This document shows, piece after piece, positions 1 through 64,000 of a stretch of 64,000 bases of DNA (the stretch's first letter is position 1; each line of letters opens with the position of its first letter). This DNA is from Mesaphorura yosii (lineage: Eukaryota > Arthropoda > Collembola > Poduromorpha > Tullbergiidae). Position numbers and translations under genes: made by a program. Below the pieces are notes generated by a model. The model made no database searches and was not told the DNA's origin. It saw nothing but the letters and a program-made list of their open reading frames with translations. The stretch spans positions 62,001 through 126,000 of the forward strand of contig WIXG01000076.1 in the NCBI GenBank assembly GCA_009869945.1, read 5' to 3'.

Positions 1-3000
1 TTGACCTGGATCCAAACATTATTCCCTTTGCCAGCTTTAAGAATGCAGAGAAACCTGAGCCTACGTCTTCGCATCCAAAGCCTCCTTCTGCTGTAGGATA
101 CTCATGGAGAGATTTAATTCCAGTTATTAAACTAGAGCTTAATTGCGTAAGTCGCTCTTGCCAATGCCAATGCATCGCAACTTTTCACTATCTTTATGTA
201 TACTTTTTAATTTTGACAGGGACGACTAGTTTTCGGAAACATGCTAACTCCTTGTACTTTGGCTCTAGTTGTAGAAGAAGCTCATTTGATATACACTACA
301 AAGCCTGCCGATTCAAAACTAGATCATTTTATGCATATTATTAAATGTAGAGGCGAAAATTTTAAGGTAAGTATATTAGTACAGAACCACAGTGCTCGAC
401 CTCGCCACATCATCAGATAACTTTTCCATTTGAAATGGCAGGTGCTGCTAACACCAAGCCCCAAGTATACTGGATTGAAGGATGACCCGCCGAGACTAAT
501 GGGTGAAGGGTTCGCTGTTTTAGCGTCCAATAAGGTCGAGATATATTATTATATGGACGAGCCAGGTAACAGATTACAATGCAATACGCTCGCCCAGTTG
601 AAGTTCTATATATTGCTTTATGATTAGGTATTACTCCCACCGGGTTCCAGGCGTTGCAGTTAGAAAACGGTGATATAATGGAAGCGAATCCTCCCATCTG
701 GGGAATTGATATTAAGGTGCGCATTAAAGCATGCTAAATTGAATTGCAGTAGTGAAATTTTTATTTTGTGCAGTGTGGCAAAGGCACCGATTTTAGCTAC
801 GGCCCTTGGGCTGACCGCCAAAGAGAACTTTTACACAAATTATTTTTTCCGCAAGACTATCAGTCGCTGAAGCCTTCTAGTCCTCCTAAACCTGGTGATA
901 AAAGACAAGTTCAATCACTTGATATTCGTCTTTCGACTTTAACTGAAGCCACTATAGATATTTTATTTACGAAAGATGAGGTGAGTTGGAAATATAATGT
1001 TCTATATTGTACCTGTAGCTTCCCGAATGGTTAATGCACTATTTCATGTATTTCTTAGGAAACTAACGCTGTTCACATGAATATTGGTGCTGGATCATAT
1101 TTAGAAGTAACGATGCCTTGGATTGTCCACACTGATGGCTATGCAACAAAAATTACAGGACAGCTTCTACACTTGGAAGCGTCAACTAGCCTTCAAGTGA
1201 GACTCTAATTGTCAAGCATTAAGCATCCTATATTGAACCTAACCGAAATTAAAATTGTTATGCTGTTACGAACTCTTGTTTCTAGTTTCGAGATCTCTAT
1301 GAAAGCGAAACTTTGCAGTATTCGATTACGTGCAACTATCCTATCCTATGGAATGATCATCAGGATTGGATAATCAAGCTTACTGGGTGCAAGGCGTCAG
1401 GCTATTTGATTTATGCACATAAATGGTTTTTCCAAGGTTGATTCCAAGGTTTATTGAGCTTGACTGAACTGGCAAGTTGTAAACTTTCTGACTTTGATTC
1501 CAAACCAGCTCTCATCAATGATTGGGCGAGTCGGAACCTACCAGACATTTTGCATTTCATTCCGTATACATGGAGAATTAGTTTTGCATTGAAGGAGTTT
1601 GAATTGATTACACCAACAAACGAATACAATTGGATTGACTGCTCTTCACAGTACAACGAGAATGGTAAGCGTCATACATCACATCAGTCGTTCTCAGGAA
1701 ATAATACTAAATTCACATTTAGCACTACTTGGAGCTTGCGGCGAGCTGTTTGAACTTTCCTTCGACCTTCCGTTCCACGAATTTTTCCCGGAGTCAATTC
1801 TATTTAAGTTCTGGATTCAAGTCGAGTGTGGCGACTTGAATTTCTACATTCCTGAAGACAGTACGGCACACATCCCTCTGCAGTCAATAATCCGTAGTTG
1901 CAAGAGTCGGAACCGGGACGGTTCTATTCGACCGAACTTACTGCCGCTGGATCAGCCAACGAAGGGGAGTAAAGTGAAAAAGTGGAGACACATTTGCCAA
2001 TTCAGGTGAGCATTTATTTTTCTCTTAACGCTTGTTGGACACGTAATGCCATCAGCTTTGTTTTATGATTTTTTTCAGTCGGAATTGGATCGAGTGCTGG
2101 TCCGTGCCAATCTGTGCTGTGAGCGTTGCCTTCACTTATCACCCGATGCCACCAACTGGGCCGCCGCCTCAGGCTGATGTAACGACTCCAGAAAAAGAAG
2201 AAATACTTTTGTTGCCGATCAGAATTCCAGGAGAGAAGGAAACCCCCAAGCCGGTAACTCATGCGTAACTGAGTAGTATGAGATTACGCGTGGAGATCAA
2301 ACCAATTGCAAACTTTCTCGTTTTTGCTCAGACGCCGGAACATGCCTTTATCATTTGTGATTTTGACCCAATAACTCTGCCACCAGACCTGGTTCATGTT
2401 GAGCTGGAAGTCGGGCCTTCTGTGTTACAGCTCTATGGTTCACTTCTCAAGTTGATAATAAACTTAAAGGTACTTAATTGGTGCTTCAGTCTATTAATAA
2501 CTGGTTAATTAATGCAGCGTTTGTTTCCACTTTTCAAACAGGAAAATGTATTTGGTGATTATCAAGATTTTATCAATATGGAAAAGATTAAATCTGGCAT
2601 AATTACCGGGACGTACAAAAGCAATTGCACCGGTCAGCAATCCAACGTGACATTGCAGAACCTGTCAAACATAGACCCAAGGGAATATCGGCCTTTAGAA
2701 GTAACCGTTTCCGCTACTCTTCATGACATACGAGCTCATCTCCTTAAGGTACTTAAGTCACACTCGATCTGGATTGGTTAACTTTTGTACAACATAATTC
2801 ATATTTGCCCATAGAATTGCACCGAATCAGACTCACCGTGTCCAACAATCAGTATTGAGAGGTTTGGATTTGAAATGCAAAAGAAGTACGACGAGACTAT
2901 CCTTCAAGTCCTGTTGTCTCCTGCAATGCTTTTCGTGTCCGACGACATCGACCGGTCAGAGAGCGGAGACAGACACTTGAATGAAGGACTTCTTACTTTG

Positions 3001-6000
3001 TCTGGGCTGCAGGTAAACTCTTTATGCACTAATTCACAGACTCGGCTACATTGTGTGGAGTGACTGATGATTTTGGAATTGTCAGGTTCGAGGTCACGCG
3101 ATGTTCAGCAATGAAGGTAGAACACTCGAACAGGAAACATTGGAGTACGCATGGCTCATCGAAGTGCAGTTGGGCAAATTGAGCGGCAGATTAACGACGC
3201 CACACGTCGAGACGCTTGTTGCTGGATGCGAAACATTTCTCCTACTTGCACTGGATATGGAAAACTCGCTCCGATCACCGCACACTTTCTTCTCTTGCCA
3301 TCACGGCTATAATCAATTTGAGTGCCCTGTCACAAACGAACACTTGAAATTGTATAGAGACAAGGGCAGTGGTGACGGAGTTGAGCCTTGTTTAATGCAA
3401 ACTGAAAATGTGTGCCCGACATCAGAGGATATCAAGTACAAAATGCTTCGAGTAAGTGTTGATGCAATTGATCTCTACGTGGTGGAAGCTGGCTCTGTAC
3501 TGAATCTTTGGGTAAGTGTTCTGAAAAGCAATCCCACCTTTATAAAGGCGGCATGAGGTTCTTGATTGGTTGATTTCTCTAGATTTCACCAATAAGATGT
3601 GGTCTTTGCAATTTACACGGAACTCTGATGAAGGAAGGGTTCACTTTACTGATTCCACACTTACAAGTGCGTCATTTTATCTCAGTCAATCCGTCCTTTA
3701 CGAAGAGATTCCAATTCTCGGATCTGAATATTCAATCTTCCTCTGAAACAATGACTGCGAGGTAAAACCTATGGCTCACTTTCATCACGGCGGACTCACA
3801 TTTACATTTCTATGAATTAATTTCAGCTGGACCTCCAAGATAGACGTAAATTCATCTGTGCCACAAAGTCCCGCGTCGACAGCTACACACTCTTTTTCAT
3901 ATCTGTGGCTCGAGGCAGGAGCCATCGTACTGGGGCCATTGTGCATTGAAGTTGCGGAAAAAGGAAACCCCAAAGCCCTAGCAATGCAAAATCTGTACGC
4001 TCAATTATCAATAGTTTACATTCACTATTGACATAGGTGCACTATAGTATTACATGTTCTACACTATTGACACGAATTCCATATTGCAGGTTCCTTATGA
4101 AGCACGACAATAAAACCAGGCGCCTCTGGCTACTTTGGTCAAACGAGTCAAAGCCAAAAACGCCCGAGAACCAATCGATGTTAAATGCTGGCGAAACCAA
4201 CTGTGCTTGCACCGGTGGCACTATGTTCTTTGGTCGCAACTCCGGAGGACAGGTTCGTTTATCTCTCCAATCCCTGCAAGAATTCACATTTAACTTGCAA
4301 CTTCGGTTTGTCTTTCAAAATGCAGAGGTTCTTCTGGCCAAGCAAGAAAGACTGGGCCGATGGAGTAAACGTCGCTTGCTTCCGGTAATTTTTTCAATTA
4401 CACGAGAATTGCAGCAGTAGAAGTGAGCTGTTCACGTTTATACAGAGTTAATCGTGCGAATGAAGACCCTGGATTTGGTCAGAGTATTCTGAAGAAGTCG
4501 GCGTTAGTGTTTGATACTCCACCGTACACCACGCAAGGCTTTCCATTACTAGAACTCCATTCAGAGTGGAATCGCAATACACATCCCAAAGGCGAAGCGA
4601 AGACACCGTTCATTTTCAAGTCTTCTCTGCTCGCTGACCTGAGCCACACGTCGTCGTCGCTTCCTTCTAATAAATCAGAAAGGCTGAGCAACGTCGGGTC
4701 AACACTGCAGTCATCCAAGGTAAATATCTTGGCCTGTGCACCTTTGACCTTGATATGGACTGACTTGTAGTGACGCTGACGCTGTATTCAATGTAATTCA
4801 GGGTCGTCGACTGTCTAACCCAAACGCACCACCGTTGCGTCGACAGTCGCGTATTTTGGAAAATGCTTCTCCTCAGCTGGAACATGAATCAAAAGTTGAG
4901 AGCGAAGGTCCCACTCCCGAAGGCACTCGGGGACGGAACCAAGAAATAGAGAAGACAACATCCTTCTCATCTGACTCGAAGACAGTAAACGATTGCTTCC
5001 AATCCATTGATGGATTGAACGAAATAACTACTTTCGAAGACGCATCGACCCTCGGACGTCGATCATCGAAAACGGTCACCGAAGAAGCCCCCACGGAAGA
5101 TATGATCGGCACAAAGGTATTTCTTTCGAAGTTCGTCGATTTCGCTTTACTTTTAATCGATATATTGTTATAATAATTTCTTAGCAACCTTGGAATGCAA
5201 GTTTCACCTCTCTGGATTCCCTGTCTGATGTCTCATTCATCTCTGCTTTATCTGTTCAAGAGGAGTGTATGGTGAACCTTCAACAGCACTTGAAGAAGCC
5301 AATTGCAGACTCTTCCTTACTGATGCCTTGCTACATGAGTCACTTGACACAGGTAATAATCCCTTGTTTCTTTTTTCATGTCCTGAGTGCGTATTCACTT
5401 TTTGAACATTTTCTGAACGCACAAATAAATACAGCTCAAATGCGACAATTGGCATATCAATGCGCCAACCATCGTAACGGACTCTGCCTCCTTCGTGCAG
5501 AGCCATGACGGGAAATTGACTTATGCTGGTATAAATCCATTTTCACATCTTTGATCCCCATGTTCATTTTTCATGCGAATTTATCGTTTCTGTCTTCGGT
5601 ATTTGCAAAGGTTCCAAGTTTTCGCCACATTTCGAACCTCTAGTCGATGGGTTCACAACTTTGGCAATGGTCAACAGGAATTCGTTGCCCTCTTCCCAGT
5701 CTCTCAACACTCCCTCACTGTCTCGGTGCTGGGATTCCTTCAGTATTCCACCTGTACCACCCAGCGCTCAAGAAAAAGAACCTGAAAGTACCGCCGAAGA
5801 TCATTATCGTTCATTGTATTGTTGTGATCTGCAACTGGAGTCAAATCTGACAGCCGAATGCATTACGGCAATAATTCGAACAAAGAAAGACATCAACATT
5901 ATGCTCTCGCCGATGCTATTGGAAGCCATCGAGAAGTAATGCATATAATATTCGCACCGCACCAGGTTACAAGCCTTATTTTAATTCTAAACTGTTACTG

Positions 6001-9000
6001 TTAGGCTGGTTGAGGCTTTGACGCCTTCCTTAACTTCAATCCACCCAATCACGATGATAAATCACTTGCACAATCAATGCATTTCAAGAGTGGCAAGTGC
6101 GAATCGGTTAAAGAAGGAGAAATCTATGCTGTTGATGCGAATTCAAAGCAGCAAGAGAGCTACGGCAGTGCGGCAAGAAGAATCCAGTCCCCTTCATTCC
6201 AACCTCTTCGAAGAAACAACACTAACGACTATTCAAGGATCCGTCGTTTTGCCAAAGGTAATGACCATCATCCCACTTATACATATTCAAAAACGATTTG
6301 CAATACTGTTTCTGTTTCTAATCTTCACCAGATTAATGTCACCGTGCTGCAGGCCAGCGTGGTAGAGGAAGTGATCTCATTTTCAGCTTTAGATAATATA
6401 CGAGACTTAATGTGTGTCTCCTTATTGGCCATTGCAATCGAACAAACAACATTCAATTTCATTGTGCGAGAGCAGACGAAGAAATCTGTCCAAGTCCTTT
6501 ACAGACCATCAATCCTTCCCAAAATGCAGAAGAAACGGAAAAGTAAAGTTTCTGCCAGTGACTCTATGCTTGCCGAACCCGTTTTCATTGAAAACTCGGA
6601 AAAGCAGTCGGAGCTCATTTCCACTTCAATTGAGATCTCCAGAATGCACGCGCAGCTGAGGAGGTAGACGGTCGCAGCAATCCTTCTCGTTGCCGACCTT
6701 GCCATGCTTGACTAATGGTTACCTTACCTCCTCAGGTTGAAGAATGACAGCTCAATTCTTCGGGAGGCCGTTATTACAGCAATACCGAATCAACACTCTA
6801 AGGTAAGACTGATCCCAGCTTAGCAGTACACGTGTCCAGTCTATCTAGCACTTCGTAAGTCAAAGGATTATTCGCAATTTGTGCATCATTGCAGGTGCTG
6901 TTTAAGTTTTCGAAGATCCCGTATGGGCTTCAGGAAGTTAGAAGTACGAGGGATGGCGTCCTGGATAGTGGGAGTAGCACCATTAAGGAATCATTTACCT
7001 TCAGTTCAATTTCTTCGAGTGTAATCGACGATGGCGCCGCCGGCGTAGCTGAAAAAATAGACGGTCTACATGGCGAGAAGTGCCCGGACGAGAAATTGGG
7101 CTTCATCATGTGTGAGTGCGGGCTGGAAGGAATATCATTAAAGGTAAACCACATTCTGCTTGAATAGAAACAGCTACTTCTCGCCTGGTTTTGCTTCAAC
7201 TTCAACGGTTTCCTTCCCTTATCAGGGTGTGAAGAATGCTGAGTTAGGGCAGAAGCAGGATGACAAGGAAGAGACGAGCGTCACGGTCTGCAATGAGCGT
7301 TCCAGTAGCAATATTCCAAACACATCATCGGCTACAAATCTTGCTTCTGATGACGAAACCGTCAAAGATCCCCAGAATAACAAAGAAGACATTCCTACCG
7401 TTGCTGACGAAAGCACTCTGCCATCTCAAAGTCAATTCTCGATCTCGATGGAGCAGACAGACAAGAAGAAACAACCCAAAGATAAGAAGCAGGGTCCGCC
7501 AAACGTTTCATGCGTTGTCCAGTTCGATGTGATGTGGTACAACTTCGCCGCACCGCCCCAGACTCCCATCACACGAAAGATTGACTACACAAGGTAATTT
7601 CCAGGTACTAGTTGAATACGCGCAATAGCTTTAAAAGAGAATGCTGTTGACGCGTAGAGTCGACTGGAATCTTGTAAGCACTGCCTCCACTGCTATCAGT
7701 GCTTGGCTTAACCCCATCGACCGTCTCAGTTTGGCGATTGTCTCCTTACTGAAGGGCCACTCCCGACGCTCAGCGGGTTTGCTTGCTTCTTTAATGGCAG
7801 AAGCACTAGAAATTCAATCCATTCACCAACCCATGAAGGTACGCTCAAAATGAAACTAGTTGTTTCTTATGCTCCTGCCACACGACTAACATTATAAACA
7901 CCATGCCCGGTACAGAGCAAGTACAGCAAGTTGACAGCGTTGGCGAAGACACTGCAGGATGACCCGTCTTGTCAACTCTGCGTGATTTTACGGCGATTCA
8001 TAGCCCGAACAAATATCGTCGAAATTGAGGCGAATGTGGTCGAACCTGTGCTGCCTCAGTTAAGCACGTTAAGGCAAGGTGTGATTGTGTTGAGTCGCCA
8101 GTGGAAGAATGTCTTGTATACTCCACTTTTATTGGAACACAATTTGAAGTCCAAGAAGTCCAAGAATTTTACTGTGACATTCACATTGCCACAAACTGAC
8201 GAGGTAAGACCCCACGCCAGTTTATTGAGTACCGATTTAGACTCGGAACTCATGGTTTGGGGGTTACACAGGAGAGTCCAGTATCGGATGGTGAAATGTC
8301 GGTGGAAGAGACAACTGACGAACGCGCAACGCTACTCGATACGGAACCAGGAACGGTCTCGCTCCAATCAATGCGATTCAACAAACGTATGCTTTGTCTC
8401 GCCAACCCGCGTTGATTCTGCAGCATTCTAAACAGTTTTATCTTCCAAACAGGATCACGGGAGAGCAACGCATCTTCATTCAGTGAAATCTTCGCAGCCA
8501 ATGTAAGTCAAAGCAAGACGATATTATTTAGTATGAGTCAATTTGCGTTTCAATAGGGGCACAAGTCTTTGCCAACGCAGCACCTTAGCTCGACACGAGC
8601 AAGTGACGTGTATCCGATGTCTCCTTCCAATCCTGGAGTTAGTTCAATCTTCAGTCCTGAGAGCACGGATAAAATTAAACGGTACCTTGACCGTGCTAAG
8701 GAACTTAAGTTGAGCAGCAACTAATGTTTTTATAATTCACTTCCAATTTTCATAGTTTCAATCGCTTGGGCTCGTTTGGAAGTATTATAACAGGGAACTG
8801 GTCAACAAGCTCTGAGGACGATGCGAAAGCCGAGTCGGGCATCAGCACACCGGGCACTAAATTGTTGAATAATTCCAGTATAATCAGAAATGTCAATGAA
8901 TGGAATATAAACAATGACAATCAGGTAAGACCAAAATAGTTGACAGCGCAGTCAATGATAATCTTCAATACTACTTTAACATGGTTTGTGTGTATCGCAG

Positions 9001-12000
9001 GTGTATGCAATAAATGACTTCATGTCGGAGCACGGACACGAAGAGAGTCTGTTGCTGGGTGCACATTCCAAGTTTCCTCAACACCCGTCGTTGATGTTGC
9101 TGGATGCTCACGTTATTTTTAAACCTCTTTTAACAAGCATGGGGCTCATGCCGCAGCAAATAATTGGGTACAACTTCGACAACTGGGGTTCCCACATGTC
9201 AACGAGGGTATCGATTGAAGCCTTGAAAATTGACATCGTAGAAAGTGAAGGCAAAGGTGTGGGTCAAGGCAGCTTGAGAGGAAGGAAAACCGGAACACTT
9301 AACATCTCACACGAGACTCCAGCCTTTTTGTGTGAAAAAATCTCATTGGATGGAGATTTCCAGAAATCGACGGACATGTCGAGAGATACGATCAGCAAAC
9401 GGTCTGTGATCTACTTCTCCCGAAACTACTGGAAGAAGCAAGTGAAGAGTAGCTTGGTATTCTGCCTAAATATCGAGTACATATCACAGCAGGTAGATAA
9501 TTTAAAGTCACAAGCTTCATATAGCGCATCCACGTTTCACGAGTGTGCTCTTGGTTTCAGGTAAACATGCCGCTGCTTAGACTCTTGCACCAGATAACAA
9601 CTATGTACCAGAATGTCAGAGAAACGCAATTAGAACTGCGGGAGAGGAGACCCTCGGAAGCTACGAAGTCGAACTTGGCGCAAAAGAACAGTAGTTCGTC
9701 AGGGTCGGACATTCACGAGCCAGCCCGCGTGATATCTGAATCGAGAGAAATTGTGAAGCCAAAATTACGACCAGACGTCCCGTCCACCTCCGCCCAGGCC
9801 TCTGCAAATGACACCACCAATACTGCTTCAACACTTAAAGGCGCTACGGCCAGCCGTACACAAAGCTTTGCCCAACGTTTCAAGGCAGCCAATAAGTCAA
9901 GGGGACCGAAAATTATCGTGAACGGAACAGTCAAGAATTCAAGTGCTTCGCAAACTCCGACCTCGGTCAGAGGGACTGACTTTCCAGACGATAACAAATC
10001 GCCGCGCACGCCCCAAACGCCTGCAGTGTCCAACACTGGAAATCTCTCTCATCACAGTTGCTGGAAAACGATCTACTACTTGCTTGACCTGTATGCAACA
10101 CGCCCTGAAACCAAGACCGTGTTTAATGCCAGGTAAATTCTGTCCCAATTTTTTCGTGCGGCAAACATAAACACTCGATCATGTGAAGCAGGCCGTCAGC
10201 ATTGCTGGGAGACACTTCCGATGCTATTCAACAACGAAATACAAGAATAAACGCAGGAAGACTATTTGATGGCAGGGACCAGCTTGATGACATCGAAAAG
10301 GGTCTTGGCGAGGGCATTCAAGCGGCCTACGTGACCAGTTCCATGGAAAAACAAAAAGAAACCGGAGTTGAAATGCCAAGACTTTCAATCTTCGGAGTTG
10401 CCAAAATCCGAAGAACTCGACTTCTAGCTACGTTAAGTGGACTCAAGCTGGAAGCGGAAATAACCAATCTCCAGGCTTCCAGTGCGTTTAAAAAGAAGTT
10501 GCGTCCACCATCCATGGAATTGTCCCTGACCGGTCACGTTGGACAGACAATGATTGTGCTTCTGGAAGGACAGGCTCCAAGTCAACAGTATGTTGCCTCT
10601 CCCGAGTCCAGCGCTTGATTATTCGTCCGTACTTCTGTCTCAACTGATTGTTCTTGCTCTTATGTGTTTCAGAACCGTGGTGAAGATTTCTCTTTCCAGA
10701 CCTGACATTTTGTACTGCTACATGAGCAAACGATCTCGAGACAAAAACTGTGCCTTGCTAACGGTTGGCCCTATCAATATTGACATTCCGCAGCATCCAG
10801 TGGTTCTGCATGGAATGATGACGCGAAGTACCAAGCAACTTTCAAGTACATTGCAGGTAAGACCATTGAAAACTCTACCTCTAAGCGGTCTATGGCTCGA
10901 GTATTTAATGCGTTGCGCCGTGTAGGAATTCCGAGTGAACAGAACATCTAGTCGCATTTCCCGTGGAATGACATTTGACGAAGTCGACTTCAATGCCCAA
11001 ACAGCACACACGAATCAGTATTCCGCACCAAACTTCCCGGCAGAGAACAAAGAAAAGCCAGCTGAGACTCCATTCTTCCAGCCCCTGATAGTACAGTTCA
11101 ACATACTCGTTGAGGTAAGTCTTCATTTGGCCTGTGACTCTGGAGCAGTACGTGATAAAGTGTCTTGAACTGTTTCTTTCAGAGCCTGAGCGTGACTGCT
11201 TCGTTGCTACCTTCGCTTCAAGCACAATACAAAATGGAAGCCATCAAGGGATGTGGAATTACTGGAAATAAGGCCAACTTCAAAGTCAATCTCCCGACTC
11301 ATAATCTTAGTTTTACAACAAAATTAACTGTAAGTGCACAACATTGTGATCTTCGGGATATGAATACTGTATGAGGGTGAAACTGTTGCAGGTAGCCGAG
11401 GCAAATCTGCCGTCTGCGGCGAGCATATCTCTTCCTGAAATCGACGTTGCAGCTGAATTTGTTCAGGACAGTAAAGGCCCGTCAGATCTGGGCCACAATG
11501 ATGGATTAGTTGTTCGCCGTGGGACATATCTCAGTTCAACAGCAAACATTGGTGCATTTGAGCACTGTCTAACAACGGACTTGCTAAACCACTTAGTGTT
11601 TGTGCAAAAGGTTGGGAATTGCATGACCAGCTCCTTTTCGTGAAAGATGAAATGAAACTTGATGTTGGTTTCTACCAGGTCTTCATGAAGGAAGTAAACG
11701 AAGTAGTATTCAAGATGAGTGGCGGTGACAAACCAGTTCCGCTTTGGGATGAGGAAAGCACGAGCCCCTTCAGAAATCTCTTGTTCACACTGGCCGTAAA
11801 GCTAAAGGTGCGTTTATAATACTAATCGTAAATCTTACAGAGCAGTTTGTAACATTACATGATCTCGTTTTGAAGGGCATTCAAATAACAGCAACGACTC
11901 CCACCAATACAGCCATGAGGCTAGAAACTGGACCCCTTGAGTTTCGAGTTAGCAACAGGGATCACGTGAAATCTCAAACTGGGGGCAAGTTTGTTGCCGT

Positions 12001-15000
12001 TAATGCGTCGTCGAACCATTACCAAAATGAGCCTGACCTTATACAAAGTCGGGTCTTCCTGAGGGCCAGTGTGGACGTGAACCTGAGCCTAGGGCAGCTC
12101 ATCCGCAACATGGTGTTTGAAGAAGCTGAATCAGATTATCAGCAGTATGCGTTCTTTAAAACTCACATTGGTATGTCAGGCATTAAGCCATCTGCTATAC
12201 AGCTTTGACCGAGCCAAATGATATTTATCCATGTCGAATCTAGATCTCAGAAACACATTCACCGAAGAGACCAACACAATTGACGATGCCGACAAGGAAG
12301 TGATTCTGATTGCTCTCACCAAGCCGTTGATTTACGTACAGCCTGTCGCTGTGGACAAGGCCATTTTAGTATGGCTCAATTATAAGAACGCTTATGAATA
12401 TTGGAATGAACAGAGGAGTTCACTGAACACTGAGGTTTTGGCTGCTACCCACTTTCAAATGGTAAGCAGGCGACATGTACTGCGATCCGCCCCGTATCTG
12501 TTTCGGGATGTGGTGGTACTAAGCTGATGCGTTGGTTAATAGGCAATGGACAGAGTGCAGCAGCCCACCATTCTAACCGAACAGTCAAGCATACTGTTTC
12601 TTCAGTTGACGGTCGAGGACATGGGAATTTCTATTCCTCTGAATCCTTCACCACACGTAAACTGGCACTTCATAACCAGCCGGAGACTGGACTCCCAGGC
12701 CTGAAATCCTTAGTACATGTTTTTGCTTATATAATTTGCAGATCTGGACCGGGCGCATAGAAGAGAACCGAGGTGCGGTGGTAGTCACACTGGACAGTAC
12801 AAGTATTTCTGCTTGCAGCTCTGGCTCACTTGTGGTAAGTAATATTCAGCACCTTCCTTATGGATATTCTGCCAGTAATTGTATCTGACACATATATGTT
12901 CGGTTCATACAGAGCACAGGAAAATTCACGGGTCTGTGCTTCCGCTTCTCGGAAGACATCATGGTGACAATGGATGACTGGAAGCCAAACCTGACTGACC
13001 CGAACGTGTTGAACTTTTGTGTTGTGTCGGAAGGGACTTACGAAGTCTGCTCAAGAACGAATTCCCAAAACCAGCTGCAAGGTAAGTCATTTGAGACAAT
13101 ATAACAACGTCGCATTCAGTAATTGCACCGTAACGTACTCCTCCAGATAACGCAAGTGCAAAATGGTTCCTGAACGTCAAATGGTCGATGGAAGGAGTTG
13201 ATATGCATGTGGATGTCAATGTTGGGAAACAACTGTCTGCGTTGGGCCACACGTTGACAACTCTTGCAGCTTTCGAAGAGGAAGATGAAAACACGTCGTA
13301 TCAGGGCAATATGCTAAACACTTCCCAAGACCTGCCAGATTTTGGTGATGAGAGACCAGGACGATCTCAGTCACAGGTGAGATCTACACAGCAAACACCA
13401 ATCGTAGTGTTAATGCTAACATTGTCCTTTAAATGTCCCATTCAGGAGTTCGTAGTAATGAGACGACATAAGAGCCAAGGCGCGGAAGCCACACCCGGTG
13501 AGTTAAAGCAGAAGCGAAACCAACTAGAAAAGGAAATGCAGGAACGAGCGAGCTTCATTGAGGAGCTACAAAAGACGGGTGCATCTGAAGACGTCATTGA
13601 AGATGAAAGAAAGAAATTGCAAGAACTTGAAAACGTGGCCTTTAAGGTGAGAAAACATTTAATTTCGCTGGACAAGCAGACTTTCTGTATTCTCACGATG
13701 TGTTTTCACTTCACAGGATTTCAGAAGAGATTGGATCAAGAAGCTTCGCCGTCAGAGTTCAAAAGCTACAAGCATAAGGGACAAGTTTGGGCTGGGCCCG
13801 AGCAAGTCTCCTCACTTGAGGTCAAAATCGTTCATTGAATCCTCACCCGTGAAGGACTCACCGAATCCAGTAATGAGGTAATGTAAACGACCATTTTGGC
13901 GGCATTCACACGCAAAATACTCATCTTTAACTAGTTTAGAGGTCAGGTGGTGAGTAGGCATGTGCCAATTGCGGCATTTTGAGTATTCGTTGCACTAGTC
14001 TTATTACACTGTAACTGGAATTCAACCTGATTTGTGTGGTTCGTTTGCTAGTTCGTTGCCAAAGCATGACTCAATCAGTCTCTATTGTAGTTAACGCAAC
14101 AAATTAGGATGGTTTAACATGGGCTTTTAGTTTGCCTCATGTCTCGTTTAGCCAAATAGCTTAGTCGCGTTTGTCCATGTACCTGTAGCTTTGGGTGGCT
14201 TGTTTGCGCTTATCCATCAGTTTGGAGCAGTAGATCAGAATGCTTTGATTGTGCATCTGCGTGATCTGAGGAAAGTTCAATGAAAACCTTCATGTGCTTA
14301 TGGGAAACTACTTTATTATGTCTTATAGCCCTGTTGAAATTGCTCCTTCGCCGAGCACAGAGAGCTCACCAAGGGAGGGACCGTCGAGGTCTACTTCACT
14401 CCGGTTTAATAGGTCTAAGCAAAGGGTGACTTTCGGAGAGACCCAGCGGTATTTCACTTTACCAGTTACCTTGGTTTTGTTGGATGTAGCGTAGATGAGA
14501 GCCTTGTGCTTGGTTTTTTCGTTGTACAAAACCCGTTTTCAGTGTCCATTTCCGTACATAACACATGTTCGTCGACAATCCCCTTTCAATGGAATGCTAG
14601 CGTCTATAGTTTGCGCAATTTTCTTTCCACCGTAAGCGTATCGTGGACGGTTGTTTCTTTGAGTTTGTTTTTTACGCGTAATTATGAAAACATGCGCCTA
14701 ATGCGAGTATCTGTATCACTTCAGGCAATATTCGGTGGAGAGTGCAAGCGTGACTACTCCGGAAGACGATGATGAAGAAATGGAAGTGTGGCTTGACCAG
14801 AATCCCAACAAACAAGGGTACTGTGCTTCGACGGTTTGAGAGCTGTTGTGACAGACGGGCTGTGGAGTAATGCTTGACTCGTACTTTCACAGAGACGGGT
14901 TGACTCCAGGCAGTTCAATGTCCCATAAAGCGCTCGAGCCGAACGTGGATTTGGAGCTGGATGTGAAGGTGTTCATAAACAGTGGCAAGTGCGTCCTGCA

Positions 15001-18000
15001 CACCAAATCGAAGGATGAAGAGCAGGAGTCACGGTAAGACTATGTACGATGGTCGTCATCTAACCTGCCTTGTAAGCCCGTATTTCTGCGTGCAAAACAG
15101 CACAAGAAAACGAAGCGAACGCAGCGGGTCGGGCTACGATTCCTTAGTACACACTGGAAGCCCCATTGGATCCCGCAAGTCTGTCAAACAGAACACATCC
15201 AATTCCCGGTTCAAATCACCTCCTGTGAGCACCTTCGGGCAAAGTGAAGTCACCGTCTTTCACATTCCTGGACTAGATGTCAAGGTCAGTCACTTGCACT
15301 TCCTACTTGCCCATTGTCTTGTGAAACTTGTGCCTTGTCAATAGATCCACTATGACTCACACGTGCTTTACGAGGAGAAAGAGTCGCACATCTTTTCACC
15401 GAGACTTGACACCAGCAACTACTCGATTGGGTCTGGTCCACCTGGTTTTGCAGTTGGACGAAAGGGAGGCACCAAGAAGGCCAGTTTGTTTGCGTGGATG
15501 ACCTTGCATTCTGTCCCGGAGGAAACAATTATCAGTCCCCACATCTTGGACTTCCTTGAGCAAACGCTGGAACCAATTCCAATGCCACTAAACCAAAAAG
15601 GTCTGGATGACACCAGTGTCAATACCGGTAAGGCTTTGCTAGCATTTTCCGCACAGCCTGATACATGAATCAACTGCGTTACTTTTTAATTCGTATAGAA
15701 GTGGCTAGCGGAGCCGCTAGCACCTACTACACATCGTTTCCAGTCGACGTGGTAGTATATTTTCACATGCAACCCTCAACGTTCAGATTTTCTTGCCAAC
15801 CCGTATCACGGGTGGAGTGCATGCTCCGCTTGCCGTCTCTAGAGATCGTATTTTCGTCAAAACGAGCCGAAGAAAGCGAGTAAGTGCAAGATTCAATCAG
15901 CGATACACTGAAGTTGATAACACACGTGTAATAACTGAGCTTGATTTCACTTCGAAACAGTGCGTTCGAGAAAGCACCAAATGCCAGAGTTCCTATTCCA
16001 AAATCGAAGCTCTTCACTGAACTTGGAAGCAAGGACCTGAAGGAGAGTCAGTCGATCGTTGGTGGCATTAGTGTGACGGGATGTCTGTCAGATTTCTCAC
16101 TTTACATATTCCATCCGTACGGAGCAGCTAAGAAAACAAGTAAGCCATGGCTTGATGTTAACACAGAAGCTTCGGGTCTTTACCTTCAATTCACTTAAAT
16201 TATTCCAGCAACGGATTGGAGTCCATTGAGTGACAATGAACGCAAGGATTCTGTCAGCATGAATGTTGAGTTTATCAAGTTCAATCTTTCGAGAAGCCGA
16301 AAGGTGAATATCACGACTTCGAACGCAAACGTGTCCGACAGCAAAAACTTCCTTCAAAACAACTCAGAGCAACAACAGGCTGCTATCAGATTCTCAAGTA
16401 TGTGCTATGAGTGCTATCCGTGCTTTAAGTTAGAGTTTAGTGAGTACATTCTCGTGTTTCGTAGTTATCGTTGACGTTGGCTCGGCCTCATTCAAGAACG
16501 ACATGCGTCGTCTCACGGAAATACTTGCTTTCCCGAAAGCATGGTACCGGAGGTCAATAGTCCGAAGATTATTTCTTGGAGATCTCTCAACTGTTCCTGG
16601 GTACGGAGAAGATTCAGCTGTGTCTCACGAAGAGATGTCCGGCACTAGCACTCCAGCACATAAAGCGTAAGTGAAGGATAGAATAAAGTACTAGACGAAT
16701 TGACAACTGCGTCACTTTAATAGGAATAAGCGGCGCAATTCTGGCCCGGTGGGTTTGACAACTGCCCAGAAGGAGAAGCTTCGCTTAAATCTCGAAGGAG
16801 AGAAGGAACTACACCGCAGAGGCAGCAAGCTGGATTGTAAGTTTAAAGCAATTAAATACTCGACTCTGTGTTTCAGTTTAGAATTACTCTATTAATTCTA
16901 CTGTCGTACTGTCCCTCAGTTTTTACCGGCTCCCGGACATCTTTGAAAGACACGGCAAAAGATCAAGTTGGCAGCTCGAAGTGGGAAACATTAGTATTGT
17001 TTACGAGTAAGACTGTTCCTATTTACAAACTTTATCCATCCATCAGAAGAATCACATGATTTTCTTTGTGTTGCAGTTAATTTTACTAAACTCAATGTTC
17101 AGATGAATATGGGCAACGTCATGGGAAATGTCAGGTTCGTAATCATATAGTCAGTATTGCGATTCATTAATCTGGCAACGACTGAGATGACAAACTCTTT
17201 CCTTCGCAGTTGGCTTATTCGGGACGCCAAATCAGACGGCAGGCTTGCAATTGGCAGCAGTGGCCACAAGAATCTATACATCGGACTGGCAATTGACTCG
17301 TCTCACATTGATGCCAAAGGCGGTATCGTTGCTGGGACGTTCGAAGTAGTTCACTTCAACTCTTTCCTCCGAGCCAAAGAAGACACGGGCACAGAGCCTC
17401 ATCACACTGTTGGATTCAAAATGAACGGGCTTGAGCTCCGCCTGGATTTTATGGGCACGAGTGTTCTGATGGGCAGAGTGAGCGACTTGGAGGTGACGCT
17501 GAGGGACGAGTGGCAGGTCCATATCCCACGCCGACCTCGAAGTGACGTACAAATGGCAACTTACCGGTACGTTTTGATTAATCTTCGTCTCTGCATGTCA
17601 CAAGCTAATTAATTCTTCTTGTGTAGGCCGGCTGTTGTCTTCATTCATGGAGATCTCGGCTGGGACCAGCTTCAGCTCCTCATTTCAAAATCAACAAATA
17701 TTGATTTGATTAAAATGCACTGCAAGCTTGATGAGTTTTTCAGTCAGCAATTTAAAAGTAGCAAGTGGGTGTTTTCTACGCTGAACGCTCAAGAAGCGAC
17801 TTCCATGCCCCCGTCGAAACAGCCACAACAAACAGAACAAACCGGCCCAGAAAGTAAGGGGTTAAAAATAGCAAATGATTTTACACGTAGAGGATGATAT
17901 TTCATACTTGTTGCAGATGGGTTCGGAGAAGAGCTCAGGAGTCATCACCACTGGCAGAATGTCCTCGGGAAAGTTTCACTAATGTCTCTTAGCTCCCTTG

Positions 18001-19555
18001 TTAATCCATTTCCGGCCACGGGAACAGTATTGGGCGGAACAATGGATCTTCATGGCAATAACATATCCTTAGCATGTTTTCACGGAGTTAATTTCAAAGC
18101 TAAAAGTTGGGCCCTGTTCAGTTTGAAAGAGCCTTTCATCTCGTTCTCAACAGAAGCCCAAGAAACTCATTCTCAAGGCAAGGCATCTAATTAATCAAGA
18201 TTACGATTACGCTTGTTATTCCATTAATAATGAACATTTTGATGCCTACATTGCAGATTCAGGTGGAGTTCATGTCGTCCAAAACTTGAACTTTTCTCTT
18301 GGGCAAAATAGTCAGCAAACTTTGACAATAAGCAATGCACCACACGAGAGTATGGCCATGGTGTGCCGGATTACAAGAAACGTCATGTTCCCTCCACAAT
18401 TCAGGACACTGAATGAATGGTTCCACTATGCATTCGCACCTGGTGAAATCGATGGTGAGTGCACTTTTCGATGTCAACAATATTCTGGAAATTGGGAAGT
18501 CACGGCATGCCTTTCATTTCATTAATTTTCAATACCTTTCATTAATTTCTTGCAGATGTGCAACGGTTTCCAAGTTTGGAGAGGGAACGAGAGAGGTCGG
18601 ATGTGCCCGGTCGTTCTGTGGGAAGGCTTCATGATCCAAACCACAACCGAGAAGTAATATTTGCCTTGCCGTCCATGGAATTATTTTTTAAGACTGAACA
18701 TTTACAAGCAGTTAAAACAATCAGTATAGCAGGTAAGTGTTAGTGAGGATATACAGACATACATGATTTGAGAAGGAACTGGACAGTCAGATTCTGCTAT
18801 TATACTGTTATCACAACTGTATATTGTTTTGTAGAAATATTAGATAGACCAGAAGTTATATGCAGCTTCATAACCGAGTTTGCCGATCATATCTTCGTGA
18901 CGGTTGACGCCGAAGCGTTTTTCTTCTTGCACGATCTTATCACCTCATATATTAGGGAAAAGGACAAACTGGTAACATTACATCTATAAGCCATATGGGG
19001 ACATATGAGCGCAAAAAATATGAAGTTTTGATAAATAGGTGTCGGCTCAGTTGGCGGCTGGCAGAAGTCAAACTGGCGCGACATTAGAAGACAGAGAAGC
19101 TCAGATGCCAAGTACTTCTATGATGGAGTCAGAGGCCGGTCATCTGGACAAGAGCACGGCAACTTCAGTCATAACAACAGTATCCACATTAGAAGAGTCC
19201 GCATTCCAGAGAGACCCGAGAAATTACCATTGCAAGACCTGGCAACTGGAGCCGACTGTCAGGTTTGTGTGGAATGGAAGTATTCACCAAGCTGTTGAGT
19301 CGGTTTATTCATTCAATTCCTCCAACTTACAGGCTACTGTCTTGGGCTGGCAAGAGTATCGAGCCATATGGTGTTGACTACATCCTTCATAAGCTGGGCT
19401 TTTCTCACGCGAGGATAACAATACCAAAATGGATGCAAAGGGGCTTTATGGACCCACTTGATAAAATTTTATCACTGCTAGTCTTTCGTATGATAGATTT
19501 AGCTAAGAGCGATCAGCAGAAGCAGAAGCACGATGAAAATCGAGCTATTAAGTGA
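1..19555 (+). CDS. BLTP1: BLTP1 / tweek / KIAA1109 orthologue, 5'-truncated by window edge (70 exons)
   Basis: Bridge-like lipid transfer protein 1: family members form a long hydrophobic groove (repeating beta-groove fold) that moves phospholipid between membranes at contact sites, anchored in the ER by an N-terminal membrane segment. Here 70 exons splice in one open frame of about 4,655 codons ending in TGA at 19553-19555. The human protein is about 5,000 residues, so roughly the first 200-350, including the membrane anchor, lie upstream of the window. Recognised family blocks include GRLVFGN and EPPRLMGEGF-like segments near the start (exons 2-3), WGIDIKCGKGTDFSYGPWADRQR across exons 4-5 (recognised in part), LTTDLLNHLVFVQKVFMKEVNEV across exons 41-42 (recognised in part), the ILAFPKAWYRRS block in exon 59, and the C-terminal GVDYILHKLGF and PKWMQRGFMDPLDK. 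A Lys/Glu-rich coiled coil is in exon 49. No frameshift or premature stop was seen. Confidence 0.97.
13878..14328 (+). other. Long BLTP1 intron (451 bp)
   Basis: This intron separates the exon ending in the DFRRDW...KLRR block from the exon carrying the KQRVTFGE segment. It is several times longer than nearly all other introns of the gene; the next one, 14449-14724, is 276 bp. I looked for a cassette exon in the compatible phase: the acceptor-like site before 14221 opens directly onto an in-frame stop. I saw no foldback structure, only short inverted motifs. Regulatory content is possible but nothing specific is visible. Confidence 0.6.
18178..18256 (+). other. GC-AG intron in BLTP1
   Basis: The exon ends ...TCTCAAG and the intron begins GCAAGG, the usual context of the rare GC donor class, and ends TTGCAG at 18256. 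Reading joins as G|AT, giving Asp in the same frame, and the alignment to the family continues without a gap. No GT donor in the neighbourhood keeps the frame, because an in-frame TAA follows at about 18192. Confidence 0.8.
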
Positions 19556-20738
19556 TTCGTGATTCTGTCGCGAGCATGAAAACCTAACTGACTGATGGGT
19601 TTCTCATTTTTTAAAATAAATAATTGTGATTCAAGATATTTCGTTTTTTTTTGTCTCTTTCTAAACTTCGCTAGAGAAATGTACTCAACACGAAAATTCT
19701 CGTAAATTCGTAATGATGCTCAGGATTAGCGCTTCGATGTTAAAATAGTTTACTTAGATGCAATACCGAAATGTGATCAAATATAAACTTGCTGTGTACT
19801 CCATTCTGAGTTTAACCTTTGCCAAGCCACTAAAACAATAAATGTACTTATGATCTCTGTTGTTTCATTAACCACGTCTTGGCTTCTTGATCATCACTTT
19901 CTGGCTCAAAAAATAAAAACTATAAGCATAAAAAATTCGCACCAAGAATTTTCAGAAGTAAATCAAATTGTTTATTCATGCAAGTTGTAGTCGTCAATTG
20001 GACTGACTAAATCGTGCATGTTTGGGTGAACACTAAAATTTTAATACTTCTGTTATTCCACGCATGTTTTATGAAGACTGAAAACGGGTGTCGTCTCGCT
20101 CAAGGATTTTCAGTTTTTACAGGGCTAACAATTATCTGCTGCACGTAATTAACTCATTGAAGTTAAGTCTAATACAAAATAGACAGAGGCAAGTCAAGAG
20201 GTTTTGATTATGACAACGTTTAGAAAGAGAGAGAACAAAGACTTACATCCTAACGACTAAGTTACATTAGCACCAGATTCCATCATCTCATCGTTAAATA
20301 AATCTACCACATATGATCTAGTATATTTATGTCTATTGCAAAATCACATATCGTTTACAAAATTGATGAGTTTATAATTGTAATCTTCTGCCGTCGAGTC
20401 GAGTTAAAAGTAGTGATTATTAATACTGACAAATTTTGAAATAGTCTCCCAGTACTCATTCCTGCTAATACTTTTGTATTCAATTTTTCAACTGTGTTTC
20501 AGACTTTCGCACCCCAACTTGGGATCGTACATTCATTCGTGAAAATAGAGGATTCAGAGTTTGAAGTAGAAATTTTCTAGAAGGTCAGTTATGTAGATTC
20601 TATCACTTCCTATTTGTACTAGTATGTTTAGTAAAAAGGACTGTCGACTATCACTAGTGTTAGTAAGAAGGTTACACTTTGGTATCTAATTGCTAATACA
20701 GTCTAGGCTACAAGGAGACAGAGTTTACAAGACAGTAA
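19556..20738. other. Convergent 3' UTRs of BLTP1 and TRMT9B; no gene
   Basis: This 1.2 kb between two converging stop codons has no supported coding segment and is AT-rich. Besides the plus-strand signals it holds TTTATT at 19971-19976, an AATAAA on the minus strand, about 760 bases beyond the TRMT9B stop. If used, the TRMT9B 3' UTR ends roughly 100-150 bases from the distal BLTP1 signal. No hairpin or repeat stood out. Confidence 0.6.
19615..19660 (+). terminator. Polyadenylation signal of BLTP1
   Basis: AATAAA lies at 19615-19620, about 60 bases after the BLTP1 stop, and is followed about 20 bases later by a T-rich/GT-rich stretch (around 19639-19660) of the kind bound by the cleavage machinery. 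A second AATAAA at 19837-19842 could serve a longer 3' UTR. Confidence 0.7.
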
Positions 20739-23700
20739 TCAAATGGTCCACACTTGTACCTTCTCAACTATGCACCACCAGTGTGCGTGGTCATAATATG
20801 AAGAGATTACATGCAAATTTTGCACGTACTTTTCGATCAGTTTGTCCAGTTCACCCTCGCGAAACACGTGATAGTATCTGTGGTAGGTCAAGAGCGCCGA
20901 GTCCTCCGTGTCCTCGGTTCCGGTGAACCAAGTCTTGGACGGGTCCAACCTCTTGACACTCTCCGCGCTTCCGCTACTCCCTGCCTTCTGGCTAGATGGC
21001 ACGGGTAGTGTGATGAGTGACGGGTACGACGACTTGTGGTGGGTGGAGGAAGAGTTTGTCAAGGAAGACTTGGCGGAGGTCCACGAATCGAACGAGTCCC
21101 CGCCCCGAATTGAACAGGAGCAAGTTGAGGACATGCGGATACTCGAGTCCAACGAAGGGTTTCGGGACGGCTGCTGTTTGCCAGTCAAGTTCTCGATGGA
21201 GTCGAATAATGACTCTTTCTCTTCAAACTCCTCAGAAGTTTTGGCTGCCGCTACCGAATCGGAAGAGGAGTATGATGCGGTGTCGCAACTGGCACCCTGC
21301 TGAGCCTCGTCTTCGAACTTTGTGTGCGGCGACTCGTCTGTGATGCTCGCGGGCCATTTTGCGTCGGGACCTTTCTGCTGGAACTTCTTCACTTCGCCAA
21401 ACAACATTTTCTCGCCGGACGTCCGTCTTTCGGGCGTTATGCGCTTGGAATGCTGATTGTCTGTGTGTAAAATGTCGGACGGCAAAGAGTGCAACCACTC
21501 CGACGTGTTTCCGAACCTGGACATTGTGTTTTTAGGCCGAGCTTTGGGACTTGAGGTCGAGGCCAGGTTGTCGAATGATGATGACAATATCTTGCCGCTT
21601 CGTTCTTCGGTTTTGGGTTGGGGTAAACTTTCTCCGCCAGACTCGTCCTCATTCTTTTCATTATCTGACTCGATGAGCACCGGCAACTTGCTGCAAGGTT
21701 CAAAGTGCATTGACGACACCTTGTCGGTTTCAGTCCCCGTTGAAGCCTGTTGATATGGCTGTGGAGGTGGTTTCTCTTTCACTTGATCGGAAAAGAACAA
21801 AGGCCCTGCATGTTCCTTCGAAGTATCTTTGGAATCCTCCGACTCGGTTAAGGCTGTTGAAATTTGTTGTGCGCTTTCTTCGTTCAGGACACTGACCACG
21901 CTGCTCACAGAGTTTGGCGAGGACGAAGAAGTGTCCGAAGTGTCGACGTCGTCCGTTTCAGGGTTGAACAACTCCAAGGCCAGTTCTTTCGGCAGACTTC
22001 GTCGAACTTGCTGTCTCGTTAATATAGTTTTGGTTTCAGATACAACGCCTGGCTTCCGGAGCACGACGATCTTTTCAATCTTCTCGCTCTGACGCTTTGT
22101 GCTTTTTAATGGAGTGCTGGAGGATTCGACGGTTGCTGCTGTGTCGTCACTGATTACGGTTAGCACGGCTTTTGAAGACGATACCTGCGGTGGATCTGTG
22201 CTAAGTGAAGACTTTGTGAGCGGTCCCTGAGGCTCCGTATGTTGTTGTGGCTGAGGAGAAGTGGACGTCTTTTCCTTCTGAAGGAGAACTGAACTTGTTT
22301 CTTCAAAGACAAATTTGACTTCAGGCTCCTCAGGCCTTGCGTCGTACGGCATACTAACACCAGCAGGTGGAATGGGGAATCTTGTTGGGCTCACATCGGG
22401 ACTCTTTCTGCGACCGTACAGTTCGGACGCTAACGGTGAAGGGCTCTTCGGAGTATTGTAGTTTGGCGGTGAAAGTTTGGAGGCTGGTGATTTTGGCGAT
22501 CTGTCCGAGTCGGTACTGTTAGCACGTGTGTCACTGTTGAAGAAGCAGTTGTCGTTCGCGGTTACAGAATTCTCGTCCACCCTCGGAATGAAGATGACTG
22601 ACGCGAAGCTGTCCTCGGAATCGACGCTCGTGTCACTCTGGAAGCTGGAATCTTTCGAACTATCAGAGCCTTCCTCTCTGGACAGTTTCCGAACATGTCG
22701 TACACCGGGAATGAGCTTCCCGCTTCCATTGCCATTCTCGTGGCCAAGTTCATTTTCAGAGGGTCGTCGCTTCAGGTAAGGGGGCGATGTGAGCGGACTC
22801 ATAGACATACTTCCGTCGTTCTTGCCAACGTTTAGCGAGCCAACTGAACTCCGTCGCAAGAAGAAGGGCGGGAAGAGTCCGCGTCGTTGCACTCCTTCCT
22901 TCGACCCACGACGCAGCAACGAGCCGTTTCCAACTCCGTTGTCAGCCTCGGTGTTCTCGTCTGTGGTTTTCCAGTTTTTGAGCATTCGCACGAATCCGTT
23001 CCGGATTGAACTACCGCCCTGCATGACTTGCTTCACTGTGGGATGACTGGGCGAAGAAATCGGCTCGTAGATTCCAGAGTTGGTGTTGGCGCCGCTGGTG
23101 CCGTTTTCTGACGGCTCGGAGCTTCTGAACCTGTTACTAAGGTTGGTTTTCAGTAACTGAATGCGCTTCACGTTCGAATGGTTGAAGAAAGCTTCCTTCA
23201 TCTGATCCCATCGCGTGTTCTCTCTCCTTGTGTAGATAAGTTCCTCGTTGAGCGAGCACTGCTTCTGGATATTTTGCCTCAGTTTCTCTTTTTCCTTAAG
23301 CCGCTCCGTGAAAATAAGGTCTTCGTTCAGGGAAGTTTGCTTCCAGATGGAGGAGAGTCCGTGGTTGACGCGAAGCGACTGATCAGGAGGCCGCAGAGTG
23401 CTACTTTTAAACTCGGGTAAGTTTTTGACAGACTGCTGGATATCCTTCCAGCATGCGCCATCCGACGAGAACTGTTCGGAGGGAGGAAGCTGAGTGAAGG
23501 TGTCGTCGTTGCGGTCGATCGCCTCGTAGCTTGTATTGCTAAGCAGTGATATCCTGTGTTCCAAAAAACCGCTATCATTGTCACTCGCGCTCGGATGCGG
23601 AGGACTGGAACCGAGTGACTGCTTCTGCTTGACCAGCACTGGTCTTCCCCCCGCTCTCTCTTTCTCAATCCCAGCACTCGTGCTTGGAACCGCGTTGGAG

Positions 23701-26513
23701 GTTTCAATCGAGGCTGAGAAAGTGCTGGAGTCGGAGTCCAGCTTGATTATAATCTTGGTGTCATTTGAACTATTCATACTGATTTCCAGCGACTCGAAAC
23801 TGTCTGTCTGCACCGCTTTGTGACGCACAAAGTCCGGGAACTGAACATTCGGGTCATCGGGGGAGAAATTTTCTGAAAGACTTGGCGGTGGCTCAACCAT
23901 ACCGGCGGCACTGGTGCAAGGTTTGTGCGCTGAGTTGCTGCCATTATTGTGAGTGCTCCGCCTGAAATGTTCGATGGGGTTTTTGCTTCCTCGGAAGAAG
24001 GATATCGGAATCATGCCCAAGAGGTCGCTTAAGCTTTTCGATTTAGGCTGCACGTCAATGGTATTGGCCGACTGCTGGATTCCACACGTCGTCTCGAGCG
24101 TGCGTCGTCTGAAATCACCCCCAAGTTCTAAATACTAATCTCAAACGACCAGGCGTTAAGCAATTATGATTACCTTGTCGGGTTCAAAGCATTCGACAGG
24201 AGAAATCTACTATGAGTTGAATCCTGCAACTGAAGCAGTTCTGCAAATTCGGTGGATTCGAGCTGTCTCAGCTCGATGGGCATGAAGTCCTCCAAATTGT
24301 CGTCGTTTCCCGCCGCAAATGGCTCGTTCAGCTCGTCCTGGTCTTCGAAGCCTTGCAAGAACCAAGGCGTCCGGCCTCCACGGTTCCTCTTTGTGCCGGC
24401 CAATTTCTGCGTAAAATCATCAACATTGGAATCGTTTCATCGATACACCTGCCGTGCTTGTAGGTACAATTCATGCAATCGAAAAATGACCAACACGAAA
24501 ACGGGATGTGTCTCACTCAAAGTATATGTGCGTTTTACCTGCAACGCTCTCCGCACGAAACTGTAGCAAGATTCGTTTGGACTGGATAGATCGGAGCTGC
24601 TATGTGAACTGCTTGGATAGTGAGGATCAATAGATCGTCCGCGGTGCCGTACTTTTCCTGCACGTCTTCTGCATTCTCGACTACGTGAAAGTAAAAAAAT
24701 TACTTCAGCACGTAGTCAAAGGTATTGGCTTAAAATGCTTGAGAGCCTCTGCATCGGCACCCCGGTAGTCTCACGATTGCATTATCCTCCTGCTCTTATT
24801 ATCTGCTAATTTCCATTGCAATCAGATTCTAATTCTAGACTTGTTTTACCTTAACGAGGGAAATGAGTCCGAGTCCGAGGTTTGCGTGTAAGCATGGTAA
24901 TGGGTGACATCGTCGTCCGACGTGGTCGTCGTCGTAGAATTCAGATCACGTTCAATTGACGAGGTTTTATCGTCGCTGCTGGAAAGCGTTGGTTTGTTCC
25001 AGGGAACAAGAACATCTTGCGAGTCAAACTGTGAACGTCAAAACGAACACATTCGAGTAACCTGAAGTGGCTACTTGCCTTACGATGGCGCATTGCGATT
25101 GCATTCACCTTTCTGTGTCGCTGTTCCATCGCCCAGACAGAGACCATGAGTTTGCCACCGATTCGCAGCACTCGCGACAACTCTTTGAGTGCCTCCACTC
25201 GCCGTTCCATTGTCGCAAAATGATGAATGACAGCCACGGAGAGTACGGCATCAAAACATTCGTCCCGAAATGGCAGCGTCAAATTGTCACAGACGAGGAC
25301 CTGCATTCGATGGTGAAAGGGTCATTTCGTGATATTTGCACAACTTCATTTTGGTTCGTTACTCTGAGCCCTGACATGGCTGTCTGTCGTATGTCGTTCG
25401 GTGACAAATAAACTCGTACCACGAGAATAATGGACTAAAGAGGACACCGCGACCGATGCTGGACAAAGAAAGGTCTTAACTTCTAGTAAGGCAGACAGGT
25501 CGTATGCATTGCTCTGGGGAACTAGAGACAATTTATGGCTTTACCTCGTGTTCCTTCTCACGGGCAATGCTGGTGAGGTTCACACAATGATCAAGCCCAA
25601 TTTTGTAGATGTTTGGATTCACATCCAAATACTTCCCGTTTCCACAGCCTGCAACCAATAACAAGTAGATAACCACGGGCGTAATTTCAGTGTTTACGCG
25701 GCTGCGGTATGCTCTGTAAGCTATGACGCATGCGGAGCGAGATGTTTATTGATCCATTTATTATTATTGCTTGATTTATTATTCAAAATCATTAGCCAAG
25801 TACGGACGGCAGTGACTGCAGTCGACAGCCTCTTTCGCCTTGTTGCTAACTCATTTATTAATTTATCCGGTTCATGCGTTTAACCGAATAACTTTTCTAC
25901 TTGGCGAAAACTGAAAAACAACAGCGCGACTCGGCAAGTGCGTTAAGGCGCACGCAAGTATTCTAAATCTACCAGGCCTACATTTATCGCCGATAGCTAG
26001 AGCGTTGTCTGTGTCGGTGAAGAAGAGGACTCGCGTGGGCTGGCAGTAATCCGTGTGTGGGTTTCAGATCAACAAAATACAAATGTCAATGAGGATTACA
26101 ATACACTTCTTGTATTGAAATCTGCAAAGTACGTTTGTCCATTTGTAGTGTAATAAAATCTCGCAACTCTTTGCCATCCGTTGTTGTGAATTGTATCAAC
26201 AGTAATTTGAGCCGAAGACACACGCTTTGAAGTGCATTGTTCTCCAACCGCGCTGTCCAATAACTCTGCTGCCTTTCATTGTTTACTTACCAACGTCACA
26301 AACGACAGATCCAGGCTCCAAATCCAGCAGGAACTGTTTCACCCTTGGCCAAATTCGGTGCCTGGGATCGTTGAAATGGGACGCAATCTGCTGGTACACG
26401 TCGTGCACGTACGCCTTCTCCAGTGCAATAGACCGGGCTTCGCGCTCCTTGCTCGAGGTACAGTCGTCCAGTTTGACGGAGTTGATGCTCGTTGAACTCC
26501 ATACTGTTTCCAT
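20739..26513 (-). CDS. TRMT9B: TRMT9B (KIAA1456 / fire dancer) orthologue, tRNA-methyltransferase-like protein
   Basis: Trm9/ALKBH8-family SAM-dependent methyltransferase. Trm9 and ALKBH8 methylate wobble uridines in tRNA; the fly orthologue acts at synapses, and its reaction is less clear. Seven exons: 26291-26513, 25545-25648, 25109-25300, 24850-25028, 24539-24680, 24174-24406, 20739-24108, joining in frame to 1,480 codons. The start at 26513 is the first ATG, with an in-frame TAA just upstream. Residues 35-80 match the family (YVHDVYQQIA, WPRVKQFL), SAM motif I DVGCGNGKYL is at 73-82, LPFRDECFDAVLS...IHHF at 118-137, and QDVLVPW near 177. The last 45 residues carry YYHVFREGEL, the conserved tail. 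Human TRMT9B is about 450 residues; the excess is the Ser/Thr/Pro-rich, probably disordered region on the last exon. Confidence 0.93.
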
Positions 26514-29500
26514 TGTCCACTGACAGTCTTAGCACCTGCGGTTGACGATGAGCGTTGAAGCATTCCTGCATAAATGAAACTATCTGTGTCGGAACACATC
26601 GGCAGCCTTACTCGTATGACCTTTTTATGGCTCAAGCTCGATTTCACGGAAATGAAATGAGAGAAATTAATTTAATTTCAGAATACGGAAGCCTTTATGC
26701 ACTCGCTCACTTTGAGAGCAAGAAGTACGAAGTTTCCAAGCTTAATCACAAAACAGTAATTAAATATGCGGCTTTGTTTGCGTGTGTATGAGGACTATAG
26801 ATGGCGGCTCTGAAAGTTATTCCCACTTGTCAGTTCACAGCATACCGCTTTTACATAATTGAAGAAGAATTGCATGCAACTAGTGCAATTTTCATTCCGA
26901 GAAAAGTCCTTTTAATGTGTGCTTATAGCAATGAAAGAGATATAAAAGCACGTTTGCGAATTCTTTGATCCTTGTAAGCTCGAGGATCGAGCCCTATTGT
27001 TCCATTCAACTTTTATCTTGACTGGAACAGTGAACCGTTCAATTTCCCACTGTCGATGCAAAAAAAAATCGAGGCTCAGCCGTTTCACTCCAATTCACTC
27101 GGCGTTTATTTGCAAAACACAATTCACAATTGCATTTATTACTTCCTTCTTTCATGTTTAACAAAACGGGCCAACCTTAAGATTGGTTCAAGGTCAGAAT
27201 CAAAGCAGAGCGCTTCACTCTCATTCGCCTTGCAAAGTGCCTAATTCGTTATCATGTAGAATATGCCACCCTTTGATTGAAGATGAGATAGCATTTAGCT
27301 GAAGGCTTATCTGGCAACATGAAAGATAAACTGAGAAGTTCGAAACTAGAAAGGGGAATGTTATGCAGGCGAAGTATCCAAGTATCTGTGGTCTTAAAGA
27401 AATATCCGTGCTTCGGATAAATTACATGAAAAACACGTCAAAAAAAGATCTTTGCTGGAGGACTTAAGCCTTCCAAACAATTTCTTTGCCCTAACAGGCC
27501 CGCCGCTGATTTTGGCTTCCAGCGCTTACCAGCGCTCCGATTTCTCGGTTTCTGCGTGGGTTTCCACATTGTTTGAGATACTTCACTTCGTTTTCGGCGC
27601 ACCTGCCTTCTTTATGGACTCGAAAACGCGAAAGTTTTGGAGGTTATTTTCCTCTCTTTGAGAAAGAAATAAAGCTGTCCATACCCTGTACTAATGTAAT
27701 TCTCCGTAATTTTATATTGTAAAGAAAATTATGGATATTTTCTTTGGAAAACATGACGAGTCGCAAATTAAATTTACCTCAGACTTGATGTGCATCAATG
27801 TGCAAGCATTATTGAGTTTAGTACGAAAGATTTCTTTTTTGTACCAAGAAACAAAGGCGACAAATTGCTTGCTGTACATAAAGCGGCACTAAAATGCTAA
27901 CTTTATTACCAGACCTGAAACGAAAATCTTTTGTGGCGCACGCATACGTGTCGTTCGTTTGGTAGCAAACATTGAGCTCATAAATTCGCAGGCATAAAGC
28001 GAGTGGATTGGTTATAATTCCACCACCAAACACCTTTGTTAGCTTGACCCTTCACATTCGCAATTTCGCTTTAGAACTTTAATTTCGTTGTTGTGCTTCT
28101 TTGCATCTGGAAAAGGATTATGAAGGCTTTGATAAATCTGCTCGTAAACCAAAACTGCCGTCCTGCTGCCTGCTCCCAAATTGATTTTCATTGCATATGT
28201 AAAGCCATCGTTTGTGTTTTTGAGAACCCAGCAATGGGACAAAGTGTCAGTTACAGGCCTGATAATTTAAAGGCCACGCGTTAATATTCTGTCGAAAGGC
28301 TGGCATTTCTGCAGTCGAAGAAAATGCTATGCCAGAATCGGATAATAAGACGAGAAAGTCAAGAATCAAACCGACTAACACGTCATGTCAAGAAAGAGAC
28401 TAAAGAAAGCGCTTACCCCGTAATCTTCACATTATGTTGTTTTTCAAAGCGTGAAATTCAGCCAGTCTCGTCCTAGTAATTAAACCCGTCACCAAGCATA
28501 AGAAACAGGGCAGTGTAAACACTTACTATGCTACTACGAAATGAAATGTGAAAAGGAGTGAATGAGCGAGTATGACAGAGTTGAGTTCACAGTAGATTTC
28601 AAAACACAGACTTAATATTTGCCAGCGAGGGCAATCACTGATCTCGACATGGCCATGATAAGAATGACATGAAAAAGAGACACAAGACAAAATGCAACTT
28701 TTATTCGCTACGATGACATGAATATCACAGACGACTTCAAAGTGCTCACTTATCACTCTCACCCAATTGTGCCTTATCAATGACTTTATGACATTAATAA
28801 GAACTGATTGGTTTGTACTTCTATATGCCTCAAACTGATTCTTATCTGCATTTCCTAGCAGACTGGAATTTCTCGCAGCCTAAGTTACGAGCTATGCAAT
28901 CTCGTCTGCTTCATGCAAAACTGGGAAGAAAGACTGGGCTAAAGATGTGGAAATAATACACCTATCGGTGACGGTATTGTTACATTTGTACTACGAGAAC
29001 AGTGAATGGATTCTAGGACCGTGCACGTACTTTCTCTTGCAAAACATCAGTTCAGATCCGCACTCAAATGTGTGTGAAAGAAAGTCGGACAGTCATGCGC
29101 CTTCACCGCCTTCGCTAAGCCTACTTCTGGCAAGTCGATATTGGAACTCACTGCGTAAGCGAAACGGGAATGTGTTCACTGCTTTTCCCTTCCAATCTCC
29201 GGGCTACCTACGTCAGCAGGCTTGCAATGGGTCTGATACGTTCTACAGGAACCAGCAAGCAACCTTTCCTGTTCTCGGATTTGTTTTTATAACAATGCAA
29301 CTTACTACGAATCCAGTACTGCGAGACGGAGAAGACGAATCAAAACTTATGCTGGAGAACTGTTACTCAGCTGCAATTGCAAAACCAGGACACTAATCCT
29401 TCTCCTTGCAGGTGCCTGGAGCTCAGCTTAAGCGATAGTATCGCTTTAGTAGTGCAGGGTATCATCAAAAAGGCGACAATTAAAGTGACAGTGACAATTG

Positions 29501-30898
29501 CAACCATTATAGCACAAGCGATCGAAATGCATAAAATGCAATATTGCATAAATTAATATACGCATTATTGCAAAAATAAGCAGCATAGAAATAGTTCGCC
29601 TGTTCCCAAACTGACGAAACCGCGACATAGCCCAAATATGAGGCCTTCTGAGTTCTGACGCCAGTGTCACGAAACGGTCTGTACCGGTTTTTGTCCTAAA
29701 CCACAAAAGTCTCAAATTCAATTGCAGGAAATAAGAATTGCTCCTTATGAAATTTATTTTTTCCTTAACTGTGGCACGCTTCGGCGGCGTCTTCTGCAAG
29801 TTAACCGATCGCACAAAGATTTCCTGGAATGCGTAAAAATGCACATCACATAAAAGTGACTGCCTCGTCTGCAGGAGCGAGTGTGAATTAGTCAAGACGC
29901 TGACTATCTGATCTGAAACCCCCCGACTGGGTCTCAAACGTTCGGGACCTCTGCTGTCCCATGCACGTCATATGCAGCAAAGTGGTGAAATTGTTGACCA
30001 ACACTCCTCTTGCAAGCGAGAATAAGATGCATGCTGCTTCGGATACAGGCAGGAGCTCTTGAATTAATGTGGGCACACCAATTGATCTCAAATTATCAGG
30101 GGTAGGTGGCAGGAAGCAGAACTTTAGACCACGAGCCCTAGATGAAGAGACCCGTGAGGCTTTATCCAAGCAATGAGTAAATGAAGGAATCTAATTCGGG
30201 CATGATCCAGGAATTCTTGGCCCACTGTTATTCTCGTAAGACTGTTTAAGTAATACATGACAAGTTTTATTTACTCTTAAACGAGCATTAGTGCACAATG
30301 TAGAATAGCCGTGCTTACTTAATAATACATGAGCTTAATCTTACGCCTTCTATATGAAATATTTTCGGAAAAGAGATCATGGCGTTACGTTTTCCTAGAA
30401 CACGTGTCTGTCTGATGAATGAATGCAGATTTAACTTAAATCATAACCGCAAGAATTAAGATTAATGAAATAAAGAACCACAGTTTGTTACACGCACATC
30501 GTACACGAAAAATTCTACTTCTTTAGCATTAAATGCTACGCTAAATTGTAAAGTTAAGCTTTAAACATGTGTTTATCTATGCGCACGACCGACTCTAAAT
30601 ACAATGTAATGCTGATCCTTCGCAAATTGCTCATTGCAAGTCCAGATCAGAATAAAATTCAGTCCCTCAATATTTACAGCGGTCCTTTGCAACAAAATGA
30701 CTCCTCTGACAGACATTCTCCGGCTGACTTGCTGGAGTTGTTCAAGGAAGTTACGAAACTACGAGTTATAAAAATAAAGTAAACCACACAATTCTCAAGT
30801 GATGATTAGATGAAAGGAACAATCGATAACATGTCAAAGATCATGAACGTGAATGTGAAGAACATTCGGTCAGCTATGCCAAACTAATCAGACGGGGT
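26514..30898. other. Gene-free stretch between TRMT9B and the insulin-like gene
   Basis: It must contain the TRMT9B promoter/5' UTR and the insulin-like 3' UTR. A possible 3' splice site (CAACCGCAG) lies about 33 bases before the TRMT9B start, so a non-coding first exon is plausible. TTTATT at 30266-30271 is a candidate poly(A) signal for the insulin-like gene. ORFs of up to 163 codons occur (29446-29937 minus, 28947-29396 plus), but none has a recognisable domain, and ORFs of that size are expected by chance. Two short perfect palindromes (29430-29446 and 29537-29550) are visible. Nothing else was recognised. Confidence 0.5.
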
Positions 30899-31539
30899 TT
30901 AAGCGCTTCTGTTGGAGGATCCAGATCGTCGTGAGCTCCCGCAGTACTTGACCATTTCCATCGCAGTGCAGGGTTTCTTGCAGCATTCGTCGATTATGGT
31001 GCGTCGAAAACGCTGGTGGGCTGCACTCTCAGTCAGGATTTTAAAAGCCAGGGATTTTCCGTTGTGTGGCCACATCAAGTCAATGTCGTTCAAAGTGCTG
31101 TCCGTATCCCAGAAGCTGTCTGCAGAGTTATAATTGTCCGAAGAAAGGTCAATTGCGTTACTGTTGGCGTCATTGTCATAAGCTCCTAAACCAGCTGGAA
31201 GCAAATATTTAGAGAGGGATTAGGCAAGGGACGACCAGTTGAACGATTGCGGCAGAAACTGGTCTTACTTGTGAGAGTTGGATCTGAGCGCCTACTCAGC
31301 GGTGCGTAGGTGTTTCCTTTGCAGAGATTTCGAATGGCATCAACGAGTCGAGTCCCGCAGTACTGGACACTGCGCCTCACGTGAACTGGAGCGTGGGCCC
31401 AATACTGAGTTCCAAGATCTGAGTAGAGTTCCTGCTGGGGGCTGACAGCTCTCTCCAACGAGGCAGCGGAGGAAAATGTTAAAGTTGCAACAATAATCAG
31501 TACAGTTGCGCCATTGCACGAACCTTTCATTACGGCCAT
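30899..31539 (-). CDS. ILP: Insulin-like peptide precursor
   Basis: Secreted insulin-superfamily prohormone, expected to signal through a receptor tyrosine kinase. Two exons, 31269-31539 and 30899-31194, encode 188 residues, with a phase-1 intron inside the C-peptide, the conserved intron position of insulin genes. A hydrophobic signal peptide covers residues 1-26. After an N-terminal pro-segment, RR at 55-56 precedes the B chain (CGTRLVDAIRNLC, Cys 61 and 73, 11 residues apart). RR at 83-84 ends the B chain. An acidic C-peptide follows, then RFRR at 152-155, a furin-like site. The A chain IIDECCKKPC...YC has Cys 161, 162, 166 and 175 in the canonical CC-X3-C-X8-C spacing. A 13-residue tail with RR follows the last Cys. 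Met1 or Met4 could be the start. Predicted bonds by homology: 61-162, 73-175, 161-166. Confidence 0.93.
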
Positions 31540-31570
31540 TTTCGTTTATTCTGGAAGCTGCAAGAAAAGT
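31540..31570 (-). promoter_or_regulatory. Probable 5'-UTR splice acceptor of the insulin-like gene
   Basis: On the minus strand a pyrimidine-rich tract runs into TTTTCTTGCAG, ending at 31558, 18 bases before the start codon. This looks like a true 3' splice site, so the coding exon probably begins at 31557 and the promoter lies farther upstream behind a non-coding exon. Insulin genes commonly have such a 5'-UTR intron. The first exon was not located. Confidence 0.5.
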
Positions 31571-34500
31571 GCGCAGATTAACCAGTGAAATACCTCGGAG
31601 TCATAGCAATGTTTATCTCTCGCGAATTCGCGTTCTGTTGATTGGCATAAAATCAACAGATGCATTATACGATGTGCGGGGACAAAAGAACAACGGGCGA
31701 AATGTGATACCCTTTTATTGTCAACTGCCACTCGCGTTTTTATTATTATGACGGAAAAAGGACGTACTCTTTGTTTTTCGCTAAGTAACTCTTCAGAAGC
31801 GATTCTCCATCAAAACGAAACCTAACGATTCCACGAGCTGCTGTCAGTCAACAAGACCGGCCTCCGTTGACCTCGCTTCCAAACCCAAAATAGCGCAAGA
31901 TGCGAAATGCCCTATTTGTCTGAGCTTTGAAAAGTGTCGTGATTGACGTTGATTTGGGTTTACATTTTCACATATGCATAGCGCCTTTTCCATTCTGTTG
32001 CAATCTGAATTCATGTACCAATTTAAGACTGTCGAATTTGAAAGAGTGGCTGAATGGGAAACTTCATGCTAAGTTGCAGATGTTTACGTTCTTGAAACAC
32101 GATCATCACGATTCTCATTCTCATCATCTGTCAAAAATGCGTACCAATTGAGCACGCGTACTTGCTTTGCCAACTGGAATGCAATGTGCATGATGAATTG
32201 ATGAATGGGTGATTCAAAGATCGTTCGGCGTTTGCTCATAAACTTCGAAGTCTTGAATGTGCCAATTAGCTTCTGCGCACGTATCCGCCGTCATAAATCA
32301 ACAACCTGCCGCAGTCAGCAAGACTTGGGGCTAAAAGTTTAACGAGTAAGATCGCGATTACGACCTATTTAATCTACTGTTGAGCTCAGGTCCATTCATT
32401 GACAGTTGGCATTCAAAATTGAGTTTAGCCAAAGATTAAAGATCAGAAAAAACGAGCGTAATTGCAATGAATTTCTACGATTTTTCCAGTAAATTTGAAT
32501 GTACAGTTATCAATCTGCTTTTGCTCTTCAAGGGGCATGTTTTTGTTGTCCGTTCTGTGCCGAGGCTGGCGAGATGTGGCAACAGGCGATAATGAGCGTG
32601 TTCGTCTCGTTGTCTCGCCTTGCCCTGTCATGTTAATCTGTGATCGGATCACGTTCAGGAAGAATGTCCAACAAATAATCAAAGGAAAATATGGGCATTG
32701 AGAGTACGAAGCACGAGAGGGTGTTATTTACTTGATTTCATTTAAGCTGACGGCAGACAGCACTAAATAGGCAGATAACGAACTATCCTGAACTCAGTTT
32801 GAGCTTCCATCGTGCTCCTGAGGTTGAACTCTAACATGCACTCGACCGTCACTTCATGACCCACCATAAATGTGGCTATAAAGTTAATTTTAACTGTCAC
32901 CAAGCGCATATACAGCCGACAGTCGTATGTCATTCATGACACAAGAAGAATGAAACAGGCGTCTATCAAGCATGAACGGGACGCGCTCTAAAGAATGTCA
33001 GAAATGCGCTTAAACTAACTGTCGCCAGGCTAATTCTTCCATTCGCAGGCCACAATTAGGCAGTAACTTGATACAAAAACTTTGAATCCCTTCATTTCAA
33101 CGATTTTAGGTTTCAGAATAAATCGAAACGACTTACTTGGTCTGAGATGTGGGTCTGGACAAAAGATGTGATTTCACAGAAGAGAGCAGAAGAAGTGTCT
33201 TATGAGGTGATAAACTTCTTGCAAGCAAATGGACGACGTCGATTTCGGACGTGAGCAGACGGATACAAATCTCAAGTGGAAACTCGTGGACAGATATAAA
33301 TTGTGTGATTGCGATCTGAGAATCTTTACTCTGCAAGCCGTTGTTTGTCTTTGGATTGTGGAGTCTGACGCGTGTTGTCTGAGAGTCTAAGCCTACTTGA
33401 TCTCTTGAAGAAACTGGTCTCGACCGATGCTGGTGGGAACTGAAGAAATAATTGTGAATAATGTGAACTTATAAAGGGGTTTCGAAATTGATGAGCAGGC
33501 GGCGTCAGCGACAGCGACTCATGTCTTCGTTCTGTTCTGTGGTGGCCGTACTCTAATTTGTACTTGATATTAAATCACATCATCCCTCGCTGCATTGAAT
33601 CTGTATTGAAATTCCCATCTCATTCTTCTCCCTGCCCGTGCTGCCTTCGTCAAACATAGCTAAGTGGTTTGAGAAGCTTTCTCCAGCTCAATCCCTCCGA
33701 TCGTGCCTGCCACTCGATGATGTCCATCCTCTCACAGAATTCTTGGAAACTTGTCAGAGTTTAATGCACACCGCTCCTGGTCTGACAGCACGACCACGCT
33801 CTTTGGAAAATAACACGTTTGATTCTGGCCTGTTTACAATATTCATATTCATATTTACACTTGCGCACCTCAACCCATCAGGGCGGCCTACGCAGAACCG
33901 CCTGTAACCTTATACTTATAAACATCGCTGCTGCTGCTCTTCAGCCCCTCTGATCCAGCTCATTGTAATTATTGCCCGTTTTTTCATGACAATTTTGTCA
34001 CCTGCCACGTCCTGATTGCTCGCCCACGGGCATCTGCGCTTTTTCTTCTCTTCCACCGCACGATCCACGTGAACTATTTCTAGAACAATTCTGACAAATT
34101 TACGTCTTGATTCTTGGCAATCTGATTAACATACGCCGTGTTAATTAATGCTGCTCCCATTTCTTAGAACACTGAATGGCTGCGCAAGAGAGATTTCCAT
34201 AATTCAACGTAATCAGCACGGGCAACAACAGACATCCCAGTTCTTTTGCCACCAGCGGCCTAAATGAATGAACGCTTGACCTAATACGTCAGCCAATGGC
34301 GGATCAAACTTGTAACCTCAATTGTCCATGAACATAAGCTAGCCATAAGATGCGTTTCTCGTCAAGCTTTGTGTAAGACAATGACAAGCTGTGTCTTACA
34401 GCATGATTGCTTACACTGTCCTTAATTTCCAATGTTCAACGTGCAAAAGTGTGCTTGGCTTGTGCCCTTGCCGGCTGATCCCAAAACATTGCCTTCAGCC

Positions 34501-35340
34501 AATGAATTTGATTTCAGTTCGCTGTGCTCCTTGTTGTGCATCGTAATTATTACATTTGATGTGGTGTACTAACTTGTTTACAGTGACTTTAATCTCAAAA
34601 TTTCAGGCGGCAGGAAAACTACAAAAATGAGATGATACGAGTTTATATTTATACGAAATCGGGCTATTTTTAACATGAGAACATGCTTTGTAATCATATT
34701 AAGGTTAAAAATATTTATCTTGGAGGAATGAAGTCCATCCGCATCATGAGATTCCATTGTTTCCTTTGAACCTGCTGTGATGAACACTCTTCCTGAAACG
34801 AAAACGAATTTGAACCCATTTTATTTCGCAATGGGCGCATTTTGGCAACACTTCATTCTCTAGTAAACACGAGGCAAACAGTAATGACGGACTTGCACCT
34901 AGAATTGTTTCTTCGTGAATGGAAAAACACTTTTTATAGATCAATTCGGCGTAAGTGTTTACCGTAAAACACTAATTACTATTTTCAATTAATAAAATTT
35001 GACGTGTTTTTCATGAATATAATTACTGATCATCATCTCACGACCATGCCAGCATTCAAATATTCTTCCCTCCTGGTCGTGACTTGACGGTTAAAGAAAG
35101 TTTGGACTAAAAATTCTCTTCCATAACCTAGAGAAACTAACCCAATACCGAGACACTCCAATGAAGGTTCGAGAAAGTAGGTTTCAAAGACGGACCTTGA
35201 ATGGAAAATAACATGACGAGACGCCCGTAGCTTCCCTTTCTTACTCCAAAATGAAATTAGAAATGCGATTTCGATGCAATGAAATGCCTGCTCCCCTTCT
35301 TCGTATCTCCGTAATATTTGTTTATTTACACACCGCAAAC
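31571..35340. other. Gene-free stretch between the insulin-like gene and TOP3B
   Basis: About 3.8 kb without a supported exon. It should hold the promoter and any first exon of the insulin-like gene. Scattered TATA-like motifs (for example TATAAAG at 33470-33476 on the plus strand) have no matching start site or ORF. ORFs here are all under 90 codons and unrecognised. Confidence 0.45.
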
Positions 35341-35470
35341 ATTAAATAAAAATACAATAATTGTAGTTTAATATTTAAGTATATTTAACTATATAATAAT
35401 AGTAATAAATAGTTATATAATAATGTAATAGTAATTAATTATTTAATATTATAATTTAATTTTTACTGAT
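35341..35470. repeat. AT-rich low-complexity tract downstream of TOP3B
   Basis: About 130 bases of nearly pure A/T built from TAATA/TATAATAAT-type words. A unit of roughly 25 bases (TATATAATAATAGTAATA and a near copy) is imperfectly repeated around 35390-35440. It begins about 60 bases past the TOP3B stop and contains TTTAAT at 35442-35447 and 35455-35460, i.e. ATTAAA variants on the minus strand that could act as TOP3B poly(A) signals. A standard AATAAA (TTTATT, 35321-35326) lies just beyond. Confidence 0.65.
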
Positions 35471-35526
35471 GACGAAAAATAACGTCTGGTGGATACTGTT
35501 TCTATTCGAATTAACCAGTTCTTGCT

Positions 35527-38500
35527 CTAAAACCTTCCCCGACCTCGCGACCTGCCACGCCCTCTTCCACGGCCGCGCCCACGACCGCGACCACGTCCTC
35601 GACCACGCGATTGTCCTTGAGTGACGACTTTCTTTTCCACGAACGGTTTGAACTCTTCAGTGCAATATATGCAGCCTTTCTTTTCACCTTGGTCGACTTT
35701 TTGAGGCAGTTCGACGGAAACATACTGTGAGCCACACGACTCGCATGTCTCATCTTCCAAGACGGTCAGCTTTCTTGAGCCCTTGAAACCAATCATATCA
35801 GTGAAAAATTAATTCTGATACGACAGTAAAAAATATACTACCTCGAAAACCGTAATAAACACGTCACACCTATGAAAAAAGTTACCAATGAAAATAAAAT
35901 AGAACATTAGTAGATTTATCTCCGTAAGGATAACTCACACGTTGCAAGCTATCTTCCATTTTGGACCAGACGCAGGATCTAGGACCAACAGCCCATCATC
36001 ACATTCTCCACAGTATGAGATGCCTTTCTTGAACGTGCTGAACGCACAAGTTGGATGAGGACAATTATTGCAGCCGGCACCTTTTTTCATATTGCTGTAT
36101 TAAAGTTCAGACCTTGTTAGCTTATACTAACAAACAAGAATTAAATGCAAATAGTTATTCAAGCCTTACGGAAACGGTGGATTATTTATGCAATACGGGC
36201 AAAAGGTAAAACTTTTAGCTTTCACTCCTCCATTCCATGCAACTAATTCAAAGTTATCCAGTGGACAACGCAGATCGTTAAAGGCTCGAAGACTTCCATT
36301 TTGGGGCACATTGTAAGTATCATTACACACTGCACAGTGCAAACGGTTGACATTGAACGACACGAGCTTCATGTACCTGTGGCACTTCCCACACCTGCAA
36401 TACAAATGCTTTCAGATTCGGGCAGAAATCAAGTACTAGACAATTTAATTTGCTACCACTCACCTCGAAAATGGTTTCCCACCATCAGCTGATTGAGAGA
36501 ACGAGACTTCGAAAAGCTCGTCCATTATTGTGATGGAAGACACAAAGTAGAGATATTTGGCTTTAAAGATTGTTAAGGCATGTTCGACAACTTGCGTCAA
36601 TTGCGCTTGACCTAAAAATAAATTTAAATGAGCAAAATCTTTTGCACAATAGGAAAATAAACTAATCTTCTTAAAATGTAGAACCTTTCGCAATTAATTC
36701 AAGCTGCTTTTCAATCCCGGATCTCATTGTAGGCATCACGAGTTCTGGATCAATCTAATAATGGAGTAGGTACACAGATAAGGAGTGTTCTAAGCTAAGG
36801 AAAATTTATGGCCATCTTTTAAAAGCTACCTTCAAATACCCGTGCACTAATATGATTCCCAAATTTGTGGGGGCAAGTTTTCGTCCGGGAAGCAGGGTTA
36901 CGTAATTTCTTTGGCAAATATTGTTTATGTGAACAGGAATCGAAGCATCTGAATAAAATGACAAATTGAATGTCACGGAGTAGTAGTTTTACAGTTTCTT
37001 TAATACACAGTATTGACCTAAATTGTACCTGTTCCAATTCCATGCTTCTCCATGAGAGAAATTAGTTCAGATTCTGTCAGGTAGTCCGGAGGTTTTGTCT
37101 CAGATTGTACTACCTTCCTCTACAAACGAATCATGCATAATGTGTAAAATGCCGTGGCTTATCAATTGGGCGTGAATACCTCAACAACTGGGTAGTTCAT
37201 GTTGACAATCACGTCAGGAATCACTTCACTGCTAGAGATGACATTGAATGGGTACACTTCTGTGAACCCCGCCTGCAGAATTTGCTTTCCTTGAAATGTA
37301 AAAATCTCGTTTTGAATTTTGAATGAGATGGTTGTCTCCAAATATGTGCAATCAGCTGTGACCTACGGCAGATCACAACATGCAATGATAAAAGAAAAGG
37401 AAACGATTCAATATTGAAGATGCAACCGAACAACTTACCGTCGAAATGAAGTACCTGACGATGAACTCATATAATTTAGTAGCATCTGAATCATAAAATG
37501 TGCTGGAGGATGTAGCTATGACGGGAGTTATTGGCGAATGATCTCCGGCATCATGACCTTTCAAAGGTGGGACGATCTCATTCCATTTCACGTACTGGCG
37601 GTACTCGTCGTGATTACTGAATTTGCTTAGCAAAGGCCTACGAACAAAAGGAATTTGAGTTCTGGTACAAATGCTTAATTAGTTTAAAGTTTAGTAATAC
37701 TCACTTAATCTCAAAGTTTTCCGGGTACTGAGTTGTTTCTGTTCTCGGATAACTTATATAGCCTTGAGTGTAAAGTCTTTCTGCAACCTGCATCGTGTGG
37801 TGTGGAGACATCCCGAGTTTGGAAGACGCCATCCTCAGGAGCTCTACCGTATTTAGTCCAACCGGTCGCTTTTTCGTACACTCTTTCTTCTTGACGCTGG
37901 TCACACTAAAATGAAAAATGCACAAAATTAGATACTCCTAGGAAGTTAAAAATGCTGACAATTACTATTGTACTTACCATGCCGTCTTGCTCTCATTAAT
38001 GCAGTCAAGAAAATGTTCTACCGCCTGCTTGTCAAATAATCGAGTTCTTCCCCACTCCAATGCGATTTCACTGCCATCACCGAGACGAACAGAAACCTGA
38101 GGAATATTTGTTTCGCTAAACTGCTTTGATTTGATTGCCCATGCACTCACCTTTAAATACCAAAACGGCTCAGGTACGAATTCTTGTATGAAATCATGAC
38201 GTTTGACACAAAATCCCAACGTAGGAGTTTGACAAGGACCATAGGAAACCAGCTCGGAATCTAGCTTTCCGTATTTTCCCTGTAAAACAAATTGCGAAAT
38301 TTAATGAATGGCCCGACATTTTTGCTCGTTCCACAATGAACATTGTCTTCTTCAATATCTATCATTGAATATCAAAATATTCCCAGAGTCTCTCATAAAG
38401 TTAAAAGTGAGGTTGTAGCAGAATGGTTCATAGTTCTTACCCGAAACACCTTTGTCTGAAATCTTGTAAACGCGCATCCTATTCTGAGATCAAGTTCTTG

Positions 38501-39790
38501 ACGTGCATCAACGCTTTTAGCTTCGTTTTCGTTCGGTATGGTCAAACTGTCCATTGCCTTCTTCAAGTCTGGCGCCGCCAGTGCGGAAAATTTTGCGCGA
38601 AACAGAGTCTAATAATTTCAAAAGGACAAATGACCTTGTTAGTTTAGTAACTGACAAGGAGACGGTACAGGCTGTCCGATTCGAAATTTTGGTGGTAACT
38701 TATGACCTAAAATAGTCAAAAGTGCCCTCAATTCGCACAACGCTCAAAGGACCCAAGTTATTGCAAAAGAGTATTTGATTCCGTGCATCACAATAGGCAT
38801 TTTTGTTAAAAAATTTTGTTTGTAATTTTATTCCAAGCAATTTGTTTGTTAATATTTGGTTTATTTTAAGGGTACGTAAAAATTGTTATTTTGCGTGTTA
38901 ATTCCCATAAGGAATTCCTGATTTCGACATTTGCGAAAATTCTTTTTGCAATAACTTGGGTTCCTTTGAGCATTGCGCGAACTGAGACCACTTCTGGGGG
39001 TTTCAGGGCAGAGGCTATGACCAAAAAAATTTGGGACCGATTCTGAGCCGGACAGTGTGTACCGCCTCCTTGTGAGAAAGACATGTTAGGCCTAAATATT
39101 TGAAGTTGGAAATAATTTCATACTCTGCCAGGAATTAGCCTCATACAATTTTCCAGAATATTCACAACTTCAAAGCAAATATTCTCGCCTTCCTTATCAC
39201 AGTCTAGCCAAAGAACAAGGTACTGCGCGTTACGAGCTTCGTTCGCCAACATTATTGGAACTTTTTGCTTTTGATTAGCTTCAAGCTTAATTGTTGGGCA
39301 GTTAAACAGTTCGACCTGCAATAAATTTCAATTCCACAATAACACAACTAATAGGAATATTAGCGCTGTCATTTCCCGCTACTTCCATACACTTACGCAC
39401 CGGGTCCACTTTATCCCAAGAATTATACTTAGCTTGGAAATCTGTTCCGAAAACATGTCCAGTGACAGCTGTCTGCAACAAAACAAGGAACAGCATAATC
39501 ATCAAACCTTTAAACACAAAAACACTCAATCATTATTATTCGGGTTATTACCATTCGAAACAGTACGGATTGTCCCATGAATTTGCCTTGCCATTCATGT
39601 ACTGGTACACCATTAAGAGCTGCAATTAGTATGACAACAAGCTTCTTCATTCAGTTCTTTACAATCTGCCGAACGAGTAAACTCCTTTTGGCTTACCTTT
39701 CCTCGACTTGCTACCTCCACCGCCTAACTTCTGAGCAATCGTTTCCGCCACGGAGGGTTTTTCCGCTACCATTAATACTATACTACTCAT
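35527..39790 (-). CDS. TOP3B: DNA topoisomerase 3-beta
   Basis: Type IA topoisomerase that relaxes and decatenates DNA and also acts on RNA, with TDRD3 as its usual partner. Eighteen exons: 39697-39790, 39552-39619, 39401-39472, 39124-39315, 38441-38608, 38151-38279, 37978-38096, 37705-37905, 37439-37637, 37180-37362, 37029-37119, 36830-36948, 36685-36754, 36464-36611, 36170-36394, 35939-36094, 35842-35869, 35527-35781. They join in frame to 838 residues (human 862). N-terminal VLMVAEKPS and [16 protein letters not shown] form the Toprim Mg-binding site. The catalytic tyrosine is Y333 in [10 protein letters not shown], and the beta-type [11 protein letters not shown] motif follows. The C-terminal third has several CxxC zinc-binding pairs and ends in an RG repeat. 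An in-frame TGA precedes the start. TOP3B rather than TOP3A is shown by YPENFEIK and the RG tail. Confidence 0.96.
35532..35613 (-). repeat. RG-repeat coding tract of TOP3B
   Basis: A run of about a dozen Arg-Gly dipeptides, interrupted by single Ser residues, forms the extreme C-terminus of TOP3B and ends in Phe. In DNA it is a GC-rich hexamer-like repeat of CGN-GGN codons. RG/RGG boxes in TOP3B bind RNA and are methylated by arginine methyltransferases in other animals; here the tail is almost pure RG rather than RGG. Confidence 0.9.
38651..39076. mobile_element. Foldback / MITE-like non-autonomous DNA element in TOP3B intron 4
   Basis: Two arms form a long imperfect inverted repeat: 38651-38770 and 38941-39076, around a loop of about 170 bases. 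The outer ends pair as CTGACAAGGAGACGG against the complement of the right end, CTCACAAGGAGGCGG, and similarity continues through GTCCG, a CCAAAA..TTT segment, and inner blocks reading AACTTGGG(T)TCCTTTGAGC on one side and its reverse complement on the other. It lies wholly inside a 515-bp intron, while neighbouring introns are 50-120 bp, so insertion is the simple explanation. No transposase is present. Target-site duplications are not clear and the superfamily is unassigned. A 72-codon minus-strand ORF at 38866-39084 is just a translation of the right arm. Confidence 0.8.
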
Positions 39791-40630
39791 CTTGAAATTT
39801 CAAACAGCCAGTTAAGATAGAGTCTATTGGATCCGGATTGAGTTGTAAACTGTGAGTTGAGTCGGCATCAAGTTGAGGCAAACTTTTAACTGGCGGTACA
39901 GAGTACACGGGCAAGGAGAAACTCAGGAATCTCAGTCTACAGAGAAAGTGCGGGCTTCCTATAAACACATTTTCGAATTTGGATGTAAATACGATGCAAT
40001 GAACTCTGAATGACACTTGTCACATTTGTTGGCAGTTGTATCTTACTCCAAATCCAATGATTTTAGTTATTCACACGTTATAACGGTGAAACTGAAAGAG
40101 CTGAAGATAGTTTTACCCTGAATTTCAACAAGTTAGTTGCAAGTATTGGTTCGATAACTTTGAAACTGCAAGTAATCGAGTTTTTCCAGATGAAGCTAAG
40201 CGACCTTAGTCATAGGTCATACGTGGAGGTTAGGAGTCTGCTTTCGATTTCCAAAACACGGTGATGTAGATTTGGATGTTTGTGGTTCCAGCTTTCACGA
40301 ACTAAATGAAGAAGGGCTCTGTCTCACTAGAAACAACCGATAATAGCGGTGAGTAAATAGAAACATATATCATAATTAATTAGCTGGTCGCAATCTGTTA
40401 AACCATTCAAAATTTCTTCAATTGTGTCCTAAAATTAATATAGACCTAGAAAATATAGGCAATGCAAGTCGCACTTAGACTTACACTTAAAACTGGAGTC
40501 TCCTGCGGACTTTCTCGCTTTAAGACTGTCTCCAAAGACTAGCCTCCTGGCGCATTCAACCCCCGTCCACTGCCATAATTTGCGTTTAAGTACTCAATTC
40601 TTCCATCATCTAGATCTTCGTGCACCTACA
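39791..40630. other. Spacer between TOP3B and the upstream gene
   Basis: About 840 bases holding the TOP3B promoter and 5' UTR and the 3' UTR of the gene ending at 40631. No conserved motif or ORF was recognised. The base composition is ordinary and no TATA box is placed convincingly for TOP3B. Confidence 0.5.
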
Positions 40631-40988
40631 TTAACACCTCGATATCTGCATCGAGGACGATTGCGTCGGGAGACTCGGGACTTTCAGCTGCCCCACAGCC
40701 TGAGGTTTGTGGATACTGCTGACGTGTCGCTTGGAAGGCAATTTTCTCATCAGTGCTTGCCACTTCCGTTGGTACTGCACTAGTTTCTGACGGTCTTCCT
40801 CTTTCTTCTCGGAATCAACTACCTCATTGTTAGGTCCAAGTATTACTGTCCTAAAGGTAATATCTGGAAGGTGGGATGAAAGCCATCGCCTTAGCAACTT
40901 CTCCCGAGCAGCCAGTCCTTTGAATTTTTTCGCAGTTTGTGGTGCTAGTGACGGAATTTTGCAGCCCCTTTCCCGATTTTTGGGTTCA
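40631..40988 (-). CDS. Terminal exon of an unrecognised, basic protein
   Basis: An open exon of 119 codons plus one base runs from a good 3' splice site (TTTATAACACAG before 40988) to TAA at 40631-40633. The product is Lys/Arg-rich (AAREKLLRRW, KKEEDRQKL, MRKLPSKRH), with a predicted helical middle, and no domain I can name. A compatible upstream donor (AC|GTAAAG, exon edge 41085) would give a 96-bp intron in matching phase, like other introns here. That upstream segment is open only back to a TGA near 41143 and has no ATG, so at least one further exon would be needed. Codon content and splice structure favour a real gene; the function is unknown. Confidence 0.45.
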
Positions 40989-41143
40989 CTGTGTTATAAA
41001 TCAAAAGGCATGGTGAAAACAAAGGAATTTGATGATGTCAAATTCAACTAGCAAATGCTGTCAGTCATTCCACTATCACTTTACGTTCGGCATATCGTTA
41101 AAGTTAAGCGTGAGTATGTCCGGTGCTTGAACTTCAGTGTACA

Positions 41144-44100
41144 TCAGATTCCAGTAAATGATGACTTCAGTAGATCGGCTCCATGACTAATTACTGGATG
41201 AGATATGTTTAAAAAAGATTTTTTTAAACTTGGAACAATTTTAAAAGCGCAATAGACGTAGTATGCGTAAGTTTTGATAAAAATGCAACTCAAAGACCAC
41301 ATTGACTTCCTCAATGAAGTTCCTCCCCACTATCACGCACGCTCAACTCGAATATAGTCTATTTTCTAGACATTCACGCATTTTGTGAATCTCGCGACTT
41401 CAGCAGTAGATGTCGTCACATTTATGTGATGTATTTAAATACCACTTGTCAGAAACGACGCAAATGTTGACTGGAAATTAGACGAAGGAAAGAGAATTTA
41501 GAAAAACTCCCAAATACTTTTCGGTAACCCGATTAATTTCTCGTTTTGTTTCCAGATAAGCCATTAAACTGAAGTATCTGACGAAGTAAAGCAAGCAGCG
41601 CACTAAAATGAGTTAGTCTTTCATTGGAATTTGGTGGCAATAAATCATGAAGACCGGAAGTGTTCAGTGCTCAAGGATGAATAAGACTACGAAGTATACG
41701 AATTCTTTCCAAACTCTTTCCGCCCGCATTCGTAAGGTAAGCACTCCAATTCTAGTTCCTTACTTCGCGAACCAGTATTCTTGGAATACTGATGAGAAAC
41801 TCGAGCACAGGAAATCCCTGCCCCACGTTCGGGGAATTAATGTTGTCTCAGATGAGCATAAAAGAACGCGGTCTATGGAATATCGTTGGTTTGATTGCGT
41901 ACACGCAATCAAGAATGTTCGTGATTATGATATGAATGATATTTTACAACAATGCGACTGATAAAGGGACATGGCTATTTTGCGGTATTTTTTGTGAATG
42001 CAAAATGACATAAAAGTTGTGCGGGATTAGCCGGGCTTTGGTTTGCATTATGATGAGAATATGTAAAACTGTGAGAACATGGCCGAAGCACTAAACGTGG
42101 AGTTTATGGGTGAAATGTAAATGTGGAAACTCGAAATGAAGAAGAATCGTTATCTCTCCCGCAGGGGTCCTCATCTTAGGAATTAGGTAGAAGGTCTCTG
42201 CTTGGCTTCACAGATCCAGTCTCATTATGATACCCGAGAGATTTTTAACTCTGGATTCATTCTAATTCCGTCTCCGCTACAATTTTTTCCTCATCTGCTA
42301 AACCGAGCCAGTTGGAGGCTCAAGGAATGAGTGGAGATGGAATGCAGATTTCATTTGCTCGTAGAAATTCAGCTCCCCAACTTTCACTGTCTTCCTTTCC
42401 CCTTCCTGCTCGACCGGCGTTCCCCTTCTCTTTTAATCATCATGAAGACTCTGAACCAGACTTCTTTTATTTGACTGTCTTTCTGATTTCATTTGCACAA
42501 AGCGAAGTCAGGAAGCAAAAACGGAAAAAAGTGACTTTGTCATGGAACAACAAACTCAGACGCTTCCTTGCGACTGCTCGTGTCCATGTCCGTATAAACG
42601 AGTTCTTCATTTCTGAGTCTCGAGCACGGACCAGCGGCTCCACGAGCATGGGAATAATGACAAGTAATTATGTGAAAGAGTAAACAGTGAAGCTACTCTG
42701 AATAAATTGATGGTTAAATTAAGAAATGAAAAGTCGAGATTCGCTGCCAACTGCCACGCCAGCAGTGAAGCAAGAATTGCACTTAAAAATACGCTCGACT
42801 AAAATGAAATAAATGTGCAAGAGTTTGGACCATTCTTCTTCCGAAGCGTCGCTTCACTTTGTTCCGAGTCTTACGCCTTTACAGCAGTGTGGCCACAGTT
42901 GCTTTGAATTTTCGTCCATGGTACCGGCTGAAATTATTTATGCGGAACTGCATCGCTTCGCCATAACCGAGCAGAGTGTACAGAATGAATTTGAATTTAA
43001 GAGTTTTATTAAAACTAGTAATTTTGGGGGTTGTAAATTACGTCGCATGGTTGTAAAATGACTAACTAAATAAAACCGTTGGAATGGGAGCTAAATCATC
43101 CAGCGCATACAAAAGGGCCGACTCCTTCCCTTCGCGTCTGGTTTAATGAAAGACTTTTGCACTGGAATGGTGTCTTGCCTAGGTGCCTAGGTATTAAAAC
43201 GGCAGTAAAAAGTAATTATTAATAAAAATGGAAGATGGGCTCGTATTCTCTGCAGTCTTGCCTCCATACCTTCATTTACATTTCCACGCGTGGCGAAAGG
43301 TGTGGACATTGCCTGAGCCGAGTAAAACTTGAGATTATTTTAAAATCTTTCTCTCGTATAAAGTAATATTTGCAAAAGTTTTGAAACGACGAGTTTCAAG
43401 TTTTTCGAACTCTCTGAGCGTCCTCGTTCATTCCTCTTCTGCGAAGTGAAAGTGAAGGTGCTCTCGTCCGGTGAAGAAAGGAGGAATCTCTGCGCGGGTA
43501 CGGAAGAGCGGGACGCGGTAGTTGATGACGATTGTAATGTCGGTGAAACTTAATTCTCACCATCACGTGCGTGCGTTCCGTGTAACGATGGCCTGGTCTG
43601 GATATACTTAGCAATAATAATGATCACAGTGAATATGTTAAACGAAAGTAATGTGCATGTTTCACAAGGGTTCCATAAAGCGTGAAAATAATGGTCAAAG
43701 TTATAAGGCAGAAAGAGCGAGAGAAATCTAGGAGAGAGAAGACGGCGTGCCGGTCGTGGAGCAAGGAACCAACTCTTCATGCATGAGCACTTTATCCGTC
43801 TGACTTTTTTGTTCACTTATTCTTCCTCCGGCCAAACTAGACTGTCGCACTGCACGGAGGCAGACTGCTGAATAGCTGGCGGACTCGGGCGGTGGTCCTT
43901 CGAGTGGGAGAAAGGGAGAAAAAGAATTACACGTATACATTACATTTATAACTTCTTGAATTTATGCTCCTTCATAAAGAATGGATGCTGAAGAAAATAG
44001 TTGTAATAAATTATTTATAGAGAGAGGATACGCGAGACGTATGAATGGGGACATGTGAATAGACTTGACTGGACTGGACTTCACTCTGCGTCCTTTCTCT

Positions 44101-47100
44101 CCGGGCCGCCGGTATTACAGTTAATACCCTGTTGCATAAGATGGGCTCGGAGATGGCCGTCCGCACGGAAGACCAACCGAGAACACTATTAGAATAACAG
44201 CGGTAGGTGCAGCGGAGAAGGTGAGCTGGCGTTTGTAATGTGCACATTAAAATAACGGTCAGCCAGACACGAAAGCCGAAATAGAAACACGCACGTACTT
44301 TTCGCTGCTGCTGAGAAGGGATGATGATAACTTCACAGGTTCAACTCATTTCACCAACCAAACAAAAAAATTTGACTTTCATGGAAATTTTTTTCCTGTT
44401 CACTTGACTTGACTTGAACTTATTGCACAGTCAACTATCCCTCACCGCTCAACTTTTATCCCCTTTTCTTTTACTCATCTTGTCATGTCCATTTCGGCCA
44501 CGTCTTCTTCCAACTTTTGCTCCATTTCTCCTTTATTGACATGACGGACATGAAATTTGAAACTTTGAATGGCTGAAAGCATAAAGAGGATCGGCAGGCC
44601 AGGCAGGTGCGCCGCCATCTCCTGCTCAGTTCAACTTTTGATGGTTTCATAATTTCATCTTCACGAACAGCGCCTGTCGGTTGAGTCCCGCCTTTCATTA
44701 CAAGGTAATTTCATCTGACAACTCAGTATCCTTCTCCTCCAGCGCGGTGCGGCTTAGGAGAGGTCTTCATAGGTCAGCCTAGCTGCCTGTCTTTCATTTA
44801 AGCGGTATAATTTTCATTTATTCCTTTTGATTTTCATTACATTGCGTTCAGACAATTTCGGGATTAGAGCGACTTAACCATTAACCCAACTGCGTCCTTG
44901 TTTCAAAGCATTCACCTTTCCATATTTGTTGATATAATGCTGTCTCAAAACTTCTTAAATCGGAGCTAACACTTCCTTACAGTCGGAGCCCTTTCATCTT
45001 TTATTATTCCGAGTTGGCGTAAACTCGCGTCAGCAGAGCACCAGAACCGGGACTGCTGCTGCCATATACCAGCCTGGTGAATTGAGTTTATCATACCACG
45101 CTGAACTAATGCGCATCTAATGCTTCGTGCTGGCGGTTGTCATGCTATGATAATCCGAGAGACTTTTCTTCCTTTCTTTCTTTCCACTTATTCTGGCTTT
45201 ATGAGTACACAAGATTTGAAACTCGAATTTCTTTTCTCTTCCCACCGTATACTGAATGCTTGCCGAGGCCTGTAAACCAAAGTTACAGAAACAAACGAGA
45301 AGTTCACGAAGAGAAAATTCTGCCTCACTTCCTCTGTGCGCTGCTTTTCGCTTACACTTCGCATTGTAATGTCATCGCCAGATTTTGTCAACCGTTCTCC
45401 TTATGCATGATGATTCTAATATATTCTGTCTTGATAATTCTGCCTAACATCTACTCGCTCATATAATCGTACACCAGCCGTTCGGATGCAGAGACCGTAG
45501 CGGCCATATTATGACATCACCCGACAGTTGAAACTTCTTTACCTTTCGATTAGAAAGAGGTTAGCAAAAACTTGACGTTTCATTTGTTCGCCAAAGTTCA
45601 AAGTTTTAAGTAAATTGTAAGTTCCTCCACCAAACAATTTCATCATGGTGCGATGAGTCCGATTCTGTATCAAATAACTTTCCGGCTTTCCTTTTAATTT
45701 TGTAAAGTCTTTCTCTTTGTTCGAACAAGTTTTAAAGAGACGCCCAACGGTGCCTCACATTGAATTTAAGCGGAAAATGTGAAGGCCAGAATTGCTTCTG
45801 GGACTGCTGCTTTGATTCTACTCATCTTGGATTTCCGATTTGTCATTGCTTTCAATTTATTAGCAGAGGCCTTAACCTTTGACACTTCCATTGAAGCAGC
45901 CGATTTTAATTGAAATCGCCAAGATGTTATTAAACGTTTTATTCAGTGTAGCTGATCAAATTTCCGTCCAATACAGGACCAAAATGAGAAACCGAGACGA
46001 TCAATTATTTGGAAGACGTTCTCACCACTGCGAAATTGTATTAAATCTTTCCACGCGAGCGTAAGAAAATCTTTGCGAGAAGAAAAATAAGATTGCGCTG
46101 TGAAAATGTGTGGTGGCAGCGAAGATAAGTAATATATTATAAGTAGACCTCAATTTAGATTGGTAATTTATATACTTTAATGGTTCACCGTGTGTATACG
46201 TCGAGACGTGTATATAAATCCGAGAATTTATTGTCAGTGTAGCACCAAATTAAAAATGCTATCTGTTGTGCTCCGTTCTTTCATAATATATAGCCGGAGA
46301 TTGGGATCACGACTGTGAGCCTTGGCAGAAAAATTTCTCGTCGGTTGACATATTACTGTGCGGGTGCCCTGTGATGTGATTTCAACAATTTCCGACTGCA
46401 ACGAACAGTATTTTCCCATTCAGCAAGGCGATGGCTGCGGCTTTGGCTGGCGCTCTCCCATTGCGTTTGACGGGGAGAGAGCAAACGCGATGGAAGTATT
46501 TCTTTCTGGTGTCCAATAATCTTATTCTCATGCGGCTGAGCGGAATAGAGTTCTCATACTCGCTGTGCTTTTTCGATTGAAGGAGCCACATGTCTGTAAA
46601 AGCTGATGGCAATAAGCGAAAGTAAGAATCAGTATGAAAAGTATTTCTCACTGTTTTTTGACAACTTTGTGCTTTGATATAATATGAACTGTGCAGTTCA
46701 TCGAATCGCCTGTCTGTGTGGTCAGGCTACAAGGCTTGCGCTTTCTCTGTTTTCGTGAGACTCCAGCGCACAAAACCAGCAAGCCACGGAGAAAATTTTA
46801 ACACTACTTTCGAACGTAATGTGGGATTTTCCTCCAGCAAATTTTAACACTTTCTTTCCTTTCTCTTGTTTCACCTCATACCCAATATTTGGTTGGCAGG
46901 CTTATGACTTTCCATTCTACTCGGCGTACTTGACTCGCTCTTTCTAATACGAGTCTGCAGTCTCGAGAACATGACTGATCGTTCGTGCTGGGTAGGTCAC
47001 TTTTATTCGATTGAGCACTTACCGTGTCCATTGCTCCTGCCTTGTCTCTCACGTCATTTCATTTTATGTTTCTCCAGGTTCAAAGTCGGCATTGCCCATT

Positions 47101-50100
47101 ACTGGCCGTGATTTCCTATTTGTTCCTTGTCTTTTGTCAAAATTTACGGTACGCCACCAAATGTCTCTTGTTACAGAGCCCAGGACACATATCATAATCC
47201 TTTCCGTTCTCGGTGCTCTTCTCTTTCCATCGCTCGTCGTATTATTCGCGAAAATAAAGAACGTAGGTTCCATTTGCCTCCGCCCCTGACATTACTCCAA
47301 ATGAATTATCAGCACAATACATCAGGACAAAGGTATGTTGGGAGAATAATTATAGTTTATGCTGCCAGTGGAACAGCCGACAAGTAAAACATTGCAGAGC
47401 ATGCCGAATTGCATTCCAAATAATCTATTTAGAGCGTACGAGGCAAAATGTTGCGTGAAGGGAATTATAAAATAAATGCCAGTGAGCAAAAATATCGGAG
47501 CTCCTATTTTCTCTCATTAGTGTATAGAAACGGACGATCAATCACACATAAGCCAGAACAGCAACAGAGAGATCAATGTGAGAACGGCGAATGAATAAAC
47601 ACATTAACAAATTTCAACTCGAGCCCTTGAGTACTACGTGTTTTCCTTCATCCAAGATTCGATGAGATGAATTTACTCGATATGAATACTAAATTGTTTC
47701 TGGCTCACTGTAACTCTACCAAATTAATGAATTCAATACAGCCTTCCCCAACTCCTGTTTCAGAAGTTGCCGATTTGCTGCCAGACTAAACGGCAATACA
47801 AAGTTACACCTTGAAGGGATTTCTATAACACCTTAACTGTTCACACGCTACAACAACTCAATGAATCCTTCCTGCGCGTAATTGACAACTAACTTAGCCG
47901 GGTGCTGTGAGACTCGAAGTTTCTCGTCTATCTTGTTAGAATTTGCTTTGTTAAACCTCCGGCACCGTCTGGATGGTTGGCAAGATTACGTTTTGTTCTA
48001 TTTGAGATACTACGTCTAGGCGAGGAATGAAGTATGATTTCCGTCCTGTGTGTTTAATGAAGCCTTGTTAAGTTAAGATGTTCGATTTCTACTCACGGTT
48101 TACTAGCATGAGCGCATTTGTATTTTGTTTACCGTACGTCTGCTGCATCAGTCATCAACTTCTCACCCGTTGAAGTACTTCATTTTGAGATCTAAAATTA
48201 CATGGACACAAGCTAGCGCAGGAGACTAGTTGATAGTCTGAATATGGCTTTTTGCGATCTGAGAAACTGAGCAGTGCCTAAAGCCGTTAGTCTTTCACCC
48301 ATCCAGCATTCCGAAGGTTCATATCGATTAAAGAATCACATGTGTCACTTGGATTTCTCAATGCCTGAATTAAAAACACATTTGGCATTTTATTTGAAAA
48401 TAATATCAACCCACAGTGCCGCGCTACCACCTGAATTCAGCAGCAATCAAACAACTCAGATTTGTATCAACATTTGTTTTGAAAGGCTTTCAGCGAGTAG
48501 AGAATGAAATGCAGCATACCGGGTCACAAATTTCTGGCCCTAAACCGAAACACATTAAATATTACGAGCTGACTTTCGCTGTGATTTACATCTCGTAGCA
48601 TTTTCCTTGAAGTCATCGAAAACACGGTACAATCACAATAAAGTATCCACCTAGAATTTCTGAGGAAGGAGAGGTCGTGCAGTTTTGCAGCACAAGCCGA
48701 CACAACTTTGTTACTTCGCTCGCATTGAGCGTGCACTCAATCTCCCCGACTGTCTTTATTCGTTTGAATTTTTTTCGCAAGATTATCAATTTAATTATGG
48801 TTCAGTTCGTTTCCAAACAGGATGTCACAAATGGGAATCATTTTATTATATTAGACAAAAATAAAAGCCTTTGCTCCCTGACTAGTCTTCGTTTGTTCGT
48901 TCCGGTTTTTACTTTGCGTAATTCGTGCATAATATAATGAATGACACGCACAACGCCGAACATGGATGTACTTTCTTCGCTTCTTCTCTTCCATGCACTG
49001 TACACTTGTGCCTTCACTCTTCGCTCATGCATTACCCTTTCAGCTTTCGTGAACGTTGACGTCAGTGCACCTGGCTTCTGGCATGGAAACTCTGACTATA
49101 AAAGAAAATAAGTTTATTTAACTCGGTTTCCAGTGCACAAAATGCGCAATAGCTACGCCCTTCCCTGTAGCAAGAATAGTTTGACTAATAAAACAAATGG
49201 AAACTCATTGCCACGAGTAGCAAGAATGGTTGAAACTATGATTTTGGCTCGCACGAGCTAGTGTCAAAAAGCCTCATCGGGCAGGATTATCTCTTGTTTT
49301 TTTTAGTTGAACTAATGAGTTCTGACATCAAAATCTTTGGAAATGTTCGCATATTTGTTCCTGCAATACAAGAAACCAGCATGAGATTGGAGCAGTGCAA
49401 AATACTCACAACGCCGATGTGTATGTTAAAAACCATTGCTATTAGTCAGCATTTCAGGAAGAAGAATGACTTGATTGATTCCGCCGATTGTAATGGAACG
49501 TTGATATTGTTCCCCGTTTTTAATTAACGTTATATTGTGAGAATGCAATCCGGGTTCCCTGCATACCGCTCTGACACGAGCGATAACTTGGTAATGGTGC
49601 AGTCGATTTGTCATGAGTTGATTTGTTTGGTTAGAGAATGACAGTTTTATAAATGATGAAGAAGGCGAGCTCTTGCAATGAACGTCTGCTCTCTCTGGTG
49701 GTTGGGGCTCTACGTCGCGCCGGTAGGGTTCCATGAGGCTAATCGTGCATCTTCTCGTTTCTTAAGGCGTTGGACGGATTGACTGGCTTGGGTCGCATGC
49801 CACAGACATTTAATTAAAGTTAAATCTTGGCATTAGCAGTGTAAATATATTACGCTCAGCAGTCCAGAAAGCACAAATCGTCGCAGTTTTTCTATTCATG
49901 AATGCTGAAAGAGCAGTGGCAGCAGAGGCACGAAATGCGGTCTGGAAAGGATTATGCTAATTTGGAGCTTAAGGGTTTACCGGTCCGAATTTCTTCTCCC
50001 ACGCACCAGTACGAAGACAGGGCAGACTTAACAAATTAATATGGATTAAGATGGGTTCGCGGTTTTGACTCGCTCAAAGATTAAGCCTGTTATTAATTTT

Positions 50101-53100
50101 GTGATATTCCAGGTTGAATGCGTCGTAGTCGTAGCGCTTATGACTCAAATAATTGGTAGAAGACGAGCCATGGCCTCATTAAAACCCCGCGTAGACGAAA
50201 GCAGCTGGATCGATAGGAAAGCACTTCGGGGGCTTATCTCATTAAAGAAAAGATTCTTTGCCCGCTTTCGCTCCGTCTGAGTTCCCGTAAATACTTTCAA
50301 GCAAATTTGAAGCTTGCGATAACAGTGGAATTTTCGTAAAATGAATTTACTTTTACGTTGTAAGCAAGATTGGATTTTTGTCGCATTCCAGAGGCGAGAT
50401 TTCAAGTTAAGGGTGAATTAAGATTGAGTGTAAAAAATCATTCATATTTGGAATTAAGCATTTGGTAGTTTGGAGTAAGTCCACATATCGCATTGTTATT
50501 TGCGGAAAACTTTAAACAAGTTCATATTCGGTGGAAATGCGCATACGTGACACCCCAAAGCACTTGCGGATTTGTTTGTTGACTCAGCGTTTTTATATTC
50601 CATTTCGGGAAGAATGCACAAAAGGTCCAACAAACGAAATATAAGACGGCAAAGTTCTTTTCGTTGTAGCTTTTATCTTTTGCATCGCTTTTTGCTTCGA
50701 GAAAAGCTGCACGCCTTTTCATTTCCTGGTCTCCAGCATATTCTCTCGTGTTACATCAACTTTTCCTGTCTGATTGTTGGCTGCGCCCATGTATTTGTTC
50801 TATCGACTGAGTATCGTTGTCTTGGCCGAGCTGGCTGAAGCAACATCTTCAACTCTTGAGTGAAGTAATAAATACTAAAATGCGCAAGAAACACAGTTTT
50901 ATGGCAGAGAGAATTGTCATGTCACAAAATTCAAGACAAAGTTATGCAAATCGAGACAAAATTTGCGTGAACAATCCGCTGGGTCAGCACGACTGGAGAA
51001 AGTAAATACTTTTTGGACGTGTAGTCGACGAGTCAGCAGTTTCGTGTCTCAGCTCGTCTCCCCACGCAGAATGGAGTCTTAATGCATTTCTTGGCGGCGG
51101 TGGCTGAGTAAATGTGAAAAGAATGTTCTGGTTGAGTAAATACGAAGGAGCAATGCAAATATTTATGGAAATAAGCTTAGCTTGAACGATTCAATAATGC
51201 TCCCCAAACCTCAAATATTTAATTTTACGAAATGGAAAACTGGAAACAAAATTTCCAGAGGCATTCTCTCACGTGAGCATTACGTGTTAGCAGTTTCTTA
51301 GGTTCTCATGCTGTCGCATAGCCACATCTCCCCGACTGGAACGATTAATTGGTAGCTTCAGCTTTCTCCGCAAATCCTACATTGATTGAGTCCGGAGCTG
51401 TCGTCCTGCCCTGCCACGGTTGCTTGAGTGAGTTTATGAGACAAATTGTATTGTGTGCCGCTGGCAGGGAATATTTAAACCAATTTACGTACTTCGTCTT
51501 GTCAACGTAAGGATTAGAGAGCAAGGCGAAAATCCTTCTGGCGTTGTATTTACTTTGCGTCTAAAATATTGCATCCAAGGCACCTTCTCCATCAACGACT
51601 CCATATAATCCGAGTTTATGAAAGGGATTAATTTGTACAGCCTTCACTGTACACATTCACGAGCGCATGTTGCGAATCTATATAAAAAATGGAATCAGAT
51701 ATGAAGCTCCTTCGCTAACACTGACAGATGTCTGTTGATACCAATTCCATCATGTTCCCGGAAACTGTTAAAAATTAATAGGTCCTGGAAGATTGGTTAC
51801 TTTCATGTTCCATTCAAAGTATTCGGAAAGTTGAAGTAAGGTCGAGGGTGATTGGAACGCCAAGAGGTAGGAACCCTCCGTTAGGAATCCTGGTTCAGGA
51901 TTGATAAAATCACACTTCGGTCCCGGTTCAGCGAAGGCGCCACGACCGGAGTAACCGAATAGTAAGAGTACATTCGTTGATTAATCAAAATTTACTGCGA
52001 TAGTTTATGACCTGAAAATCAGAATTTAATCATGCTACATCTTTTTAGGTCTTGTCATAAACATAAAACCTGCGATGATTGGATATCTCGTCATATTTTG
52101 CATGTTGAGGTTACGAGTTTTCGAGGAAAGAGAGTTGCATGGGCTGCATAACCAACTTAGTATTCATAATCTTTGACCTATCCCGTCATATCTTCTGCTT
52201 GACTAGCACAAGCTCAGTATCTAAGTACATCATGAGTTTGAATGCTAAGCTGATGGCTGATTCTTTTCATCTTTCACTTGTGTCTGGGTATAACACAGAG
52301 GGTAACGAAACAGGTAACAACAGAAAGCGCTTCCTACTTTATTTCTCCATGGAAGATAATCGGATTCAAGATCACTCTTTTCTTTTCTTCCTTTCATGAG
52401 AGGTTTTGAGTTTTTCATTCCACACTCTTTGTAATGCAGTGAATCAGTACTTCGATGTTCCCTTTCATGTTGTCATCTATTCAGTTTGCATACCTGCTTG
52501 AAGTTTTCCCGACTTGTGATATTAAAGCACTTTTTCTCCTAAGCGAAAATGGAGTCAAAGGAGTATTTATATGTTGGCCACACAACATCTATTCAGTGAT
52601 GTCTGAAGAATTTTTCCGCACACATTTAGGCCCAATGCAAAAATTTAGATATGCTTTGGTAAAATTTCACTACGAGAAGACAAATGGTCAATTCCGCTTC
52701 TCGGTTGCATCGGCTGGTTGGTTACGACTCGACGATGGACATATTCGATTCCTCGCCAGTATGGTCTCTTCCCCCTTGGTTCTTTGAACAAATTGCTTAA
52801 ATTGCAAGTACAAAAGACCACTTTGAAAGAAGTCATAAAATTTATTTGAGGGTAATTCGAAACCAGGCTTTGCTCTTAAGGTAATGAGACGAAAGGATTT
52901 TTTATGTTATTAATCTCGTCGCGTCAATTTAGAGCCCACATCTAATGAAAGCCCTGGAAATTGTTATCAAAAACGAGAGAAATAATGAAAGTTCCCATCT
53001 GAATAGGCTTATGATTAAATATTTTGTATTCGTCACTCTCTTTGCGTTGTTGTGCATGTACAACGTGTCATCCTCGTCGACTCTGAACCCAACAGATCTC

Positions 53101-56100
53101 GAACATTCTTGTGAATCGTTAGGAATTTTCCTGACGACACTTAAAGTTGGGCATGCTGACATCAAGACCAATGCCACTTCGTTGTTTGTGTATTGCTATC
53201 CTCTTGAGGTCAGTTGGTTTCTGAGAATAGGTTCCAATTGGCTACTTTGTAATGCCACCAGAAACTCGACTCCATGTTCACTCAGAGTTATATTCATCTC
53301 CTGAGTCTTGTACCACTCAAGTTGGAGTAGAATATGATACCGTCAGTTGATGAGTGCGATGGTCGCAGAGCTCTCAGGATGTTGGGCCAGTTCGCAATGT
53401 GAGGTGAAACGCAACTGGCGTGCACTTGAGAATGATCGAAATATGAGAAAAATTGGATGTTGAATCATCGTTTTTCCATCTGTGAATGTCTCCTTGGAGG
53501 TTGCTTGTTGAAGTTGTTGAGAAAATTCTAGTTTTAGATCCAGTTGCAATCGAATACCACGTACTCATGCACGTTATTTGCGATGTCACCGTGGTTTTTC
53601 TCTTTCTGGAAGATAAACCCCAAAGCTCTTTGGTTGCCGGTGTGGGAGATATCTTGGAAAATATACACAACTCTTGCATACAATAATGTCAATGGAGAAT
53701 GGCTTGCCTCGCACACAGATAGACTCTGGAATGCATCGTAAGAGTGTAGCGCCGGCATTCGTTCTCCTGATCCGATCCTGTTTGCTGAGGGAAGGCCACA
53801 GGAGAGGGACTGACACATGTTCACATAATATCATAATAGTCTTCGCAATGTTATCAAATATTATGGCTGGAGAATATAATGCAATGTGCGTCGAAAGTAT
53901 TTTCATAATACTTTTACTACTTCTCTTTCCAGGAGCACTTTTGTCAGACTTTATTCATATCGTACAAAGAGAAGGCGAATGTGGAAATATTATAAAAGAA
54001 ATAAGTCCGTAGAAGGATGAATGCGAGCTGGAGATGGAATATCATTCCGACCAGCCCGACAACAACAACCAAGCGACACAAAGTAAATTAAAAGCAGTCG
54101 AGTCTCGTTTTCCTCTCAGATTTTGTGTAAAGAGAAAGTATGAATAGAGAAAACTTTCTACTCCGAGTCCCTTTCATGCTGTTATATGTTTGGTCAACCA
54201 GATTCAACTCGGAAAAAAGCAAAACCCATTTGACTCATGGTCCAATGACTTTGAAGCAATTTTCATTGCTTAGCCCGAGCTCGGCTCATGAGACAGAGAC
54301 CGCGCTTCTTCTGTGCAAGGAGAAAGCGCATCTCTTCCGCGAACTGCCACCGCTCACCCTTCTTGCTCTTTCATCCCCTTTGATTTGTTTTGTTGTTAAC
54401 ACCAAAAGTCATGCAGGCATTGTGCGCAGACAACAAAGGCAAGAAAGTGTATGCATTGTATCTTTATTACAGATTCGTCTGTTTGTACAGCACACACTGC
54501 ATTGATACCGCACCAAGTACCGAACTGGGTATTCAAATCCAGGTCCGCCTTAGTCTCGCGGTATTCTCATGAGCGAGCAAAGAGAGGAGGCAGCAGTAGA
54601 CTGTAGTAATGATGACAATGTGAGTAATAAGAAGGAAACCATGATTTTTCATTCTATCATGAACAAAAGCCAAAACCCCGAAAGTCAGCATCCCCGAAAC
54701 GAAACACCACAGATAAGCAATTTCACAATGAATCTGGATTATTGTTGGGCGCAATGAGCCCGTATTTATTTACATAATTTTATCTTCCTTCTTGTTGATC
54801 TTTTGTGCGACTACCTTTTATTTAATTCCAAATGGAAAGGCATTGTCAGTCTTTGAAATATAATTTGATTTTCTTTCCTACAATAACAGCAACTTGGCTT
54901 GAAATGAACAACACGGCACTTCGACTTGAGTTCAAAGATTTTAGCTTAAACCCTGCTTCAATATATGTTGTAGCTTTAACATCGTTGCAAAAAGAAACGA
55001 AATGTTGGGTTCATTTGATTGATCACACTAATTCTACTCGCATACTTTACTGTAGATTAGCACGCGCACATTTCTTCTCCTTCCGCCATTACTGCTAACT
55101 GCATTGCTTTCACTGTACTTGTTCGCTATGAATCTGGATTTTATACTTCGAGGCTAAAACTGTAAATGTCACAACTTTTCGGTCATATAATTTTTTGCGA
55201 CGTAAAAGAAAATGAAATAACTTATTTACGTCTGAAATCAACTCGACAAATAAGTGCAGGCCTCGGGTCGCATGCTCTTTACCTTGCTATTCAATTTCAA
55301 TTACAGTGACGGAGAGGAAGTTGCTAGTCGTAAACAAAATCAGCGTGACATGTCGCCGGGAACAGAAGTCGAGTTATTGCAGGGCATGAGCTTCGTATTA
55401 AGCGAAATTATGAAGTTAACCGTTCATAATGTGGAAACGAAGTTAATGGCATATTATTACTACCTCCTTATATGATCATCAACATAAATTGATTGCAAAG
55501 ACTCCGAAACTCTCCTCGTTGAGTTTGTGTAACGAAAGTTACATAAAGGGAGGCACAATTCCCTGCCTGTGTATGGAACATTGGCTTGAGAAAATGACTT
55601 GCCTTCTTTTGCTTGCACGTAAATACGACCGAAAGCACATCATTAAGTACTTTATTGGTTACAAAACAGTAAAATCGCATGGAAATCATTGTCGTAAATA
55701 ATAAAAACTGCCAAGTTGCCAACGCTGACATTAAATTGATTACAGGGCAATAAAAATCCCAAGGCTGATTGGTTAAAATCCGCTACTGGCGTTTGGTACA
55801 GCTTGCCGGGCTTACCTTCGGACATAGCAATTACATCGTAGGATTAGGTATGCGTTGCTATGATGAGTGGTGTGTAATTCATGATTCTATTCATTAAAGC
55901 GTAATTAGGCTAAGTGGACCAGTTGCGCCGAGTCCAGTCGGGGAAGGAAGCACGGAGAAAATTTCCTGTACAAGGGATTCCAGCAGCACGCCCAACTCCT
56001 GACTCTTTGTTCGGCGCTTTTAATCCGAATTTGTGTGCACGCATGAATGGCTAATTGGTGAGTGTCCATATGAAAAAGCGAGTAATGTAATTTATCACAT

Positions 56101-59100
56101 GGCCGCCAGACCGGCCTGCAAAGTATCGCGGAAGGATAGAGACGTGATCCAAGAATTATGTCTTTCCGTTGTAATCTACAGGAAAGTAGTCCATATTTTG
56201 TATGATGCGGCGATATTTACGAGAAGCTGTACAAAAGCTCAGGTGGTTTAGAATGTTAAGTATGGGAAGACGAGTTGTAAAGTTCCGTGGATCAACACGA
56301 GCAGATACGTAATGCCAGTTTATGTTGAGGAGTTTGTGGCCCGTGACAGCTTCCTTGATGTGGTGGGCGAACGGGAACACGCCGAGGCAGGAAACATTTC
56401 GCAGTCCTAATATATGGCATATGAATAATCCCAAAGGAGAGTCCCGGCCCTCTCGGCCAATTCTTGCGCGTGGAGGCAGGCGTCGTGTGGCAGCGTGGAA
56501 TTCATTGAGGAGAACAGAGCGTGGACCAATTTGAACTCGGATGAGTTGAAAGAGACCTTCCTTGCATAAAACAATAAGTAGATTGAAATATTGATCAGTT
56601 CGGCTTTAGTCTTCAAGTGATGCGTGAACACTTGCACAACGAGCCGTGTGCAACTCCCGTACGGCTTATCCACAGGTCGGTCATGCGGCCGCGCTGAGAA
56701 ACGTACCGTCAATTTTCCCCAGGTCATATTTTATGCGCGTGGGTTTTTATTTATTTTATCGTGGAACTGCAGTGTGCATCTCTTCGTTCTTGTCAGTGTA
56801 AACACGGTATTGTTGTACTACTTGAGCGCTTGAACTCCATGTGAAGATCTGGAATTCCGGCGTCTTACTCTGCCTCGACGTTTGTATTCTAGCCTGTACA
56901 CACGGAAAAAAATTGCGGAGAGTTGATGTATTTTTCGAATTTGAAGCGGAATTCAACAATGTACTTGTTGTTCCGCTCGTTGTATTGAATTCAGACGTAA
57001 CACAATTCAGAACTTTACGGTTTCAATTTCAATCTGAAACCTATTCTGAATTTATGAAAGTCTAAACCTTCCACATCATGATCGAATATCTTATCATGCG
57101 TGAGTGCTGTAAGTAAACAGTGCAGTTGCGACCATTCTTGCCTTATCACATTTTAAATACGCTGCAACAAAATTTAATCACATTTTGCATTCAGTATGTT
57201 CTGTGCTCATCTTCTAGCTCCGTACATTCTATGCGATTCTTTCTACTTGAGTGGAATCACATCAACCAGAAATCGAATGTTGTCTCAGCGTTGCATATTG
57301 TAGCATCGGGAATGTAATAAATTCGTAATGGATTTTTTGGTTCCAGTTAACCGTTATCTTTTCTATTGCAATTACCAAATTGACCATTCCAAAATAAAAA
57401 GCTTTTTGCATAGCGTCATGCCGTGTTTTATGTGTCTACGGCAAACTGGTTTTGACTTTTATGTCGCGTCCATGCCACGCTTTAAAAGGTCGCCGTAATT
57501 TTGCGATGAAAGTGCTGACAAGAAGGTTTTTAAGGACACATGCAACCCATCCATAACTTCAATCCACGTTTTTATTTCTTCCTACCTATATACCATCATA
57601 AATTACATCGTCAGGGCAAGCCAAGTGCGGGCGTAAACTTTCAAGCATTTAAGTTGGGGATTTTATGTGACAAATTTTCCCCGATCAAATCCTTTTCGAG
57701 GAAAACAAGGGAATTTTTTATTATTTGATATTAAAGATTCGATAAGATGAGAAGAAAAGTTTACTCATTTCAATTTTTATTATTTATGCTTTCGTTGAGG
57801 CTTTGTGAGATTTTTCGTTGCATGCTGCTGCTTTGGTCTCTGTGTTGATTTGCCAAGAAAAGCAAATAGGAAACTTGTTAAGAGATGTGTGTGCAATTTG
57901 GATTTATTGAAAGGGAAGGAACGATTGTAGTAGTTGGACACACACCAAAGAAACGCATTTTTACGATTGTCACTAACATTACATTAAATGCGTCTGCTTC
58001 GGTGGAGACAGAGAGGAAATGTGTAGCAATGTGTTGTTGACCATTTCACTCCTGTGCGCATTGCATTGGGTTACAGTAAATTGGACAAAGTTATTATTAC
58101 GTGACATTGGGACATAAGATGTAAAGGTAAGCCTGCAAAAATGAAAGCCAAGGAGAAAGTCGTGATTGAGGGGAAACTTTTCCATTTCTGCTGCTCAACA
58201 ACACGTGTATAAGATCGTGGACGTTTATTTTTCTCTACCGACTCTGTTTTGATATTACTATAATGCTGAGCACTACAGGCCTCTGTGCCGTACGCGGCGG
58301 AGGAAGAGAACGAAAGTATTACAATAACAAGTGTCAAGAAGGTCTGACCGTAACAATGACATTTCATCATTTCGATTTGTTGTGCTCTGCACTTCATACG
58401 CACATGCCTCGCACAGATAGAGTAATTTGTTTTGTCAATCACTACATGTGTACGGCCTCTGATGAAATGAGTCGGGATGGATTATGCAAGGCACTGGACT
58501 CGCGAGACGATACAACTTACGTGCTGCTGCTGACTTGGCGATGCAGAATGTCGCTCAAAAGGATGCACAAATAAAGAATCGGAACACGGAGAACTAGTTT
58601 GTTTTAACTTGACGATCCCAGGAAGGACCTTATTTTCAAAGACAAACTGACAACTACGACTCAACAAAACTCGAACTCTGACTCTGAACTCCACGTTGCT
58701 ACTTCTGCTACCCGATTGACGCTTCTTTCCTCTCTTCCTTGCTCTTTCCCTTCTCTTTCTCAATTCGGCTTGGCTTTACTCGACTTTCCTTGTTTCACCT
58801 CAACCCAAAGCCAGACATAACTAATTTCAATAATCGCTCAGGCCCGTTGCACTCTTGCAACACTGATGACACTTTCTTGTCTCAGAAGTATGTCATTCGC
58901 AACCTTCCGCTGACAACTGACATGACTAGAGAACATAAGCCTCAATACGGCCTCCGCATTTTGCGTATTTTGTTTTATTTTATTGAATTTTTGCGTTGTC
59001 AAGGGCGAAATTTCAAGTTCAATTTTACAACGTTGTAGTGCATTGAATCTCTGCATCGCTGTAGTGAAGTGAATTGATGTTGTTATAATATATTGTGTTC

Positions 59101-62100
59101 ATTACAACTGAATCACAATGATCATGAAATGGGCACAAAATGCACGTGGGCACAGAACAGGCCGACTATTTAGCGAGTGTGAAGCGGGAAGAAGCTAGGA
59201 GAGAGCAAGAGCACGCACTCGGACTTTTGACTGGAGTGAAACGTGAAGAGTTGTGGAAAAAGCGAGCTTTTACATTCTATACTTTTCAGCTAAAAGTCTT
59301 TAATTGATGATGACTCTACCTTGAAAGCAAACTCGTGTATTCCTCTGAGCAGTTCCCCTGCTCGCATTGAAAACCCTTTAGAGAACTCATTAACATATTT
59401 CTCTTTAGATTTCCATCTTTTCACCAACTTTCACTATATTTCACCGGATGATGAAAAAAGCACAAAGAGTCAAACTAGAAAGATGAAAAAATTTATATTT
59501 AGTTCGAGAGTCAACCAGATACACGGTGCCTGCTTTTCTTTCAACGCCCGCATGAAAGTCTGGTATGACTTGCCAGACTTGGGAAGAGTTTGGCATGGCG
59601 GACCAACTCACATGCATAATATAACTTTAAAAAAGTTGCCTCATGGGTGACTTTCTGTTCTTTATGAAAAAAAGTTTCATTTCTTGATATTTTCTTTCCC
59701 GTCATAACAATAATAATAATGCGAGCTGAGAACCTGAGAAGGAGTAAAATATGAATAGATAGTACTATATTTTATCCATCCGCACATGCCGAGAACAAAA
59801 CCAGCATCATGAATTACCATACAATAACCCCACGCGTTGGTGAAAGTGAGGACGGGCAAGTGTTTTCACTAAAAAGAATCAAAGCTCTGTCTCAACTCGG
59901 CAAGAATTTCATCTTTTTTCCAACTTTTAAATTACTTATTATATAAGGCGAAGACAGCCTACAAATTAAGTTTTCTATAACACCGTCAAATGTGCAGTCA
60001 CAAATTATCCAATAATTCCCGCAAAGTTTGCGAATGGTGTATGGCTCACAGAAACCTATCGGCATGGTTCAACGTGCGCTGACTTTGCAAGGAATGCAAC
60101 CAGATACTAGCAGAAAATAACCGGGCCATGAATCCAGATTTTTCACGTGCTAGGCTTACAATGGGCGCATTTACGTTTATTTGTGCTGTGTGGTTGTCAG
60201 TGCGGCAGTGTTATGAGGCCAACTTAGCCAAATGAATTGCTTCATCATGAGCGGAAATATATCCTGCGCAACAACAATGAGAACAGACGAATCATTTTTG
60301 AAGCTTCTTTATTTCGAATCCGCAACCTTGCGGGGAGAGCCCACGTAAATGAGAATAACATAAACTTAAACCCAAATCCGGAGTCACTTATCTTAAGATG
60401 TTTCTAGAGAGCCATTTCGTGCTTACGACATTTGACTCACGAAGACATGCGTGTAGAATCTCAAAACCAAGTCCGGAATAAATTGAGAAAAGAAAAGTTG
60501 GTAATATTCTACGGGTGGACAAACATGTCAAAAAATAACGAAAGAACAAAAAATATCAAATTGTTTGAAATGATTGGAAATGAAAATGGAGTGTATCTTG
60601 CCGTCCTGCTCTTGCGAGGAGGAAAAATAGAAAAGAGTCGGGGAACATGGGACAAAATTGAAACGCGAAAATGCTCGTGACATAAAATCCTACGAGTCTA
60701 TATATTTTTATTTCTGATATCCAATATGCGTGCCTGTAATTTCCACTGATATGGAGACGAATAAGAGGCCACATTTGGAATAATATTTGAACACAGTCAC
60801 ATTGCATGAACATTGCAACTAAAATTACACACATGCACTCGCACGGGTTCAATGGGGAGATAAAACTCGGGAGCAGGGTTTCTCCTATTTCGTTGATGTA
60901 GGAAAGTCGTTGGTTTTTAATGCGGTATTCTATCTTATTTTTTACTCTCCCGTTTCAGAACCTTCTGTGCCGTTGTTCTTCGCCTCCACGTTCGATACTC
61001 AGAGTTTGCGCCAGAACAGCGTGGAAATTCACTACATTGCCGGGCTGCACGTTTTGCGTTTTGAGGCAGCGAGTTATGGAGAACGACAACGTGAGGCACA
61101 TTTTATTCCCGACTCCTCGTGCATGTCTCTCCTTGAGCTCAGAGTGCGGCGGAAACAAAAGGCATGAACAGTTCGCAGTTGTGTGTTGCCTGAGAAAGTC
61201 GAGCATAACCTGGAGCTTAAAACCCGTTCCTGTGTTTAGTCGTAGAGTTTTTCTCCGCGAAAGCACGAGAACTTTGTTCTAAATTCTTTCTGCGGAATTT
61301 ATTCAATCATTGTGTTTTTGCACTTTGGATTTGGACTTCAATTTACAAACAATCAACATTCTCGATCCGAGAAAGTGAGCAAAGAGTCAACATTGCTGAC
61401 ATATGCACAAAATTAACCCTAAACTGCGAGTTCAGTGTAGCATGAGTTGCAGACATTCCGATAAAACCGGAAAGTAGAAGCTTTTCCATTACTGGCTTTG
61501 TGACAAGCAGTGGCATAGAACAACATTATCCACGATTGGAAGCGAAGAAACATTCTAAAAGCAACGGTGCAAAAGTATTGACGTCGGAACGCAGACTAGC
61601 TTCAAAAGATCACGTAATACAAAATAGAGTGTTTCATGTTTGGTTTCAATTCACATTTTTCCATTTCTTCAAGCATCTTCGTGTTTCATTCTTCTATTTT
61701 CAAACATCCATTCGAAAACATTCGAATTCTTGATAATGCAGCTACTTTCAGCAAACTCATAACACACGAGTCTCAATCCGGCTGGTGTGCACTGAGTGAC
61801 TGCGGCAGACTTTTCTCATAGTATGCAAGTTGTGTTATTGTTGTGAGATGCAATGATAATAACCTGAATGTTGTGCTCGTATCGAGGTAAAAAGTGGAAC
61901 TCCATTTGTCTATGTTCAGATAAAAGTTAACACTTCCTTTTTCCATTTATACTCTACATTTGACTCTCGATGGCGTCTGAAACATTCGCTGCAAGTTCTC
62001 CATCTTCTGTCTGCTGAAGTCCAATGCAAATATTCACGGCACTGGCTCAACTCAGTTGTCAACAAAGTTCTTCGCTATCGAGTTTGTCTCATTTGTATTT

Positions 62101-64000
62101 TGATCGGCGACAATACATTAATTACGATTTCTGTAACGCGAGTGATTGGCATCGTTTAGCAAGCGAACATTGTAAACACGGAGCAGTTAATTGAAATGCT
62201 GCTTGTGTGTGCTGGCTGAGGCATTTGTGTGCAGTGTAAACAGTTCTGAATAGTGTTTGGGTTTTTGTTTGATTTGTCAGTTTGATAATAGATTGAACAA
62301 ATATATAACTTGTACTCAGTCAGTTGCTACTCCTTTTGTACCGAAACTAGGGAAAAGTTGCAAATAGATTCACTGTGCAGTGCGTGCATGTGTACACAAA
62401 AGCTATTATATTGACTACAAAACGCCAAACAGATGAGGATAAAGATAATGATTAATTCATCACAATTTATTCAATCAAAATCTCCCTTTCAGTTACGACT
62501 CCTTTATTCCGAACTCTGAATAGGAGAACAAGAGAACGATTTACATAAAATGGAGCCAAACTGCTGAAACTCGAGGTTCAAGTAAATAGCCTGCATTTCC
62601 ATATCACAAAGGAGAAGCAGCGATGAAACTACGATGATTATGATATCCATCATTTATTAATCTGATTGGAATTAAGCACCCTACAACAAGATACAAACTA
62701 AACTTGCATTCAATTCAAGAAGGAAGGACACAGAGGACGGCTCCATAATGTCAGCCTCAGTAAGTCAATGATGCAATAAACTCTTATAGTCGTCTTAGGT
62801 GAACTCGTTCATACTCACGTTTGTATTAAATGGTAGTTGACAGTCAACGAGAGAAAGTATTTTAATTATAAGTTTCAATGTGCGAACTAAAAGCTTGCGA
62901 TGTTCATACTTGTGAAATGCTGCATCATGCTATTTAAATTTTAGGGTTTAGTTAATAAACTTTGACTTTTGAACTCAGGAGTTTTCAAAGGTTGCCTAAT
63001 CTGACGCGACAAGACACACGACTTCACTACAATGCACAGTATTATTATTTCATTTCGAAGAAGAAACCAGACAAGAGTAATTAATAATGCCAAAATTCCT
63101 GAGTGACTGGCATCTGCCTTCCTATTTTTTTCGATGGTCTCCTCTCGTAGCGAGCTTCTTCTATTTTTTCTGTTGAATATCAATGCATGAAATACACGAA
63201 AGAAGGCAAGCGAAAGATACCCACCAACAAATTAAGGCAGCAATGCAGCACATTGATATTATTATCATCGCGATGCGCTAGCTTTGCTTTTCCTGCTGTG
63301 CATATTTAGCAGCAGCGATTGAACAGGAAAACTTGAGGCGAAAGAGTTAAGAAGAAACTAAACTCCTGTTCCAAAGTTAACTTTGGCAATACTTGGCGTT
63401 GGCATTGACGTTGATATGTCGCAAAGACAAGTCGAATGTATTGGGTTCTTTATGGTGAGGAAAATGAGCGAAATGAACCGATGGAGCACACAATGAGACA
63501 CATATGCTCATGTTTTTACTCTGTAATTTCAGTCTGCAGTTAGTTTACAAGGGACCATATAAACTGAGCTCCATTTCCGATCACTCACTCGATGCCAGTA
63601 AATAAAAGAGGAAAGAGTTGTGCAGTTATTGCTTGTGTGCAACAAACTTTGCAATTGTCGGTAAATTTTGATTACATGTTCCAGCGCTTTCAAATTTACT
63701 TACTGTATCCTATTATTGATGCTGCAATTCAGTGCCTCAGCGCATTCCTGTGCCTTTTCCAAGAGAGTGCACAACCACCTGAGATAAACTTTTTTCGTGC
63801 CGATCTGTGAAGCGCAGCGGCGCAGCGCTCATTGCTGGTGTGCTAGATAATCTTATTAAAGATTTAAATGGCACATGACTTGCGTTTGCAAGGAGGTCCG
63901 TCGTTGAACTAAATGCTCAGCCTCTCTTAAAAACGTCGCTAGCCTCCATTCACATTTTACGGTAGCCCGAACGATTACTGTAAAGCAGGAGAAAGTGGAA
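41144..64000. other. Gene desert (about 23 kb) with no supported gene
   Basis: I read both strands for conserved protein blocks, exon chains with matching phases, tRNA B-boxes, well-known arthropod microRNA seeds and long foldbacks, and found none I can support. The longest ORFs are about 100-125 codons (for example 42312-42683 plus, 58071-58442 minus), within chance expectation. Local features: short CTTGA repeats near 44400-44420, pyrimidine-rich tracts near 45170-45250, TATA-like motifs at 46211-46218 and 49096, and two ORFs with signal-peptide-like N-termini described as findings. It may be intergenic or a very long intron of a gene outside the window. Confidence 0.5.

Follow-up and report, generated by a model that had tools for sequence, protein, structure and literature searches.

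The window, that is, the whole 64,000-nucleotide stretch of DNA analysed here, corresponds to positions 62001-126000 of contig C76 (C76:62001-126000) in an assembly of 93,006,257 bases and 1127 contigs. Reading of the strand and enumeration of donor and acceptor pairs show an insulin gene on the minus strand, from 31539 to 30899, in which two coding exons encode a preproinsulin of 188 residues. A second script gave the same exon limits, splice signals and intron phase. An earlier reading of the letters alone (the sequence-only reading) had proposed a 188-residue product with a phase-1 intron in the C-peptide, and both its coordinates and its count are correct by genomic splice enumeration. The features of the gene, from its upstream to its downstream end, are as follows.

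31558..31568, minus strand: putative 3' splice acceptor that would end an intron in the 5' UTR, TTTTCTTGCAG, 18 bases before the ATG (suggested by the sequence)
31269..31539, minus strand: coding exon 1, with the leader, the N-terminal propeptide, the B chain and the start of the C-peptide (translation and splice enumeration)
31462..31539, minus strand: likely signal peptide, about residues 1-26, with an approximate cleavage site (hydropathy peak and small-residue sites)
31294..31371, minus strand: B chain, residues 57-82, C-X11-C, between RR 55-56 and RR 83-84 (Pfam match and residue scan)
31195..31268, minus strand: C-peptide intron of 74 bp, GT-AG, phase 1, CAA/GTAAGA ... TTCCAG/CT (predicted from the genomic sequence)
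30899..31194, minus strand: coding exon 2, with the remaining C-peptide, the A chain, a short tail and the TAA stop (translation and splice enumeration)
30932..31000, minus strand: A chain, residues 156-178, CC-X3-C-X8-C, with RFRR before and RR after (Pfam match, motif and residue scan)
30266..30271, minus strand: possible polyadenylation signal AATAAA downstream of the stop, the only AATAAA between 30898 and 29801

The donor at 31268 is the sole GTAAG on the minus strand in the 800 bases scanned, and the acceptor at 31195 was picked for its pyrimidine tract; acceptors at 31186, 31120 and 31021 are likewise in frame with this donor. A phase-1 intron is described as characteristic of all insulin genes in the part of PMC8286064 drawn on here. 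The ATG lies at 31539. A good acceptor ends at 31558, and the upper bound given in the sequence-only reading, 31557, is the next base; an upstream non-coding exon is therefore likely. We did not find the 5' exon or the promoter of the window gene.

The product has a single strong hydrophobic stretch at its N-terminus, and the earlier claim of a signal peptide holds as a sequence feature. Over the 11 residues that start at residue 12, hydropathy peaks at 2.5, against at most 1.04 beyond residue 30, and candidate small-residue cleavage sites lie near residues 23-27 (from a reading of hydropathy and residue type). The cysteines are at positions 8, 61, 73, 161, 162, 166 and 175; Cys8 falls within the leader, and the mature chains contain only six. 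These six show the C-X11-C spacing of the B chain and the CC-X3-C-X8-C spacing of the A chain that had been described before. The dibasic processing sites are likewise present, as RR pairs at 55, 83, 154 and 179 that flank both chains on both sides, and a KK pair at 163 lies inside the A chain.

The insulin-family profile search that had been suggested as a check was run on the product. It matches the Pfam Insulin profile PF00049 with 42.9 bits (E 1e-10; cut-off 23 bits), from residue 59 to residue 175 and over profile positions 2-81 of 81. NCBIfam, a bacterial and archaeal library, gave no match for the product. A PDB sequence search with the product gave weak matches, the best row at E 0.013. 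Of the 29 rows, 25 are insulins, IGFs, bombyxin, a cone-snail insulin and Drosophila insulin-like peptides 1 and 2, and relaxin is absent among them. The four other rows are 'Toxin A' chains, one of them ranked third (E 0.02), which align with residues 46 to 113-129, covering the B chain and C-peptide, and which we take as chance. With a best row at E 0.013 and an unrelated protein at rank three, the PDB list alone proves little.

The frequency of the motifs by chance was estimated from 100 first-order Markov sequences of 64 kb each, generated with the dinucleotide frequencies of the window. The window contains a single A-chain motif (simulated mean 0.13, maximum 2) and a single case of that motif preceded within 900 bases by any C-X11-C (simulated mean 0.13, maximum 3). 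The conserved B motif occurs twice (simulated mean 0.3 in 100 simulations), and its second occurrence, at 52570-52644, looks like chance. Cysteine spacing alone is thus only moderately surprising, and the weight rests on the profile match. The A motif with a conserved B motif upstream occurs once in the window and in none of the 100 simulated sequences. This result bears on the view that the gene copy is degenerate or silent, or that the pattern arose by chance, which we regard as extremely improbable: the frame, splice sites, leader and six cysteines are intact, and the profile E value is 1e-10.

The genes around the insulin gene are as follows.

8980-9561, 11753-12205 and 19193-19552, plus strand: BLTP1-like exons
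24944-25321, minus strand: methyltransferase exon
36169-36411 and 37977-38300, minus strand: DNA topoisomerase 3-beta exons

These neighbours are ordinary animal genes, which argues against contamination or a viral origin. A single open frame of 1131 residues lies on the minus strand at 20742-24134; it is serine-rich and apparently disordered and has no Pfam match, and its C-terminal end presumably resembles a TRMT9B/ALKBH8-type tRNA methyltransferase. A PDB search with the frame at 26283-26528 lent no support, its one row (E 0.026) being unrelated. On the minus strand at 35567-35607 and 35527-35808 lies an Arg-Gly-rich repeat stretch with a 12-base unit, for which Pfam gave only a row below the cut-off; it may encode the C-terminal tail of topoisomerase 3-beta. 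No tRNA was found in the window by ARAGORN, and no Rfam family at the gathering threshold. Between 42000 and 64000, no Pfam match was found in the 8 frames tested of the 24 open frames of at least 100 residues that start there, so this region may be gene-poor or hold short exons.

The description of the peptide as an arthropod one agrees with the rest of the assembly. The Chitin_bind_4 and OS-D families are typical of arthropods, and the genome has 66 Chitin_bind_4 exon matches and four matches to OS-D chemosensory proteins, the latter clustered on contig C80 and two of them with stops read through. The distribution of these families suggests a mandibulate arthropod, perhaps a crustacean; a COX1 search gave no match. 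Searches of the genome for Col_cuticle_N (nematode), SL1 RNA and the insect 7tm_6 family gave no match, and the controls were silent too, so these results do not show absence. With this limit, a nematode origin finds no support, and the lack of 7tm_6 matches agrees with a crustacean.

Searches with PF00049 and with the window product, together with motif scans, revealed at least three further insulin-family genes in the same assembly. They lie in tandem on contig C108, on the minus strand, within about 7.2 kb.

Gene A, C108 68088-68712, minus strand: PF00049 32.0 bits
Gene B, C108 71911-72558, minus strand: PF00049 24.0 bits
Gene C, C108 73948-75287, minus strand: PF00049 33.2 bits

The genome total is thus at least four. 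Each of the three scores above the PF00049 cut-off of 23 bits and has a phase-1 intron between the B and A chains and the same cysteine code as the window gene. The search with the window product ranks gene A first, with 44% identity over 32 A-chain residues (E 5.5e-4), and gives gene C an E value of 0.0735; over the whole alignment, identity to the window gene is 30% for gene C, 26% for gene A and 20% for gene B. Weak matches on contigs C27 (E 2.06) and C85 (E 0.461) were rejected, since a scan of every frame there showed no A-chain motif and no conserved B-chain motif. The earlier identification of an insulin-family hormone gene is upheld by the PF00049 score well above the cut-off, the splice phase, and the three C108 paralogues, which share its cysteine code and have a phase-1 intron between the chains.

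Gene C is split into four coding exons by introns of phases 1, 2 and 0 and is C-terminally extended. Among PDB entries it matches IGF-I best (E 0.00088), and it resembles an IGF, with a layout as in arthropod IGF. Its last exon contains PTVLVPKY, which is reminiscent of, and one residue longer than, the arthropod IGF consensus GTVX1PX2(F/Y) as given in the portion of PMC7357564 used here. We infer from its sequence that gene B may be gonadulin-like, since it diverges strongly, a trait that the same portion of that article ascribes to gonadulins.

The window gene itself could also be an IGF of the arthropod kind with an overlooked C-terminal extension, or a crustacean insulin-like androgenic gland hormone, the animal being perhaps a crustacean. 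Such extensions are easily missed if a donor site is ignored, as the relevant passage of PMC7357564 points out. In the window gene, exon 2 reaches its stop codon 13 residues after the last cysteine, and the interval contains no GT, which argues against a GT-donor C-terminal extension of the arthropod-IGF kind and leaves room for unusual donors. Moreover, a distinct IGF-like gene with four exons is present on C108. Androgenic hormones often have more than six cysteines, whereas the mature chains of the window peptide have only that number. We therefore consider an IGF or an androgenic hormone at this locus very unlikely.

A further alternative is that the window gene encodes a relaxin/Dilp7-type or gonadulin-type ligand of a leucine-rich-repeat GPCR, since these other classes have the same cysteine code and belong to the same Pfam family. 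The B chain of vertebrate relaxin carries the receptor motif R-x3-R-x2-I/V. The window B chain, CGTRLVDAIRNLC, lacks these residues and has T, D and R at the corresponding positions, the motif being that of vertebrate relaxin and perhaps not that of arthropod relaxins. None of the 29 PDB rows is a relaxin; a separate and more divergent gonadulin-like gene (24.0 bits) is present on C108, and the C108 cluster and the window gene are on different contigs. In the trees of PMC7357564, as far as the portion used here describes them, arthropod insulin-family sequences vary widely and insulin and IGF are only partly apart by similarity, whereas gonadulins and relaxins stand well apart from the insulins. 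Taken together, a relaxin or gonadulin identity for the window gene seems unlikely. No relaxin-type gene was found in a motif scan of C108 50001-99900, nor in a whole-genome PF00049 search with E values up to 10, where all three matches were already known. The latter search missed the gonadulin-like gene B, so other divergent members, relaxin included, may be missed as well.

We thus read the window gene, with considerable confidence, as a functional arthropod gene encoding an insulin-type peptide of the neuroendocrine insulin class. This reading is based on the structure of the coding sequence, on the PF00049 match, on the three C108 paralogues and on an exon of an insulin receptor elsewhere in the genome. 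The last of these is an FnIII exon on contig C29, which matches a solved insulin receptor at E 8.5e-13 (one C29 frame compared). The genome also contains six matches to the Furin-like domain, four of them on contig C198 and one on contig C68, and these five we take, from their reading frames, to be EGF-receptor-like. The EGF-receptor-like stretch on C68 (L025 4743-5534) shows about 95% DNA identity with the end of C198 (L023) and lies beside a long different frame; it may be an allelic copy or stem from a recent partial duplication.

From the precursor and its family we infer the following route for the insulin-type peptide. The leader would direct the precursor into the secretory pathway, and three disulphides would form in the usual insulin arrangement. 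Cleavage by convertases at the RR pairs that flank each chain would free an N-terminal propeptide (about 28 residues), a C-peptide (about 67 residues) and a tail of 8 residues. The circulating two-chain hormone would then most likely, judging by its overall type, activate the insulin receptor tyrosine kinase, for which the genome has a gene at another locus, and would so regulate growth and metabolism.

The C108 cluster resembles the arthropod IGF-gonadulin-relaxin triplet described by Veenstra (2020, PMC7357564), to the extent that the part of the article used here covers it. In that part, cockroach, termite and stick insect are reported to have the three genes side by side with the IGF gene in the middle, and spiders to have two of the three next to each other; the corresponding part of PMC8286064 extends the arrangement to ambulacrarians. 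The window gene belongs to the same superfamily as the triplet genes so described and differs from them in having no C-terminal extension and in not being on the contig of the C108 cluster. In the cluster, the gonadulin-like gene B lies between A and C, so that either the order differs from that of the triplet or gene A is a later duplicate. One tentative interpretation, which we hold as possible rather than probable, is that the tandem cluster, present besides the unlinked window insulin gene, represents the ancient IGF-gonadulin-relaxin cluster in another lineage, with the order changed and the third place taken by a diverged relaxin or a new duplicate. The look at the literature was narrow, covering one open-access collection, and such a cluster may already be on record for crustaceans. 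The window gene is one more arthropod insulin in a well-known family and is useful mainly for annotation, and the C108 cluster is somewhat more interesting than the gene itself. Together they constitute an insulin-family inventory of a compact genome and offer one case for tracing the separation of the insulin, IGF and gonadulin genes of arthropods.

Compared to the insect neuroendocrine peptides (bombyxin and Drosophila insulin-like peptides 1 and 2), the window product has the same two-chain layout with six cysteines, a C-peptide between dibasic sites and a short C-terminus. It differs from them in the approximately 28 residues that lead from the leader to the B chain and end in RR, in the predicted cleavable tail of 8 residues, and in its low similarity, as seen in the weak PDB matches. 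The cysteine code is also that of vertebrate proinsulin, with which the B-chain core CG-x2-LV-(D/E)-A can be aligned, whereas the longer C-peptide (67 residues) and the extra N-terminal propeptide and tail set the window product apart from the usual vertebrate lengths.
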